Shown here piece by piece: positions 1 through 64,000 of a stretch of DNA of 64,000 nt (within the stretch, counting starts at the first letter, position 1; each line of letters begins with the position of its first letter). Location of the stretch: NCBI RefSeq assembly GCF_002837055.1, contig NZ_PDKP01000001.1, forward strand, positions 235,285 to 299,284, read 5' to 3'. Made by a program: the position numbers and the translations under genes. The notes below the pieces were generated by a model. That model ran no database searches. It worked only from the letters and a program-made list of their open reading frames with translations, and was not told where the DNA came from. The stretch comes from Lactobacillus apis (GTDB lineage: Bacteria; Bacillota; Bacilli; Lactobacillales; Lactobacillaceae).

Positions 1-87
1 AATATTAGGTATACAAGTAGTATACTGTTTTACTGGAATTAATTAGATTCTTTATTACAAGACATTTTAATGAGTAGGAGAGTTAAG

Positions 88-1008
88 ATGACAAAACCCG
101 TTATTTTAAGTACGGATCCTGGAATTGATGATGCAGTTGCAATCTCAATTCTATTATTTGATCCGCAAGTAGATGTGAAGCTAATTGCGGCAGCTGCTGG
201 TAATGTGGGAATTGAACAGACACTAAACAATGTGTTAAAGCTTGAAAAGTTTTTAGGCAAAAAAGTTCCTGTTGTAGAGGGCTGTAAACGCGCTTTAATT
301 AAGGCACCAGTAGATGCGGCTAGCGTTCATGGTAAAAGTGGCATGGATGGTTATGACTTTCCAGAGCCTGATTTAGATTTACTATTAAAAGATACAACAG
401 CACCCGAAGCTATTCACAAGGTAGTGGCTAATTCAAGTGAAAAAGTTACTTTGGTGGGGATTGCACCATTAACAGATTTTGCACTCTACATTCGGCTATA
501 TCCTGAAGATTTAGCTAATATTAAAGAATTAGTATTGATGGGTGGCTGCATTGGTCGCGGAAATTACGGCATTTATTCCGAATTTAATATTGCCGGCGAT
601 CCTGAAGCAGCAAAAATTGTTTTTGAAAGTGGACTCAAGATTCGCGTTGCACCGTTAGAGCTTGGCTTCCAAGCACTTGTTAAGCCTGAAATAAGTGAGC
701 AAATCAAGTCGCTTGGCAGTGTTGGTGATATGTTCTATAGCCTATTTAAACGCTACCGTGGCGGTAGTTTCAATACTGGATTAAAAATTTACGATGCACT
801 TGCAGCGGGAATTTTACTAAATCCAACTATGTTTGATTTTGAAGAGGCGTACGTCGATATCATAGCCGATCAGGGCCCTACAAACGGTGCTTCTTTAATG
901 GACTTCAATAATAAATTGAATAAACCAGTAAATGCCTTAATTGGTAAGTCGGTTAATGTTGATGAATTTATTGCTTGGTTCATCGAAGCAATCAAAAAAA
1001 CTTGTTAG
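88..1008 (+). CDS. Nucleoside hydrolase (inosine/uridine-preferring family)
   Basis: Predicted to hydrolyse the N-glycosidic bond of ribonucleosides to base and ribose in the cytoplasm. The protein is 306 aa. The N-terminal Asp cluster DPGIDD (about residues 10-15) is the calcium/ribose site of the family, and HGKSGMDG, LVLMGG and EFNIAGDPEAA are further family motifs. ATG at 88 is chosen because TAGGAG lies just upstream; an upstream in-frame start at 70 would place that RBS inside the gene. Oddity: in group I enzymes the leaving-group His sits in a His-Asp pair, but here the corresponding stretch reads IYDALAA (Tyr at about 235), so base specificity may differ. A DcuC-type transporter follows after 18 bp, suggesting one operon. 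Confidence 0.85.
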   Translation: MTKPVILSTDPGIDDAVAISILLFDPQVDVKLIAAAAGNVGIEQTLNNVLKLEKFLGKKVPVVEGCKRALIKAPVDAASVHGKSGMDGYDFPEPDLDLLLKDTTAPEAIHKVVANSSEKVTLVGIAPLTDFALYIRLYPEDLANIKELVLMGGCIGRGNYGIYSEFNIAGDPEAAKIVFESGLKIRVAPLELGFQALVKPEISEQIKSLGSVGDMFYSLFKRYRGGSFNTGLKIYDALAAGILLNPTMFDFEEAYVDIIADQGPTNGASLMDFNNKLNKPVNALIGKSVNVDEFIAWFIEAIKKTC

Positions 1009-1026
1009 ATTAGAAGGGAATTTTTA

Positions 1027-2433
1027 ATGAATCAGTTAATCGCAATCGTATTAACTTTGTTGTCAGTAATCATCTTGGTTTACATGTTATCCAAGAAAAT
1101 GGATATTAAAATTGTGCTATTTGCTTTAGGACTTGTACTTTTGTATTGTGCAGTTCTAATGGGCAATAAGATAACCGTTTTAGCACCAGTGTCGAACCAA
1201 TTTTTAAAACCTATACAGGTTATAATAGATCAATTTACTTCGACGCTGTCACAAGCAGGATTTGTAATTCTACTTTTAGCTGGGTATAGTGCCTACATGA
1301 GTCACATTGGCGCAAACGATGTGACAGTGAGTGCTTTGACTTCTTCAATGAAGGGAATTAAATCTGTTTACTTATTAGTTCCGATTGTTTTCTTAATGTC
1401 AAACATCCTTTCTCTTGTAGTTCCAAGTGCTTCAAATTTAGCAATTATTTTATTGGCAACATTGTATCCTGTTTTAAGAGCAACAGGAATGAGTAGATTA
1501 ACTTCTGCTGCTTTGATTGCTACTTCAGCTACAATCATTCCAACACCATTAGGTTCAGATAATGTAGCATTGGCTTCAGCACTACATTTGTCAACTACAC
1601 AATATGTTTTTGGCTACCACGCTTTAATTTCAATTCCGACCTTACTTTTAATTGCTGTAATTCAATATTTCTGGCAAAAACATGAAGATAAGAAAGATGG
1701 ACAGGAAATTAGCTATGAAGAAGAATTAAAGAAATATGGGTTAAAAGAAGAGAGTACCCAGAAACTTAAGGTTAAAGGTGGAAAATTCGTACGCTTTGTA
1801 TACGGCCTATTGCCTTTAGCACCAATTATCATCTTGATAGTTGACTTCATCTATAATCTTGTTAGAGGCGTAACTACAACCATGAGTGTGCAGGAAGTGA
1901 CGCTTATCAGTTGGATTATTGCCATTATCGTTGAACTAATTAATACCAAAGATGCTAAACAAGTTTTGCAAGACAGCAATGTGTTCATTAAAGGGATGGG
2001 CAATGCAATGAGTATTGTCGTACTTTTAGTTGCTGCTCAAACTTATGTCCAAGGATTAAATGCTGTTGGCATCATGACAATGCTACAAAATTCAATGACA
2101 GATATTAAAAGTGCCGGAATCCTCTTGCCAATAATTATGGTAATCTTTACTGCTATAATTGTTATCTTGAGTGGTAGTGGTATTGCATTGATTTTTGCAT
2201 TAATTCCATTGATTGTACCGTTAGCAAAATCTGCCGGAATTGCCCCACAGCAACTTTCTGTTCCAATTCAATTAGCAGCTAATTTGTTAAGAGCAGTTTC
2301 GCCTGTTGCGGCAGTCGTCCTAATCGTTTCCGAGGCAACTCACTTGGATACAGCTCAAATTATCAAGCGGACTTCTGTACCAATGCTTGGTGGTGTAGTC
2401 ATTATGCTAATCCTGTCATTCTGTCTACTATAA
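1027..2433 (+). CDS. DcuC-family membrane transporter
   Basis: A 468-aa polytopic membrane protein with about 12 hydrophobic segments and a basic/acidic cytoplasmic loop near residues 218-255. GFVILLLAGYSAYMSHIGAND and the Ser/Ala/Pro-rich stretch VPSASNLAIILLATLYPV resemble E. coli DcuC (C4-dicarboxylate anaerobic carrier). The start ATG at 1027 has GAAGGGAA upstream. It lies directly downstream of the nucleoside hydrolase gene. The real substrate is therefore uncertain: dicarboxylate by homology, nucleoside or a breakdown product by context. The second is inference. Confidence 0.75.
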   Translation: MNQLIAIVLTLLSVIILVYMLSKKMDIKIVLFALGLVLLYCAVLMGNKITVLAPVSNQFLKPIQVIIDQFTSTLSQAGFVILLLAGYSAYMSHIGANDVTVSALTSSMKGIKSVYLLVPIVFLMSNILSLVVPSASNLAIILLATLYPVLRATGMSRLTSAALIATSATIIPTPLGSDNVALASALHLSTTQYVFGYHALISIPTLLLIAVIQYFWQKHEDKKDGQEISYEEELKKYGLKEESTQKLKVKGGKFVRFVYGLLPLAPIIILIVDFIYNLVRGVTTTMSVQEVTLISWIIAIIVELINTKDAKQVLQDSNVFIKGMGNAMSIVVLLVAAQTYVQGLNAVGIMTMLQNSMTDIKSAGILLPIIMVIFTAIIVILSGSGIALIFALIPLIVPLAKSAGIAPQQLSVPIQLAANLLRAVSPVAAVVLIVSEATHLDTAQIIKRTSVPMLGGVVIMLILSFCLL

Positions 2434-2454
2434 AAACTGAATAGAAGAATAAAG

Positions 2455-2481
2455 AAGCAGTACTTAAAGTGCTGCTTTTTT
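2455..2481 (+). terminator. Rho-independent terminator after the DcuC-family gene
   Basis: A nine-base stem (AAGCAGTAC pairing with GTGCTGCTT, one G-T pair) with a five-base loop is followed by a T run. It separates the transporter gene from comGA. Confidence 0.85.
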
Positions 2482-2564
2482 GTTTATTCAAAATAATATT
2501 TAGTTTTAACAAAAAAATTCCAGCTTTTTGCGTAATTATTATTGGCGGCAAAAAGGAGGTATTT

Positions 2565-3539
2565 ATGCGAATTAAAGAAGCGGTTAGTTCATTAATTCAA
2601 GAAGCAATTGACTGTCATGCCAGCGATTTGTTCTTTTTAATCCAAAAAGGAAAGTTAGTGGTTAATTTTCGAACAATTAATGGAATTGCAAATCAAGCGA
2701 ATTTTTCGATTAACGAAGGAAAGGAGTTGATTAATTATTTAAAGTTTGCGGCTCAAATGGATATTGCTGAACACCGACGACCACAAGTTGGGGCATTTGA
2801 TTTTGAGTACAATAAGCAAGTATATTATCTGCGATTATCCAGTCTTGGTGATTATACTGACTGCGAGTCACTGGTTATCAGAATTATTTACCGTGTAAGT
2901 GAAGGAAAGTATTTCTTTAACCAGCAACTTGAATTACTGAAAAGCTTAGCGCAAAAACGTGGTCTTATTATTACTAGTGGTCCAACGGGCTCGGGGAAAA
3001 CGACCACCATGTACAAACTTGCTAAGTATGTTGGTCAAGACAGGATGGTGATGACAATTGAGGATCCGGTGGAAATCCATGAAGCTAGTTTTTTACAGAC
3101 ACAAGTTAATTTGGAGGCAGCCATTACATACCCGATATTACTTGAAGCAGCTTTACGACATCGTCCAGATATTCTAATTATTGGCGAAATCAGAAATGCA
3201 ATAACTGCTCGTTTAGCAATTGATGCGGCCTTGAGTGGTCACTTGGTTTTTGCAACGGTTCACGCAAAAAGTACACTGCAAACAATTTCAAGACTAGAAA
3301 GTTTGAACATTACTAAAAGTGAATTGGTAAATTGTCTTACTGCTGTTTGTTATCAACGTTTATTGCCAACAAAAGATGGTTTTTCTTGTCTAATGGACAT
3401 TGCAAGTAGGAATTTTTTGCAAAAAAGCATCTTGAAATCTCAACGGGGTGATTATGTTGACTGGCAAGATAATATAGCGAAGTTAAAGCAGGAGGAGAGA
3501 ATTAGTGCGGCAGTATTTGAGCAATTCAAGCAAGGGTAA
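2565..3539 (+). CDS. comGA: ComGA, competence pilus assembly ATPase
   Basis: Cytoplasmic GspE/PilB-family ATPase powering assembly of the transformation pseudopilus. The chosen 324-aa product starts at ATG 2565, seven or so bases after a perfect AAGGAGG; a longer frame starting at 2469 would run through the preceding terminator. Walker A (GPTGSGKTT) lies near residues 138-146, followed by the Asp box EDPVE and the Walker B-like ILIIGEIR. The zinc tetracysteine motif of larger PilB proteins is absent, as usual in ComGA. First gene of comGA-GG; the next gene overlaps by 35 bp, implying translational coupling. Confidence 0.93.
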   Translation: MRIKEAVSSLIQEAIDCHASDLFFLIQKGKLVVNFRTINGIANQANFSINEGKELINYLKFAAQMDIAEHRRPQVGAFDFEYNKQVYYLRLSSLGDYTDCESLVIRIIYRVSEGKYFFNQQLELLKSLAQKRGLIITSGPTGSGKTTTMYKLAKYVGQDRMVMTIEDPVEIHEASFLQTQVNLEAAITYPILLEAALRHRPDILIIGEIRNAITARLAIDAALSGHLVFATVHAKSTLQTISRLESLNITKSELVNCLTAVCYQRLLPTKDGFSCLMDIASRNFLQKSILKSQRGDYVDWQDNIAKLKQEERISAAVFEQFKQG

Positions 3540-4509
3540 GCTAAATAGTAGGGAACGATTTCTCTTTTTGGATTACTTACAAAATAGTTTAATTAACGGT
3601 TTTTCTCTCGGTACAAGTTTGGAATTAATGCCAATTGTTTGGTCAAAGCAGAAAAAGATCCTTGGAAAGTTAAACAAACGCCTTCAGTCTGGAACAAAAT
3701 TGAGCAAAGAAATGGAACGACTAGGCTTTTCAAAAACTGTTGTTACCCAGATCGACTTAGCAATGAATCAAGGCAACTTAGTTGAATGCCTTGGCCAACT
3801 TGCGTCATTGAGTAGATTGAAAAATGAACAAATAAAGAAATTAAAAGCCGAAATGTCCTACCCATTTGTTTTAGCTGTAATGATGGTTTTGTTGCTCGTA
3901 TTCATGCAAACCTTCGTTTCTAGTCAGTTTGCGAATACTGGAGAGCATACTGGTGACATTATGCTATTTGTTTTACTTGTTATGGGGCTACTTTTTATCT
4001 ATTTTTTAGTTAAAGTTACCACCTTATTGAAGAAACAGGACTATCGTTCTCTGGTTAAGTTAGAACATTATCTAATCATTGGTTCGACTATTAAATTATA
4101 TGTTAATTACTTACTTGTTTATGATGCTGGTTTATTGCTTGCAAGTGGGTTTTCACTACAAAAGATGTGTGAGTATGCTGCTAAACAAGAAACAGGGTCA
4201 CTACAACAAGTGATTGGTGCAAAAGTTGGTAACCAGCTTAGGGATGGTAAAAGCCTGGAGGAAATTATCAAGAAAGAGCCTTTTTTACCAAATGAACTGT
4301 TATTGCTAGTTCAAACTGGTGCGAAAAAGAGTGATTTAAGTAAGCGCTGCTTGCTTTTAGGGAAGACACTGTTTACTAATTTGTCCAACAAAATTGAAAA
4401 GTTAATTGTTAATGTTCAACCGTTTTGCTTTATCTTAATTGGATTATGCATTATCGGGATGTACTTAAAGTTATTACTACCAATGTACGCAATGATGCAA
4501 AGTATTTAG
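3505..4509 (+). CDS. comGB: ComGB, pseudopilus platform membrane protein
   Basis: Type II secretion F-domain protein (334 aa), the inner-membrane platform for pseudopilin assembly. It starts with GTG at 3505, preceded by GGAGGAGAG inside the comGA coding end. Three strongly hydrophobic segments (near residues 122-140, 152-170 and 305-328) separate two related cytoplasmic helical domains, the usual layout. Length and position between comGA and comGC fit the family. Confidence 0.9.
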   Translation: MRQYLSNSSKGKLNSRERFLFLDYLQNSLINGFSLGTSLELMPIVWSKQKKILGKLNKRLQSGTKLSKEMERLGFSKTVVTQIDLAMNQGNLVECLGQLASLSRLKNEQIKKLKAEMSYPFVLAVMMVLLLVFMQTFVSSQFANTGEHTGDIMLFVLLVMGLLFIYFLVKVTTLLKKQDYRSLVKLEHYLIIGSTIKLYVNYLLVYDAGLLLASGFSLQKMCEYAAKQETGSLQQVIGAKVGNQLRDGKSLEEIIKKEPFLPNELLLLVQTGAKKSDLSKRCLLLGKTLFTNLSNKIEKLIVNVQPFCFILIGLCIIGMYLKLLLPMYAMMQSI

Positions 4510-4521
4510 GAGGATATAAAA

Positions 4522-4872
4522 ATGAAAAAAGCAATAAAAAAATATCTATTGGGTTTACTAGCCAAAAATAGAAAAGCACAAGGATTTACTTTGATTGAGA
4601 TGGTAGTAGTCGTTGCTATTATCGTTATGTTGTTATTAATCATTGCACCTAATTTGACTAAACAAAAGCAAAGTGCAAATGACAAAGCTAATGATGCATT
4701 TAAAACGACACTCCAAACTCAGGCAGATTTATATCAAGAAGACAAAGAGCGCGACGGTAAGGAAATTTCCTTTAAAAATATGTTTGACGACGGCTATTTA
4801 ACTAAGAAACAGTTTGATAAGACACAAGATTATACAGTAACTAACGGTGTTGTTCAAAAGAATGCAAACTAA
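4522..4872 (+). CDS. comGC: ComGC, major competence pseudopilin
   Basis: Type IV prepilin-like protein of 116 aa. A short basic leader ends in the prepilin peptidase site, G before FTLIEM, with the +5 Glu conserved, followed by a hydrophobic helix. ComC/PilD peptidase is expected to cut after that Gly. AGGAGG precedes ATG 4522. It should form the transformation pseudopilus shaft that draws DNA to the membrane. The end overlaps comGD. Confidence 0.92.
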   Translation: MKKAIKKYLLGLLAKNRKAQGFTLIEMVVVVAIIVMLLLIIAPNLTKQKQSANDKANDAFKTTLQTQADLYQEDKERDGKEISFKNMFDDGYLTKKQFDKTQDYTVTNGVVQKNAN

Positions 4873-5287
4873 AGCAAGCCAACGTGGCTTTACAGTTATT
4901 GAAATGGTAATTACTTTAGCAATTTCAATCGGAGTAATTATGCTGGGTACAGTTTGTCTTGACGGTTATAGTGAAAAAATGATGTTAAATAATACTACCA
5001 AAGAAGTTAAAAGCACAATCGAACAGGCTGCTACAATTTCTACCATTAAACATGTTGCAAGCTACATCAGGTATTATCCTAATTCGAATATGTTGACGGT
5101 TACCAGAGCAGGCCGTAGAAAAGTTGTTAAAATTGCACCACAAATAAATATTTATAAATTGTCAGATTTATGGATTTCGTCAAGTGGTTCAATGTCACCG
5201 AGAACAATTGTAATTGCCAATCGTCAAGAAAAAAGGACAATCAGGCTGCAAATGATGTGGGGACGAGTGATTGACAATGCAGCATAA
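4862..5287 (+). CDS. comGD: ComGD, minor pseudopilin
   Basis: Minor pseudopilin with the same N-terminal signature (RGFTVIEM then a hydrophobic helix). The product is 141 aa from ATG 4862, which overlaps the comGC stop by 11 bp; a GTG at 4847 is an alternative start that adds five residues. No good SD precedes either, so translation is probably coupled to comGC. The rest is a small globular domain of no recognised catalytic function. Confidence 0.82.
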   Translation: MQTKASQRGFTVIEMVITLAISIGVIMLGTVCLDGYSEKMMLNNTTKEVKSTIEQAATISTIKHVASYIRYYPNSNMLTVTRAGRRKVVKIAPQINIYKLSDLWISSSGSMSPRTIVIANRQEKRTIRLQMMWGRVIDNAA

Positions 5288-5549
5288 AATAGGTGGTTTT
5301 TTAATGGCTGAAAGTTGTGTCGCACTCTCTATTACATTTTTAGGAATTGTCAGTATTTCATTGATTGTGAGCGAAAGTAGATCATTTGAACGAGAAAATG
5401 AGCAAAAAGTTGATCGTACTTATGCTATGCGAGCAATGAAAGAAAATGGAATTAAGCAAATTATTGTTCATGATCATGTTTATCAATTGATAGGTGATTC
5501 AAAAATTTATGACGCAACTAAAAAACAAACGTACAAGGTCAAGAAGTAG
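5277..5549 (+). CDS. comGE: ComGE-like minor pseudopilin
   Basis: Short 90-aa protein with an N-terminal hydrophobic helix preceded by GGFLMAES, a degenerate prepilin cleavage region keeping a Glu at +5. ATG 5277 is preferred over TTG 5271. It overlaps comGD upstream and comGF downstream. Assignment rests on operon position, size and the pilin-like N-terminus; primary sequence conservation in ComGE proteins is low. Confidence 0.72.
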   Translation: MQHKIGGFLMAESCVALSITFLGIVSISLIVSESRSFERENEQKVDRTYAMRAMKENGIKQIIVHDHVYQLIGDSKIYDATKKQTYKVKK

Positions 5550-6030
5550 GGGCTACTTATTGGCAGATGCTGTATTTGCTGTTTTTGTAACCTTGCTAAC
5601 AGTTGTAACTTTACAGAATATGTTAAAGAGTATGACAACGGCTGACAAAGCGCATCATCGAGCCGATGACATTGTATTTGCTTATGTTCAATTTGATCAT
5701 TTTTTGAAAGAAGATGCTAAAACCGTTTATCTTTTTCCAGCTGGAACAAATAGTCGTCAAGTTGCTATCAAAAAAGTTAGTCAAAGCGGTAAAACGCAAG
5801 TTTATATTTTAGCTTCATATAAAAACATGATTAGAATGAGGGCGCCTGAAGGAGGGCATATGCCACTACTGTTAAACGTTAAAAAAGCCTCATTTATTAG
5901 TAAAGACCAACAAATAAAAATTAACGTCGTCGAAAAAGATGGGCGATCATCTGAAATATATTTCAAATTGGATGCAAAACCTAAAACAACAAAAAATGAA
6001 AAGAGGAAAAATAATGAAATTAAAAGCTAG
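5509..6030 (+). CDS. comGF: ComGF-like minor pseudopilin
   Basis: Minor pseudopilin-like protein of about 173 aa from ATG 5509; GTG 5494 is the alternative. The N-terminus has an Arg-rich leader, RGYLLADAVF and a hydrophobic helix, with Asp at the usual +5 acidic position. Sixth gene of the comG operon, overlapping comGE by 41 bp and comGG by 17 bp. The mature region resembles ComGF in size and beta-rich composition. Confidence 0.72.
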   Translation: MTQLKNKRTRSRSRGYLLADAVFAVFVTLLTVVTLQNMLKSMTTADKAHHRADDIVFAYVQFDHFLKEDAKTVYLFPAGTNSRQVAIKKVSQSGKTQVYILASYKNMIRMRAPEGGHMPLLLNVKKASFISKDQQIKINVVEKDGRSSEIYFKLDAKPKTTKNEKRKNNEIKS

Positions 6031-6154
6031 CGCTTTATTAAGTAGCGTTTTAGTTTTAACTACCTGTTTGCTTTTTTTACAGTTTTATCAAGAAACCTAT
6101 TGTAGCAGTATGCAAAACAATACGCTATTAATCGAATATTTATGTCGGTATTGA
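6014..6154 (+). CDS. Very short ComGG-like protein
   Basis: A 46-aa frame starting at ATG 6014 after AAGAGG, with one hydrophobic segment (residues about 6-23) and a short polar tail. It sits where comGG is expected, after comGF and before the methyltransferase gene. It is much shorter than Bacillus ComGG. It may be a reduced lactobacillar ComGG; function is inferred from position alone. Confidence 0.55.
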   Translation: MKLKASALLSSVLVLTTCLLFLQFYQETYCSSMQNNTLLIEYLCRY

Positions 6155-6213
6155 TTTACTTGCGCTTGTTACCTGATTTCTATTAAAATGTTTAGAAGAA
6201 ACGGGGTATCAAA

Positions 6214-7215
6214 GTGGATAAAATTGAAAACTTATTTAATAAATTTATAGACTGCGTTGAGGTATTACAGAATGCTCTAAACGTATCATTTAGTGAAGCA
6301 CTAACAGAGACTTTTGATAATTTGGAAAATGAGCAGATAAAAGTTGAATTAGGTGCACCTGATAAAGAAACAGTGGCCCAACTAAGTGAAAAATACCAAC
6401 AACTGCATTATGAAGATCTTTCACAAAAGGCAAAAGTGCAAATATTTACTTTTCTAACACTCAAGGCTATTAACGAGGACGATTTAGATCCTAATCAGAT
6501 GCCAACACCTCCAGTGATATCAACTATTATTGCGATGTTTATGCAGAAATTATTACCGGATCAAGGGCTAACTATAATTGATCCCGCAATTGGTTCAGGC
6601 AATTTATTATTCTCAGTGGTAAATCAGCTCAAAAATGCGAATCATTCAAAAGCAGATTTTAACTTATTTGGCATTGATAACGATGAAGATATGTTGAACT
6701 TTGCCGATATTAACGCGCATTTAAATGGTCTTGAAATAGAGCTATTCAACCAAGATGCGTTAACACCATGGTTTTGTTCTGAGCCAGACGTTGTTGTGAG
6801 TGATCTACCAATTGGTTATTATCCAATTGATGAAAATGCAGAAAATTTTGTAACCAAGGCTGAAAAAGGTCATTCATTTGCTCATCTTTTGTTTATTGAA
6901 CAGATAATTAAGAATTTGGCGCAGGGTGGATATGCTTTCCTTGTTGTTCCTAAGGACATTTTGTCTGGAAAAACTGGAAGTGACTTTATGCCATGGTTAT
7001 CAGAAAAAGTTTATTTAAGAGCAATAATTGAGCTGCCAGATAATGCGTTCCAAAATAAATTTAATCAAAAGTCCGTTTTAGTTTTCCAAAATCATGGTAA
7101 AAATGCTAAAAGTAGTGAGGTTTTTCTCACAAAGTTAGATACACTTAAAAAAGAAGAGGACCTAATCAAGCTTAATGTTAAACTAAATGAGTGGTATACT
7201 AAAAATATTCATTAA
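6214..7215 (+). CDS. YtxK-type class I SAM-dependent methyltransferase
   Basis: A 333-aa cytoplasmic protein of the N6-adenine methylase fold. An N-terminal helical region is followed by the SAM motif IDPAIGSGNLLFSV (about residues 126-139). The catalytic motif position reads SDLPIGYYP instead of NPPY, as in the YtxK group that commonly lies between comG and ackA. GTG 6214 is taken as start with GGGG upstream. Whether it methylates DNA, RNA or protein is not known. Gene order suggests it may share transcripts with comG and ackA. Confidence 0.8.
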   Translation: MDKIENLFNKFIDCVEVLQNALNVSFSEALTETFDNLENEQIKVELGAPDKETVAQLSEKYQQLHYEDLSQKAKVQIFTFLTLKAINEDDLDPNQMPTPPVISTIIAMFMQKLLPDQGLTIIDPAIGSGNLLFSVVNQLKNANHSKADFNLFGIDNDEDMLNFADINAHLNGLEIELFNQDALTPWFCSEPDVVVSDLPIGYYPIDENAENFVTKAEKGHSFAHLLFIEQIIKNLAQGGYAFLVVPKDILSGKTGSDFMPWLSEKVYLRAIIELPDNAFQNKFNQKSVLVFQNHGKNAKSSEVFLTKLDTLKKEEDLIKLNVKLNEWYTKNIH

Positions 7216-7259
7216 CTTGTGGAAAAAGTCAAATTAAAGTGTATGGAGGAATCTCATTT

Positions 7260-8444
7260 ATGAAAAAAGTTTTAGCAATAAACTCAGGAAGTTCTTCATT
7301 TAAGTATAAACTATTTGCTGTACCTGAAGAAAAAGTACTGGCAGAGGGGATTGCTGATCGAGTTGGTATTGATGGCTCATCTTTTGAAATTAAGTTAGCC
7401 AATGGTGAAAAGCACGAAGAAAAGGTTGCAATTCCTGATCAAGAAACAGCTGTCAATTTGTTATTAAAGGCTTTAAAAGAATATAAAGTTGTTGAAGACT
7501 TGAGTGAAATTGCTGGAGTAGGTCACCGGATTGTTGCCGGTGGTGAAGATTTTACTGATTCTGCTATTATTGATCAGGAAAAGCTGCAAAAAGTTTACGA
7601 TTTAAAAGAATATGCCCCATTACATAATCCGGCTGAAGGAAAGGGGATTGAAGCTTTTATGAAGTTACTACCCGATGTTCCTGAAGTAGGGGTTTTTGAT
7701 ACTTCATTCCATCAAACATTGGATCCGGAACACTACATGTATTCAATCCCTTATAAATACTATGAAAAATATGGTGTGCGTAAGTATGGTGCACATGGTA
7801 CTTCTGTGCGTTACATTACTGGTAGAGCAGCAGAAATGCTTGAACGTGATGCCAAAGATTTGAAATTAATCGTATGTCACTTAGGTTCTGGTGCATCTGT
7901 TACTGCAGTAAAGAATGGAAAATCATATGATACATCAATGGGCTTCACACCACTTGCTGGTGTTACTATGGGGACTCGCTCTGGTGATGTTGATCCATCC
8001 GTTTTGCAATATATTATGAATAAGGAAAACCTTGATATTAATCAAATGATTGACATTTTGAATGATCAATCTGGTTTATTAGGTATTTCCGGCATTTCTT
8101 CTGATATGCGTGACTTGGAAAATAATTCAGATGAAAAAGCAGTATTAGCACGTAAGATCTTTGTTAACCACATAAGACAGTATATTGGTTCTTACATTGT
8201 TGAATTAAAGGGTGTTGATGCAATTATCTTTACTGCTGGAATCGGTGAGCATGATGCAGGTATTCGTGAAGAAATCATGAAGTCCTTTGAATTTATGGGA
8301 CTAAAGCCAGATTATGAAGCTAATAAGTCTAATGGCGAGAAGTTAATTTCTAAACCAAATTCAGCAATCCAGGCAATGATTATTCCAACTGATGAAGAAT
8401 TGATGATTGAACGTGATGTTGTTCGTCTAGCTCACTTGAGTTAA
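7260..8444 (+). CDS. ackA: Acetate kinase
   Basis: Cytoplasmic enzyme interconverting acetyl phosphate plus ADP and acetate plus ATP. The product is 394 aa from ATG 7260 after GGAGGA; a start at 7239 is less likely because it would contain that SD. The N-terminal NSGSSSFKYKLF and central GAHGTSVRYI motifs are the two acetate kinase signatures; the ATP-binding GTRSGDVDPS and FTAGIGEHD stretches follow. Full family length. A terminator follows closely. Confidence 0.97.
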   Translation: MKKVLAINSGSSSFKYKLFAVPEEKVLAEGIADRVGIDGSSFEIKLANGEKHEEKVAIPDQETAVNLLLKALKEYKVVEDLSEIAGVGHRIVAGGEDFTDSAIIDQEKLQKVYDLKEYAPLHNPAEGKGIEAFMKLLPDVPEVGVFDTSFHQTLDPEHYMYSIPYKYYEKYGVRKYGAHGTSVRYITGRAAEMLERDAKDLKLIVCHLGSGASVTAVKNGKSYDTSMGFTPLAGVTMGTRSGDVDPSVLQYIMNKENLDINQMIDILNDQSGLLGISGISSDMRDLENNSDEKAVLARKIFVNHIRQYIGSYIVELKGVDAIIFTAGIGEHDAGIREEIMKSFEFMGLKPDYEANKSNGEKLISKPNSAIQAMIIPTDEELMIERDVVRLAHLS

Positions 8445-8467
8445 CGACAAAACGTGTAATTAAATAA

Positions 8468-8502
8468 AGAAGCCGCTAAGGAAAAACTTAGCGACTTTTT
8501 TT
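8468..8502 (+). terminator. Terminator of ackA
   Basis: A ten-base stem with one mismatch (AGCCGCTAAG with CTTAGCGACT) and a GAAAAA loop precedes a run of seven T. Confidence 0.88.
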
Positions 8503-8571
8503 GTTTATTTTTGATATTATAGTATTTGGAAATAATGCTGTAACATAGGAAAAATATGTGTTATTTCCTAA

Positions 8572-8898
8572 AAGAAATGTGTCGTCATTAAACGATTTAG
8601 CAGAGAGAATAGCTTTTTTACTGTTATAGCACTATTAGGGAATTCAATTTTACAAGTCTCTCAGCCATAGAGAATTAATTATGACATTTTGGGCAATACG
8701 AATAATTTATTGCATGCATATGTCTTTTCCGGATTTCAAACTGAGGAATTGGAAAGTCTAGCCAAACCAGTTTGGTTATATGATTCGCATTATTAGATTG
8801 ATTTTGACTATCAATATAATTCACAAAAGCATGGTCGGATTCAACGGTAAATAACTTAAAACTTGAACAAAATAGTAAAGGAAAAATAAATGATTAAA
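8572..8898 (+). pseudogene. Decayed reading frame of unknown function
   Basis: This stretch lies in a gene-free gap of 445 bp. One plus-strand frame stays coding-like for about 108 codons, interrupted only by TAG at 8668 and TAG at 8794. The translated text has normal residue composition (for example LLHAYVFSGFQTEELESL and DFDYQYNFTKAWSDS) and not the Lys/Asn/Ile bias of random AT-rich DNA. No start with an SD was found. I do not recognise the family. It runs into the start of the HAD gene. Confidence 0.4.
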
Positions 8899-9696
8899 TT
8901 AGTTGCGATTGATGTTGATGACACATTATTAAATAGTCAGGGAAGGTTACTTCAATCTACTATTGAAGCAATAAAAAAAGCAGTAGAGCGTGATATTAAG
9001 GTTGTGTTATGCTCTGGACGACCATTAGCTGGTGTGAAGCATTTTTTGAATGAGCTAGGAATAGTTCAGGATAATCAATATGTTGTTACTTTTAATGGTG
9101 CTGTTATTGAGACGGTGACAGGTAAGACTTTACAAAAATCTGGAATTGATCATGCAACTTATGAAAAGATTGACCAATATTCGAAAGAACATGGCGTGGA
9201 TTACAATATTGTTGATGAGAATAGTGCAATCATTACAAGTAATTTAAATGTTAATCGAATTACTGTTGTCCAGGCATGGGAAAACAGTGCTGGTGTCTTA
9301 ATCAGAAAGCCTGATGAATTACCTAAAGATGATCAAGTAATTAAGGCTGTTTTTGGTGATGAAAAAGATAAGCTTGATCAAGTTGAAGCTGATGTTGTAA
9401 AAACATTTGGAAAAGAAAATTACGTGGTGCGCGCAGCAGCTAACTTTTTAGAAATAATGCATCCAGATGTTAACAAGGGAGTAGCACTAGAATTTTTGAA
9501 AAAAGAACTAGGATTAGAAACTGCTGAAGTGATGGCTATAGGGGATGAACGCAATGATATTCCAATGTTTAAAGTGGCTGGAACTTCAGTAGTAATGGAA
9601 AACGGTTCTGCTGCAGCAAAAGAACATGCAGATTATGTAACTGCTTCAAATGATGAAAATGGAATTGAACAGGCATTTAATAAATTTGTTTTGTAA
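8890..9696 (+). CDS. Cof-type HAD-IIB sugar phosphatase, YidA-like
   Basis: Cytoplasmic phosphatase of 268 aa, probably acting on sugar phosphates. It has HAD motif I DVDDTLL (nucleophile Asp near residue 8), motif II CSGRP, a C2B-type cap domain in the middle, and motifs III/IV in KGVALEFL and GDERNDIPMF. Overall similarity to E. coli YidA is clear along the whole length. AAAGGAAAAATAA precedes the ATG. Physiological substrate unknown. Confidence 0.85.
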   Translation: MIKLVAIDVDDTLLNSQGRLLQSTIEAIKKAVERDIKVVLCSGRPLAGVKHFLNELGIVQDNQYVVTFNGAVIETVTGKTLQKSGIDHATYEKIDQYSKEHGVDYNIVDENSAIITSNLNVNRITVVQAWENSAGVLIRKPDELPKDDQVIKAVFGDEKDKLDQVEADVVKTFGKENYVVRAAANFLEIMHPDVNKGVALEFLKKELGLETAEVMAIGDERNDIPMFKVAGTSVVMENGSAAAKEHADYVTASNDENGIEQAFNKFVL

Positions 9697-9747
9697 AGTT
9701 TTCTGTTGTAACTCAGAAGCTACCGGATAGTAAGTTAGTGTAATTTA

Positions 9748-9756
9748 TGCTATACT
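9748..9756 (+). promoter_or_regulatory. Extended -10 promoter of ssrA
   Basis: TGCTATACT gives an extended -10 (TGN plus TATACT at 9751-9756), 16 bp before the mature tmRNA 5' end. The -35 region is weak, which fits an extended -10 promoter. Confidence 0.6.
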
Positions 9757-9771
9757 ATTTCTATCCTATTT

Positions 9772-10136
9772 GGGGATGTTTTGGGATTCGACAGGCGTAG
9801 ATTCGCATTGACTGCGATCCGTAGGTCACGTCTGCGTTAACAACGTCATCAGTTTTATAACTGCAAATAAAGAAAATTCTTACGCATTAGCTGCTTAATT
9901 TAAGCGCATGTGTTGCTTTTTATCGGATTACTCACGTCTGGTAAAAAGTATCAACTTAGTGAGTTACGTTTAACTACCTCATCTGAATAGTTAAAAAGAG
10001 TCATTTCAGGTTAGCTAGTCCATTCTAGCCCTGTTATATGGCGTTTTGGATTAGTGAAATTCAAGTAATATAACTATGATTGTAGATGTCAGTGACGGAA
10101 TGCGTTTGGACAGGGGTTCAATTCCCCTCATCTCCA
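9772..10136 (+). ncRNA. ssrA: tmRNA (transfer-messenger RNA)
   Basis: Rescues stalled ribosomes by trans-translation. The 5' GGGGATG pairs with 3' CATCTCC to make the acceptor stem, and the T arm carries GGGGTTCAATTCCCC. The messenger part at 9863-9898 reads Ala-Asn-Lys-Glu-Asn-Ser-Tyr-Ala-Leu-Ala-Ala then TAA, a normal Firmicutes degradation tag ending in YALAA. CCA is not encoded. The gene is also a classical integration target, and an integrase relic lies immediately downstream. Confidence 0.96.
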
Positions 10137-10140
10137 TAGA

Positions 10141-10154
10141 ATCTATGCTATAAA
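10141..10154 (+). repeat. Direct repeat copy 1, ATCTATGCTATAAA
   Basis: This 14-base sequence starts four bases after the tmRNA 3' end and recurs at 10762-10775. The two copies bracket the integrase relic. It could be an attachment-site remnant or chance similarity in AT-rich DNA. Confidence 0.35.
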
Positions 10155-10195
10155 TGTTGATATTACAGTATTATGATACATGGGTGGACTAAAAA

Positions 10196-10240
10196 TGGAC
10201 TAAACGGTACTTATCTTGAGTACTGTTTAGTTCATTTTTT
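10196..10240 (+). terminator. Strong terminator downstream of ssrA
   Basis: A long stem of about 16 bp (GGACTAAACGGTACT with AGTACTGTTTAGTTC) ends in a six-T run. It is placed to end the ssrA transcript and can also act on the opposite strand. Confidence 0.85.
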
Positions 10241-10242
10241 AT

Positions 10243-10480
10243 TTATAAGGTATCTAGTATTTCTTCAATACGGTTATCAGTCTTAGCTTTTAGCTCGTAT
10301 AGACATATGTCTTGTATTTTAGTGATCTAACTTTTTAGAAACTGAACATAAGTCAACCCCTTTGAGCAATAATAAAACATATGTATGTTTTAAACCGTAA
10401 TAGTAGAAGCTAATAAAGATCAAGCTTGTCTAAGTATTTTCTGATTATCATGCTACTGCATTGGAAGTGGCTAGCGCATC
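10243..10480 (-). pseudogene. Tyrosine recombinase (integrase) relic
   Basis: The minus strand preserves the C-terminal catalytic part of a phage-type integrase in two frames with several stops. TYICFIIAQRG aligns with the RHTHxxxLIAxG motif, then SxITKIQDICLYEL aligns with LGHSxITTTQDIYTHxL, ending KAKTDNRIEEILDTL and TAA. The active-site Tyr position is now Cys (DICLYEL), so the enzyme is dead. The gene points at the ssrA 3' end, the usual arrangement when an island inserts in tmRNA. Upstream sequence to about 10700 may hold more of the gene but I cannot read it. Confidence 0.65.
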
Positions 10481-10761
10481 AAATTTGTCAATGAATGTCT
10501 TTTGTTATTGCAGACTCATAAAGATTTAAAATATCTGCTAATTTTGGTCGGCTTTAATCACACATGTTGAAGATTTACTTTTTTGTTAATCTTATTTGAA
10601 TCATAGTTAATTGTTTTGTATATATCGTAATCTCAAGATTAGGTTATATAAAAGTATAGTCTATGTTATATTCACACGCTGATACTCTAATTTTGCCGAA
10701 GATGTACGCCTGCATTAATGAATGTTAGTAGCATGTATTTGTTTATATATGTCAGCATAAT

Positions 10762-10775
10762 ATCTATGCTATAAA
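10762..10775 (+). repeat. Direct repeat copy 2, ATCTATGCTATAAA
   Basis: Identical to 10141-10154; lies between the integrase relic and the IS3 relic. Confidence 0.35.
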
Positions 10776-10800
10776 AATAAATATAGTAATAATGTTTATA

Positions 10801-12085
10801 TGAAGTGCCCCAAAAATTTAGTACAAATTTTTGGGTTATTTTTATGAAGTTAGTGCGACTGAACTCAGTCGGCTCTATCTGGTTAGAAGGGCTGATATAG
10901 TTATTTATTGACTTTGATTGACTGTCATGGTCTAGCTTTTTAGAACAGCCTTTCACTACTTATAAAAGTGATTTTAGGGAGCAAGCCCTTAGGCGAATCA
11001 TTAGTTGAACATGAGTATGTCAATCGAATATATTATTATTTGGACTTAAAAAATCGTGGCATATTATACAATTGGATACAGAAATATCATAAAAATGGCT
11101 ATAATATCGTTAACGAGTAGAGAGGACGACCGTCCCATGACTAAAAGAGAAAATTGTTCAAACAAGAAATCGTATGCTTACGCCAGCAGGACTTAAAGCT
11201 AACCACCGAGAACGAATTTGTAAAAAATTGCGTTTGTTGGTCTGTTGTTCGACCAACAAACGCAAACCTGGAAATAGCTTAGGCAGTCTCACCTAAGACG
11301 TGGGCTTAAAGTCAGTGCAACTTTTATTCTGGATTCCATTAATGCTAAGCTAAATCTGCCGCATCTATCTCGTAGTAATTACTACGAGACTTTAAAGAAG
11401 AAGGACAAAGATCAGAACAGCCAAGAAATATCGATAAAAATAAAGAACACAAGCACTGCTACGGTTATCAAAGTATTATCTAGGAATTAAGATGTCATGG
11501 ATTATTAGTCAACTATAAAAAGTTATAGTGCCTATTGAACAAGTTGAAACTATTTTCTATTTGTCAGTAAGCGCCGGCGCAAGTATAACAGTTATCGCGA
11601 TAATCAAGGATAGATAAGCATAACTAGTTAAGCGCAATTTATCCCAATCATAAACGCTATTCATATATAGTTAAGTTTAAGTTCAATGAGCAAAAGACAT
11701 ACGTATCTCACCAATCATTAATGGGTGATCAAAGAGATTATTTCCTATAATGTTTCTCGTAGTCCTAATCTTAGGCAAACGAGATTGACTCAGAAATCAT
11801 GGCATTAGCCAATTAACGTGTCACGTAAGGGTAATTGACTTGATGATGGATTAATGAAAGGCTCTTGGGGATACTCAAACGGGAAATGTCTTACGGGTCC
11901 GAAAAGCAGTTTAAAAACCTTAACGGTCTGGCAAAGACTACATTGAGTAATACAATCAGAAAAGAATTAATATAAAACTAAAAGGCTTAACTCCGATTGA
12001 ATATCGGAAGGCAGTCCTCAGTTAGTAGCTAATAAAGTATCATAATTTTAAGATTTACATAATGTCCCTCTATTTTATAGAACTT
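10801..12085 (+). mobile_element. Degenerate IS3-family insertion element
   Basis: Pieces of both IS3 reading frames can be read on the plus strand across many stops and frameshifts. The orfA-like part around 11010-11220 contains YNWIQKYHKNGYNIV and RGRPSHD. Then come FILDSINAKLNLPHLSRSNYY (orfA/orfB junction region), SIYPNHKRYS and FKFNEQKTY (DDE domain entry), and KLKGLTPIEYRKAV ending at 12025, the typical IS3 transposase C-terminus. The left end begins near TGAAGTGCCCCAAAAA at 10801; the right end is estimated. The element is long inactive. Confidence 0.75.
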
Positions 12086-12110
12086 AAGAATAGTTTTTCA
12101 GACTTTTGTT

Positions 12111-13016
12111 TTATATTTTTTTAAAATTATATTTATCTTCTGAAAACACTAGTCTTATTTGAGGGCTTGAAAAGAAAAGTTCTTGTCTCTTACCTCTATT
12201 TTGGTTGTTTGCAGTATATTTTAATGAGTATAAATACTTTTGATTAATGGGAGCGTAGAAATCTAATATAGGTTTAGTATTATCATATGTCAGTATCCAT
12301 TTATAATCTGTTAGAGCAATTATCTCTTTGGACAATTGCTCATGTCCATCATTATTTAGAGAAGAAAAATATAAATTTTTTCCTTGGTTATAATATGGTG
12401 GATCAAGGAATATAAAAGAATTATCTTTATATTCCTTGATGTTATTAAGTAAGTTGAGAGCATCAAGATTGGTGAGTTTAATACGATTTTTATTTGATGA
12501 GATAAATTCAATTTTTTTAACTAGGGTATCTATGTTAAGCCGGTCATAAAGCTTTGTGCGACCTTTTTGATGAAAACCTCCGATTGGTCCACTATTGATA
12601 ATTCCGCTACGAGTGGTTCTATTTAAGAATAAAGTAGCAAATGCTCCATTAAAAGAGATGGGATTGTCTTTTTCAGTAAGATAAATATCTTTTTGCCTTT
12701 TCCAAAAGCTTATTAATAAATCTATATCATTTATTCTATTTTTGTATGAGAATGGTAATTCCTTTAATTTTAAAATCAATTGATCAGGTGAATTTAATAT
12801 GTGATACCAAACTGAATAAATAGATGGATCAAAATCATTAATCCAAATATTGTCTACTATATTGTTTTTGATAAGCTTCAACGGTATTCCTGCTCCACCA
12901 GCAAATGGCTCTATATATGTTTGAACAGGCTGATTAACTTGAATTAAAGCTGCAACAAAGTCGTATAATTGAGTTTTTCCACCAGGATATCTAAATGGAG
13001 ATTCAGTCTTGGGCAT
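12111..13016 (-). CDS. Dam-type DNA adenine methyltransferase
   Basis: D12-class N6-adenine methyltransferase, 301 aa. FRYPGGK (residues 8-14) and YIEPFAGGAGIPL (34-46) form the SAM site, and DPPYYN (from 205) is the catalytic motif IV. ATG at 13016 has AGGAGG eight bases upstream; a TTG start six codons earlier would absorb that SD. It lies 63 bp downstream of the ATPase/TOPRIM gene on the same strand, so the two likely form an operon. It may protect self DNA from its partner; this is inference. No separate restriction endonuclease gene is adjacent. Confidence 0.88.
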   Translation of the reverse strand: MPKTESPFRYPGGKTQLYDFVAALIQVNQPVQTYIEPFAGGAGIPLKLIKNNIVDNIWINDFDPSIYSVWYHILNSPDQLILKLKELPFSYKNRINDIDLLISFWKRQKDIYLTEKDNPISFNGAFATLFLNRTTRSGIINSGPIGGFHQKGRTKLYDRLNIDTLVKKIEFISSNKNRIKLTNLDALNLLNNIKEYKDNSFIFLDPPYYNQGKNLYFSSLNNDGHEQLSKEIIALTDYKWILTYDNTKPILDFYAPINQKYLYSLKYTANNQNRGKRQELFFSSPQIRLVFSEDKYNFKKI

Positions 13017-13079
13017 ATGTTTTCGCCTCCTCAATGAGAAGTATATAGCAAAAAAATTGTTTTGGCCAGTTCTTAAAAA

Positions 13080-14894
13080 TTATTTTAGCGACCTAAACTT
13101 AATTGGAACATTTTGGGGATAATTCTCACCAATTATTACATTATATTTTTTAACTAGTTTTCTAACAAACGTATCAAATGTCGAAGAATATGCTCTTATA
13201 AATTGTGGCATTAATTTGTCGATTATAGATTTATTATCTTTAAACCATGCTTTTGTTTTATCCTCTTCATTACCGCGAGAGTATTTATTCGGTGCATTAT
13301 TAATCAGCGTATCTTTGGAAAAAGGCATTTTTTCTATATCCTCAAGAAAATAAAACGGATCTTCAGGTTCTAAATTAGAAAAGTATTCCCATATAATACC
13401 TTCAAAATAAGAATATTCTATATTTGGAAGGGTTGGAAAACTTAAAATACTTTTGAGCGATATGTCATTTTGATTTTCATCAGGGTTATAAGTAAAAAGT
13501 GAACTATTTTTCCTAAGTTCTTTTTGTCCTGATTCTTTGGAAACATCTGGATCCAAAATAATAATACTATTTGAAAAATAACCAAAGTCACTAGAAACTA
13601 AGTGAATCAATTGCTGCCAACCTATTGAAATATCAAGATAATTTAAAGCCATTGTAGACAGGTCATATTCTTCAATAATCTTTTTCAAAAACCAATTTGC
13701 TGTGTCATCTTCTGTAAATATTACAATTTTGTTTCTATGATGTTGACCAGTTGCAGTTAAAGTAAGCTCATTCTTTATCCAATCGAATTTGGGATTTTCC
13801 TTATTTTTAACCTTTTTTCCTAGTTTTCTTAAATAACATAGCTGGTAACTGTTGTCATTACGTTTTTTACATAAGTTAATAAAATGATTAATTAGAGTTA
13901 ATGAATGAGTGGTAAAGACAATTTGAATGTTAAGCTCTTTAGCCTGTTTATATAAAAAGTCTATAAGATTATTTTGGGCGGAAGGGTGTAAAGTTGCATC
14001 AAGCTCATCTATTAGTAATAAACCACCGAAATATTTGTCTTTCATTTCAGATTTTAAATTTCGGAATGATGCTAAGCAGGATAAAATTTGATTCAAATTA
14101 TCTTGTCCGCTTGAATTTCCTAGTGCACCGTAATCTGTACTTTCTATTCCTAGGCCGTCTTTTCTATTTATATTCTGAATTTTTGTATTATCTAAACCTT
14201 TAATTTGCTCTTGGGATGAAAAAATTTCTTTATATGCATCTTGGAAAAAGTCAAGATACTCACTATTCAATTGAGTGTTTTTCATCACTTCAACTTTAGT
14301 AGCTTCTCCTATGGGATATAATCTACTAAGACCGAGATAGTAAGTTGGCCACACTAATTTAGCCTCTGAATTTCTTTCAGTACTTTTTTCTGGCACAATT
14401 CTGAACCTGCTGGGAAAGTTAATTTTGTCTATTTTTTTAGATGTTTTAATTTTTTCATTAGCATTTTTAATTACTTTTAGTTTTTTTTGTTTATCAGGAA
14501 GATTATTTATTCTACTTTTAACTTCACTAACTGGAATTTTTTTTGATTGCCAAAAGACCCTAAAAGACAGCTCTTCTGTATATTTGTCAGAATCTTTTTC
14601 TTCTGTATTACCTGGTAGGTCAGAAAAGAATATAGACAGAGCATTTTTTTGTGGACTTAGCAGATCATAGTTAAGATCACCTTGAACTATCTGTCCCCAG
14701 TCAGCTCTAAATTGTTTGTTTTGTAATGTTTTATAACTTTTTGATGGAAGCTCACCACAATTTCCTAACAAAGCCAATATTTGAGATTTTCCAGTACCAT
14801 TTCTGCCAGAAATACAAGTGAGTCTGGAACCTAGATGTATAGTTGTTTCTTCGAAGCCTCTAAATTTGTTGATTTTTATAGAATTGATTTTCAT
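13080..14894 (-). CDS. OLD-like ATPase with TOPRIM-type C-terminus
   Basis: A 604-aa protein combining an SMC/RecF-type ATPase with a nuclease-like end. Walker A is GRNGTGKS (30-37), the ABC-like signature SSGQ is near 261-264, Walker B is LLLIDELDATLHP (292-304), and a His switch is in FTTHS (330). The C-terminal half has FTEDD (Glu 395) and ILDPD (Asp 448 and 450), matching the Glu and DxD of TOPRIM domains in OLD-family nucleases. ATG 14894 has a CGAGGA SD; an earlier start at 14969 has none. Paired with a Dam-type methyltransferase inside a decayed island, a phage-defence role is plausible. No UvrD helicase (Gabija) or separate TOPRIM gene (PARIS) is present. Confidence 0.75.
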   Translation of the reverse strand: MKINSIKINKFRGFEETTIHLGSRLTCISGRNGTGKSQILALLGNCGELPSKSYKTLQNKQFRADWGQIVQGDLNYDLLSPQKNALSIFFSDLPGNTEEKDSDKYTEELSFRVFWQSKKIPVSEVKSRINNLPDKQKKLKVIKNANEKIKTSKKIDKINFPSRFRIVPEKSTERNSEAKLVWPTYYLGLSRLYPIGEATKVEVMKNTQLNSEYLDFFQDAYKEIFSSQEQIKGLDNTKIQNINRKDGLGIESTDYGALGNSSGQDNLNQILSCLASFRNLKSEMKDKYFGGLLLIDELDATLHPSAQNNLIDFLYKQAKELNIQIVFTTHSLTLINHFINLCKKRNDNSYQLCYLRKLGKKVKNKENPKFDWIKNELTLTATGQHHRNKIVIFTEDDTANWFLKKIIEEYDLSTMALNYLDISIGWQQLIHLVSSDFGYFSNSIIILDPDVSKESGQKELRKNSSLFTYNPDENQNDISLKSILSFPTLPNIEYSYFEGIIWEYFSNLEPEDPFYFLEDIEKMPFSKDTLINNAPNKYSRGNEEDKTKAWFKDNKSIIDKLMPQFIRAYSSTFDTFVRKLVKKYNVIIGENYPQNVPIKFRSLK

Positions 14895-15179
14895 TTTAAT
14901 CCTCGTTAAAAAATATATTCTGTTGATAAATGCTGCAAATATAGCGTCACTGAAGAGAGGATATAACATTTACAAAAATGCTAAAAAATAAAGTCACCTC
15001 TTCTTTAATAAAGACACTCATTTTATTGAAAGTACTGAATTGATTCGTAGAGTATTCATAAATTAATTCAAATGAATAAAAAGTTACTATGAATTCTTCT
15101 GAAGTTAGATGATATAATATGCGATGACATTATTATAGTTAATGTTTATTATTTTGCCAATCACATAATTAAGAAAAAG

Positions 15180-15432
15180 TTAAATTCCTCCAATTCTAAA
15201 GTGTTGTTGCATGATATATACTTGGACAAACTGCTCTCTATTGTTATCATCTTCATAGAACTCAGTATCCATCAATTTTTAACAATCTTCAAACATTCTT
15301 TTGGAATATACCTGCCGCGGTATGAAAAGACTCGGTAATGATTCAAGTATGCTACACTGAGAATCCTTCCATTAGTATATAGTTCCTAATCCAGCTTTGT
15401 CATTAACTTCAATTAAGAGAAATCCATTTTTA
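15180..15432 (-). pseudogene. Decayed reading frame of unknown function
   Basis: One minus-strand frame is coding-like across about 84 codons with two internal stops. Readable pieces are NGFLLIEVNDKAGLGTIY, then a stop, and later KLMDTEFYEDDNNREQFVQ and MQQHFRIGGI followed by TAA. The family is not recognised. It belongs to the approximately 1 kb stretch (14895-15962) without an intact gene. Confidence 0.35.
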
Positions 15433-15588
15433 AGTTAATTATTTAATACTATTATATTTGCACTTAAATATATAATTGAATATGTTATAGGGGATGGCTC
15501 AACTGCTTCTTTACTATGATTTTATATTCACACTTATGTGAAATAAATAAATTATTTACTGTTCAGAAAAAGTAAGGGAGGTAAAAGT

Positions 15589-15954
15589 ATGATAAAAAAC
15601 AACTCTTATCTGAAATAAAAGAAAAATTTAAAGATGTTAAAAACTGGAATAATCTGTTAAGGTTGTATGGTTTCTAATTTGGTCAAACTACTGAATATTG
15701 GTCAATCTGTTGTGAGCATGGAAATTTATGTTTCCACTAATTTGTATGACATTGAAGTGCATAAAAATTATAAGATTCTAAGAATGCAGGCTTAAATACT
15801 GTGTAACTAATGAATTGATATAGCTGGTTCAATAACTTAAGAAGATGCAGATGTTGGTGTGCGTATCAGGATTACAACACCACTTAACTAGTGGAAATAG
15901 AAAATAATAGGCTATTGAAGTGGGAATAGTTAATTATCGCTTAGAAAGCAGGTA
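15589..15954 (+). pseudogene. Broken small gene with intact SD
   Basis: GGGAGG at 15577 precedes ATG 15589, but the frame stops after nine codons. A shift of one base gives KKQLLSEIKEKFKDVKNWNN followed by a stop, and another frame gives SMEIYVSTNLYDIEVHKNYK and a stop near 15795. The string of fragments looks like one small gene broken by frameshifts. Family unknown; the 3' limit is a guess. Confidence 0.4.
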
Positions 15955-15962
15955 AAAGCTGA

Positions 15963-16835
15963 TTAATGAAGCAAACCATCTAAAATGTTCGTAAGTGTTG
16001 GGTTCTTATATATTGCAACAACATCATATTTTAATTTCGGTAGCTCAGGTAAAAAAGTAACACGGCTATCATAAATCTTGGGTAATGATAGTTCCTCTGG
16101 ATAGATTGCCATACCTTGATTTAACACAACATTTGATAATGCAGAGTCAAAACTATCTAAATAATCAATTTCTTCATAACTAATATGCATTTTTTCCAGA
16201 GTATTTTTGATTTTTGTTTGTACATCATTATTATCAGTAGCACTCCATCTTTGTAAAAAAAGGGGGTGTTTTTTTAGTATGTTTTTCTTAAGTCTCCCAT
16301 TTGAATCGAAAGAATTTTGATTCAATAAAATGCCAAAACTAGCAGTACCAACTTTTCTAACATGGATATTTTTAATTTTACTGACAGCAGTAGAAAAGCC
16401 AATCAGTACGTCATAGTCGCCAGTATCAAGCTTAGGTATACTTGTTGAAAAATTTTCAGTATCCAGTTGTACTTTTAGACTAGGGTTATTTTTGGTCAAA
16501 GAGTCAGCTAATTTTACAGTCCAATAATCAAAGCCATGTAAGTAGTGTATTCTCAAAATTTGAAATGAATTGTTTAATTGACTGATTTTTTCATTGAATT
16601 CGTAGTAATTTTTTAAAACAGGTACTGCACAGTTGTATAGGTTATTTCCTGCCACGGTTACCTTAAAGTGTGAAGTTGAGCGGTCAATTAGTTGGACACC
16701 TAACTCATCTTCTAAATTTTTAATCGCATTGCTGATCGCTGTTTGAGAGACAAAATTTCTTTTTGCAGCAGGAGTAAATCCTTGAGTTTCAACTACATCA
16801 ATAAAGTACTTGTATGCTAATAAACTGTATTTCAT
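15963..16835 (-). CDS. LysR-family transcriptional regulator
   Basis: A DNA-binding regulator of 290 aa from ATG 16835 (GTG one codon earlier is possible) with AAGGA upstream. The N-terminal winged helix has YFIDVVETQGFTPAAKR and QTAISNAIKNLEDELGVQL, the LysR HTH signature. The C-terminal half is the periplasmic-binding-like effector domain. It is divergent from glpK across a 149-bp gap, so glycerol genes are candidate targets, though lactobacillar glpK is mostly known for catabolite control. Effector unknown. Confidence 0.85.
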   Translation of the reverse strand: MKYSLLAYKYFIDVVETQGFTPAAKRNFVSQTAISNAIKNLEDELGVQLIDRSTSHFKVTVAGNNLYNCAVPVLKNYYEFNEKISQLNNSFQILRIHYLHGFDYWTVKLADSLTKNNPSLKVQLDTENFSTSIPKLDTGDYDVLIGFSTAVSKIKNIHVRKVGTASFGILLNQNSFDSNGRLKKNILKKHPLFLQRWSATDNNDVQTKIKNTLEKMHISYEEIDYLDSFDSALSNVVLNQGMAIYPEELSLPKIYDSRVTFLPELPKLKYDVVAIYKNPTLTNILDGLLH

Positions 16836-16888
16836 CACGTTTTATCCTTTTGCTTATAATTTTACCTAATAAGTTATTATCATTATAT

Positions 16889-16903
16889 GTTAGCGCTTTC
16901 TAA
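16889..16903 (+). promoter_or_regulatory. cre-like site upstream of glpK
   Basis: TGTTAGCGCTTTCTA resembles the CcpA operator with its central CG. It is about 82 bp before glpK. A second weaker candidate, TGTAAAAACGGTTACCA, lies at 16926-16942. Both fit catabolite repression of glycerol use. Confidence 0.55.
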
Positions 16904-16984
16904 AAAGCGAGGGTAAAATTAAATCTGTAAAAACGGTTACCATTACTAAATTAGTTTTGTGACTAAAAAGGAGAAAAAGTATAA

Positions 16985-18499
<1,515 letters not shown>

Positions 18500-18531
18500 G
18501 TAGTGTTTTTTACAAAGAAAGAGAATAAATC

Positions 18532-20274
18532 ATGGCATTTTCAATTAAAACAAGAGAAGAAGAAATTGAACGTTTAAAAAACGAGAAACTAGATTTGCTA
18601 GTAATCGGTGGTGGTATTACAGGAGCAGGTGTGGCTTTGCAAGCTAGTGCAGCTAAAATGAAAACTGGCTTGATTGATATGCAAGACTTTGGTAGTGGTA
18701 CCTCATCACGCTCGACTAGATTAGTTCATGGTGGTATTCGCTATCTTAAAACTTTTGACGTTCAGGTAGTTTCCGACACAGTTAAGGAACGTGCAGTTAT
18801 TCAACATATTGCTCCACATATGACTCAACCAGATCCAATGATTTTACCTATTTATGACGAACCTGGTGCAGCCTTTACTATGTTTTCTGTCAAAGTTGCA
18901 ATGGATCTTTATGATCATCTAGCTGGCATTGAAGGAGATTCTCCTTTGACCAAATACGCTAATTATACGATGGATAAGGAAGAAACCTTAAAACGTGAGC
19001 CACAGTTAAATAGTAAAAATCTTTTAGGAGCAGGGGTTTATTTAGATTATCAAAATAATGATTCACGTCTGGTACTAGAAAACGTTAAAAAGGCACACGA
19101 GTTAGGTTGTTTGGCTGTTAGTCGACTAAAATGTGTTGAAATTTTGCATGATGACCAAAAGCAAGCAAACGGCGTGCGTGTTCATGACAATTTAACTGGT
19201 GAAGATTTTGAAATTCATGCGGATGTAATTATTAATACTTCTGGACCATGGTCTGATTTGGTAAGACAATCAGATAAAGAAGTTTACAAGAAACCACGCT
19301 TACGTCCTACTAAAGGTGTACACCTTGTTGTTGATCAATCACGTCTGACAGTACCACAACCAACTTATTTCGGTTCGGGTACTGATGACGGTCGGATGAT
19401 TTTTACTATTCCTCGGGAAGGCAAGACCTACTTTGGGACTACAGACACCGACTTTAGAGGTGACTATGCTCATCCAACAGTTGAGCAAGGCGATGTTGAC
19501 TACTTATTAAGTATTATAAATAAGAAATATCCTTCTGCTCATTTAACTATAGATGATGTAGAAGCTAGTTGGGCTGGTGTTCGTCCATTAATTGAAGTAG
19601 AAGTTGAAGGAAACGAAGCAGCTGATGCCGCAACAGGTGCCAGTGTTTCTGACAGTACTTCGGCACCATCAGCTGTGTCACGTGGTAGTTCATTAACTGA
19701 AGCAGAAGATGGATTAATCACTTTAGCTGGTGGTAAGCTGACCGATTACCGTATTATGGCAAATGGAGCAATGGAAAAGATTCTGGAAAAACTACACGAT
19801 AAGTTTTCAAAGAACTTTACCTTACAAGATTCAGCCGAAATTAAGGTTGCAGGTGGCGACTTTGACTCTGACAATGCTGAAGAAGAACTTGCCCGTATTG
19901 CTAAAGAGGGTGAAGAAGCTGGTCTTTCAAAAGCAGATGCGACAGAAATCGCCAATTTATTTGGTTCTGAAGCTGAACAAATATATGATTATGCTCGTAC
20001 AATTAAACCAGCAGATGGATTAAGTCTGGGTGAAACTGCCGCACTTGACTATTCGTTAGCTGAAGAAATGACACTGACACCTGTCGATTATCTTTTACGT
20101 CGCACTTACCACATTTTATTCAAGAGTGATACGTTGAATGAAGTTAAAACTGGTGTTGTCAACCATATGGCTGATTACTACGGTTGGGATAAAGTGCAAA
20201 GAGAAGAGTATGAAACTGAATTAAGGAATGAAATAGAAGAATCACGATTGAAAGATTTAAAAAGTAAAAACTAA
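18532..20274 (+). CDS. glpO: FAD-dependent alpha-glycerophosphate oxidase/dehydrogenase
   Basis: Oxidises glycerol-3-phosphate to dihydroxyacetone phosphate, in lactic acid bacteria typically with oxygen giving hydrogen peroxide. The 580-aa protein has the N-terminal Rossmann motif VIGGGITGAG, followed by DFGSGTSSRSTRLVHGG, a GlpD/GlpO hallmark. An acidic/Ser-rich insertion around residues 360-390 precedes the conserved LAGGKLTDYR, as in GlpO of streptococci and lactobacilli. Downstream of glpK in one operon. Oxidase versus dehydrogenase cannot be settled from sequence. Confidence 0.93.
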   Translation: MAFSIKTREEEIERLKNEKLDLLVIGGGITGAGVALQASAAKMKTGLIDMQDFGSGTSSRSTRLVHGGIRYLKTFDVQVVSDTVKERAVIQHIAPHMTQPDPMILPIYDEPGAAFTMFSVKVAMDLYDHLAGIEGDSPLTKYANYTMDKEETLKREPQLNSKNLLGAGVYLDYQNNDSRLVLENVKKAHELGCLAVSRLKCVEILHDDQKQANGVRVHDNLTGEDFEIHADVIINTSGPWSDLVRQSDKEVYKKPRLRPTKGVHLVVDQSRLTVPQPTYFGSGTDDGRMIFTIPREGKTYFGTTDTDFRGDYAHPTVEQGDVDYLLSIINKKYPSAHLTIDDVEASWAGVRPLIEVEVEGNEAADAATGASVSDSTSAPSAVSRGSSLTEAEDGLITLAGGKLTDYRIMANGAMEKILEKLHDKFSKNFTLQDSAEIKVAGGDFDSDNAEEELARIAKEGEEAGLSKADATEIANLFGSEAEQIYDYARTIKPADGLSLGETAALDYSLAEEMTLTPVDYLLRRTYHILFKSDTLNEVKTGVVNHMADYYGWDKVQREEYETELRNEIEESRLKDLKSKN

Positions 20275-20316
20275 TATAATAAAGTAATAATGAAACTAGT
20301 TGTGAATTATTACTCA

Positions 20317-20346
20317 AAAAACCTGTCAGAACAATCTGACAGGTTT
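20317..20346 (+). terminator. Terminator of glpK-glpO
   Basis: A perfect 13-bp stem (AAAACCTGTCAGA with TCTGACAGGTTTT) encloses a four-base loop. Confidence 0.88.
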
Positions 20347-20429
20347 TAGTTTGAGCTTTTTTGAGTAAAGTATAAAATAATAATTACGGATTATTTATTT
20401 TAACGGAATTAATTCAAGGTTATGAATGG

Positions 20430-21131
20430 GTGCTTAAGTTGAAAGATATAAACCAAGTAATAACAGCATTTTTAGCTGCTGGAGGTTTAGGTTATATTAA
20501 TTATTGGATTCTAGAAAAGTTAGATGTCACTTCGTCTACTGATGGGGAAAAAACAGCACACATTACTTTTTCATCACTTTTATGTTCAATACCTGACTTT
20601 TTTATTTATCTCGTATTTAAAAGCCTGCTGAACTGCATTAGGCAGAAGTACAAACTAAACCATCTTTTAGATAGTGATGTTATAAATTTTTTGGCATTAA
20701 TCTTGACTATAGTTGTTATTATATTCATAACTTCTGTTTTGGGTGAAAAAATAATACGAAGTATTTATTGGATTCTGAGAAAGTTAACAACTGGTAAAGG
20801 TAATACTGGGGTAGCTCCAGGTGAGCCCTGGACAGCAATAGATAAAACACACATGACTTTAGTCTATCTGTATAGTCTTGATCATAAACCTATTGCATAC
20901 GGTTATGGCGAAAGTTATTCTGGAGGCTCTGATAGTAATTATTCAGTTAATCTACAACCTGCTGAGGAAAAATGTAATCAGCCATGTTATCAATATGTTG
21001 TTAATTGTGCTTATTTTAAGGATAAAAGTCCTATAAATGGTATGCCATGCAAAGAATCACATATCCATGTGAATTTGAGTCAAGGATTCATAATGATTAT
21101 TTTTAGAGTTAGAATAACTAAAGATAATTAA
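20430..21131 (+). CDS. Membrane protein of unknown function (DUF6338-like layout)
   Basis: A 233-aa protein starting with GTG 20430 (AAGG ten bases upstream) or TTG 20439. Residues 10-25, 48-66 and 83-105 are hydrophobic, and the C-terminal 120 residues are a soluble domain with GYGESYSGGSDSNY. The arrangement recalls DUF6338-type proteins that accompany phage-defence genes, but I cannot confirm the family. It stands alone downstream of the glp operon and its codon usage is more AT-rich than glpK. Confidence 0.6.
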   Translation: MLKLKDINQVITAFLAAGGLGYINYWILEKLDVTSSTDGEKTAHITFSSLLCSIPDFFIYLVFKSLLNCIRQKYKLNHLLDSDVINFLALILTIVVIIFITSVLGEKIIRSIYWILRKLTTGKGNTGVAPGEPWTAIDKTHMTLVYLYSLDHKPIAYGYGESYSGGSDSNYSVNLQPAEEKCNQPCYQYVVNCAYFKDKSPINGMPCKESHIHVNLSQGFIMIIFRVRITKDN

Positions 21132-21316
21132 TTGAAGCATGTTTCAGAAGTCGAATTAAGGAATAATTAGTATAAGAGGCTTACTTAACCTAATAGCCGA
21201 TTATGATGAGGTTTAAGTTAGATTTATAAACCATGACAGTCAATAAAATGAAATAAGAAGCAGAGATTTTAGATTATTTAGAAAAGTTAATTTCTTGCTC
21301 TTTAAATAATTTTGTC

Positions 21317-21356
21317 ATAAAAAGTCCCGAAAGTTACTTTACTTTCGGGACTTTTT
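21317..21356. terminator. Bidirectional-looking terminator
   Basis: AAAAGTCCCGAAAGT pairs with ACTTTCGGGACTTTTTT around a short loop. It ends any rightward transcript from 20430-21131 and overlaps the 3' end of the minus-strand gene at 21334. Confidence 0.8.
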
Positions 21357-21573
21357 TAATCATCGTTTTTTTACTATTTTTTTCACCTTTCTGATTGGCT
21401 TCTTCTAATTTAGGCTTTTCTGGTATTTCACCAATAATAAGGTGCTTTCTTACAGATATGCTAGTGTCTGAATGTACTGCTTTTTTTATTCGGTCTTTTT
21501 CCATTTTAGTTTTTTCTGGCACCAAGCCTTCTATAGCATGGTCTCTTCTATATTTACGATTGTTATCCGCCAT
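21334..21573 (-). CDS. Small basic protein of unknown function
   Basis: A 79-aa hydrophilic, Lys-rich protein with no membrane segment or recognised motif. ATG 21573 is preceded by GGGGA at good distance, and its stop lies inside a strong terminator stem, both signs of a real gene. The opposite strand has a 67-aa open frame here but no SD. Could be nucleic-acid binding from charge alone; not demonstrated. Confidence 0.6.
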   Translation of the reverse strand: MADNNRKYRRDHAIEGLVPEKTKMEKDRIKKAVHSDTSISVRKHLIIGEIPEKPKLEEANQKGEKNSKKTMIKKVPKVK

Positions 21574-21830
21574 TTTTCCCCAATATAATTATTATTAACT
21601 TAGTGCAATAAACATAACGGAACAATAACTATATATTTGATGCTGACGTAAAAATAGTTATTGTTGGATATAATGATTTGTTTAGCTAGCTGTCCTATAC
21701 TTACAAACGTTATAACTGTTAACAGAACTAGCGATGCACACTAAAAAACTTGCAAAAGTAAGAATTTCTAACTGGTTAGCTTAAAAAGGATGAAGGTAGG
21801 TTTAGTTAGAATAATTTCCAATGAAACTAA

Positions 21831-22160
21831 TCAACTGATGTCAATACCAGTCCGGTTTGAAATATAGGCCTTTAGAGCTGTATTAAACATATCTTCGTAA
21901 CTTGAAAAAGAAGTCTTTTCTTTAACTTTTTCATCAAGCTTATCATGTGGATATGCATCAAATTGCCTTTGATTTGTTATACCACATTCTTCTAAAAATG
22001 AATTAAAGGAATTGAAAGCAGTATGTGCCTTCATAAATGATGGAGGAAAGATCTCATTTAAATTATATGTGTGAGTACCATTCATTTTGCTTAATTCAGT
22101 TTGAGCCTTTTCAGCTTGATTTGCTAGTTCTTCTAAAGATTTAATAAAATTGTCATCCAT
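21831..22160 (-). CDS. Hypothetical 109-aa helical protein
   Basis: An acidic, predicted mostly helical protein with coiled-coil-like SLEELANQAEKAQTELSKM at the N-terminus. GAGGGAG lies upstream of ATG 22160. No family recognised. It is on the same strand as, and 257 bp upstream of, the 79-aa gene, so the two could be co-transcribed. Confidence 0.6.
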   Translation of the reverse strand: MDDNFIKSLEELANQAEKAQTELSKMNGTHTYNLNEIFPPSFMKAHTAFNSFNSFLEECGITNQRQFDAYPHDKLDEKVKEKTSFSSYEDMFNTALKAYISNRTGIDIS

Positions 22161-23061
22161 TTATTTTCTCCCTCATTACTTATTAGATAATGTTAAATTT
22201 GATAGAGCTATTGGTTTTCTATTACTTTGCTACGCATAATTTTTATTTGGGTTATTATTCTGAATAATGCTTCTTAGGCTTTTGGTATATTTAATATCTA
22301 TAATTACTTTGTTGATTAGAATGATTAGATTCTTGCAAAGTTAAGAGAATTATAAAATACCTTTACAACTTATAATTTTGTTATTGTTATATTTTTATCT
22401 CTAGCTGCTACCAGTTACTAACATTACAAAAACTTCATCTTTATGAATTATCATGTGGGCACAGGATATAGTCCATTATATGTCAAATCAAGATTTGTTC
22501 ACGAGAATAATCTATCTTTCAACAAAATTTGACAGTATAACGCATCTACCATATAGAGTAGTTTAACCTGTTAACATTATACCATATATTGTAGAAGAGG
22601 AGAATATAGTGAGTATAGAAAGTTAAATCAACCAAGAAAGTTACTAATAGTAAAAACTTATCCATCTGATTGATTTTCTAATATATCTTTTTAGATTATT
22701 TGTGTTTATCTAGATTTTAAATATGTATTTAGTTGTATCACTCATGTTAATTCTGTCTCGTTATTTTTTACGATGCCGGTATTCAATATAGGCCTCTTGT
22801 TATTTACTAACTTCATTAATGCAGTTAATAGTAACAGTCTAATTAGTGCTATAGTTAAAGTAGCAGAAAAAATCTAAAAATATTATTAATAGCTAAGTAC
22901 CTATAAAATAAGTAATTTTACTTTTAAAGTGTTAAACGTGTGACTATTTTTCAAAAAGGAAAATAATAGGATATTTGTATTTAAATCAAAGCTTTTAGCT
23001 ATTTTTATGGTTAAGAGCTTTTTATTTACTTTGATTTTTAGCTAGAAAGAGCATTGTAGGG
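22161..23061. other. 900-bp gap with decayed coding remnants
   Basis: No intact gene. A plus-strand open stretch at 22695-22877 (61 codons, no good SD) encodes a hydrophobic segment including MPVFNIGLLLFTNFINAV, which could be the tail of a lost transporter. At 22605 GAGGAG precedes a GTG frame that ends after five codons. The rest is AT-rich with no terminator or repeat that I can support. The last 60 bp should contain the promoter of the MFS gene. Confidence 0.35.
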
Positions 23062-24249
23062 ATGAAAAAACTAAAAGAAGAATCTAAGCTTTTATTGGGA
23101 TATGCAATTTCAGGAATGGGTGATCAATTTTACATTTTTGCAATTCCATTGCTAATGCTGTCTAAAACACATTCTTCAATTATCATGGGACTGCTAACAG
23201 CAGTTGAATATCTTCCTACTGCCTTGTTCGGCTTGATTATAGGACCTATTTACGATATTTATTCAAGAAAAAGAATTATGCTTATTTCACTAGTGATGCA
23301 AATGTTGCTAATACTTTGTGTTCCAATTTTGACTGCCAATAATGTCTCAATTTATTTAATACTTCTTATTGTCTTTTTGCTTGGCAGCTTTGATCTAATC
23401 TCATGGACAGGTTATCAGATATTTATTGCCGAATCTGTCGATACAGAAGAATTATCAAGCGTTTCAGGTAAAGTTGGATTAATTTCATCTATTCAAAAAA
23501 CGTTTGGTCCAGGGATTTCTGCAATTATTATTGATTTGCTTAACTATATGGGTGGATTCTTACTTGATTCACTTAGCTTCGGCTACCTTGCTTTAGTAAT
23601 CAGAAACTACCAACCACTGCATGAAGAGAAAAATGCAACCGCTCAGAGCTCTTTCAAAAAAGGTACAAAAGACGGTATAAAATTCCTGTTCTCACAACAT
23701 ACAATAAAGTGGTTAATAGTCAGCTTTTTAGTTGCTAATATCGGTTTTCAAGCAGTTATACCAATGTTAACTTTCGTATTAAAGCAAGCTATGAACTTAA
23801 GTGTAAATATGGTCAGTATTTTCTTTACGGTCTCAGCGGTTGCAAGCATCATTGGAAATTTTGCTTATTTACATTTAAATAAAAAGTTCAAAATAGGATT
23901 TCAACTAGTTATGATTGGTCTGTTAATTGCATTAGGTTTTGCAATTATGCTTAATACCAAGTCCTTTATAATGGTAACTGGTGGTTACGCACTTGTTTCG
24001 TTTGGTAGTGTATGGTCTCAAGCAAATTTCTTTACGATTATTCAAGCAAAAACGCCAACTCAATATAAAGGAACAATTACAGCAGTTTCTACATCTTTAA
24101 CTAGAATAATAGGACCAATCATGTCTTTAGTAAGTGGAGTCTTAGTTAATTGTGAAGTACATTTGATTTTTATCGTAGCTGTTATTTGCTTGGCAGCTTC
24201 CGTTTTACTCAATTTTGTAAGTGGCTTAAACAATCTAAAAGAACTATAG
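23062..24249 (+). CDS. MFS transporter, macrolide-efflux-like
   Basis: A 395-aa integral membrane protein with about 12 hydrophobic segments. The loop after the second segment reads GPIYDIYSRKR, a variant of MFS motif A. The N-terminal sequence resembles MFS_3 (MefA-like) exporters. The SD is weak (GTAGGG next to the ATG, AGAAAGAG further up). Isolated in an accessory stretch with no linked regulator. Drug or metabolite substrate unknown. Confidence 0.78.
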   Translation: MKKLKEESKLLLGYAISGMGDQFYIFAIPLLMLSKTHSSIIMGLLTAVEYLPTALFGLIIGPIYDIYSRKRIMLISLVMQMLLILCVPILTANNVSIYLILLIVFLLGSFDLISWTGYQIFIAESVDTEELSSVSGKVGLISSIQKTFGPGISAIIIDLLNYMGGFLLDSLSFGYLALVIRNYQPLHEEKNATAQSSFKKGTKDGIKFLFSQHTIKWLIVSFLVANIGFQAVIPMLTFVLKQAMNLSVNMVSIFFTVSAVASIIGNFAYLHLNKKFKIGFQLVMIGLLIALGFAIMLNTKSFIMVTGGYALVSFGSVWSQANFFTIIQAKTPTQYKGTITAVSTSLTRIIGPIMSLVSGVLVNCEVHLIFIVAVICLAASVLLNFVSGLNNLKEL

Positions 24250-24668
24250 TCTGCAACTTTTTATAAACAAATGTTAATTTGTTATTGAAAAAACAAGACT
24301 TACTTTATAACATATAAGTGATGCAATCCATGATTAGTAATTAACCACATCTAGTAAAAATTGCTTATGGATTGCTTTAAAATTATAGTATGATAGGTTT
24401 TTATACTGGTTATTTCAAATAGCACACAAATTTGCTTAATAAAAACATATAAAGAAAAACAATATAAAGTTACTGCAAAATATTACTTATCAATTATCTA
24501 GCTTGTTGCGATAGGATTTCTTTTTTATTTTTTAAAATTAGGCTGTATTTTTGAATTAACGATTTATAAAAAAATATTATTATTGTAACAACAACTTGTT
24601 TTCATATTTGAAAATTTGTTTTAATTTTAATGTGTAAAAGTTTAAACTTATATATGAGGTGATAGGGA
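24250..24668. other. 419-bp intergenic region
   Basis: Very AT-rich. I see no coding remnant, repeat or clear hairpin terminator. It must hold the end of the MFS transcript and the promoter of manA; GAGGTGATAGGGA just before 24669 is the manA SD. Confidence 0.4.
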
Positions 24669-25637
24669 ATGGAACCGATCTTTTTAACTCCGTATTTTAG
24701 ATCAAAAATATGGGGTGGCCGTAAGCTAGAAACAATCTTTAACTACGATATTCCTGATGGAAAAGTCGGAGAAGCATGGGTTATTTCAGGTTATAAGGAA
24801 GATGCCTCAACGGCAACAAACGGCGAATTAAAAGGTAAGAGCTTGCGTTCGATTTATCAAGAAAACCCTGAGCTTTTTGGTAATCCGAAAAGTAAGGAAT
24901 TTCCACTATTAGTGAAGTTTCTTGATGCTAATGATGATTTGTCTGTCCAAGTTCATCCAGATGATGATTATGCTGAAAAAGTAGAAAATGATCGTGGAAA
25001 AACTGAAAGTTGGTACGTATTACAAGCTGATCCTGGTTCTTATTTAATCTATGGTCATACTGCAAAAACACGTGCAGAATTGGCTGATATGATTAACAAA
25101 GGCCAATGGGATAAGCTTTTGCGGAAAGTTCCAGTTAAAGCAGGTGACTTCTTCTACGTTCCGGCAGGTACAATTCATGCCTTAACTAAAGGAATAATGG
25201 TAATTGAAACGCAACAGTCAAGTGATGTTACGTATCGCTTATATGACTATGATCGAATCGATGACAAGACTGGACAAAAGAGAGATTTACATACTGAGAA
25301 ATCTATCGATGTTACTACCGTTCCTCACGTTGATCCTAAGCTTAACGGCAAGATTGAACAAGATCAAGATGCACAAATTACGACCTTGGTTGCTCCACCT
25401 GTATCACCACATTTTTATCTATGGCAAATTGATTTAAATGGTGAGTGGAGAACGGGCTTAAATGAACACCCGTATCTGCTAGTAACTGTAATTGATGGAT
25501 CTGGTCAGCTAGAAACTGAATCTGATTCATACCAATTAAAAAAGGGTACAAATCTGATCATTCCTAATCAGATGAAAAAATTCACTTTCACTGGTAAAAT
25601 GAAAATGGTTATTTCTGCTCCAGGAAATGACAAATAG
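24669..25637 (+). CDS. manA: Mannose-6-phosphate isomerase, class I
   Basis: Interconverts mannose-6-phosphate and fructose-6-phosphate. The 322-aa zinc enzyme has SKIWGGRKL near the start, QVHPDDDYA with the metal-binding Gln and His, and FYVPAGTIHAL carrying a further metal His. Length fits the short Firmicutes ManA form. Strong SD. Followed after 27 bp by an SdpI-like gene. Confidence 0.95.
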   Translation: MEPIFLTPYFRSKIWGGRKLETIFNYDIPDGKVGEAWVISGYKEDASTATNGELKGKSLRSIYQENPELFGNPKSKEFPLLVKFLDANDDLSVQVHPDDDYAEKVENDRGKTESWYVLQADPGSYLIYGHTAKTRAELADMINKGQWDKLLRKVPVKAGDFFYVPAGTIHALTKGIMVIETQQSSDVTYRLYDYDRIDDKTGQKRDLHTEKSIDVTTVPHVDPKLNGKIEQDQDAQITTLVAPPVSPHFYLWQIDLNGEWRTGLNEHPYLLVTVIDGSGQLETESDSYQLKKGTNLIIPNQMKKFTFTGKMKMVISAPGNDK

Positions 25638-25664
25638 ATTTTCAAAATTAAAAGAGGGAAAAGT

Positions 25665-26060
25665 ATGATATATATCGCTTGTGGATCAGTTATTATGGTT
25701 GTGGGAATTATCTGGCTAATTAATCCTCCTCGAAAACCTCATCCACTTTACGGATATTATTCATACCTTGCTCAGACTAATTCGACTAGTTTTAAGTTTG
25801 CTCAAAAAAAGGCTAGTCTTTACTTTATCCTTTTTGGCGGAATACAGTTGCTAATTGGAATCGGTGTCCATTTGCTGAATTGGGATCGATATTTCCTAAT
25901 TTGGCTACTCACATTTTATCTTTTTCTTATATTTCCAATTATGGCAACAGAGAAAAGCTTAAAGAAGTTTTTGATCAATCGCCATGAATTGCCACATGAT
26001 TACGTTAATCCTGATGACGTAAAGCATGGGAGAACTAAGGGATTTAGGGACCGAAAATGA
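25665..26060 (+). CDS. SdpI/YhfL-family small membrane protein
   Basis: A 131-aa protein with three hydrophobic segments (about 2-18, 47-68 and 74-95). The stretch between the first two (NPPRKPHPLYGYYS) matches the N-x-x-x-G-Y core of SdpI immunity-like proteins, and a charged tail follows. AGAGGGAAAAGT precedes the ATG. The stop overlaps the next gene's start, so it is in the two-component operon. Role unknown; SdpI of Bacillus is an immunity/signalling protein. Confidence 0.72.
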   Translation: MIYIACGSVIMVVGIIWLINPPRKPHPLYGYYSYLAQTNSTSFKFAQKKASLYFILFGGIQLLIGIGVHLLNWDRYFLIWLLTFYLFLIFPIMATEKSLKKFLINRHELPHDYVNPDDVKHGRTKGFRDRK

Positions 26061-26794
26061 AATTAAATATCTTAATGGTTGAGGATGACCAGTCCGTTGC
26101 AGAGATGATGGAAATGTTCATCAAAAAAGAGGGTTGGACAATGGAGGTTGCTACTGATGGGGAGCAAGCGGTTGAAAAATTTTCTGCTAATCCGGATCAG
26201 TATAATTTAGTTACACTGGATTTGAATTTACCAAAAAAAGACGGGATCCAGGTTGCTAGAGAAATTAGAGAGAAATCGCCAACTATTCCAATTATTATGC
26301 TGACGGCGAGAAATAGTGAAGCAGAGCAGATTTTGGGCCTAGGCGTAGGTGCAGATGATTATGTTTCAAAGCCATTTAGTCCATTAGCTTTAATTGCAAG
26401 AATCAAGGCTCTTCAGCGAAGAATTGATATAGAAGAAAGCCAAAGTAGAGCTAAAGCTAAAGCAGAAGCTGATAAAGTAAAAGAAAAGTTTGATGTTGAA
26501 ACAGAACATATTAAAATTTCTAAAGACAGACGTGAAATCTTGTTTGATAACAAAAAAGTACCAGATATTACCCCAAAGGAATTTGATTTGTTGGCTATAA
26601 TGGCAGAAAAACCTAAGCAGGTTTTTTCACGGAGCCAATTAATTGACTATGTTTGGGGCTATAATTTTTTTGGCGAAGAACGAACAGTCGACGCACACAT
26701 CAAGAAATTACGACATAAGCTAGAAAAAGTTGGAGCAAACGTCATTCAAACGGTCTGGGGAATTGGTTACAAATTTGACGATTCACAGGTTTAA
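26057..26794 (+). CDS. OmpR-family response regulator
   Basis: Response regulator of 245 aa. The receiver domain has acidic pair ED (9-10), phospho-acceptor Asp 55 in VTLDLNLPKKDG and Lys in VSKPFSP. A Lys/Ala/Glu-rich linker (about 130-153) leads to a winged-helix DNA-binding domain ending VQTVWGIGYKF-like (IQTVWGIGYKF). ATGA overlap with the SdpI-like gene upstream and six bases before the kinase gene. Regulated genes are not evident here. Confidence 0.92.
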   Translation: MKLNILMVEDDQSVAEMMEMFIKKEGWTMEVATDGEQAVEKFSANPDQYNLVTLDLNLPKKDGIQVAREIREKSPTIPIIMLTARNSEAEQILGLGVGADDYVSKPFSPLALIARIKALQRRIDIEESQSRAKAKAEADKVKEKFDVETEHIKISKDRREILFDNKKVPDITPKEFDLLAIMAEKPKQVFSRSQLIDYVWGYNFFGEERTVDAHIKKLRHKLEKVGANVIQTVWGIGYKFDDSQV

Positions 26795-26800
26795 TAAATT

Positions 26801-28252
26801 ATGAAATTGATTTATCAGCACATGCTTAGCTTTTTGCTGATTATTTTAACAACTGTTGCAATTATTGGCTATTCCGAAATTGCTTATGTAACAAACCAAT
26901 CATATTCGCAAAACTATCAGCGAATGGAAGACTATGCGTCTTCTTTAGGCTCTTTGGCGGCGACGGATAAAAAGAATGGCACATTAATGTTAAATGCAAA
27001 TTTCCTGAAGCAAATGGAATTTGTCTTACGTGGTGATGATCTTCATCTCCGTATTTTTGATTCAGATGGTCGCCAAATTTATCCGAAGACTGCTAAAGAC
27101 TTACACCTTGCTTCTGATATATATGGTATTTTGAAACAAGGGCAAGAAATTCGTATTAAAAATAATAACGACTCTCATTCTTATATGGGCCACACTAATG
27201 ATCCATGTACTGGTGTTCTTGTTCCTTGGATGAGTGAGCACAAGATGATTGGTGCAATTTGGCTTGGCGCTAGGGTAAAAAACGTTGAAAGACCAATAGC
27301 AATGGCGAAGCAGAATTTGGTAAATGCTTTTATTGTTGCATTAACTGTCGGAGCTGCCTTAAGTTTAGCTTTGTCATATTACACTACTAGCAAAATTAAG
27401 CGCCTCTCGATTGCAACTAAGAAAGTTACTTCCGGTAATTTTGATGTGCAGCTCAATTATAAGGGAAACGATGAAATTGATCAGCTAGCCGATAACTTTA
27501 ACCAAATGGTACGGTCGCTGAAACAGTCTGATGAAGAAATCAAGAATCAGGAAAAACGGCGGGATCAGTTCCTGGCTGACGCTGCTCATGAAATGAGAAC
27601 GCCTCTAACAACCATTAACGGAATTTTGGAAGGATTGCAATATGATGCGATTCCTGAAGACGCTAAGCCTAAGTCAATTTCTCTAATGAAAAAAGAAACT
27701 AAAAGGCTAATCAGATTAGTCAATGAAAATCTTGATTTTGAAAAAATTCGCAATAATCAGATTTTGTTGGTTAAAACATCATTTAATGCAACTAAGATAT
27801 TAGAAGATGTGAAAATGCAGCTTTCACAAAACGCTGAAAAGGAACATGATGAGATTCGAATTGCTGCACCTGGCGATTTGTCAGTTTATGCGGACAAGGA
27901 TCGCTTTACCCAAATAATTTTCAATTTGGTTCAAAATGCAATTCAATTTACCAAAAATGGTCAAATAGTAATTAGTGGCCGAAGGAAAGACCATGCTACA
28001 GAAATTGTGGTTATGGATAACGGAATTGGAATGAGCGATGAACAAATGAAGTATATCTTTGATCGTTTTTTCAAAGCTGATCCGTCAAGGGCTCGTCAAG
28101 GAACTGGTGAATCTGGTCTTGGCCTTTCAATTGTCTCTTCGCTAATTAAGCAGCATGGTGGCAAAATTAGCGTAGATTCGAGTCCTAACGAAGGAGCTAT
28201 TTTCACAATCACTTTCTTTGATGAAGGATTTGAACAGTATCTATCTGAATAA
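26801..28252 (+). CDS. Membrane sensor histidine kinase
   Basis: A 483-aa two-TM kinase (segments about 9-29 and 173-193) with an extracytoplasmic sensor of about 140 residues, HAMP linker, HisKA with phospho-acceptor His 263 in AAHEMRTPLTT, and HATPase motifs DNGIGMSDEQ and GLGLSIV. Partner of the OmpR-type regulator immediately upstream. Signal not identifiable; the neighbouring SPFH and LTA synthase genes make a cell-envelope signal a reasonable guess. Confidence 0.92.
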   Translation: MKLIYQHMLSFLLIILTTVAIIGYSEIAYVTNQSYSQNYQRMEDYASSLGSLAATDKKNGTLMLNANFLKQMEFVLRGDDLHLRIFDSDGRQIYPKTAKDLHLASDIYGILKQGQEIRIKNNNDSHSYMGHTNDPCTGVLVPWMSEHKMIGAIWLGARVKNVERPIAMAKQNLVNAFIVALTVGAALSLALSYYTTSKIKRLSIATKKVTSGNFDVQLNYKGNDEIDQLADNFNQMVRSLKQSDEEIKNQEKRRDQFLADAAHEMRTPLTTINGILEGLQYDAIPEDAKPKSISLMKKETKRLIRLVNENLDFEKIRNNQILLVKTSFNATKILEDVKMQLSQNAEKEHDEIRIAAPGDLSVYADKDRFTQIIFNLVQNAIQFTKNGQIVISGRRKDHATEIVVMDNGIGMSDEQMKYIFDRFFKADPSRARQGTGESGLGLSIVSSLIKQHGGKISVDSSPNEGAIFTITFFDEGFEQYLSE

Positions 28253-28286
28253 ACAAAAAGCACTTCAACTGAAGTGCTTTTTGTTT
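28251..28286. terminator. Bidirectional terminator between kinase and SPFH genes
   Basis: A perfect 16-bp stem (AAACAAAAAGCACTTC with its complement) with an AACT loop. A- and T-rich arms allow it to end both converging transcripts. Confidence 0.92.
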
Positions 28287-28297
28287 ACTCTTAGGTA

Positions 28298-29164
28298 TTA
28301 TTCTTTTTTGTCAGTAGATTTTTGCCAAATTTTTGCTGTAGCAGGTACTGCACCTAAGTTAGTCATATCATCTTTATCGACTACAATTAGGTTAGAAGGA
28401 CCAGAAGCAAGCTTGTTAAAACTATCTAGGCTTTGGTTTCTAAAGTAACCATCTGAAGCTTTATCCAAGCTTGCCTGTAGCTGATTAATTCGGTATGCCT
28501 CAGCATCGGCTTCAGTTTTGACAGCTTCAGCTTTAGCCTTTGCAGTGGCAATTAATGCCTCATTTTTGGCCTTAGTGGTTAATTCAATGTTTTTAGCTTC
28601 GCCTTCGGCTTTTTCAATTGCTGCAATTTTTTCTCTATCAGCAGTTAGTTGTTTATCCATTGCCTTTTGAATTTCAACACTAGGAAGTAATTCATCAATA
28701 TTGACACGAACCACACGAATACCATATAAATCTGTCAAATCGCCAATTGCATCAGCAAGTTGTGAATTGATTTTACTAGTTGAACCAAGGGCATCGTTTA
28801 AGTCCATCCGACCAATGATATCGCGTAAGTGTCCTCTAATTAATTCAACCATCGACTTAACTGAATCGGTATTGTTGTAAAAGTACTTATATGAATCAGT
28901 TACTAAATAGTTTAACGTCAAACTAGTGGTGATTTCAGCATTGTCCTTAGTAATAATTGAGTACTTAGAAATTTCTGCTGGAAACATTGCTAATGAAACG
29001 CGTCGCAATCTTTGAATTACAGGTATGACAAACACAAGGCCTGCTTTAACTGTTCTTGAGTATTTACCTAGAGTTTCGATTAGTCCTTCGTTATTTTGAG
29101 GAACAACTCGGCAACATGATAGAAATAAAAGAATAACGACAATAACCAAAATTAAATAAACCAT
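28298..29164 (-). CDS. SPFH/stomatin-like membrane protein
   Basis: A 288-aa protein anchored by an N-terminal hydrophobic segment, followed by the SPFH/band-7 domain (VPQNNEGLIETLGKYSRTV) and a long Ala/Glu/Lys coiled coil around 170-235. It resembles QmcA/HflK-type scaffold proteins of membrane microdomains. ATG 29164 has GAGGTG upstream; a TTG two codons earlier is unlikely. It is 39 bp downstream of the LTA synthase gene and may be co-transcribed with it. Confidence 0.87.
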   Translation of the reverse strand: MVYLILVIVVILLFLSCCRVVPQNNEGLIETLGKYSRTVKAGLVFVIPVIQRLRRVSLAMFPAEISKYSIITKDNAEITTSLTLNYLVTDSYKYFYNNTDSVKSMVELIRGHLRDIIGRMDLNDALGSTSKINSQLADAIGDLTDLYGIRVVRVNIDELLPSVEIQKAMDKQLTADREKIAAIEKAEGEAKNIELTTKAKNEALIATAKAKAEAVKTEADAEAYRINQLQASLDKASDGYFRNQSLDSFNKLASGPSNLIVVDKDDMTNLGAVPATAKIWQKSTDKKE

Positions 29165-29203
29165 AGTCAAAACACCTCAAATTATAAAAAGATTAAGTAT
29201 GTC

Positions 29204-31396
29204 TTAATTATATTCTCTTTTTTTCTTTTGGCTATCATTATCCCTTTTTTTATCTAAATGATTTTCTGCCACTGATTCAGGAATTTCTGTTATTTCGTAG
29301 TGGCGACCATTTAATTCAGGGGCATCAGTACGATAAAAGCGAGTAGTAGAGTGCTTATGTGTGGAGATTAGTGCTGTTGATTTGGTCTTTAATTTTGCTC
29401 TTAAGGCTTCCATTTGCTGGAAGTTACTCAAGTAATCGAATTGACCTGGATCAACTGGTTTGAACCCCTTCGGGGTGTAAAAACGTAAAAGGTTATGGTT
29501 ATTGAGCAAATCAGAGTACTTAAGAGCCAACTTTCCTTTTTTGGCTAGTTCAGCAATTTCTTTGTTTTCTTTTTCAGTATAATTGATAATTTCTTTGCCA
29601 CTAATTCGATCGTAAACAGTGCCTTTTTTACCTTTTCCGCCGATAATAACATATTTTTGACTGACAATTGTGCCATTTCTAAAAACAATCCACGGTTTGT
29701 ACTCCGGTGATAACAGGTCATTACCAAATTGAATATAGTTCTTATTGGAAATGCCAAGTAAGTGAAGTAGTGTAGGTAGAACATCAATTTCTCCTGCAAC
29801 TTCGTTCATAATCTTGCCTTTTAAGCTAGGCGAGTAAAGCATAAAAGGTACGCGTTGCATTTGGACATTATTATAACTATTCCAAGTATCCGAGCTTTCG
29901 CCAATAATAGGAGCCAAGGTTTCATTTTCGGAATTACTTAAGCCGTAGTGGTCACCATAAATCATTACTACTGTGTTTTTCATTAAACCAGATTTATTCA
30001 AATAGTCGAAAAATTCCCTGATTGCTTGATCAAGATAGTGGGCCGTTTCAAAGTAGTTGTTGATAGCTTTGTCAGATGTATCCGCAGTTTTAAAGTTTGG
30101 ATCGCGATCTTCTTCGTCCATATCAAACGGGGTATGATTGGTAACGGTGATAAATTTGCTATAAAAAGGTTGCTGCATGCGTTCAAGATATTTAACACTT
30201 TCAGCGAACATGACTTTATCTTTGATTCCGTAACCAATACTATCGCTTTGATCATGACTGTAATAATTTTGGTCAAAGAAGTAGTTATAGCCCATATTTT
30301 TGTAGACATCGTCACGATTCCAAAATGAACCAACATTACCGTGAAAAACGGCTGAAGTGTAATTGCCATTTTCGCGTAAAATTTGTGGCGCGGCTTGGAA
30401 GGTATTTGAACTACCTAGCGCAGTAAAAAGTGAACCGTCTGAGATACCAAATGTGCTTGTTTCAAGCATGTTTTCTGCGTCACTGGTACGACCAATTCCA
30501 ACTTGATGGTAGAAATTAGAAAAACTAAGTGAATGACGACTATGATAGATTGAGTTAAGAAAAGGTGTGACTTCCTTGCCGTTAATTTTGAGATCGATTA
30601 CGAATTGCTGGAAACTCTCTAGGTGGATTACAATGACGTTTTTGCCTTTGGCAGCACCATAATACTGAGGGCTAACTGGTAACTTGTTTTTACGTGTATA
30701 AGCCAATATTTTGTTTAAGTCAGCAGTGTTAGCATTACGATTTACTTGCTCAGTTTGTTCATTTTTCACGCCGTCGTACACGGTAAAAGTGTCAATTCCT
30801 AGGTACTTAACAATGTATGAACGATCAAAAGTTGTCCCTAAAAGGCGTGGACGTGACGATTCTGCTAAAAAAACATTGAGACTTAAAATTAGGGCTCCAC
30901 ACGTTGTGATAGTAAATGGAGTTAGTAACCCATATGATTTTTGGTCAATTTTGATTTTATGAGCAAGCAAAAGTCCTATCACAATAATTAAGTCAAGCCA
31001 TAAAATTAGGTCAGAGGGCTTTAATAGGGCGACAGCACTTTTTCCAAGACCTGGTGCTACTTTAGCTGCATTAGTCATTGTTTTGACAGTAATGAAGTCT
31101 GCAAATTGTCGATAATTTAAGATGTTAGCAAAAAGCAAACCAGTATTGGCGAAATCCATTATCAACATGATGACATAGGATACAACTGGTTTAGAAAAGT
31201 AAAATCCAATGCTTAGTAATAAAACGGCCGATCCGATAGGACTAATCCACATGATAATGTGTTGGTAAGGATCACTAATGCCCAGGTTAAAATCATGATA
31301 GGCAGCAAAAATATATTTTAATGTGAACAAAATAACCAACAGACAAAAAAAGCCTGTACGGGTCTGGATAAAATTAATCAGCTTCTTTTTTTTCAA
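29204..31396 (-). CDS. ltaS: Lipoteichoic acid synthase family sulfatase-fold protein
   Basis: Membrane enzyme polymerising glycerol phosphate onto the LTA anchor outside the cell. The 730-aa protein has five N-terminal membrane segments (within residues 1-185) and an extracellular sulfatase-fold domain. GRTSDAEN contains the catalytic Thr, and HGNVGSFWNRDDVYKNMGY plus IYGDHYG are LtaS/LtaS-like metal and substrate motifs. A charged C-terminal tail of about 70 residues follows. AAGGAGAG-type SD in reverse orientation near 31405. LtaS versus a paralogue (LTA primase) cannot be decided from this copy alone. Confidence 0.9.
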   Translation of the reverse strand: MKKKKLINFIQTRTGFFCLLVILFTLKYIFAAYHDFNLGISDPYQHIIMWISPIGSAVLLLSIGFYFSKPVVSYVIMLIMDFANTGLLFANILNYRQFADFITVKTMTNAAKVAPGLGKSAVALLKPSDLILWLDLIIVIGLLLAHKIKIDQKSYGLLTPFTITTCGALILSLNVFLAESSRPRLLGTTFDRSYIVKYLGIDTFTVYDGVKNEQTEQVNRNANTADLNKILAYTRKNKLPVSPQYYGAAKGKNVIVIHLESFQQFVIDLKINGKEVTPFLNSIYHSRHSLSFSNFYHQVGIGRTSDAENMLETSTFGISDGSLFTALGSSNTFQAAPQILRENGNYTSAVFHGNVGSFWNRDDVYKNMGYNYFFDQNYYSHDQSDSIGYGIKDKVMFAESVKYLERMQQPFYSKFITVTNHTPFDMDEEDRDPNFKTADTSDKAINNYFETAHYLDQAIREFFDYLNKSGLMKNTVVMIYGDHYGLSNSENETLAPIIGESSDTWNSYNNVQMQRVPFMLYSPSLKGKIMNEVAGEIDVLPTLLHLLGISNKNYIQFGNDLLSPEYKPWIVFRNGTIVSQKYVIIGGKGKKGTVYDRISGKEIINYTEKENKEIAELAKKGKLALKYSDLLNNHNLLRFYTPKGFKPVDPGQFDYLSNFQQMEALRAKLKTKSTALISTHKHSTTRFYRTDAPELNGRHYEITEIPESVAENHLDKKRDNDSQKKKREYN

Positions 31397-31498
31397 GTTG
31401 AACTCTCCTTATTTAATTATTTTAGAATTTTCGCGCACTTTAGACAATCATTTCTGAATTGTTAGTCCTTTTTTAAGAAAAATTTGGCAAAGATTGGG

Positions 31499-31504
31499 TA
31501 TAAT
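31499..31504 (+). promoter_or_regulatory. -10 element upstream of the VanZ-like gene
   Basis: A consensus TATAAT lies 37 bp before ATG 31541. The matching -35 is poor. The 144-bp gap must also contain the ltaS promoter on the other strand. Confidence 0.5.
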
Positions 31505-31540
31505 CTAGATGAACACTAAATTTATAGGACTTGAACTAAA

Positions 31541-32164
31541 ATGATATTTCTAGGACCGCTATATAACTTAATTGCTCAAAGTTATGCAACTAAAGTTAAT
31601 CATTTTGCCTTAATTAAGTTAATTATGTTGGCATTTGATAAGACAATTTTTTATTTTTTGGTTTTCATGATTTTGCGTTTGTTTTGGTTAATGGTGGTAA
31701 GACGAAGGCGAACACTTAAATCAGAAGCGACGGTATGGCTGTTTGCTTTTTATTTAATTTTGATTTTAATGTTAACCACTTTTCGCCGAACATATTTCCC
31801 ATGGCAACTTTCTTTCAATTTCCATCGACCGCTAAGTGATATTAATCTCGTATTTATGAAAGAAACTTGGAAGATGTACTATGCTCAGAGTCGGTTGGAT
31901 TTTATTTACAACTCACTAGGTAATGTGGCTTGCTTTTTACCTTTCGGTTTTTTAGCACCATTTGTTTTTTCAAAAAAGCAAACTTTTATCAGGGTGTTAG
32001 TAGCAGGCGTCTTATTTTCAGTTTTTATTGAAACAATGCAGTTTTTACTCGCAACCGGTGTGAGTGATATTGATGATGTCTTTTTTAATAGTTGCGGGGC
32101 AGCCCTTGGTTATTTACTATACTGGCTTTTTCAACAATTACGAGTAAAGCTGAAAACAATTTAA
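31541..32164 (+). CDS. VanZ-family membrane protein
   Basis: A 207-aa protein with about five hydrophobic segments. The middle contains YNSLGNVACFLPFGFLAPF and the end FIETMQFLLATGVSDIDDVFFNSCGAALGY, the conserved VanZ-like pattern (N-x-x-x-F-x-P-x-G and D-x-D-D-x-x-x-N). VanZ confers low-level teicoplanin resistance in enterococci; chromosomal homologues in lactobacilli have no settled role. Divergent from ltaS. Confidence 0.85.
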   Translation: MIFLGPLYNLIAQSYATKVNHFALIKLIMLAFDKTIFYFLVFMILRLFWLMVVRRRRTLKSEATVWLFAFYLILILMLTTFRRTYFPWQLSFNFHRPLSDINLVFMKETWKMYYAQSRLDFIYNSLGNVACFLPFGFLAPFVFSKKQTFIRVLVAGVLFSVFIETMQFLLATGVSDIDDVFFNSCGAALGYLLYWLFQQLRVKLKTI

Positions 32165-32245
32165 AAAGCGCTGGTATTTATAAAATAAGATTGCTAAAAT
32201 GGTTTTGTGAAATAGATATTTAATTCAATAAAGGGAGCGTATTTT

Positions 32246-33592
32246 ATGAGTTTAATTAAATTCGATAGCAGTAAATTAACACCATTTGTTCACGAAAATG
32301 AACTAGGCGAAATGCAAGCAATGGTCGATGCTGCATCTAAGGAATTAAAGGAAGGTACCGGTGCAGGTAGCGACTTTTTAGGTTGGGTTGACTTACCAGT
32401 TGATTACGATAAAGAAGAATTTGCTCGTATTAAAAAAGCAGCTGCAAAAATTCAAGCCGATTCGGAAGTTCTAATTTGTATTGGTATCGGTGGCTCATAC
32501 CTTGGAGCCCAAGCTGCCATTGAATTCTTAAATAGCGCTTTTTATGGTAAAGGCAAAGATAAGTACCCAACTGTTGTCTTCTGTGGTAACTCACTTTCTG
32601 GTTCATATCTTCACGATTTGATTGAATGGTTAGGAGATAAGGACTTTAGCATTAACGTTATTTCTAAATCTGGTACAACCACAGAACCTGCTGTTGCATT
32701 CAGAATCTTTAAAGATAAGTTAATTAAGAAATACGGTAAAGAAGAAGCTCAAAAACGTATCTTTGCTACAACTGACCGTGCTAAAGGTGCTCTTAAGACT
32801 GAAGCAGATGCTGAAGGCTATGAAGAATTTGTTGTTCCAGATGACATTGGTGGTCGTTTCAGCGTCCTTTCTGCTGTTGGTTTATTACCAATCGCTGTTT
32901 CTGGTGCTGACATTGATCAACTTATGCAAGGTGCTGCTGATGCACGTAGCGAATACACTGATACTGACTTATCAAAGGCAACACCATACCAATACGCTGC
33001 TTTACGTAATATCTTATACCGTAAAGGATACACTACTGAAATTGTCGAAAACTACGAACCAACTTTGAGAATGTTTAGTGAGTGGTGCAAGCAATTAATG
33101 GGTGAATCAGAAGGTAAAGATAACAAGGGCATTTGGCCAGCAAGTGCAAACTTTACAACTGATCTTCACTCATTAGGTCAATACATTCAAGAAGGTTTAC
33201 GTAACTTGTTTGAAACAGTTATTAGAGTTGAAAATCCTGCAAACGATGTAGAGATTCCTTCGGATGATCGTAATTTAGATCAATTGAACTTCTTAGAAGG
33301 AAAGAGCTTAAACTTTGTTAACGATCGCGCATACGAAGGTGTTGTTTTAGCTCATACTGATGGTGGTGTTCCAGTTATGACTGTTAATATTCCAGATCAA
33401 ACTGAGCACACATTAGGCTATCTTATTTACTTCTTCGAGTTAGCCATTTCAATTTCTGGTTACCTCAATGGCATTAATCCATTTAACCAACCAGGTGTTG
33501 AAGAATACAAACGTAACATGTTTGGTCTACTAAACAAACCAGGTTACGAAGCTTTACATGATAACTTAGTATCACGTTTTGAGCAAAAATAA
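32246..33592 (+). CDS. pgi: Glucose-6-phosphate isomerase
   Basis: Glycolytic interconversion of glucose-6-phosphate and fructose-6-phosphate. The 448-aa protein has [31 protein letters not shown] and an [20 protein letters not shown]-type region, with the active-site Glu in [10 protein letters not shown]. Length matches the compact Firmicutes enzyme. GGGAGC precedes the ATG. Codon usage is strongly biased as expected for a highly expressed gene. Confidence 0.97.
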
Positions 33593-33649
33593 GGATAATG
33601 TGTCCTGTACATTGTTATCTGATCGGTGAAAACCGATTAAGGATTGGAA

Positions 33650-33684
33650 AGGGTAAAAGCTAATTGGCTTTTTACTCTTTTTTA
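33650..33684 (+). terminator. Terminator after pgi
   Basis: GGGTAAAAGC pairs with GCTTTTTACTC, followed by a T run. A short upstream hairpin, ATCGGT-GAAA-ACCGAT at 33621-33636, sits in the same 112-bp gap and could be part of a leader of the next gene. Confidence 0.7.
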
Positions 33685-33704
33685 TTACCGGGAGGTTTAA
33701 GAGA

Positions 33705-35093
33705 ATGGAAAGAAAAGCAGAGACGCCAAAACATATTTTGGCAATTGTTAGCTGCGCACTGATGGCATTTGTATCAATCTTAACGGAAACAAGTTTGAAC
33801 GTTACTTTTCCTACGTTAATGAAACAATTTCACATTGGTCTAGGACTTGTTCAATGGACCACTACAGGCTACCTTTTAACAATTGCAGTTATTATGGTTG
33901 CAAGCTCATATTTAAACGAGCGCTTTTCGGCTAAACAGCTATTTTTAACAGCAGCTATTTCATTTATTGGCGGCTCAGTAGTTGCTGGACTTGCACCTAA
34001 TTTTTGGGTTTTGCTTGCAGGGAGACTCATTTCATCCGTGGGAGCTGGTTTGTCAATTCCACTGATGTTTAATTTGGTTGTTGAACTAATGCCGCAGAAA
34101 AAATGGGGCTTTTATATGGGATTAACCGGTCTAGTAGTTATTCTTGCCCCATCTTTAGGACCAACATTTGGTGGGACAGTTGTTTATTATTTTGGCTGGC
34201 CATTAATTTTTCATATTGTTGCTTTAATTGCTATAGTCGTACTAATCATCGGAGCTCTGTCAATTGAGCAGTACCACGAAAAAAAGCATCCAAGCTTTGA
34301 TTGGGCGAGTTACTTTGTGATTGCTGCGGCTATGATTATCTTTAACTTGGGCTTTAATCGAATTAGTAATGGCTTCGGTGATCCATATTTTTGGTTAAGT
34401 ATGGCTGTTGTTGCAGCGCTAGTATTCCTTTTTATCAAACTGTCGAAGAAGAGCAAAAAGAAGCTAATCAACTTGGATATTTTCAAAAATAAACCATTTG
34501 TTTTCGCGATGATTTCTTATTTATTGCTACAGTTTATTAATATTGGAACTAGTTTCGTGTTACCAAACTATGTTCAAATTGTTAATCATGAAAGCTCACT
34601 CATTGGCGGGTTAGTTTTACTTCCGGGATGCATTTTAAGTGGCTTCTTGAATCCATGGTTTGGGCATATCTATGATCAAAAAGGGCCAAAACTTCCATTT
34701 TTAACTGGTACAATCTTTTGCTTTACGGCAAGTATACTATTTACCATTTTCGGTCTGAAAATCTCAACAGTTATGGTGGGCGTTTTCTACGGCATTATGA
34801 TTATTGGGCGACAAATGGCGTTCAACAATACAATGGCTGAAGCATCCAAATTGCAACCTGATGAATTACATACTGACGCTACAGCTGTCTTTCAGACTGG
34901 TCAGCAGTATGCTGGATCGATGGGAACAACGGTTATGGCCACAATTATTTCGGCTTGGCAAAAGAAGCCAGGCAATTATTCTGTTTTAACTGCCCAGGGA
35001 AGTCAGGTTGCTTTCTTAGTTATGTCAATCATTAGTGTCATTATTTTCTTAAGTTATCTAAATTTATTTAGGTTAGAAGCAAGAAATAAATAG
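33705..35093 (+). CDS. DHA2-family MFS multidrug transporter
   Basis: A 462-aa membrane protein with about 14 hydrophobic segments, the EmrB/QacA type. TSLNVTFPTLMKQFHIG and VQWTTTGYLL near the N-terminus are DHA2 hallmarks, and GLVVILAPSLGPTFGG carries MFS motif C of antiporters. GGGAGG precedes ATG 33705. Substrate unknown. No regulator gene is adjacent. Confidence 0.88.
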   Translation: MERKAETPKHILAIVSCALMAFVSILTETSLNVTFPTLMKQFHIGLGLVQWTTTGYLLTIAVIMVASSYLNERFSAKQLFLTAAISFIGGSVVAGLAPNFWVLLAGRLISSVGAGLSIPLMFNLVVELMPQKKWGFYMGLTGLVVILAPSLGPTFGGTVVYYFGWPLIFHIVALIAIVVLIIGALSIEQYHEKKHPSFDWASYFVIAAAMIIFNLGFNRISNGFGDPYFWLSMAVVAALVFLFIKLSKKSKKKLINLDIFKNKPFVFAMISYLLLQFINIGTSFVLPNYVQIVNHESSLIGGLVLLPGCILSGFLNPWFGHIYDQKGPKLPFLTGTIFCFTASILFTIFGLKISTVMVGVFYGIMIIGRQMAFNNTMAEASKLQPDELHTDATAVFQTGQQYAGSMGTTVMATIISAWQKKPGNYSVLTAQGSQVAFLVMSIISVIIFLSYLNLFRLEARNK

Positions 35094-35114
35094 AAGTGCG
35101 TTGTTATAGAAATG

Positions 35115-35150
35115 AAAAGGAAAGCTTAATATGATGGCTTTCCTTTTTTT
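35115..35150 (+). terminator. Terminator after the DHA2 transporter
   Basis: AAAAGGAAAGC pairs with GCTTTCCTTTT around an 11-base loop; the T run continues for seven bases. Confidence 0.82.
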
Positions 35151-35244
35151 AATGAATCAAACTCATTTTTATTTAATTTTTACTTTATTTTTTAATTTAT
35201 CATGTTAAACTATTGATAATATCTTTGAATGGGAGGAAAAAAGA

Positions 35245-35307
35245 ATGCAGCTGAATTCAAGCCGTTTTTACTTGCAACGAATTATTTTTAAATGCAATCA
35301 ACATTAA
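35245..35307 (+). CDS. Possible 20-aa leader peptide
   Basis: GGGAGG followed by ATG 35245 opens a 20-codon frame ending TAA 35305. The sequence (MQLNSSRFYL then QRIIFKCNQH) is basic and hydrophobic. It ends 25 bp before the SD region of the PfoR-like EIIC gene. The SD is better than that of many true genes nearby, so it is probably translated. A role as regulatory leader or small protein is inference. Confidence 0.45.
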   Translation: MQLNSSRFYLQRIIFKCNQH

Positions 35308-35332
35308 AAATTAATTCGAAGGAGTATTTCTT

Positions 35333-36421
35333 ATGGCTGACACAACCACAACAAACAAATTAACAATCAAAACATTTTTTAACAATATTCTGGCAGGAAC
35401 TGCAACTGGGATCATTGTTGGTTTGATTCCTAATGCAGTAGTAAGTGCAATTTTAAAGTTATTTGGGCAGAATGCAATTACCGCCAGTATCGGTCAAGCA
35501 TTACTGATTTTCCAATGTGCGACACCGTTGTTGATTGGGGCATTAATTGCAATCCAATTTAAAATGGTTCCGTTGGATGTAGCTATTGTAGCTGCAGCAG
35601 CATATGTCGGATCAGGCGTAACTAAATTTGTTCCGCAAATTGTCAATCCAGCAACTAAAGCACAAGGTGTGTTTGTTTCTGCTGGAACTGGTGATTTGAT
35701 TAATACTATGATTACTGCCGGTCTAACTGTTTTCCTACTATTACTGGTAGGGGAACGTTTTGGATCAGTAAAAATTGTAGCTGCTCCGATTATTATTGGG
35801 GTTGGCGCAGGCTGGATTGGGTTATTAATTTTACCTTATGTAAGTAAAATTACCACTTGGTTAGGAAACGTTATTAATTCATTTACTGATTTACAACCAA
35901 TTTTAATGTGTGTATTGATTTCCTGCATGTTTAGTATTTTGATTGTTTCACCAATTTCGACGGTTGCGATTGGCATGGCAATTCAATTAAACGGGCTTTC
36001 AGCTGGTGCTGCAGCTATGGGTGTAGCAGCAACGACAATTGTGCTAGTTGTTCATTCTTGGCGCACAAATAAATCAGGGGTAACAATTGCAATTGCGTTA
36101 GGCGCAATGAAAATGATGATGCCAAATCTATTTAGACATCCAATTATTCTTCTGCCCTCACTAATCACAGCAATTGTGTCTGCAATACCTGTCGCATTAT
36201 TCCATGTATCTGGGACTCCTGCATCAGCAGGATTTGGTCTTGTAGGCATTGTTGGACCACTGGCTTCAATGGATGCAGGTAAGTACAGTTTGAATTTCAT
36301 AATGGCACTGCTTGTTTGGATTGTTATTCCAGCAATTGTTGCAGTAATTTGTCGCTTTTTATTTGAAAAAGTGCTTCACATCTATGACGAAAAAGTAGTT
36401 TTTGCTTATTTAGGTGAATAA
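35333..36421 (+). CDS. PTS_EIIC_2 / PfoR-like membrane protein
   Basis: A 362-aa integral membrane protein with about ten hydrophobic segments, resembling the stand-alone EIIC-like family that includes clostridial PfoR (called a toxin regulator). GHPI-type motif is seen as FRHPIILLPS, and the end GIVGPLASMDAG is characteristic. No EIIA or EIIB domain is linked. GAAGGAG precedes ATG 35333. Function unproven: sugar permease or membrane regulator. The short peptide at 35245 could regulate it. Confidence 0.75.
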   Translation: MADTTTTNKLTIKTFFNNILAGTATGIIVGLIPNAVVSAILKLFGQNAITASIGQALLIFQCATPLLIGALIAIQFKMVPLDVAIVAAAAYVGSGVTKFVPQIVNPATKAQGVFVSAGTGDLINTMITAGLTVFLLLLVGERFGSVKIVAAPIIIGVGAGWIGLLILPYVSKITTWLGNVINSFTDLQPILMCVLISCMFSILIVSPISTVAIGMAIQLNGLSAGAAAMGVAATTIVLVVHSWRTNKSGVTIAIALGAMKMMMPNLFRHPIILLPSLITAIVSAIPVALFHVSGTPASAGFGLVGIVGPLASMDAGKYSLNFIMALLVWIVIPAIVAVICRFLFEKVLHIYDEKVVFAYLGE

Positions 36422-36430
36422 AAAATAAAG

Positions 36431-36467
36431 AAATAGCCAATTTCGGTAAGGAAATTGGCTATTTTTG
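36431..36467. terminator. Terminator between EIIC-like gene and pgmB
   Basis: A perfect 14-bp stem (AAATAGCCAATTTC and complement) with a GGTAAG loop and T run. It can serve both converging genes. Confidence 0.9.
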
Positions 36468-36520
36468 TTTGATTTGATTTTTAGTTAGTTTTTTAATTCA
36501 AAGGGTAGATATAAGTTGTT

Positions 36521-37180
36521 TTAATTATGCTTTTTCCATGCGGTTTCTATTTGCTCATAGCTTAATTTGGAGGTATCAGGATAGAGCAAGTAGGCTTCGC
36601 TAAGTTCATTTTCATTACCGACACCTACTGAAAAGGCACCTGAAGAGTTTATTGCTTTAATTCCAGCGATTGAGTCTTCGATTCCAACGCATTCTTTTGG
36701 AGATAAGTTAATGGCATCAGCTGCGGCGATGAAAATGTCGGGTGCTGGTTTTCCTGCTGCAACTTTGCTTGGATTTGCAATTGCATCGAAAGTATTAATA
36801 AGCTCTAATTTTTCTAGTATATAAGGACCGTTCAAGCTTGCAGAAGCTAGTGAAAGCTTAACATTATGTGCCTTAAGTTCAGAAATAAGTTCAGATATTC
36901 CAGGTAGGATATTAGCAGGGGTTAAGTTGGCTAATAACTCACGAAAAACATCATTCTTTTCTTCAGTCATTTTGTTAAATTCAGAATCAGTTACTTTAAT
37001 GTCTAAATAGTTCAGAATTGCAGTAAGTGAATCAGCACGACTTACGCCTTTAGTTTGGACTTCTAATTCATCAGGTAATTCGCGATTAAAGTGGTCTTTG
37101 ATGAGTTTTCGCCAGGCTTGAAAGTGGTAAACCGAAGTATCGGCAATTACACCATCAAGATCAAATAGTACGCCCTTCAT
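36521..37180 (-). CDS. pgmB: Beta-phosphoglucomutase
   Basis: Converts beta-glucose-1-phosphate to glucose-6-phosphate. A 219-aa HAD enzyme with FDLDGVIADT (nucleophile Asp 8 and acid/base Asp 10), SLASAS (phosphate Ser), KPAPDIF (Lys) and GIEDSIAG (metal ligands). The cap has the TKGVSRADSL substrate loop typical of PgmB. Its start overlaps the GH78 gene by 20 bp, so it is the third gene of a GH3-GH78-pgmB operon. No GH65 phosphorylase, the usual supplier of beta-glucose-1-phosphate, is in this locus. Confidence 0.92.
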   Translation of the reverse strand: MKGVLFDLDGVIADTSVYHFQAWRKLIKDHFNRELPDELEVQTKGVSRADSLTAILNYLDIKVTDSEFNKMTEEKNDVFRELLANLTPANILPGISELISELKAHNVKLSLASASLNGPYILEKLELINTFDAIANPSKVAAGKPAPDIFIAAADAINLSPKECVGIEDSIAGIKAINSSGAFSVGVGNENELSEAYLLYPDTSKLSYEQIETAWKKHN

Positions 37181-39980
37181 TTAAAAACTTCCTTTCACTA
37201 GCCAATGGAGTCTCTGCTAAAACAGCTTTGATGTTAGCGAAATCTTCATCGGAGATATTAACAAATGGTAACATTGTATTCATTTCAATTAATGAACTTC
37301 CACCAAATGTGTCAAGGTTATTTTGATCTTGTAAGAAACCAAAGACACCATTCAGTGGTGACAATTTTTCTACTAATTCAGAATCTGCCATAAGGTCTTT
37401 GGCTGGCATATCAATGTTGTAGTATTCGATATAGCTAGAACTTGGAACATAACTGATAGAATATTGTCCACCGGTTAGCTTAAGTGGCAGACTAGTGGCT
37501 TCACCATTAAGCTGAACTTCACCAGTAGCACGTGGTAATTTCACTGTTACTTGTTGACCAAATGGAATATTCAGGTTGAGCTTGATTGTGTGTTGTTCAT
37601 CAGTTTCAAGTTGGTATTCAATTTGAAGATCACCGTATGAACTTTCATAATGACCTTGAACATGCTTGAGACGGTAATCAAATTGTGGTGCCAAAGTGAC
37701 TTCTTGATAGCCATTTGTTTGAGAACTGATTCCAAGTACTTGCTGGTAAACCCACTGCATAATCGCACCAATAGAGTAGTGGTTAAGTGAGTTCATTCCT
37801 TCAGGATTCATTGAGCCATCAGGCATAACTGAATTCCAACGTTCCCAAATTGTTGTTGCACCTAAATTAACTGCATAAAGCCAACTTGGGAAGTCTTCAT
37901 TTAAGAAGATTTGTGTTGCAAGCTTGTGTTCGCCGTTTTCAGAAAGAACACGACAAACAATTGGTGTACCAACAAAACCAGTCTTTAGATGGTTATTATC
38001 TTTACCAAGGCGAGTAACTAGGTCTTTAACGACACGTTGCTTTTGCTCATCAGGTACTAAATCAAAGGCTAGAGCTAATGCATAAGCTGTTTGTGTATCA
38101 ATTGATAAACGTCCAGTTGCAGTAATATATTCGTTAGAAATAGCTTTTTTAATTGCTTTAGCTTGTTTTGAGTACTTAGCAGCATCATCGCTAAAACCAA
38201 GTATTTGTGCTGTTTCAGCGACAATAGAAGTAGAGTAGTAATAGTAAACAGAAGCAATGAAGTCTTCATCAGTTTTACCAGTTGGCATTGCTGGATTTTC
38301 ACCATCTAGTGAAAGCCAGTCACCGAATTGGAAGCAGCCTGTCCAAAGGTTCTTAGTTGAAGTGTTTTTACCAATCCATTCAACCCAAGCTTTCATGCTT
38401 GAGTAATTTTGACGTAAAATAGCGGGATCATTATATGCTTGGTAAACAGTCCATGGAATAATTGTTGCAGCATCACCCCAAATTGCAGCGCCACCGCTAC
38501 CATTACCCATTGCTGGAGCATACATTGTGAGCATGCCATCATGAGCATTCTGTTCGATTTGCATATCACGTGCATATTTCTTAAAGAATGCATAGGTATC
38601 CATGTTCAAAACGGCTGTTGCTGAAAATACATCTGCATCACCAGTCCAACCAAGACGTTCATCACGTTGAGGACAGTCGGTAGGGACATCAAAGAAATTA
38701 CTCTTTTGACCCCAAATTACGTTTTGCAAAAGGCGATTGACTTTCGCATTATCTGTTGTAATTCCGCCAGTAGTTTTCATATCGGAGTAAATGACTGCTG
38801 AGCGAAAATCTTCTTTCTTAAGTGGCTTGGTATTACCTGTAACTTTTGCATAGCGGTAACCATAGTAAGTAAAGTGGGGACGAACCCATTTTTCTTTACC
38901 ACCAGAAGTATACTTGAAGGCGGCGCGGGCTTCACGAAGGTTGTCCCGGTAAAAATTACCGTTTTGTAAAATTTCCCCAACTTGAAGTTCAATTGTTTGT
39001 CCCGCAGGTTCATGATTGAAAAGCTCAGGCCAACCTGCATGATTTTGGCCAAAATCTAAGACAGTTTCACCAGCAGGAGTTTGAATGATTTCTTTAACTG
39101 GTAAGTATTCTTCAACTTTAAGTGGCAAGCTTAAACGATCATGCAGAATTTCTTTAGAGTGATCAATGATTACTGCTGGTTCCCAGTTAGTAATTTCCTT
39201 TGTGTCATCTAAGTCCTCACCGTAGTAAATTGCTGACTTAGTAACTTTTCCAGAAGTTGTTTGCCATGAATCATCCGTGTTAATTACTTCTTCAGTCCCA
39301 TCAGCAAAGGTTAAATGCAGTTCTGCAATGGCCATTTGACGATCACCATAAATATTTTCTTGACCGCCGTCAAAGCCGAAGTTTCCTTTATACCAACCGT
39401 CGCCTAGAGAAATCAATAATTCATGCTTTTGAGTTTTTTGTAAAAAACTAGTGACATCATATGTCTGAACTTGGGTTACTTGATCATAGGCAGTTACACC
39501 AGGCGCAAGTAATTCATCACCAATTTTTTCGTTGTTGAAGTAAACTTCGTAAACACCTAAACCAGTCATGTAAAGACGTGCACTAGTAATTTCTTTATCT
39601 AATGCAAATTCTTTTCTTAACAAAGTATTTTGCAAATCCTTGTTACTGTTTCCAATCCAGTTAGCTGAAAATGGTTCAGTTATTTTTCCAGTTTCGAAAA
39701 AACTATCCTTAGTTATTTCATCACCGGCATTTTGAACGGAAACAGACACTGTATAGTGGGTACGAGGTTCTAACTCGATTGCAAAATCAAAAAAGTTATT
39801 GTCATAGTTTTGCCAATCAGAGTCGTAAACAGCTTCATCGGTTTTTATAATGACTCTTTTTTTGGTTTCCGTCATAGGTTTAGAGCTATTTACACTAAAT
39901 TCAATATGTAAATGGTTATCTAAGTCAAAACCAAGTGGAGTGGTCATATGGTTAATTGAAATTTGACTAATTTCGATCAT
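37161..39980 (-). CDS. GH78 alpha-L-rhamnosidase
   Basis: Hydrolyses terminal alpha-L-rhamnose from plant glycosides. The 939-aa protein lacks a signal peptide, so acts in the cytoplasm. N-terminal beta domains (up to about 330) precede the (alpha/alpha)6 catalytic domain with DVPTDCPQRDERLGWTGDA, the GH78 acid-bearing motif, and MNSLNHYSIGAIMQWVY with the second conserved region. After the usual C-terminal beta domain there is an extra tail of roughly 95 residues (from PAKDLMADSELVEKL) that I do not recognise. Second gene of the operon, 12 bp after GH3. Confidence 0.92.
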   Translation of the reverse strand: MIEISQISINHMTTPLGFDLDNHLHIEFSVNSSKPMTETKKRVIIKTDEAVYDSDWQNYDNNFFDFAIELEPRTHYTVSVSVQNAGDEITKDSFFETGKITEPFSANWIGNSNKDLQNTLLRKEFALDKEITSARLYMTGLGVYEVYFNNEKIGDELLAPGVTAYDQVTQVQTYDVTSFLQKTQKHELLISLGDGWYKGNFGFDGGQENIYGDRQMAIAELHLTFADGTEEVINTDDSWQTTSGKVTKSAIYYGEDLDDTKEITNWEPAVIIDHSKEILHDRLSLPLKVEEYLPVKEIIQTPAGETVLDFGQNHAGWPELFNHEPAGQTIELQVGEILQNGNFYRDNLREARAAFKYTSGGKEKWVRPHFTYYGYRYAKVTGNTKPLKKEDFRSAVIYSDMKTTGGITTDNAKVNRLLQNVIWGQKSNFFDVPTDCPQRDERLGWTGDADVFSATAVLNMDTYAFFKKYARDMQIEQNAHDGMLTMYAPAMGNGSGGAAIWGDAATIIPWTVYQAYNDPAILRQNYSSMKAWVEWIGKNTSTKNLWTGCFQFGDWLSLDGENPAMPTGKTDEDFIASVYYYYSTSIVAETAQILGFSDDAAKYSKQAKAIKKAISNEYITATGRLSIDTQTAYALALAFDLVPDEQKQRVVKDLVTRLGKDNNHLKTGFVGTPIVCRVLSENGEHKLATQIFLNEDFPSWLYAVNLGATTIWERWNSVMPDGSMNPEGMNSLNHYSIGAIMQWVYQQVLGISSQTNGYQEVTLAPQFDYRLKHVQGHYESSYGDLQIEYQLETDEQHTIKLNLNIPFGQQVTVKLPRATGEVQLNGEATSLPLKLTGGQYSISYVPSSSYIEYYNIDMPAKDLMADSELVEKLSPLNGVFGFLQDQNNLDTFGGSSLIEMNTMLPFVNISDEDFANIKAVLAETPLASERKFLNEGRTI

Positions 39981-39992
39981 TTTTAGCTCCCT

Positions 39993-41696
39993 TTACAAGC
40001 GTGTGTCAAAACGACCACAGAATGGATCAACTGGGTTAGTACCAATGAATTTTTCTTCGCCGGTCATCTTTCTCAGCAATGCATCAATGGTAACGTCATT
40101 ACCTGTATATGCGTTGACGTAAGTTGAAACCATTGGAATATCGAAGAGGTGATATGGGTTGCAAGTTGAAACAAAAACAGTTGGAATGTCTTTCATGAAC
40201 CATGGAGCATCAGCAGCCATTAAGTGAATCCAGTCAAGACGGGTAGTGGTTTGATTAGAAGCAGTTTCAACGTTACCAACGTAAAAAGCTAAGTCAAATT
40301 GGTCTTTTTCGTATTGAACACCACCTGCAAATACTTCTTGGAAGTTTAAGTGTTGGCGATCAAAGACAGTAACTTCAAAGCCTTTTTCTTCAAGTTTTTC
40401 CTTAAATTTAGCAGTAACCTTGCCACCTTCTTTAAAGCCACCGTCATCGTTGTCACCTAAAACTACTAGGCGAACACGAGGATATTTTTTAGGTGTAATT
40501 GGCAACAAGTTGTCACGATCTTTAACAAGGGTAACTGATTCAGTTGCAACTTTAGCAGCTAACTTTTCATGTTCAGCAAGCTTTAAGTCAATGTTACTTG
40601 AAGTAGGTTCACAAAGTTCACAATCAGTGTTCATAACACCTTGTGCTACCTTAGTTCCGATAATTCTAGTAACAGCTTCATCCACTCTGTCCATTGAAAT
40701 GGTACCGTTAGCCACTGCATCAGTAATGAACTTGTAATCTTCGTCAATGTCTTTGTTGAATAAGATCATGTCGATTCCTGCGTTAATTGTAGCTGGTAAA
40801 GCTTCAGAACGTGGCATGATTGCATTATAACCAATCATTGGCGTAGCGTCTGTAATTGTCAAACCGTTGAAGTTTAAAACGTCGCGAAGTAGGCCATCAA
40901 TTAATAATTTAGAAGTTGAGGCTGGACGCAAGTCTTTATCTTCAATTCCTGGTTGTAATTTTTGTTCCCAAGCAGGTTGCATAATGTGAGCAATCATAAT
41001 ACTTGGTAAGCCATTTTCAATTAAGTGGTGGTATATTTCACCGTATGATTCCATCCATTCATCAGCAGAAAGTGAATTGATTGAACTTAAAAGGTGTTGG
41101 TCGCGTTCATCAACACCGTCACCAGGGAAGTGTTTAGCAACAGGAATAACGTGATTAGCATTAAGTCCTTCGATTTCTGCATCGGACATTTTAATTACGC
41201 GGTCCTTGTCACTACCAAAAGTACGTGAGTTCATAATTGGATTGCGGAAGTTCATGTCAAGGTCAACAATTGGTGCAAAAGACATGTTGCCTCCAACTTG
41301 TTTTGCTTCATAACCTGAAACATCACCGAGGTTATATGCGTTTTCTGGATTATCAGTTGCTGCCACTTGAAGTGGACGCCCAACCCAAGTACCTTCATTA
41401 ACCAAGCCATTACCACCAGCTTCAAGGTTTGCGGCAATTAATAGTGGAATATCACTTGCTTCTTGTGAAGTGGCAATTTCATGTTGCAATTTTTTAGCAG
41501 CGTCAGGACGGTACATGATTCCGCCTGGTTGATACTTTTTAACAAATTCTTTTAAGTCTGTGTTTTCTTCGTCTTCACCAATAACGAAGAACAGTTGTCC
41601 AATTTTTGCTTCAGTTGACATGCTAGCTACTTTTTGCTTTACAAAGTCGATTTGTGAAGCAGACAAGTTATAAGGCTTTTTCGATAAGTCTGTCAT
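39993..41696 (-). CDS. GH3-family enzyme with NagZ-type Asp-His dyad
   Basis: Cytoplasmic GH3 protein of 567 aa, no signal peptide. An N-terminal TIM barrel carries KHFPGDGVDERDQH (188-201), where Asp 199 and His 201 match the acid/base dyad of NagZ-type enzymes, and GLTITDATPMIG with nucleophile Asp 283. A C-terminal alpha/beta sandwich (about 380-567) follows. Ordinary GH3 beta-glucosidases use a C-terminal Glu instead. It heads the operon with GH78 and pgmB and is divergent from the AraC gene. Beta-glucosidase, beta-hexosaminidase or retaining phosphorylase activity all remain possible. CGGAGGAAA is the SD. Confidence 0.85.
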   Translation of the reverse strand: MTDLSKKPYNLSASQIDFVKQKVASMSTEAKIGQLFFVIGEDEENTDLKEFVKKYQPGGIMYRPDAAKKLQHEIATSQEASDIPLLIAANLEAGGNGLVNEGTWVGRPLQVAATDNPENAYNLGDVSGYEAKQVGGNMSFAPIVDLDMNFRNPIMNSRTFGSDKDRVIKMSDAEIEGLNANHVIPVAKHFPGDGVDERDQHLLSSINSLSADEWMESYGEIYHHLIENGLPSIMIAHIMQPAWEQKLQPGIEDKDLRPASTSKLLIDGLLRDVLNFNGLTITDATPMIGYNAIMPRSEALPATINAGIDMILFNKDIDEDYKFITDAVANGTISMDRVDEAVTRIIGTKVAQGVMNTDCELCEPTSSNIDLKLAEHEKLAAKVATESVTLVKDRDNLLPITPKKYPRVRLVVLGDNDDGGFKEGGKVTAKFKEKLEEKGFEVTVFDRQHLNFQEVFAGGVQYEKDQFDLAFYVGNVETASNQTTTRLDWIHLMAADAPWFMKDIPTVFVSTCNPYHLFDIPMVSTYVNAYTGNDVTIDALLRKMTGEEKFIGTNPVDPFCGRFDTRL

Positions 41697-41844
41697 AATT
41701 TTCCTCCGTGTGCTATAAATATAAATTGATTTCGAGTTTATTTTAATCTAGTGTTTGTTTTTGTGCTATTGCCAAAAGTCATAAAAGTTGTGTTGATATC
41801 ACAGTTTTATTTTTTAATGCTTTTAATCATAAAAGGAGGTAAAA

Positions 41845-42855
41845 ATGAAAGACCAAGTATTGAGTTTACTTAGGAAAAACAATGCGCCGCGAGATTGGGA
41901 AGATGTGCTTGCTACTGTTAAAGAAAGCGGTAATTTGACTAAAAGAGTAGGCAAGGTAAACGATGAGCCAATTTATCGTTTTTTTGACACATATTCAGAT
42001 GATTTGACTTTAAACAGTAGTTCAATTTCAATTGCGGTGCAGCCAACTGAATCATTCGTACCGTATCATCTTCATAATTATATTGAGATTATGATACCCT
42101 TAGTGGAGGATTGCACTGTGGTATTAGAGCATTCAGAAGTCAAGGTCAATCAGGATGATTTGATTTTTATGGGCAATCGAACCGTTCATAAAGTGAAACC
42201 GATTAGTAAAAATGGAATAGTAGTAAATATTGCCTTGCGAAGCTCAGCTTTTTCACTAAATGAACTAGATTATTTAAAAAACAAAAAGAATAGTTCAAAT
42301 ATCTCAAATATTCTTTTCTCACTTTTGTCTGATGAAGAATATGGTGAAGGAAGATATAGTCTATTCAAGACAAATCATGATCGAAAAATAACTGAGCTTA
42401 TCTATGATGTAATCGATGAATATTATCATCCTGACATTCAATCTGACCAGCTGATTAGGTTGGAAATGCTCACACTTTTTTCGCGGTTAATCCGTCAGAC
42501 AGCAAATTCAGAAATAAAGGTAAAAGATTATCGCAAAAAGAACAATAATCTGTTGTCACTTCTTTTATACATCGAAAAACACTACAGCCACATAACCCTA
42601 CAAGAAATGGCTAAGCGTTTTGGCTTTAATCCTAATTATTTGTCTGATTATCTTAAAAAACAAACCGGTAAAACCTTTATTCAGCTGGTTCACCTGCAAA
42701 GAATAAATGTTGCTGCTGAATACTTGACTTATACCACTGCTCCAATTGAGCGAATCGCAAATCGAGTTGGGTATGAAAATCCATCATATTTTTATAAAAT
42801 TTTCAAAAAATATTTTGGAATTTCACCAGCTGAATACCGTAATAAAAATAGTTAA
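41845..42855 (+). CDS. AraC-family regulator with cupin sensor
   Basis: A 336-aa regulator with an N-terminal cupin domain (VPYHLHNYIEIMIPL, then a second His in NRTVHKVKP) and C-terminal double HTH (ITLQEMAKRFGFNPNYLSDYLKKQTGKTF and IANRVGYENPSYFYKIFKKYFGISPAEYR). AAAGGAGG precedes ATG 41845. It lies between the GH3-GH78-pgmB operon and genes whose promoters share a 39-bp box, so it is the best candidate for the activator binding that box. Inducer is probably a glycoside or its product; not shown. Confidence 0.92.
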   Translation: MKDQVLSLLRKNNAPRDWEDVLATVKESGNLTKRVGKVNDEPIYRFFDTYSDDLTLNSSSISIAVQPTESFVPYHLHNYIEIMIPLVEDCTVVLEHSEVKVNQDDLIFMGNRTVHKVKPISKNGIVVNIALRSSAFSLNELDYLKNKKNSSNISNILFSLLSDEEYGEGRYSLFKTNHDRKITELIYDVIDEYYHPDIQSDQLIRLEMLTLFSRLIRQTANSEIKVKDYRKKNNNLLSLLLYIEKHYSHITLQEMAKRFGFNPNYLSDYLKKQTGKTFIQLVHLQRINVAAEYLTYTTAPIERIANRVGYENPSYFYKIFKKYFGISPAEYRNKNS

Positions 42856-42861
42856 AAACGT

Positions 42862-42891
42862 AGCTGATATAATATCTTGTCAGCTTTTTTT
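42862..42891 (+). terminator. Terminator of the AraC gene
   Basis: AGCTGA pairs with TCAGCT around a 12-base loop, followed by a run of seven T. Confidence 0.72.
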
Positions 42892-42915
42892 GTACATGTT
42901 ATTTTAAATAAAAAC

Positions 42916-42954
42916 TGGGAAATGAATATAATTCTTCTGTTTTTTGGATATGGT
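42916..42954 (+). promoter_or_regulatory. Glycoside-regulon box A
   Basis: TGGGAAA, 14 bases, then CTGTTTTTTGGATATGGT. The right end overlaps the -35 position of a promoter whose -10 is TATACT at 42975-42980. A cre-like TGAAAGCG begins at 42995, just downstream of the -10. Serves the MFS gene at 43028. Confidence 0.85.
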
Positions 42955-43027
42955 CAAATTCTTGCTCTGGCTAATATACTTTTTAAGTGAAATCTGAAAG
43001 CGAATTCTAGCTAAGGAGAAGAATTTA

Positions 43028-44221
43028 ATGAATAAAAAACAGATATCCAAAGCGATAGGTATTCTAAGTATGAACCTATTGTTAATGCTCTCAACTGCTG
43101 TAACTTCAGCTATAGCTGCGATTGCAAAATCATTTCCATCTGAGCCAATTTCTAAAGTTCAATTAATTGGTTCAATTCCTCAATTAGGTCAAATTATTGC
43201 TACTGCTTTATTTGCCTACTTGACATTTAAAATGACCAGAAAGAATCTAGGTCTTTTAGCAGTTGCTGTTGTTGGAATTGCTGGAGTTATTCCAGCTATC
43301 TACAGCAGTAGCTTAAATATTATTTTAGCCTGCATGGTTTTAGTAGGTTTTGGTACGGGAACAATTACTAATGTTGTGCCAGTGCTATTACAAGAGAACT
43401 TCGAAGGTGAAGCTCGCGCTACAACAATGGGTTGGGCAACAGGTGTTACTAACGTCGGAATGATGATCTTTACCGCTCTTGGTGGAGTTCTTGGAAGTGC
43501 AAATTGGCGTAATCTTTTCTGGGTATACGCATTAGCTTTAATTGTCTTCATTTTGGCACTTTTATTGATTCCACAAGATAGTAAGCTTGCTAGTTCAGAC
43601 AAAGATAAGAAGTCTGGTGAAAAGACAAGTTTCTGGAAGCTATTAAAGAACTTTAATGGTCTTGTTTATGTACTTTATCTTGTAAACTTCATGCTTTCAT
43701 TAGCAATGATGACTTTCCTTGCAAACCAATCTATCGTTTTAGCAGCTCAAGGAAAAGGAACTGCATATGTGGCAATGGTAACCGCGCTTGGTAATGTTGG
43801 TGGTATTATCACTGCTACTTTCTTAACTTATATTAGAAAATTCACAAAGAGCGATACAATTGCTTGGGGATTTGTTGCATTCGCGCTATCATTCATCTGT
43901 ATTGTATTCTCATCAAATGTTGTGCTTCACATTATCGGTAATGCCTTCTCAGGGATGGGGATTGTTCTAGTTAATGCCACAGCTCCATTTGAAATGTCAC
44001 TTTTGACAGACCAGAAGCAATTCCCATTGGCTATTTCAATTAATACATTACTTGGTTCAATTGCGGGAATGATTGTTCCAATGTTACTTGCAGCAGTAAA
44101 AATTGCACCAGGACATGATTCTTATATTGCAGGAATTGTAATCTCAGCTGTAACTGCTGCTGTACTGTTCATTACTCGCTTTGGTTCAAGAGTAGAAAAG
44201 AACAAACAAAAAGAAGCTTAA
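43028..44221 (+). CDS. MFS transporter in the glycoside locus
   Basis: A 397-aa protein with 12 hydrophobic segments and a central charged loop (SDKDKKSGEKTS). Layout resembles CynX/YbcL-type MFS permeases. TAAGGAG precedes ATG 43028. It has its own box-containing promoter and a terminator, so is a single-gene transcript inside the regulon. It may import an unphosphorylated glycoside or rhamnose-containing disaccharide, or export aglycone; all three are inference. Confidence 0.82.
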   Translation: MNKKQISKAIGILSMNLLLMLSTAVTSAIAAIAKSFPSEPISKVQLIGSIPQLGQIIATALFAYLTFKMTRKNLGLLAVAVVGIAGVIPAIYSSSLNIILACMVLVGFGTGTITNVVPVLLQENFEGEARATTMGWATGVTNVGMMIFTALGGVLGSANWRNLFWVYALALIVFILALLLIPQDSKLASSDKDKKSGEKTSFWKLLKNFNGLVYVLYLVNFMLSLAMMTFLANQSIVLAAQGKGTAYVAMVTALGNVGGIITATFLTYIRKFTKSDTIAWGFVAFALSFICIVFSSNVVLHIIGNAFSGMGIVLVNATAPFEMSLLTDQKQFPLAISINTLLGSIAGMIVPMLLAAVKIAPGHDSYIAGIVISAVTAAVLFITRFGSRVEKNKQKEA

Positions 44222-44290
44222 TTACCAAATCTAGATATGCCAGTGCTGATAATGGCTCAGTACCTCCAAAGAAAAATACATCTAAGTAAA

Positions 44291-44326
44291 AAGAAGACCA
44301 GTTTTTAATTTGAAACTGGTCTTTTT
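44291..44326 (+). terminator. Terminator after the MFS gene
   Basis: A ten-bp perfect stem (AGACCAGTTT and complement), extended by A-T pairs, with a T run. Confidence 0.88.
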
Positions 44327-44347
44327 ATGTTCATTAGTTTTAAAAAC

Positions 44348-44386
44348 TGGGAAAAAGACATATATTTCCTGTTTTTTGAATATGGT
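44348..44386 (+). promoter_or_regulatory. Glycoside-regulon box B
   Basis: Same layout as box A: TGGGAAA, 14 bases, CTGTTTTTTGAATATGGT. The -10 TATACT is at 44406-44411, 19 bases further on, and a cre-like TGAAAGCGAT starts at 44421. Serves the EIIC-GH1-EIIB operon. Confidence 0.85.
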
Positions 44387-44455
44387 TATGTCATTTTTTT
44401 ACTTATATACTTTATTTTACTGAAAGCGATTTATGTTATTTAAGGAGTTTAAGAA

Positions 44456-45730
44456 ATGAAAAAATTTCAAGAGTGGCTAGAAAAATATCTAGTTCCGTTT
44501 TCAAATAAGCTAGGACAAAATAAGGTCCTACAAAGTATTTCATCTGGAATGGTTATGACACTGCCAGTGACAATTGGTGCGTCTATTTTCTCTATTTTTG
44601 CCAGTTTTCCAATTAAACCTGTAGCAGATTGGTTTGCTAAAGTTGGTATTACACCATCCATGACTGCTATCGTTAACGGTACAATGAACATTTTAGCTGT
44701 TTTCATTGCCTTTACAATTGCTTATGACTATGCTCAAAAGTCTAAGGCAAACGGTGTTGTGTCAGGTCTATTAAGTTTGGCCAGCTTTTTCATTTTGATG
44801 CCGCAAGTTATTCCAGGCAAAACACCAATTAATGCATTTAAGATTAACTATCTAGGTAGTGAAGGTATAATTGTTGCTATTTTGCTATCAATTTTAATTG
44901 GTGTCTTCTATGTTAAATTAAGTAGAAACAAGAAGTTAACAATTAAACTACCTGATTCAGTTCCTAGCATGGTTAGTTCATCTATTGAACCTTTAATTAT
45001 TGGAATTATTATTTTTGTTGGCGTATTTATTGTAAGAGCTATTTTTGACTTTTCACCATTTGGAAATGTTTTTGACTTTGTTAATAAGCTAATTACAACT
45101 CCATTATTACATGTAGGTGGTTCACCAATTACATTAATTTTAATTATGGTATTATCCAACCTATTATTTACCTTTGGTATACATCCAGCTGCTATTCAGT
45201 CAGTTATTATTCCAATTGTAATTTCAATGATGGTAGGTAGTACTCCAGCATATCAAGCTGGGAAAACTATCCCATATTTAAGTAATCTAGTTGTATTTTC
45301 ATTTGCAAATAATGATGCTGCTGGTGCTACACTAAGTTTAGTTCTAGTTGCGTTAGTTTTTGGTAAGTCTAAGCGTTACAAGGAATTTTTCAAAGTTTCA
45401 GCTTTACCAAACATTTTTAACATCAACGAGCCAATAATTTTTGGTATGCCGATTGTATTAAACCCAATTATGTTTATTCCATTTATTTTATCTAGTTTTG
45501 TATCCAGTGGTGTAGCTTTATTAGCTGTTAAAATTGGCTTCATTACTAATTACAATCCAAGCTTAGGAATGGGTATGCCTTGGACAATGCCTAAATTAGT
45601 TGCTGATGCAATGATTATGGGCTGGCAAGGTGCAGTTATTTGGATTATCAACTTTGCATTAATGTGTGCAATCTATCTTCCATTCTTTAAGGTTGCAGAC
45701 AAGCAAGCATTAGAGGAGGAAAGTAAATAA
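44456..45730 (+). CDS. PTS lactose/cellobiose-type EIIC
   Basis: Membrane channel component of a cellobiose-family (Lac) PTS, 424 aa with about ten hydrophobic segments. N-terminal FQEWLEKYLVPFSNKLGQNKVLQSI, central HVGGSPITLILIMVLSNLLFTFGIHP and NINEPIIFGMPIVLNPIMFIP (split here by motif) are signatures of CelB-type EIIC. AAGGAG precedes the ATG. First gene of an operon with a GH1 and a separate EIIB, but no EIIA, which must come from elsewhere. Confidence 0.93.
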   Translation: MKKFQEWLEKYLVPFSNKLGQNKVLQSISSGMVMTLPVTIGASIFSIFASFPIKPVADWFAKVGITPSMTAIVNGTMNILAVFIAFTIAYDYAQKSKANGVVSGLLSLASFFILMPQVIPGKTPINAFKINYLGSEGIIVAILLSILIGVFYVKLSRNKKLTIKLPDSVPSMVSSSIEPLIIGIIIFVGVFIVRAIFDFSPFGNVFDFVNKLITTPLLHVGGSPITLILIMVLSNLLFTFGIHPAAIQSVIIPIVISMMVGSTPAYQAGKTIPYLSNLVVFSFANNDAAGATLSLVLVALVFGKSKRYKEFFKVSALPNIFNINEPIIFGMPIVLNPIMFIPFILSSFVSSGVALLAVKIGFITNYNPSLGMGMPWTMPKLVADAMIMGWQGAVIWIINFALMCAIYLPFFKVADKQALEEESK

Positions 45731-45732
45731 AA

Positions 45733-47151
45733 ATGAGCATTCAAAAGCAACTCAAGGACGATTTTCCAGCTGACTTTTTGTGGGGAGCAAGTACTTCAGC
45801 TTTTCAGGTTGAAGGTGCAGCTAATGAAGACGGTAAAGGCGTTACAGTTGCTGATTTACGTTCACAGAAAAGTAAGTATATAGATACTTCAGTTGCAGCT
45901 GATCATTATCATCATATTGAAGAAGATGTAGCCTTAATGGCCGAGCTTGGCCTAAAAAGTTACCGTTTTTCAATTTCTTGGGCACGTATTTATCCTCATG
46001 GTAATGATGAGGAGCCAAACCAAAAGGGTATTGATTTTTACAATAAGCTAATCAACTTATTGGTCAAAAATAAAATTGAGCCGATAGTTACATTGTTCCA
46101 TTTTGATTGTCCAGAAGATTTGGTTAAACAATATGGTGGATGGGCCAATAGAAAAGCAATTGATGATTACTATCGCTATGCTAAAACTGTCTTTGAACAA
46201 TTTGGTGACCGTGTAAAATACTGGTTAACTATCAATGAACAGTCACTAATTGCCAATGTACCAGCGATGAACGGAATTACCGACACTGACATGCATCGTT
46301 TAAGAGAAAAAGGCGAGAATTCAAACTACAATATGTTTTTAGCTCAAGCTAAGGTTTACTCACTGTGTCATAAAATGTTTCCTAATTCCAAAATAGGTCC
46401 AGCTGTATCATATATGACCAATTTCCCTTACGATCATACTTCTGCTAATGCACTAAAGAGTAAATCAATGGAAGATATGATTTCCTTTATTGATATGGAC
46501 GTTGCTCTTCGTGGTGAATTACCTAGCTATTATTTACGCTACCTTAAGGAAAGCAATATAACACTTGATGTACATGAAGGTGATGCTGAAATATTGCAAA
46601 ATGGAAGAGCTAATTTCTTAGGCCTAAACTGGTACTCAACTTCAGTGTTCAAATTAAGCAATGAAGAAAGCCCTAAAATGCTCGATGGTGTTATTTCTAA
46701 TGTCGAGAAGGTTAGGGACGATCGTTTAATGAATTCTGAATGGGACTTTTCATACGATCCTGTTGGTTTACGCTTTGCCTTGCAAAAGGTTAATGATCGC
46801 TATCCAAATATTCCAATTATTATTACAGAATGTGGTTGGCCAGAACGTGAAGAGCTTGAAAATGGAAAAGTTCATGATTCAAAGAGGGTTAAGTACCTTA
46901 ACGGACATATTTATGAATTACGTGAAGCGATTAAGGATGGCGTAAATGTGATTTCATTTAATCCTTGGTCATTTTTGGACTTATTAAGTGTTAACGATGG
47001 CATGGATAAACGATATGGCTTAGTCTTTGTTAATCGTGACAATAATTCTGAACGTGATATGAAGCGTTATCCAAAAGATAGTTTCTACTTTTATCAAAAA
47101 GTAATTGCCACAAACGCTAAAAATGTTACTAAATTAGAGATAGATGAATAA
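45733..47151 (+). CDS. GH1 6-phospho-beta-glucosidase-like enzyme
   Basis: Cytoplasmic GH1 protein, 472 aa. Acid/base Glu 169 lies in TINEQ and nucleophile Glu 366 in IITECGWPE, both retained although the usual ENG reads ECG. The C-terminal SVNDGMDKRYG preserves the Ser, Lys and Tyr positions that bind the 6-phosphate in phospho-glucosidases. The N-terminal DFLWGASTSAFQVEGA is typical. It lies between EIIC and EIIB genes, so it should cleave the phosphorylated PTS substrate. Divergence of several subsite motifs suggests an unusual aglycone or linkage. Confidence 0.88.
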   Translation: MSIQKQLKDDFPADFLWGASTSAFQVEGAANEDGKGVTVADLRSQKSKYIDTSVAADHYHHIEEDVALMAELGLKSYRFSISWARIYPHGNDEEPNQKGIDFYNKLINLLVKNKIEPIVTLFHFDCPEDLVKQYGGWANRKAIDDYYRYAKTVFEQFGDRVKYWLTINEQSLIANVPAMNGITDTDMHRLREKGENSNYNMFLAQAKVYSLCHKMFPNSKIGPAVSYMTNFPYDHTSANALKSKSMEDMISFIDMDVALRGELPSYYLRYLKESNITLDVHEGDAEILQNGRANFLGLNWYSTSVFKLSNEESPKMLDGVISNVEKVRDDRLMNSEWDFSYDPVGLRFALQKVNDRYPNIPIIITECGWPEREELENGKVHDSKRVKYLNGHIYELREAIKDGVNVISFNPWSFLDLLSVNDGMDKRYGLVFVNRDNNSERDMKRYPKDSFYFYQKVIATNAKNVTKLEIDE

Positions 47152-47162
47152 GGAGTTTTAAT

Positions 47163-47480
47163 ATGGCTGAAAAAACAATCATGCTATGCTGTTCTGCAGG
47201 AATGAGCACAAGCTTACTTGTTACTAAAATGCAAAAAGCAGCTGAAGACCAAGGAAAAGATGTGGAAATTTTTGCTTGTCCTGCAGCGGAAGCAGATGAC
47301 AACCTTGCGCAAAACAAAATTGACTGCATTTTACTTGGACCTCAGGTTCGTTATATGGAAAACGAATTTAAGCAAAAAGTTGATGGTAAAAACATTGGAC
47401 TAGCAGTAATTGATATGCAAGCATATGGTATGATGGATGGAGCCAAAGTATTAGATCAAGCATATCAGTTAATGAGTTAA
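47163..47480 (+). CDS. PTS lactose/cellobiose-type EIIB
   Basis: A 105-aa cytoplasmic phosphotransfer protein. The P-loop-like LCCSAGMSTSLL holds the phosphorylated Cys at position 10 (Cys 9 is next to it). GPQVRYMENEFK is the second conserved region. TAAGGAG precedes the ATG. Cognate of the EIIC two genes upstream. Confidence 0.92.
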   Translation: MAEKTIMLCCSAGMSTSLLVTKMQKAAEDQGKDVEIFACPAAEADDNLAQNKIDCILLGPQVRYMENEFKQKVDGKNIGLAVIDMQAYGMMDGAKVLDQAYQLMS

Positions 47481-47501
47481 TAAAGTATACTAGAAGTTAA
47501 T

Positions 47502-47531
47502 AAAAGGTTTGAACTGGGGTCAAACCTTTTT
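47502..47531 (+). terminator. Terminator of the EIIC-GH1-EIIB operon
   Basis: AAAAGGTTTGA pairs with TCAAACCTTTT around a seven-base loop. Very similar stems end the two GH39 units (49194 and 50906). Confidence 0.9.
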
Positions 47532-47595
47532 TGTTTAGCTTAAAAGTTGGAATTAAAAAATGGCTACTCTAGTTTATACGAATTATTCCGAAAGA

Positions 47596-47634
47596 TGGGA
47601 AAAGAACAGCTATTTCCTGTTTTTTGGATATGGT
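47596..47634 (+). promoter_or_regulatory. Glycoside-regulon box C
   Basis: TGGGAAA, 14 bases, CTGTTTTTTGGATATGGT. The -10 TATAAT is at 47655-47660 and a cre-like TGAAAACGGATACA is at 47672-47685. Serves the broken GH39 gene. Confidence 0.85.
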
Positions 47635-47727
47635 CTGCTTTTAAATTCATACTTTATAATAAAATCACAATTGAAAACGGATACATCGATAATTTGAGCA
47701 TATTAGCTCAATAAGAGGAGAAAAAAC

Positions 47728-49193
47728 ATGTTAAATTTCAAAGTAGAGCAGAATGAAAAAACTAATTTTCCACATTACTGAGAAGTGTGCGTAGGGAGTT
47801 GTCATGCATATACCGCTTTGCGAGAAGATTATCGCGAGCAGCTAATTAAAGCGCATAATGAATTAGGTTTTAAATATGTTCGTTTCCATGGTTTATTTGA
47901 TGACGAAATGAGTGTATGCATCGAAAACTTTGATTTTGAAGGTAATTCTCAGGGAATCACGTATAATTTTATTAATATTGACAAGATTATTGATTTTCTA
48001 CTTCAAATAGGTATGAAACCATTTTTGAAATTGGGTTTTATGCCTTCATGTCTTGCGTCTGGCAATGGTAGAATATTTGTCTATGGTGGAAATAATTCAA
48101 TGCCTAAGTATGATAAAGCATGGGAAGAGTTGATTAGCCGTTTATCAAGCATATCATTGATCGTTATGGTGAGTCAGAAGTAGAAACCTGGTTCTTTGAA
48201 GTTTGGAATGAACCAAATTTGCCACTATTTTTTTCTGGCTCGCAGGAAGATTATTTCCACCTATATGAGATGACGGCAAGAACAGCTAAAAAGATTGATA
48301 GTAAGCTTAGGTTTGGAGGGCCAGCAACTTCATACAATTCTTGGATTCCTGAAATGATTGACTTTTGTGAGAAAAACAATGTTCCACTTGACTTTGTTTC
48401 TACTCATCATTATCCAACAGATGATCCATTATGGAAGAGTGGATTGGATATTGAAGAGTTTTTTAAGCAAACAGGTGGAAAAGAGACAGACTATCATCGT
48501 GGAATTTTAAAAGAAATGACTGCTAGAACAAAACAAGAGTCTAAAAATTATCCTTTATATTATACTGAGTGGAATGTCTCGGCTATGCTTGGCGATACAA
48601 TTCATGATGAACCATATGCTGCTGCAATGGTCGCAAAAACTTTAGCAGATAATGATGGTTTAGTTGATGGTTATTCATTTTGGACTTTTAGTGATATTTT
48701 CGAAGAGCAATCTCAAAAGCCAGGTGTTTTTCATGGAGGGTTTGGTTTACAAACAGTTGATGGAGTTGAAAAGCCGGTCTATCGCATATTTGAAATTTTC
48801 CATGAGTTAGGAACAAAGAGAATCAAAGTGGAAAGTAGTCAAAGTAGTACTACCGAGGTATTAGCCGCACAAAAGGGTAACGACTTACAAGTCTTAGTAT
48901 ATAACCATAATGTTCCAAGTGAGCCAATTGAAACTGAAGAAGTTAAAATTGATTTAGGAACGGATAATGCATATGATGCATGGATCGAACGAATCGATTC
49001 CAATCATACCAACCCAATGAAAAAGTGGGAAGAAATTGGAAAGCCAGAATATCTTAAGCAACCAGAAATTGATCAGTTAAGAGAAAACTCTAAATTGCAG
49101 AAAGAAAACATTGAGATTAAAGAAGGACAACTGACGCTCAAAATGCCACCACACTCATGCGCATTTGTTACAATCCCAGGATTCTTCAAATAA
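47728..49193 (+). pseudogene. GH39 beta-xylosidase-like gene, broken
   Basis: Nearly identical in layout to the intact paralogue at 49433. The frame opens at ATG 47728 after AGAGGAG, but codon 18 is TGA (47779-47781) where the paralogue has TGG (Trp). A second lesion is a one-base loss in the T run at 48141-48143: repairing it joins ISRF to IKHIIDRYG and restores the frame to the end at 49193. Catalytic motifs EVWNEPN and YYTEWN are intact in the second part. Box, SD and terminator remain, so decay is recent. Could be sequencing error only if both lesions were wrong. Confidence 0.9.
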
Positions 49194-49222
49194 AAAGGTT
49201 TGAACTAGGTTCAAACCTTTTT
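49194..49222 (+). terminator. Terminator after the GH39 pseudogene
   Basis: AAAAAGGTTTGAAC pairs with GTTCAAACCTTTTT with almost no loop (TAG). Similar to the terminators at 47502 and 50906. Confidence 0.85.
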
Positions 49223-49275
49223 GTTGGAAAAATTAATAAGTTTAGGGCTCTAAATTTAACAATCACAAAAAATAT

Positions 49276-49289
49276 TGAACTCGCTTTCA
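49276..49289 (+). promoter_or_regulatory. cre-like site upstream of GH39
   Basis: TGAACTCGCTTTCA fits the CcpA operator pattern TGnnAnCGnTnnCA in most positions and lies seven bases before box D. Confidence 0.55.
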
Positions 49290-49295
49290 AGCAAC

Positions 49296-49334
49296 TGGGA
49301 AATAGCTATAACTCTTCTGTTTTTTGAATATGGT
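49296..49334 (+). promoter_or_regulatory. Glycoside-regulon box D
   Basis: TGGGAAA, 14 bases, CTGTTTTTTGAATATGGT, with -10 TATACT at 49355-49360 and a cre-like TGTAAGCGC at 49373. Serves the intact GH39 gene. Confidence 0.85.
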
Positions 49335-49432
49335 CAAAGGATGTTAAGTACTTGTATACTTTGATTAATCTTTGTAAGCGCATCCTTATATTGCTTTTGA
49401 GAGCTTACAATGTTCTAAATAAGGAGACAAAA

Positions 49433-50899
49433 ATGAATAATTTTAAAATTAATGGAAAAGTAGAAACTAAGTTCCCACACTACTGGGAAGAATGTGTCGG
49501 AAGCTGTCATGCATATACCGCTTTACGAGAAGATTATCGCGAGCAGCTGATTAAAGCGCATAATGAACTGGGATTTAAATATGTTCGTTTTCATGGTATT
49601 TTTGATGATGAAATGAGTGTTTGCATCGAAAATTTTGATTTTGAAGGCAATTCTCAAGGAATTACGTACAACTTTATCAATGTCGATAAGGTATTTGATT
49701 TTCTTGTAGATATTGGTATGAAACCTTTTGTTGAACTTAGTTTTATGCCATCATGCTTAGCTTCTGGTGAAGGCAGAGTCTTTGTATATGGTGGAAATAA
49801 TACTATGCCGAAATCAGATGAGCTTTGGGAAGATTTAGTTGAACGATTCTTAAACCATATTATTGATCGCTATGGTAAAAAAGAAGTTGAATCATGGTTC
49901 TTTGAAGTTTGGAATGAACCTAACTTACCACTATTCTTTGCTGGAACGCAAGAGGACTACTTCCATTTATATGAAATTACTGCTAAAACCGTTAAAAAGG
50001 TAGACGAAAATCTACGTGTTGGGGGACCAGCAACTTCATTTAATTCATGGATTCCTGATATGATTAATTTTTGTGAAGGAAATGATGTTCCACTTGATTT
50101 TATTACAACTCATCACTATCCAACGGATGATCCGTTGTGGAAGAGCGGCTTAGGTATTGAAGAATTTTTTAAGAATTCTGAACAACAACAAATGGATTAT
50201 CACCGCGGAGTTTTGAAAAAAATGACGACGCAATCTCACGAACAGGCGAAAGGATATCCACTGTATTATACTGAGTGGAACGTCTCAGCAATGGTAGGAG
50301 ATATGATTCATGATGAACCATATGCTGCTGCAATGGTTGCAAAAACTTTAGCAGATAATGACGGCCTAGTGGACGGTTACTCATTCTTTACTTTTACTGA
50401 TATTTTTGAAGAACAATCTCAAAAGCCAGGGGTCTTCCATGGTGGATATGGTTTACAGACAGTTCAAGGTATTGAAAAGCCAGTTTACCGTATATTTGAA
50501 ATTTTCCATGAGCTAGGAACAAAGCGAATCAAAGTGGAAAATGATACTGAAAGTACTGCTGAAGTTTTAGCTGTTCAAAAAGGTAATGATCTACAAGTCT
50601 TAGCATATAACCATAATGTTCCAAGTGAGCCAATTGAAACTGAAGAAGTTAAAATTGATTTAGGAAAAGATAATGCATATGATGCTTGGATAGAACGAAT
50701 TGATTCCAATCATGCCAACCCAATGAAAAAGTGGGAAGAAATTGGAAAGCCAGAATATCTTAAGCAACCAGAAATTGATCAGTTAAGAGGAAGCTCTAAA
50801 TTGCAGAAAGAAAACATTGAGATTAAAGAAGGACAACTGACACTCGAAATGCCACCACATTCATGTGCATTTGTTACAATTCCAGGATTTTTTAATTAA
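49433..50899 (+). CDS. GH39 beta-xylosidase-family enzyme
   Basis: Cytoplasmic GH39 protein of 488 aa from ATG 49433 after AAGGAG; an earlier in-frame ATG at 49352 falls at the -10 element and is rejected. Acid/base Glu 162 is in EVWNEPN and nucleophile Glu 281 in YYTEWNVSA. The first 30 residues contain HYWEECVGSCHAYTAL, typical of bacterial GH39. GH39 enzymes release xylose, or other sugars in newer members; here the rhamnosidase neighbourhood suggests plant glycoside or saponin side chains. Paralogue of the broken gene upstream. Confidence 0.9.
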   Translation: MNNFKINGKVETKFPHYWEECVGSCHAYTALREDYREQLIKAHNELGFKYVRFHGIFDDEMSVCIENFDFEGNSQGITYNFINVDKVFDFLVDIGMKPFVELSFMPSCLASGEGRVFVYGGNNTMPKSDELWEDLVERFLNHIIDRYGKKEVESWFFEVWNEPNLPLFFAGTQEDYFHLYEITAKTVKKVDENLRVGGPATSFNSWIPDMINFCEGNDVPLDFITTHHYPTDDPLWKSGLGIEEFFKNSEQQQMDYHRGVLKKMTTQSHEQAKGYPLYYTEWNVSAMVGDMIHDEPYAAAMVAKTLADNDGLVDGYSFFTFTDIFEEQSQKPGVFHGGYGLQTVQGIEKPVYRIFEIFHELGTKRIKVENDTESTAEVLAVQKGNDLQVLAYNHNVPSEPIETEEVKIDLGKDNAYDAWIERIDSNHANPMKKWEEIGKPEYLKQPEIDQLRGSSKLQKENIEIKEGQLTLEMPPHSCAFVTIPGFFN

Positions 50900-50905
50900 C
50901 GATTT

Positions 50906-50937
50906 AAAAAAGCTTGAACCTAGTTCAAGCTTTTTTG
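50906..50937 (+). terminator. Terminator of the GH39 gene
   Basis: AAAAAAGCTTGAAC pairs with GTTCAAGCTTTTTT around a short CTA loop. Confidence 0.9.
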
Positions 50938-51176
50938 CTATTTAAATACTAATTAAATTACATAACTCCAGAAATAAATGATGTCTTGTAATAGCGAAAT
51001 GCACTTTTGGAAAAAGTTTGTTTGCTGCCGACGAATGTAAACATTTTGAAATGATAACACTAATTATAATAAATTTTTGATTTTTAAAGTTAAGCCCATT
51101 AAATAACCCAAAAAAGCCCCATTTTTACTATGAAAAAAGGTATAATTTGGATAATAAATGAAAGGGGTTTTTACCT

Positions 51177-51350
51177 ATGATGTGTGATAATTTGTTTTTT
51201 AAGATTGTTTGGGTAATTGTTTATGGCATCACTGCTTACTTTACATTTACTGATAAGATGATGATGGCTATGTACTGGATGGCAGGCGGTATGTTTGCTC
51301 AAGCCTTAGTTGACCTAATTTATCACTTCTGGCCAAAGAAGAAGTGTTAA
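51177..51350 (+). CDS. 57-aa small membrane protein
   Basis: Starts at ATG 51177 (or the adjacent ATG 51180) after GAAAGGGG and ends TAA 51348. Two hydrophobic segments (about 7-23 and 30-50) flank TFTDKMM, and the C-terminus is PKKKC. A consensus -10 TATAAT lies at 51141-51146 and a terminator follows. Own promoter and terminator support a real gene. Function unknown. Confidence 0.62.
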   Translation: MMCDNLFFKIVWVIVYGITAYFTFTDKMMMAMYWMAGGMFAQALVDLIYHFWPKKKC

Positions 51351-51354
51351 TACT

Positions 51355-51390
51355 AAAAAACAGCTTTTTATATAAAAGCTGTTTTTTATT
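51355..51390. terminator. Bidirectional terminator
   Basis: AAAAAACAGCTTTTTA pairs with TAAAAGCTGTTTTTT. It ends the 57-aa gene and the converging serine hydrolase gene. Confidence 0.88.
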
Positions 51391-52396
51391 GGTCGTTTTC
51401 TTTTAAAAAGCTCTGAATGATTTTTTCCCGCATGGCAAGAAAAACTTGGTTGTGTCCCGTAGGATGAACACGGTTGGTTAAAACGATCATTCCGGATTTT
51501 TTTACTCGATCTAGGAGAATTAGTGTCCCAGTGAAACCTGTATGTAAGATAATTGGGTAATTGAATTCAGGGTCAAAGCGTAAGTCCCAACCCCAAGAAC
51601 GTGGCTGAACACCGGCAGGATTTTTATTTTCAAAAAGCTTAGTTACGGTCTCTTGGTCATATGGAAGAATATTATCGTCTAAGCCAATGTAACCTTCCGA
51701 AATTTTAATTAAATCAGACATTGTAGAAAAGAGGCCAGCAGAGCCACAATCACTCCCAAGTTGTCTTGCTTTGGGGTCATGAGGCACTCCTTGGAGGACA
51801 GAACCGTTTACTATTGCTGTTGGAACACAGTTATCCTTATCAGGCGAAAAAGTGGTTTCTGTGAGTTTCATTGGTCTGATAATTTCATCTACTCCAACTT
51901 CCTGAACAGGCTTACCATAGATTCTTTTAATTACTAAGCCCAGAAGAATGAAGTTGGTATCGGCATACCGCATTTTATGATCGAGTTCGTCAGTTACAGG
52001 TAAGTTAATAATTGCATGTATTAACTCATCATGGTTTAGCTGGTCACGATTTTCAATCCAACCGCGAATTCCACTAGTATGGGTGAGAAGATGAAAAAGG
52101 CGAACTCTTTTGTCTTGAAACTCTGGAATAAAATCTTGAAGTGGCTCAGTAAAGTTTAATTCATCGTTTTGATAAAGCTTTAATAAAATATTTTCAGTAA
52201 TTAGCACTTTAGTTAGACTTGCCAAATCATATTGGGCAAATGGACTGAGTTGAGTTACTTTAGGGTATGTACTAGCAAAACCAATTGTTGAAGTAAAAAT
52301 TTGCTTGTCTTTAATAAAAGCGTAGTTAACGCCTGGAACAATCCTTTCGGAAACCATTGATTCAATTAAATTTTGTGTGGTTGAATAATCAAGCAT
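51386..52396 (-). CDS. Serine hydrolase, beta-lactamase class C family
   Basis: A 336-aa protein without signal peptide. The SxxK motif is SLTK in YDLASLTKVL, the YxN-like motif is YADTNF, and the third box is LHTGFTG. This family includes esterases, D-aminopeptidases and penicillin-binding-like enzymes; the cytoplasmic location makes resistance to beta-lactams unlikely. ATG 52396 is preferred because AAGGA lies nine bases upstream inside an alternative start five codons earlier. Confidence 0.87.
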   Translation of the reverse strand: MLDYSTTQNLIESMVSERIVPGVNYAFIKDKQIFTSTIGFASTYPKVTQLSPFAQYDLASLTKVLITENILLKLYQNDELNFTEPLQDFIPEFQDKRVRLFHLLTHTSGIRGWIENRDQLNHDELIHAIINLPVTDELDHKMRYADTNFILLGLVIKRIYGKPVQEVGVDEIIRPMKLTETTFSPDKDNCVPTAIVNGSVLQGVPHDPKARQLGSDCGSAGLFSTMSDLIKISEGYIGLDDNILPYDQETVTKLFENKNPAGVQPRSWGWDLRFDPEFNYPIILHTGFTGTLILLDRVKKSGMIVLTNRVHPTGHNQVFLAMREKIIQSFLKENDQ

Positions 52397-52581
52397 AAAA
52401 AATTCCTTCATAAAATACTTTACCTACTATTATATACAATTAAAGTAATAAAATTGCAGCGAAAAGACAATAATTGTATTTTTATGCTAGGAAGAAGTTT
52501 ATCAAAACTCAGAAAGTAAAAACTATTGAGGATATGTGATTTTTAAGCTGAAAATCTTTAGTGTAAATGCGTCAAAAGCAC

Positions 52582-52610
52582 TTGACAACAAGGGCTGTAT
52601 AAAGCATAAT
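52582..52610 (+). promoter_or_regulatory. Strong promoter of the tRNA pair
   Basis: Consensus -35 TTGACA (52582-52587), 17-bp spacer and -10 CATAAT (52605-52610), 15 bp before the first tRNA. Confidence 0.8.
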
Positions 52611-52625
52611 AGTTACTGTTGATTT

Positions 52626-52697
52626 TGCCCGTTGGTCAAATGGTTAAGACGCCACCCTCTCAAGGTGGAGTTACGAGTTCAATTCTCGTACGGGTGA
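52626..52697 (+). tRNA. tRNA-Glu (CUC)
   Basis: A 72-nt cloverleaf: D arm GTC/GAC, anticodon stem CCACC/GGTGG with loop CTCTCAA (anticodon CUC, reads GAG), T arm ACGAG/CTCGT. The body matches Firmicutes tRNA-Glu, but the first acceptor pair is U1-G72 and the second G2-U71, so the helix starts with two wobble pairs instead of G1-C72. CCA is not encoded. It may be a minor or degenerating isoacceptor of the usual UUC tRNA. Confidence 0.85.
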
Positions 52698-52704
52698 TTA
52701 ACAC

Positions 52705-52776
52705 TGGGATATAGCCAAATGGTAAGGCACAGGTTTCTGGTTCCTGCATGTTTCGGTTCGAGCCCGGATATCCCAA
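52705..52776 (+). tRNA. tRNA-Gln (CUG)
   Basis: A 72-nt cloverleaf seven bases after tRNA-Glu. Acceptor TGGGATA/TATCCCA includes the U1-A72 pair typical of Gln. The anticodon stem is CAGGT/TCCTG with a U-U mismatch at its last pair and loop TTCTGGT (anticodon CUG, reads CAG). T stem TTCGG/CCGGA. CCA not encoded. Confidence 0.85.
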
Positions 52777-52857
52777 TACAAAAATGGCTTAGCAGCAAGT
52801 TTTTAACGAATTGAAAAGCTGGTTTGCCTATCAAATGCCCATCAGGGTGTCTAAGTT

Positions 52858-52892
52858 AAAAAAGCTAGATGAATAAATCATCTGGCTTTTTA
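52858..52892 (+). terminator. Terminator of the tRNA operon
   Basis: AAAAAAGCTAGATGA pairs with TCATCTGGCTTTTT around a five-base loop. Confidence 0.85.
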
Positions 52893-53017
52893 TTTTCTCG
52901 AATTTTCTGTAATTAGCTCAAGACAAGTTATTTATATTTTTAAGTAGACGTGCAAGTGGGCTAATCTTAGATATTTAGCTAAATCGGTACAGTTGGTTAA
53001 TTGATTTAGACACCAAA

Positions 53018-53048
53018 AGCCAGAACCTATAAGGGTTCCGGCTAGTTT
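53018..53048 (+). terminator. Second terminator-like hairpin
   Basis: AGCCAGAACC pairs imperfectly with GGGTTCCGGCT around a short TATAA loop, followed by a T-poor tail (AGTTTTA). Probably the relic of another unit; no gene lies between it and the preceding terminator. Confidence 0.5.
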
Positions 53049-53085
53049 TAGTGCTTTCAGATTTCATAATATAAATAAAAATTTA

Positions 53086-53114
53086 TTGACAATTTAAGGT
53101 CGCTCAATTAGTCT
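53086..53114 (+). promoter_or_regulatory. Possible promoter of the RiPP-like locus
   Basis: TTGACA at 53086-53091, 17 bp, then TAGTCT at 53109-53114 as a weak -10. It is 60 bp before the candidate peptide gene. Confidence 0.35.
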
Positions 53115-53174
53115 TTAATTAACTTTATTTTAACTAAATATTAAAGTGTTTAATGCTTTTTGGAAGGTATTTTT

Positions 53175-53249
53175 TTGCCAAATTATAAAAAGAGTAACTC
53201 AGGCAGTAGTGGCTCTGAAATAAAAGTAGAAAAAAAGTTCAATCCTTAG
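53175..53249 (+). CDS. Candidate 24-aa peptide (possible RiPP precursor)
   Basis: TTG 53175 follows GGAAGG at seven-base spacing and opens 24 codons ending TAG 53247. The peptide is PNYKKSNSGSSGSE then IKVEKKFNP after the initiator: a Ser/Gly run between two Lys-rich parts. It precedes an ABC exporter and a McbB-like gene, where a modified-peptide precursor is expected. It has no Cys or Thr and no double-Gly leader, so it may be a truncated precursor or an unrelated small ORF. Confidence 0.45.
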   Translation: MPNYKKSNSGSSGSEIKVEKKFNP

Positions 53250-53287
53250 AAGATATTATCCTTTAATTAAATTATGTAGGTGATGTT

Positions 53288-54901
53288 ATGCGTGCTGTTC
53301 TAAAAGAGCTTAATAGCAAGTACAAGTTTGAGTATTTTCTCTTTTTAGGAATGAGTACTGTTAGTACATGCATTGAGACATCTAATGTTATTTTGGAAGG
53401 TATGCTATTAAATTCACTAGTATATAAGGCTGATAGGACATCATTTATACGTAATATAATAGTGATAATAGTTTTAAACCTAATAAGATTGTTTTTATCT
53501 TTTTTTATAAACAAAATTCAAATTCTAAAGTTCAGAAAAATAAACATAGAAGTAAACGATATTATAATAAAGAAGCTTTATTCAAAAGATACGTTAGAAG
53601 TCTTAAAACTTGATCCTATTCAAACTGCAGATAGAATTACGGAAGATACTAATGAAATCTTAAATTTCTTGTTTCAAACGGTAAATCAAATCGTTTCAAT
53701 TACTATTTCCTCAATTATAATTTTTATTTATATTATTAAAGCTAAATCTCGCTTTTTCTTGCTAGTAATGATTTTGCTACCAGCCTATATTATTTTGTAC
53801 CTTTTTTTAAAACCAAAAATATTCAAAATAAACTTAGAATTAAGACGAATTTACAATGAATATTTTTCTGGATTTGCTGAATGGCTTAATAGATATGTTG
53901 AAATTAAAGGTAATAAACGGGAAGAAATAGAATCCAGAAGATGGAAAAAGACCAAAGTTTCTCTTTTAAATATTACAAGAAAAAACTTTCTTCTTAATTT
54001 AGGTATGTCTACTTGTGAAATTGTCTTACAATTGATTTTCCAGATAATATTGTTTATTAATGGCGGATTGGCCGTAATATCAGGAAGAATGACAATTGGA
54101 TCTTTTTCTGTTCTTTTCCAATACTTTAATCAATTATTAGGACAAGTGGATGAAATCTTTTCTATTTTGTTTAACTTTGAGTCTTTTCGAGTTGCATACA
54201 TGAGAATTGATCAATTGATGTCTATCCGGAATGAAGTAGACGGAGCAATAGTCATTTCTAATGTTGAAAATATACAAGTTCACAATTTCAATATTAGCTT
54301 GGAGGCACATAAGACTTTATTTTCAAAAGAACTTACATGCACTTTTAATAATCCTGGTTTTTATGTTATTAGAGGCAAAAATGGAATAGGAAAATCTACT
54401 TTTTTAAGGACGATAATTGGACTGTATACGTCAGCAAAAAAAGGAACAATTTTAATAAACAATATAGATATTGACTTAATAAATAAGGAAAAGCTGAGAG
54501 AAAATAATATGAGCTGTTTATTCCAAGATACGGTTCTTCCAAATTGTCTTGTAAGGGAATATTTAGATATGTATGTAAATGAGAGTAACGAAAACTGTAT
54601 TTCTGGTGATCAATATTTCCAAAAAGTATTTAGCTCTTCTCAATTTAATATAAAAAAAGTGTTAGATAAGAAAATGACTGAGCTTTCAACGGGCGAAATA
54701 CAATTAGTAAAGCTTTACTCTGCTATTTTGAAAAAGAAAGCGCACTGCTTTTTATTAGACGAGCCACTAGCTAATATTTACCCTGAATTGCAATCAGATT
54801 TATTATGCTTATTGGAAAAAATTGCACAAACTAATCTAGTTATAATCATTAGTCATGACCTTGAAATTGGGGAAAAAACTAAAAATATAAGAATAAGATA
54901 A
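53288..54901 (+). CDS. ABC exporter (fused membrane and ATPase domains)
   Basis: A 537-aa half-transporter. About six hydrophobic segments in residues 15-275 are followed by an ATPase with Walker A GKNGIGKST (363-371), signature LSTGEIQ (466-472), Walker B FLLDEP (488-493) and His 523. No C39 peptidase domain. Likely exports or gives immunity to the peptide product of this locus. AGGTGAT is the SD. Unusually AT-rich, with many ATA Ile codons unlike neighbouring housekeeping genes, suggesting acquisition. Followed two bases later by the McbB-like gene. Confidence 0.85.
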   Translation: MRAVLKELNSKYKFEYFLFLGMSTVSTCIETSNVILEGMLLNSLVYKADRTSFIRNIIVIIVLNLIRLFLSFFINKIQILKFRKINIEVNDIIIKKLYSKDTLEVLKLDPIQTADRITEDTNEILNFLFQTVNQIVSITISSIIIFIYIIKAKSRFFLLVMILLPAYIILYLFLKPKIFKINLELRRIYNEYFSGFAEWLNRYVEIKGNKREEIESRRWKKTKVSLLNITRKNFLLNLGMSTCEIVLQLIFQIILFINGGLAVISGRMTIGSFSVLFQYFNQLLGQVDEIFSILFNFESFRVAYMRIDQLMSIRNEVDGAIVISNVENIQVHNFNISLEAHKTLFSKELTCTFNNPGFYVIRGKNGIGKSTFLRTIIGLYTSAKKGTILINNIDIDLINKEKLRENNMSCLFQDTVLPNCLVREYLDMYVNESNENCISGDQYFQKVFSSSQFNIKKVLDKKMTELSTGEIQLVKLYSAILKKKAHCFLLDEPLANIYPELQSDLLCLLEKIAQTNLVIIISHDLEIGEKTKNIRIR

Positions 54902-54903
54902 CT

Positions 54904-55794
54904 ATGAAATCATATATAATACCACAGTTTTTAATTTTAAATAATGATATTAATAATGCAGTAGTCCAAAATAAAAATGGGATAAATCACCTTACAAATA
55001 AAAGCATAATTAGTTTCTTTAATAAGATAGACAATCTTCACAAAAATTTAGTTACTGAGCAGTTTTTAGAAGATTATTTTGGTTTAGAAATATATAAGTC
55101 AACTTTAAAGTTTATGTTGGATTCTCAGCTTCTCGAAGAAAAAGTTGAATATTATTCTGAATATAAAAATATAGTAGTTTTTACCAATAACAAAAAAATA
55201 TATAACTTGATGTCTAAAGTTATGAATGAAAAAAATGACACACTAACGAGCTACTACCTTAATACTTTTCAAAGCGACTGGTTTGAAGCAAAGATAAAAG
55301 AAATATCTGATGATAGCTTGATTATAAGTATTTTTAGTCCTTTAGACTTTAATGAATATACTTGGCTCTGTGATTTTTTAAGAGAAAACAACAAAATCTA
55401 TTGTACTGCTTTTCCGTATAATAAAAAATTTTACTTTTCTAATATATATATAGTTATAAATGGAAAAATTCATGTCCAAAGTGCTTTATTTCTGAGTTAA
55501 TTTCAAGTTTAAGATCTACAGGCAAATTTTATTCTATGCCGACTTTTCAAACAGTTAATGAAAGAAGCTATTATGAACTGTCAAATGGTTTGTATTTTGC
55601 AGCAGGAAACAATTGATGCAAAGCAATCTAATTTGAAACATAATGCATATCTTTATAATCGATATGGCAACCGCACAAAAACAAAATTAAAGAAAAACAG
55701 ACTGGTAAAGACTTATGGCGTACCTATTAGAATAAAGAATAAGGAATACTACATTGTAAATGTGAACAGCTTTATAAAGAAAGCAACTTTGTAA
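54904..55794 (+). pseudogene. McbB/E1-like RiPP maturation protein, frameshifted
   Basis: The frame from ATG 54904 runs 198 codons. Its N-terminus has a winged-helix, precursor-binding look (IISFFNKIDNLHKNLVTEQF ending in SQLLEE), followed by a Rossmann-like part (NEYTWLCDFLRENNKIY). Adding one A to the run at 55453-55457 continues the frame as INGKNSCPKCFISELISSL, giving the CxxC zinc motif of E1/McbB-type proteins. A second one-base shift near 55608-55613 leads to DAKQSNLKHNAYLYN and on to TAA 55792. Repaired length is about 296 aa, the size of McbB. No YcaO or SagB-type gene follows, so the pathway is incomplete here. Confidence 0.7.
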
Positions 55795-55840
55795 GTCCTA
55801 CTAAGCAATGTTGTCATAAAAAAATAATCAGAGCATATTA

Positions 55841-55884
55841 AAAGGTCACAGTCCACAATTAAATTGTTGGAATGCGACCCTTTT
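55841..55884. terminator. Imperfect terminator hairpin
   Basis: AAAAGGTCACAGTCCACAATT pairs imperfectly with AATTGTTGGAATGCGACCC TTTT (bulges tolerated). It lies between the RiPP-like locus and the converging lipoprotein gene. Confidence 0.6.
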
Positions 55885-55948
55885 GATTGAATAAATTAAG
55901 AGAGGTTAAATTATAAATTTAGAAGTAGCTTGAGCAGAGTACTTAAAA

Positions 55949-56563
55949 CTATTTACTCAACTCAGCTTTTGTTTTTGAAACGAGCTTGTTGTCTGAAAAA
56001 ACAAAAGTAACGCGATTACTATTGTTATCGGATTTTGATTTCGTTTTAGTTTGATAAAAAGCAATCTTGTTCTTTTTTCCCATTACGATGTTCTCGTTTA
56101 ATGTATCGGGTTGACCATGTTTTTTAACCAGACTGGCATAAGAGCTATTTTCTTTAACTTTATTATATGATTTTAGAGTTAATTTACCAGCTGTTTTTTC
56201 CCACTTGAAATTAGTAATGGTCTTTGTTATTGCCTTTTTATTATAGAACTGAACAACAAGTGCTGCACTTGTTTTAGTCCAACCTATTGTTTTGATTTTT
56301 AGTCCGTTAACTAAAGTGGTTTTAGTGGACTTTGGTTTCCCTAAGAGTTCAGTGGTTTCAGTAATGGAAGCACCGCCGCCACCCTTTTTAGAAATATCTC
56401 CAAGCTTAATTTCGTCATACTTTTCTTTAAAAGCTTTTTTCTGCAGTTCAGTCTTAGTGAGTGTGTTAGAATTGCTCGACTTGTTATTAGAAGAGCATCC
56501 ACCTAATGCGATTGCTAAGAAGCTGACTCCAACAACTGATAGTACTTTTTTTATTTTGATCAT
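55949..56563 (-). CDS. Lipoprotein with tandem DUF3862-like repeats
   Basis: A 204-aa secreted lipoprotein. Residues 1-22 form a signal peptide ending in lipobox ALGGC (Cys 23). After a Ser/Asn linker there are two related modules. The first is KYDEIKLGDISKKGGGGAS with a later LLGKP, the second starts at YNKVKENSSYASLVKKHGQP. Both follow the BLIP/SmpA-like pattern of DUF3862 proteins. GGGAGAT precedes ATG 56563. Function unknown; probably surface or envelope. Confidence 0.82.
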   Translation of the reverse strand: MIKIKKVLSVVGVSFLAIALGGCSSNNKSSNSNTLTKTELQKKAFKEKYDEIKLGDISKKGGGGASITETTELLGKPKSTKTTLVNGLKIKTIGWTKTSAALVVQFYNKKAITKTITNFKWEKTAGKLTLKSYNKVKENSSYASLVKKHGQPDTLNENIVMGKKNKIAFYQTKTKSKSDNNSNRVTFVFSDNKLVSKTKAELSK

Positions 56564-56905
56564 TAAGATCTCCCTTCAAAAATATGCCATAGGTTTAGTG
56601 TCACTGGCGTTGTGGACAATAAAAATATATGACCGTAGCTATTATATATGTATATTTAAACTTTTGGTAGGTGTTATTTTTTGCATCACTAAACCTGAGG
56701 TATTCTAATCATATTGTGTGCAGTAAGCTGGGAACTTAGAATAAAATACTGGTGTTTGTTCTTTAGCAAAAATTTTTATACCTGGAAACTAAAGAAGTGG
56801 GAGCTAACCGGTTTAAATTAGACTTAGAAAATTTCTAGGTATGGGGAACAAGTTGTGATATTATAATTGTATTAAAGAATAGAAAACGCTATTAGGAGAG
56901 TAATT
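56564..56905. promoter_or_regulatory. Divergent intergenic region, 342 bp
   Basis: Holds the lipoprotein promoter leftward and the LPxTG gene promoter rightward. A consensus TATAAT at 56862-56867 probably is the -10 of the latter; no good -35 is seen. No coding remnant recognised. Confidence 0.45.
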
Positions 56906-57577
56906 ATGAAGAAAATTGAAAGCTTAAAAATCAAGAAAAGCTCTGCTTTATTGACTGCCGCAGCTGCAGCAGTATTTGCTTTTGCTGGTGTTAATGGAAC
57001 TAATGTTGTTAAAGCTGATGCTGCCAATCCTGCTGCTACAGTAGTTAACGATGGAAGAACTGCTACAGTTGTTGCTCATTATCAAGATGAAGCAGGAAAT
57101 AAGATTGCTGACGATCAGACTATTGACGGCCATACACAAGTAAGCTATGGAACAATGCGTAAGGCAATTTCTGGTTATACTTTAAAGGACTGGCAAGGAC
57201 CAACTGAAGGTTACTTTGAAGACACACCTAAAGAGGTAATCTACATTTATACTAAGGATAATGGTTCAAATGAGACCAATGTAACTGACAATTCAGGACA
57301 AATTCAAAACCCAATTGAAAAGCCTGGTACAAGTTCTGATCAAAAGGATCCTTGCAAAGATAAGAAGGACCCAGCAGCTTCAACTGATACTACCAAAAAA
57401 GATGAGAACAAGAGTGATAATGTAAATACAACAACTAAGGATCCTGCCGCTAAACTAGCTGTTTTGCCACAAACTGGTTCTGATAAGACTAACTCTTTGA
57501 AGATGTTATTAGCTGGTATTTCTGTCGTTGCAGTTTCATTGCTAGGAATGGTTGCAGCATTTAAAAAGCGTATCTAG
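56906..57577 (+). CDS. LPxTG cell-wall-anchored protein with MucBP-like domain
   Basis: A 223-aa surface protein. A signal peptide (about 1-38, Ala-rich) is followed by one beta-grasp MucBP-like domain (residues 52-117: VVAHYQDEAGNKIADDQT and GYTLKDWQGP). Then comes a Lys/Asp/Thr/Pro spacer and the sortase signal LPQTG (187-191), a membrane segment and KKR tail. TAGGAG is the SD. It is short for a mucus-binding protein and carries a lone Cys at 150 in the spacer. Confidence 0.88.
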   Translation: MKKIESLKIKKSSALLTAAAAAVFAFAGVNGTNVVKADAANPAATVVNDGRTATVVAHYQDEAGNKIADDQTIDGHTQVSYGTMRKAISGYTLKDWQGPTEGYFEDTPKEVIYIYTKDNGSNETNVTDNSGQIQNPIEKPGTSSDQKDPCKDKKDPAASTDTTKKDENKSDNVNTTTKDPAAKLAVLPQTGSDKTNSLKMLLAGISVVAVSLLGMVAAFKKRI

Positions 57578-57620
57578 TCTGTTGAGCAGCAAAATATTTG
57601 TATAACTGAATAACATTTAA

Positions 57621-57656
57621 ATACACGATTTGGATTTAACCGAATCGTGTATTTTA
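57621..57656 (+). terminator. Terminator of the LPxTG gene
   Basis: ATACACGATTTGG pairs with CCGAATCGTGTAT (one G-T/A mismatch) around ATTTAA, followed by TTTTAG. Confidence 0.82.
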
Positions 57657-57728
57657 GTTTGCTCAAAAATGTAATTACTCTGTTGCATTTGAATTAGCAG
57701 ATTTCACAAAATATTAGCATATTTGCTC

Positions 57729-57786
57729 ATAAAAAAAGAGCTCCAAATAGCCAGATTGAAGCCTAACTATTATGAAGCTCTTTTAT
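57729..57786 (-). terminator. Terminator of the bgl operon
   Basis: On the minus strand AAAAGAGCTTCATAATAG pairs with CTATTTGGAGCTCTTTTTTT, with a longer loop. It is just after the GH1 stop. Confidence 0.75.
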
Positions 57787-57795
57787 TTTGTGTTG

Positions 57796-61141
<3,346 letters not shown>

Positions 61142-61155
61142 TTGTTCTTTTCCTT

Positions 61156-61983
61156 TCAATACATGGTCACACGGTGAATATGAATAATTAAATAAGCAAG
61201 CTCTTCCTTAGTAATAGGCTTACTATAAATAATTTCAATTGTTTGCTTAAGCTTCATGGCAATTTTACTAGCCTCAGGATAAAGATTCATCACTTGTTCT
61301 AGTAATTCTGGATCATTTGAAAGCATCTGATTACTGATATATCTTTCAGCAAAAAACTTAATATGAGTAACGAAGCGCTCGTAATTTAAGCCTTCAGTTG
61401 CCAGGTTACCGTGGCAAAGAACACGCAGAGTTTGCAAGATATTATCAATTAGTCGAGAAACTTCAAGCACATTGCTGCTTTCCTGATTACTGGAAGCATT
61501 AATAATGTGAAAAGCAATGTTAGCAGCTTCTTCTTGAGGTAACTTTACGCCTAAATTGTCTTCGATAATATCAAGTGCATGTAATCCTACTTTGAACTCA
61601 GGCTGATAATAAGTTTTCATTTCCAAGTATATACGGTTGCCTAATGATAAGTTATTTTGCAAACGTTGAATTGCAAAATATAAATGGTCAGACAAAGCAT
61701 AATAAATACTTGCATCGAGCTTTTCGTGCAGACTTCGCTCTGCATATTCAACTATTTCAGTTGTTGTTTCAATGATCTTGGCTGGGATTTTTTGTAGTGA
61801 CTGAACGAGCTCGTTTTGTTTGTTATCATCAACCGGAATGTACTTCCGACTAATTTTTTCCTCAGGCACTTCGCTGCCAACTTTGGCGTGGTAGCCAATC
61901 CCTTTACCAAAAGCAATATATTCATTTCCATCGTGATCAATAATTACAACATTAACATTTAGTATCTTTTTAATTTTATTCAT
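61156..61983 (-). CDS. licT: LicT/BglG-family transcription antiterminator
   Basis: A 275-aa RNA-binding antiterminator. The N-terminal CAT domain (MNKIKKILNVNVVIIDH, with GKGIGYHAKVGSEV) binds the RAT RNA; two PRD domains follow with the regulatory His residues in SDHLYFAI, AFHIINA, FVTHIKFFAERY and LIIHIHRV. It should allow transcription through the terminator at 62016 when beta-glucosides are present. The chosen ATG 61983 matches the family N-terminus. First gene of licT-bglP-bglA. Confidence 0.92.
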   Translation of the reverse strand: MNKIKKILNVNVVIIDHDGNEYIAFGKGIGYHAKVGSEVPEEKISRKYIPVDDNKQNELVQSLQKIPAKIIETTTEIVEYAERSLHEKLDASIYYALSDHLYFAIQRLQNNLSLGNRIYLEMKTYYQPEFKVGLHALDIIEDNLGVKLPQEEAANIAFHIINASSNQESSNVLEVSRLIDNILQTLRVLCHGNLATEGLNYERFVTHIKFFAERYISNQMLSNDPELLEQVMNLYPEASKIAMKLKQTIEIIYSKPITKEELAYLIIHIHRVTMY

Positions 61984-62015
61984 TCTTGTACCCATCAAAA
62001 AATGCAGACAGGACG

Positions 62016-62057
62016 ACAAAAATAACTAATACTTAAAAAAGCAAAATGTTAGTTATC
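62016..62057 (-). terminator. LicT-controlled terminator in the bgl leader
   Basis: On the minus strand ATAACTAA pairs with TTAGTTAT followed by TTTT. The stem begins a few bases after the RAT, as in bgl/lic antitermination leaders. Confidence 0.75.
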
Positions 62058-62060
62058 AAT

Positions 62061-62092
62061 GTAGTCTTGCCTGCATTACCAGTAACATGCGC
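62061..62092 (-). promoter_or_regulatory. RAT antiterminator RNA site
   Basis: The minus strand reads TGTTACTGGTAATGCAGGCA and then AGACTA, matching the BglG-family ribonucleic antiterminator core (GTTACTG...GCAGGCAA). It is located between the promoter region and the terminator of licT. Confidence 0.85.
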
Positions 62093-62132
62093 TATCATTA
62101 ACTCTTTTAAAGTTAACAAAAAAATCATCTTT

Positions 62133-62146
62133 TTGCAAGCGCTATC
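62133..62146 (-). promoter_or_regulatory. cre-like site upstream of licT
   Basis: TTGCAAGCGCTATC resembles a CcpA operator with palindromic core AAGCGCT. Placed upstream of the RAT, it suggests catabolite repression of the bgl operon. Confidence 0.5.
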
Positions 62147-62191
62147 TTTAAAAACTTTACAAAAATAGTTTTTAGCTGTTAATTATGTCAA

Positions 62192-63544
62192 TTACATGCC
62201 AGCCTTAATTATCTTTTTCTCTGCCATTGTCTTGCGGAGTGAAAGAAGGGCAGTGTAGGTAGATAAAATGTAAACCTTTTTAGTTGGAAGCTTGGCAATT
62301 TCTTCAATTACTGCTTCGTTATCCGGACAGGTAGTCATTTGTTCTGGTGAAAAGCCAGCAACTTCTAAGCGAAATCCCATGTCATGCCAACGCTGTCCAC
62401 CAACTAGAATTTGTTTAATTTGCTCGTGATTCAAATCTTCAAACTGACCATCCCAAATCCATGAAGTATCAATTCCATCAGCATGATTAGCATTAAGTAG
62501 TGTAACTAGAGAATAGTCATCCTTTTCGGTGTTAAGCATATGCAAAACTTCGTCTAGACCAACTGGATTTTTAACCAAAATGAGATCAATGTCCTTATCA
62601 GCGTATTGAATTAACTCTTGGCGACCAAAAACGCGTTTGTTTTTGGCAAAGGCATTAGCAATTTCTTCATCGTCAAGATCAAAATGACGTGCGACAGAAT
62701 AGGCTGCTAAGGCATTGTAAATGTTATATGTTCCACCAATATTGATGTGATAATCTTTGGTTCCCATTCGAAAGCTAAGATGATTTGGATCCTGATCGAT
62801 AATCTCGCTGACTGAATATGTTAACTCCGGACGGCGATAGCCACAGTTGGGGCAGAAGAAGTCGCCTAAGTTAGCATAAATTCGGTCATGGTAATGCAAT
62901 ATATGGTCGCATTCAGGGCAAAGGACACCATCGGTATTAACCGGAGCTTTAACATCATTTTGTGAATGGTCACTTGGAAGTTTGAAGCCGTAAAAAATTT
63001 TGGGATTTGGCAGATCAACTGATGAAAAAATACTAGCATCACCGTTAGCAATGACGGTTGCATCAGGAGCTAACTTAATACCTTCAATAATTTTATTATA
63101 GGTAGTATAAATTTCGCCGTAGCGATCCATTTGATCACGAAAGATATTAGTTAAAACAAAAACACTCGGCTTAACTAGTTTAGTAACCATTTTGACATTG
63201 GCTTCATCAACTTCTAAAACAGCAATGGGGCGCTTAGCTTTGCTCTTTTTATTAGCTAAAAAAGCAGTAACAATTCCTTGTTGCATGTTAGAACCAGACG
63301 GATTGGTCAAAACTTCGCCGTATTTTTCTCGTAAGGCTTCAACTATCAATGCAGTAGTCATAGTTTTACCATTTGTCCCGGTTACAATAACTGTTTCGTA
63401 ATTTTGAGCAAGTGTGTTCAAAATATCTGGATCAAGTTTCATTGCAATTTTTCCTGGGAAGCTAGTTCCACCTTTTAGTACATTGTGAAGAAACCAGTAA
63501 CTTGATTTTCCGGCAAATTTGGCAACATCAGATTTTAGATTCAT
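62192..63544 (-). CDS. murT: Mur ligase family protein MurT
   Basis: Subunit of the lipid II isoglutaminyl synthase that amidates D-Glu of peptidoglycan precursors. The 450-aa protein has ATP site GTNGKTMTTA, DEANV, a four-Cys zinc ribbon (CPEC and CPNC in the middle) and the C-terminal DUF1727-type domain, all MurT hallmarks. ATG 63544 follows GAGGGA; the alternative start ten codons earlier has no SD. The amidotransferase partner gatD is normally adjacent, but neither side here encodes it. Confidence 0.92.
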   Translation of the reverse strand: MNLKSDVAKFAGKSSYWFLHNVLKGGTSFPGKIAMKLDPDILNTLAQNYETVIVTGTNGKTMTTALIVEALREKYGEVLTNPSGSNMQQGIVTAFLANKKSKAKRPIAVLEVDEANVKMVTKLVKPSVFVLTNIFRDQMDRYGEIYTTYNKIIEGIKLAPDATVIANGDASIFSSVDLPNPKIFYGFKLPSDHSQNDVKAPVNTDGVLCPECDHILHYHDRIYANLGDFFCPNCGYRRPELTYSVSEIIDQDPNHLSFRMGTKDYHINIGGTYNIYNALAAYSVARHFDLDDEEIANAFAKNKRVFGRQELIQYADKDIDLILVKNPVGLDEVLHMLNTEKDDYSLVTLLNANHADGIDTSWIWDGQFEDLNHEQIKQILVGGQRWHDMGFRLEVAGFSPEQMTTCPDNEAVIEEIAKLPTKKVYILSTYTALLSLRKTMAEKKIIKAGM

Positions 63545-63691
63545 GTTTATCCCTCGCTTTAAAATCTGTAACAACTATAGCATAGCACGCAAACGAAAAC
63601 GAGTTTTTAACTACTATTTTAACTGCACTTATTTTGATTTTCATCTATACTAGATAAAGTCAGGTGGATATAATTATACAAAGGAGCAAAA

Positions 63692-64000
63692 ATGGCACAA
63701 TTATTTTTTCACTACGGCACAATGAGTAGTGGCAAAACGCTTGAAATTCTGAAAGACGCACATAACTATGAGGCTCAGGGTCGAAAAATTGTGCTGATGA
63801 CAAGTGGCGTAGATAATCGGAGTGGGGTAGGAACTGTTGCTTCACGAATAGGTCTTCATCGCAAGGCTATTCCAATTGAGCATGACATGGATATTTTTGC
63901 TTATATCGAAAAAATCAATGATCAGGAAAAAAAGCTTGGTGATGGTCCAATTGCGTGCGTTTTTGTTGATGAAGCACAGTTTTTGGAACGGCACCATGTT
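63692..64000 (+). CDS. tdk: Thymidine kinase, 5' part
   Basis: Phosphorylates thymidine with ATP. The window ends after 103 codons. P-loop GTMSSGKT (residues 9-16) and Walker B VFVDEAQF (about 91-98) are those of type II thymidine kinase. AAAGGAG precedes ATG 63692. Divergent from murT. The 3' part lies outside the window. Confidence 0.95.

Follow-up and report, generated by a model that had tools for sequence, protein, structure and literature searches.

In Escherichia coli, AraC at pBAD (I1-I2) and RhaS at rhaBAD bind half-sites of about 17 bp, the proximal one of which reaches into the -35 region. E. coli AraC acts in both directions, repressing as well as activating. The portions of PMC3870299 used here mention RhaS/RhaR sites and predict that AraC-family RhaR proteins of Bacillales, Bacteroides, and Enterococcus control regulons for L-rhamnose metabolism. 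For lactic acid bacteria, a comparative genomics study of 30 genomes (PMC3616900) described regulons of which many overlap with CcpA control; the parts of it used here contain neither a rhamnosidase regulon nor an AraC-type glycoside regulon. With respect to lactobacilli of the bee gut, deglycosylation of pollen flavonoids differed among four coexisting species (PMC8456714). On pollen, L. melliventris raised the expression of a rhamnosidase gene and converted rutin to quercetin, and only this species formed a rutin precipitate, while the depletion seen with L. kullabergensis concerned one ion, whose annotation was a flavonoid rhamnoside (PMC8456714). The portions of that paper used here name no regulator or operator, and "AraC" occurs in them 0 times.

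In this study, we describe a DNA box that is repeated in a 64,000-nt stretch of Lactobacillus apis (GCF_002837055.1, NZ_PDKP01000001.1, forward-strand positions 235,285 to 299,284), referred to as the window. In five promoters of the window, this box is very probably the predicted switch by which the AraC-type regulator encoded at 41845 would control genes for plant sugar conjugates. The control would be of an ordinary kind; the proposed operator is newly mapped here.

Five boxes and their predicted target genes in the L. apis window

The pattern TGGGAAA-N14-CTGTTTTTTGRATATGGT was found exactly four times in the window, each time on the plus strand and with 0 mismatches, at 42916..42954 (box 1), 44348..44386 (box 2), 47596..47634 (box 3), and 49296..49334 (box 4). 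Since the copies are exact and the pattern had 0 occurrences in 100 shuffles, a chance origin was rejected. The first-pass annotation had reported these four copies, and they stand, but the 14 bases that it took to be variable are only partly so, as the left half-site continues as CTGTGAAATNRACAYA. When up to 2 mismatches to the right half were allowed, the L. apis genome (1.59 Mb, 87% complete) yielded only the same four sites; at 3 mismatches there were 15 additional places, and the reversed pattern gave 5 at up to 3 mismatches. Background matches to the right half at 2 to 3 mismatches also appeared in genomes lacking the regulator, so a profile was needed. This profile, R1, is derived from 26 boxes; the five of the window are among these, and it matches all five.

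Box 1 lies upstream of an MFS transporter gene (43028..44221, plus strand; Pfam MFS_1). Box 2 precedes a lactose/cellobiose-type PTS operon on the plus strand (44456..47480), assigned by Pfam and comprising EIIC (44456-45730; above the NCBIfam TIGR00410 cut-off), GH1 (45733-47151), and EIIB (47163-47480). Boxes 3 and 4 precede two GH39 genes, also on the plus strand. The first copy (47728..49193) is disrupted, with an early stop and a shift of frame that leave ORFs at 47785-48183 and 48219-49193 in different frames, and the second (49433..50899; Pfam GH39, 6.3e-123) is intact.

A fifth box was located on the minus strand at 41803-41765, with the sequence TGTGATATCAACACAACTTTTATGACTTTTGGCAATAGC. 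It has 9 mismatches to the 25 fixed bases of the initial pattern and had been overlooked, the divergent GH3 operon having been described as lacking a recognisable copy, which this box refutes. It scored 23.5 with a position weight matrix (PWM) of 17 boxes, none of them from the GH3 side, and the reversed-motif control with the same matrix gave 0 matches of at least 10 in 0.48 Mb. Its E value with R1, which was built with it, was 9.8e-10. The same matrix without GH3-side sites detected a copy at this place in 21/23 AraC loci of the genus, among which two (L085 and L086) were counted at a score of only 11; no GH3-side copy was found in L088 and L089. The operon downstream, on the minus strand, encodes a GH3 glycosidase (39993..41696; Pfam GH3, 7.5e-64), a GH78 alpha-L-rhamnosidase (37161..39980; Pfam Bac_rhamnosid6H, 9.5e-122), and a beta-phosphoglucomutase-type HAD enzyme (bPGM, 36521..37180; NCBIfam TIGR01990, 230.3 bits against a cut-off of 189.4).

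The GH39 genes behind boxes 3 and 4 are tandem copies of one another (82.5% over 1445 nt), so the four forward boxes, though real, do not represent four independent events. This, together with short stretches that the boxes have in common beyond the fixed bases, would fit recently duplicated promoter DNA that is similar by descent only and has not been selected for binding. Comparison of the two GH39 upstream regions, however, gave only two matches below E 0.9, namely 34 bp resembling a terminator and 19 bp that make up the right half of the box, and the box has been kept in other Lactobacillales genera and in two loci of Listeria, with a GH3 or MFS gene following it in most cases. Duplication alone was rejected on these grounds and is highly improbable.

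Promoter geometry and the predicted mode of action

The geometry was analyzed in 93 distinct boxes with PWM scores of at least 12 from the scanned loci; identical copies were dropped, as were L120-L128, L130, L132, L140, L141, and L152, which repeat loci already counted, and the 93 are drawn from related species and so are not independent. The module consists of the half-sites CTGTGAAATNRACAYA and MTGNNTTTTNRMWATRGT (majority sequences), arranged as a 22-bp direct repeat. Their spacing was constant in 88/88 pairs when gaps of -6 to 30 were tested with a matrix derived from ungapped matches. The direct repeat at 22 bp scored 0.49, a value equalled by 1/2000 permutations, and is preferred over the weaker inverted-repeat reading (0.45; 93/2000 permutations).

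The module ends 19 bp before the -10 (19 to 20 bp in the window). The four forward promoters have TATACT at 42975..42980, TATACT at 44406..44411, TATAAT at 47655..47660, and TATACT at 49355..49360, at spacings of 20, 19, 20, and 20 bases, in agreement with the first-pass annotation, and for the divergent promoter sequence and spacing statistics point to TAAAAT on the minus strand at 41740..41745, 19 bp past the fifth box. A TANNNT motif was present 18 to 20 bp past the box in 91/93 cases (shuffled mean 10.8, maximum 20). In the five window promoters, TTGACA was matched at no more than 3-4/6 when sought 16 to 18 bp ahead of the -10; across the 91 boxes none reached 5/6, and 9 had a 4/6 match (shuffled mean 13.9). 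The earlier proposal that the right half-site takes the place of a -35 is supported by the arrangement observed, which is that expected of a class II promoter: the operator ends at the -35 position, at a near-fixed distance from the -10, and there is no canonical -35. The repetition of a conserved sequence upstream of related operons might also suggest a transcribed RNA element such as a leader or riboswitch; with a -10 downstream of the box in 91/93, though, the box should not be part of that transcript, and this reading was rejected as having a negligible probability.

We propose, with considerable confidence though from sequence comparisons, that the box is the predicted operator of the 41845 AraC protein, which would drive a plant glycoside regulon by class II activation gated by CcpA. 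Two subunits of the protein would occupy the two direct-repeat half-sites, 22 bp or about two helical turns apart. Since the promoter-proximal half-site extends to the edge of the usual -35 position, the bound protein would contact RNA polymerase and substitute for the missing -35. The protein might instead repress from the box, or both repress and activate in the manner of AraC, given that the araC start codon is about 40 bp downstream of the divergent box and the araC promoter could lie beneath this box. We consider this unlikely, because the poor -35 matches of the five promoters and the near-fixed distance to the -10 are the arrangement expected of an activator.

The CcpA component of the proposal comes from cre-like sites, which were scored by mismatches to a cre consensus. 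Such sites with 0 or 1 mismatch were identified at all four forward promoters, on the plus strand at 42995..43008 (0 mismatches), 44421..44434 (1), 47672..47685 (0), and 49373..49386 (1), but not at the divergent promoter, which has no cre-like site (3 mismatches). Among the 93 boxes, 45 were accompanied by a cre-like site with at most 1 mismatch (shuffled mean 0.7, maximum 3), and 38 had none even at 2 mismatches. As the sites fall just after the -10, CcpA would be expected to shut the four forward promoters while a better sugar is present.

Association of the box with the AraC-family regulator

The candidate regulator, which the first-pass annotation had also favored, is an AraC/XylS-family protein of 336 aa (41845..42855, plus strand; Pfam HTH_18, 1.6e-22, and HTH_AraC, 5.2e-18) that is 48 to 85% identical to 18 aligned orthologues. 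Its C-terminal double helix-turn-helix region was matched to the AraC DNA-binding domain 2k9s at 8e-12, and for a putative N-terminal cupin-like domain for ligand binding and dimerisation there was no Pfam match at 0.001. The NCBIfam AraC and RhaS models matched the protein far below their cut-offs. The AlphaFold model is weak (mean pLDDT of 61.9; ten-residue means of about 53 to 86 in the beta-rich part), and Foldseek matched this weak model to the regulatory domains of AraC, RhaR, and BgaR with TM scores by target of about 0.56 to 0.71. Near-full-length Foldseek matches had an rmsd of about 16 to 18 A, and only the matches of separate domains are meaningful.

If the protein reads the box, the two should occur together, and the box was found to track with the orthologues. 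Across 75 genomes of the genus, a strong box (E value of at most 1e-6) was present in 18/22 with an AraC orthologue and in 0/53 without one (Fisher p 7.7e-14, uncorrected for relatedness). The remaining four orthologue genomes (G003, G007, G016, and G066) had weak boxes only, and three of the 53 (G027, G045, and G067) gave partial weak matches with E values of 0.004 to 0.009, within the 0.01 limit. In a family sample of 301 genomes, 15 of which are listed in the genus set as well, the box was detected at E values of at most 1e-4 in 14/19 with an orthologue, none being found in the other five, and in 0/282 without. The broad occurrence in AraC-lacking genomes that would have spoken against the regulator was thus not seen. 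These genome-wide searches relied on a first-look filter that passed 85 or 21 candidates of each genome on to scoring, so that weak boxes can escape them, and the genus positives are partly in-sample because the same loci supplied the boxes for R1 and for the matrices.

The loci outside the genus provide an independent test of the box. A matrix made from Lactobacillus boxes alone found it in 28/30 orthologue loci outside the genus, in Companilactobacillus, Lactiplantibacillus, Listeria (two loci), Enterococcus, Streptococcus, and others, and 47/49 of these boxes stand before GH3 or MFS genes. The reversed motif gave 0 matches in 1.54 Mb. Other bacteria that carry the regulator thus have the same box ahead of corresponding genes for sugar cleavage and transport, which makes it very probably the switch of that regulator.

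Within the genus, the AraC and GH3 genes co-occur almost perfectly. Each of the 19 genomes in which a GH3 orthologue (at least 73%) was found also has the AraC gene, and in two genomes without the AraC gene (G018 and G027) there was a GH3 relative of 44 to 45% and no strong box. The identity of the binder therefore rests on linkage together with co-occurrence, as genus co-occurrence cannot by itself tell whether the box is an operator of this AraC protein or belongs to a GH3 cassette that a different protein reads. In L145 and L161 a GH1-PTS pair lies between GH3 and AraC, and in L155 and L162 about 7 kb does; in each of these loci the box is still directly before GH3. The confounded test would leave room for another reader, such as an AraC-family paralogue whose gene lies elsewhere, and a second AraC-family gene (23 to 39% identical) does occur near the locus in several genera. 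However, the only other match to the 41845 protein in the L. apis genome at an E value of at most 1e-20 (G000:C11) is 26% identical over residues 100-332, 0/36 non-orthologous AraC-family loci had the box, and the box immediately adjoins the AraC gene, on the opposite strand, in 21/23 genus loci. Another regulator is thus quite unlikely, and the 41845 protein remains the preferred binder.

A predicted plant glycoside regulon and its relation to known systems

The genes downstream of the 93 boxes are consistent with a regulon for glycoside use, 83 being GH3 (42), MFS (23), EIIC (13), GH39 (3), or GH1 (2), with MFS the second common target in other genera; 10/93 boxes had no assigned glycosidase or transport gene. 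In L. apis, the five promoters served would be those of GH3-GH78-bPGM, MFS, EIIC-GH1-EIIB, the interrupted GH39, and the intact GH39, which together would make up a regulon for the use of plant glycosides, most likely rhamnosylated ones. A broader interpretation, to which we give about even chances, is that a single promoter cassette of fixed layout unites the box, the 19 bp after it, the -10, and a cre, which is centred on about +24 on the GH3 side or +37 on the MFS side. This cassette may be old in Lactobacillales and Listeria, with GH3-GH78 and MFS as its core, and may have been placed by bee-gut Lactobacillus before new operons (PTS-GH1 and GH39), creating a regulon that answers to one signal and serves to remove the sugars from flavonoid glycosides of pollen.

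These results provide a concrete and portable predicted operator for a regulator group of several Lactobacillales genera and Listeria, and in genomes that carry the regulator, more targets can be predicted with this motif. They also define one testable plant glycoside unit of rhamnosidase, GH3, and transporter, to which PTS and GH39 are added in this Lactobacillus group, and offer a testable genetic basis for the deglycosylation of pollen flavonoids by bee-gut lactobacilli.

The system resembles E. coli AraC and RhaS in that a protein of the AraC family is paired with sugar operons and with two half-sites, each about 17 bp long and the proximal one reaching into the -35, with predicted catabolite control in addition. 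It differs from them in DNA sequence and in hosts, and global control here would be exerted by CcpA at a cre after the -10 rather than by CRP. The best fit here is also a 22-bp direct repeat, whereas RhaS sites are inverted repeats according to the part of PMC3870299 used. The RhaR regulons in that source share with our system the AraC family, a direct repeat (with a 21-bp period there), and rhamnose-related genes; compared by description only, they serve L-rhamnose metabolism, in contrast to the core of GH3-GH78-bPGM and MFS found here. As for the pollen study, the locus is present in the genomes analyzed here of both L. melliventris (L130) and L. kullabergensis (L125), while in that study only L. 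melliventris formed the rutin precipitate (PMC8456714). With the regulons described in PMC3616900, as far as its text was used, our system has in common the Lactobacillales hosts, the comparative genomics approach, and the overlap with CcpA.

Anatomy of the box and a fifth copy

The four-copy pattern described in the first-pass annotation was recovered as exactly four zero-mismatch matches in the window and none in 100 shuffles, and the -10 hexamers followed the four forward boxes at 20, 19, 20 and 20 bases, as it had stated. In the L. apis genome (1.59 Mb, 87% complete), these sites were the sole matches to the right half at ≤2 mismatches; 15 further places matched at 3 mismatches, and a reversed pattern control at ≤3 mismatches gave 5 places. 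The same annotation had seen no copy at the divergent GH3 operon. This was wrong, because a position matrix that was built from 17 boxes of the window and its relatives and contained no GH3-side site detected a fifth box at 41765-41803 (-), upstream of GH3-GH78-bPGM, with the -10 TAAAAT (-) of the divergent promoter 19 bp beyond it. With this matrix, a GH3-side box was present in 21/23 AraC loci of the genus (scoring only 11 in L085 and L086) and absent from L088, a stretch without GH3, and L089; the reversed motif gave 0 matches at equal threshold in 0.48 Mb. A profile of 26 boxes, R1, also matched the fifth box (E value of 9.8e-10, in-sample since that site was in its training set).

Across 93 distinct boxes, which come from related species and are non-independent, the element comprised AATCTGTGAAATNRACAYA, six weakly conserved bases and then MTGNNTTTTNRMWATRGT. 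When the halves were scanned separately with gaps of -6 to 30 allowed, the gap was constant in 88/88 distinct pairs, the half-site matrices being derived from ungapped matches. Read as direct repeats with a 22-bp period, the half-sites were alike (1/2000 column permutations as good); the inverted reading scored nearly as high with less significance (93/2000). TANNNT occurred 18-20 bp past the box end in 91/93 (at 19 in 83 of those), whereas shuffled sequences averaged 10.8 and never exceeded 20. For TTGACA 16-18 bp before the -10, the best match was 3 or 4 of 6 in the window's five promoters; across boxes, 5/6 was reached in 0/91 and 4/6 in 9/91, below the shuffled mean of 13.9.

Co-occurrence of the box with the AraC gene

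The first-pass annotation had proposed checking whether the box tracks the AraC gene, and it did. An orthologue (best match ≥48% over nearly full length) was found in 22/75 genus genomes, and the box at E≤1e-6 in 18/22 with and 0/53 without it (Fisher p 7.7e-14, uncorrected for relatedness). At E≤0.01 the profile matched 22/22 and 3/53, the latter three being partial matches. All 19 genus genomes with a GH3 orthologue (≥73%) had the AraC gene; four genomes combined the AraC gene with weak boxes, G003, G016 and G066 without a GH3 orthologue and G007 with one. In a family sample of 301 genomes, overlapping the genus set, 14 had the box (E≤1e-4), every one among the 19 with the orthologue (E≤1e-75).

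A scan of named genomes, with 80 loci kept, gave orthologues in Companilactobacillus, Lactiplantibacillus, Loigolactobacillus, Bombilactobacillus, Listeria, Enterococcus and Streptococcus. A matrix from genus boxes only found the box in 28/30 of these out-of-genus loci (none in L151 or in L157, a 4.4-kb contig), in 0/36 non-orthologous AraC-family loci and, reversed, nowhere in 1.54 Mb. Strong boxes were therefore confined to regulator-bearing genomes or loci in the samples examined. Of 49 out-of-genus boxes, 27 lay upstream of GH3 and 20 of MFS, with two unassigned. A GH1-PTS pair separated AraC from GH3 in Enterococcus florum (L145) and E. malodoratus (L161), and in two streptococci (L155, L162) GH3 (62% identical) began ~7 kb from AraC; the box was directly upstream of GH3 in 4/4 despite this separation, indicating that it goes with the target promoter.

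Close to the conserved locus of other genera, a second AraC-family gene (28-39% identical) was observed beside an ~800-aa gene, between AraC and MFS in L134, L135, L137, L143, L146-L148 and L158, and also in L136. The ~800-aa gene was GH2-type in L134 and L136, the two scanned, as were similar-sized genes of L068 and L156. L090 (G062:C145) carried a second AraC orthologue surrounded by three boxes (182, 1287 and 1527), two of them in tandem before one PTS gene.

Targets and cre-like sites

The core targets were GH3-GH78-bPGM and MFS, with EIIC-GH1-EIIB and GH39 added in the L. apis group of Lactobacillus. Boxes far from AraC preceded PTS or GH39 genes at L201:10267 (G037:C2) and, in G032, at L200:7464 (GH39) and L200:9239 (EIIC); these are candidate trans targets. 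In the window, GH39 copy 1 (47728-49193) was interrupted by an early stop (47779-47781) and a frame change between its two remaining ORFs, which could instead be an assembly error; it retained a box, -10 and cre-like site, and an intact tandem copy lay downstream (49433-50899). Further on, an ABC transporter with ATPase and then a small gene (53288-55500) resembled a peptide export cassette by eye from translations, and a small protein (56906-57577), likewise read from its translation, begins with a signal-like sequence and bears an LPQTG-type wall anchor close to its end.

Judging by the enzyme families encoded, plant compounds that are rhamnosylated or glucosylated are the putative substrates. 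In a pollen study, honey-bee L. melliventris reportedly upregulated a rhamnosidase gene on pollen and converted rutin to quercetin; it alone gave a rutin precipitate, and L. kullabergensis depleted a single ion, which carried a flavonoid rhamnoside annotation (PMC8456714). The AraC/box locus was present in an L. melliventris genome (L130) but also in an L. kullabergensis genome (L125), and the correspondence with that study is by species name.

A cre-like site, with mismatches counted against a cre consensus, lay downstream of 45/93 boxes at ≤1 mismatch (shuffled mean 0.7, maximum 3) and of 55/93 at ≤2 (mean 9.1, maximum 14), with most of the latter at start offsets of 20-24 (17) or 30-44 (33). 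All four forward promoters of the window carried one; the same scan found none at the divergent promoter. From these sites alone, we infer possible CcpA control of the box promoters.

Proposed mechanism and known systems

Because a good -35 is lacking and the operator ends where one would begin, and because the -10 distance is near-fixed and the two half-sites form a tandem repeat, promoter geometry suggests that the AraC protein bound to the box would act as a class II activator. The divergent box, ~40 bp upstream of the araC start codon, may also control araC itself. AraC at pBAD and RhaS at rhaBAD have a comparable class II geometry, and the likeness is one of promoter geometry. For Bacillales, Bacteroides and Enterococcus, an earlier study predicted that rhamnose use is controlled by AraC-family regulators whose sites are direct repeats with a 21-bp period (PMC3870299), and the consulted passages of a study covering 30 genomes of lactic acid bacteria contained no regulon of this type (PMC3616900). 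The box motif was not found in the openly accessible passages searched.
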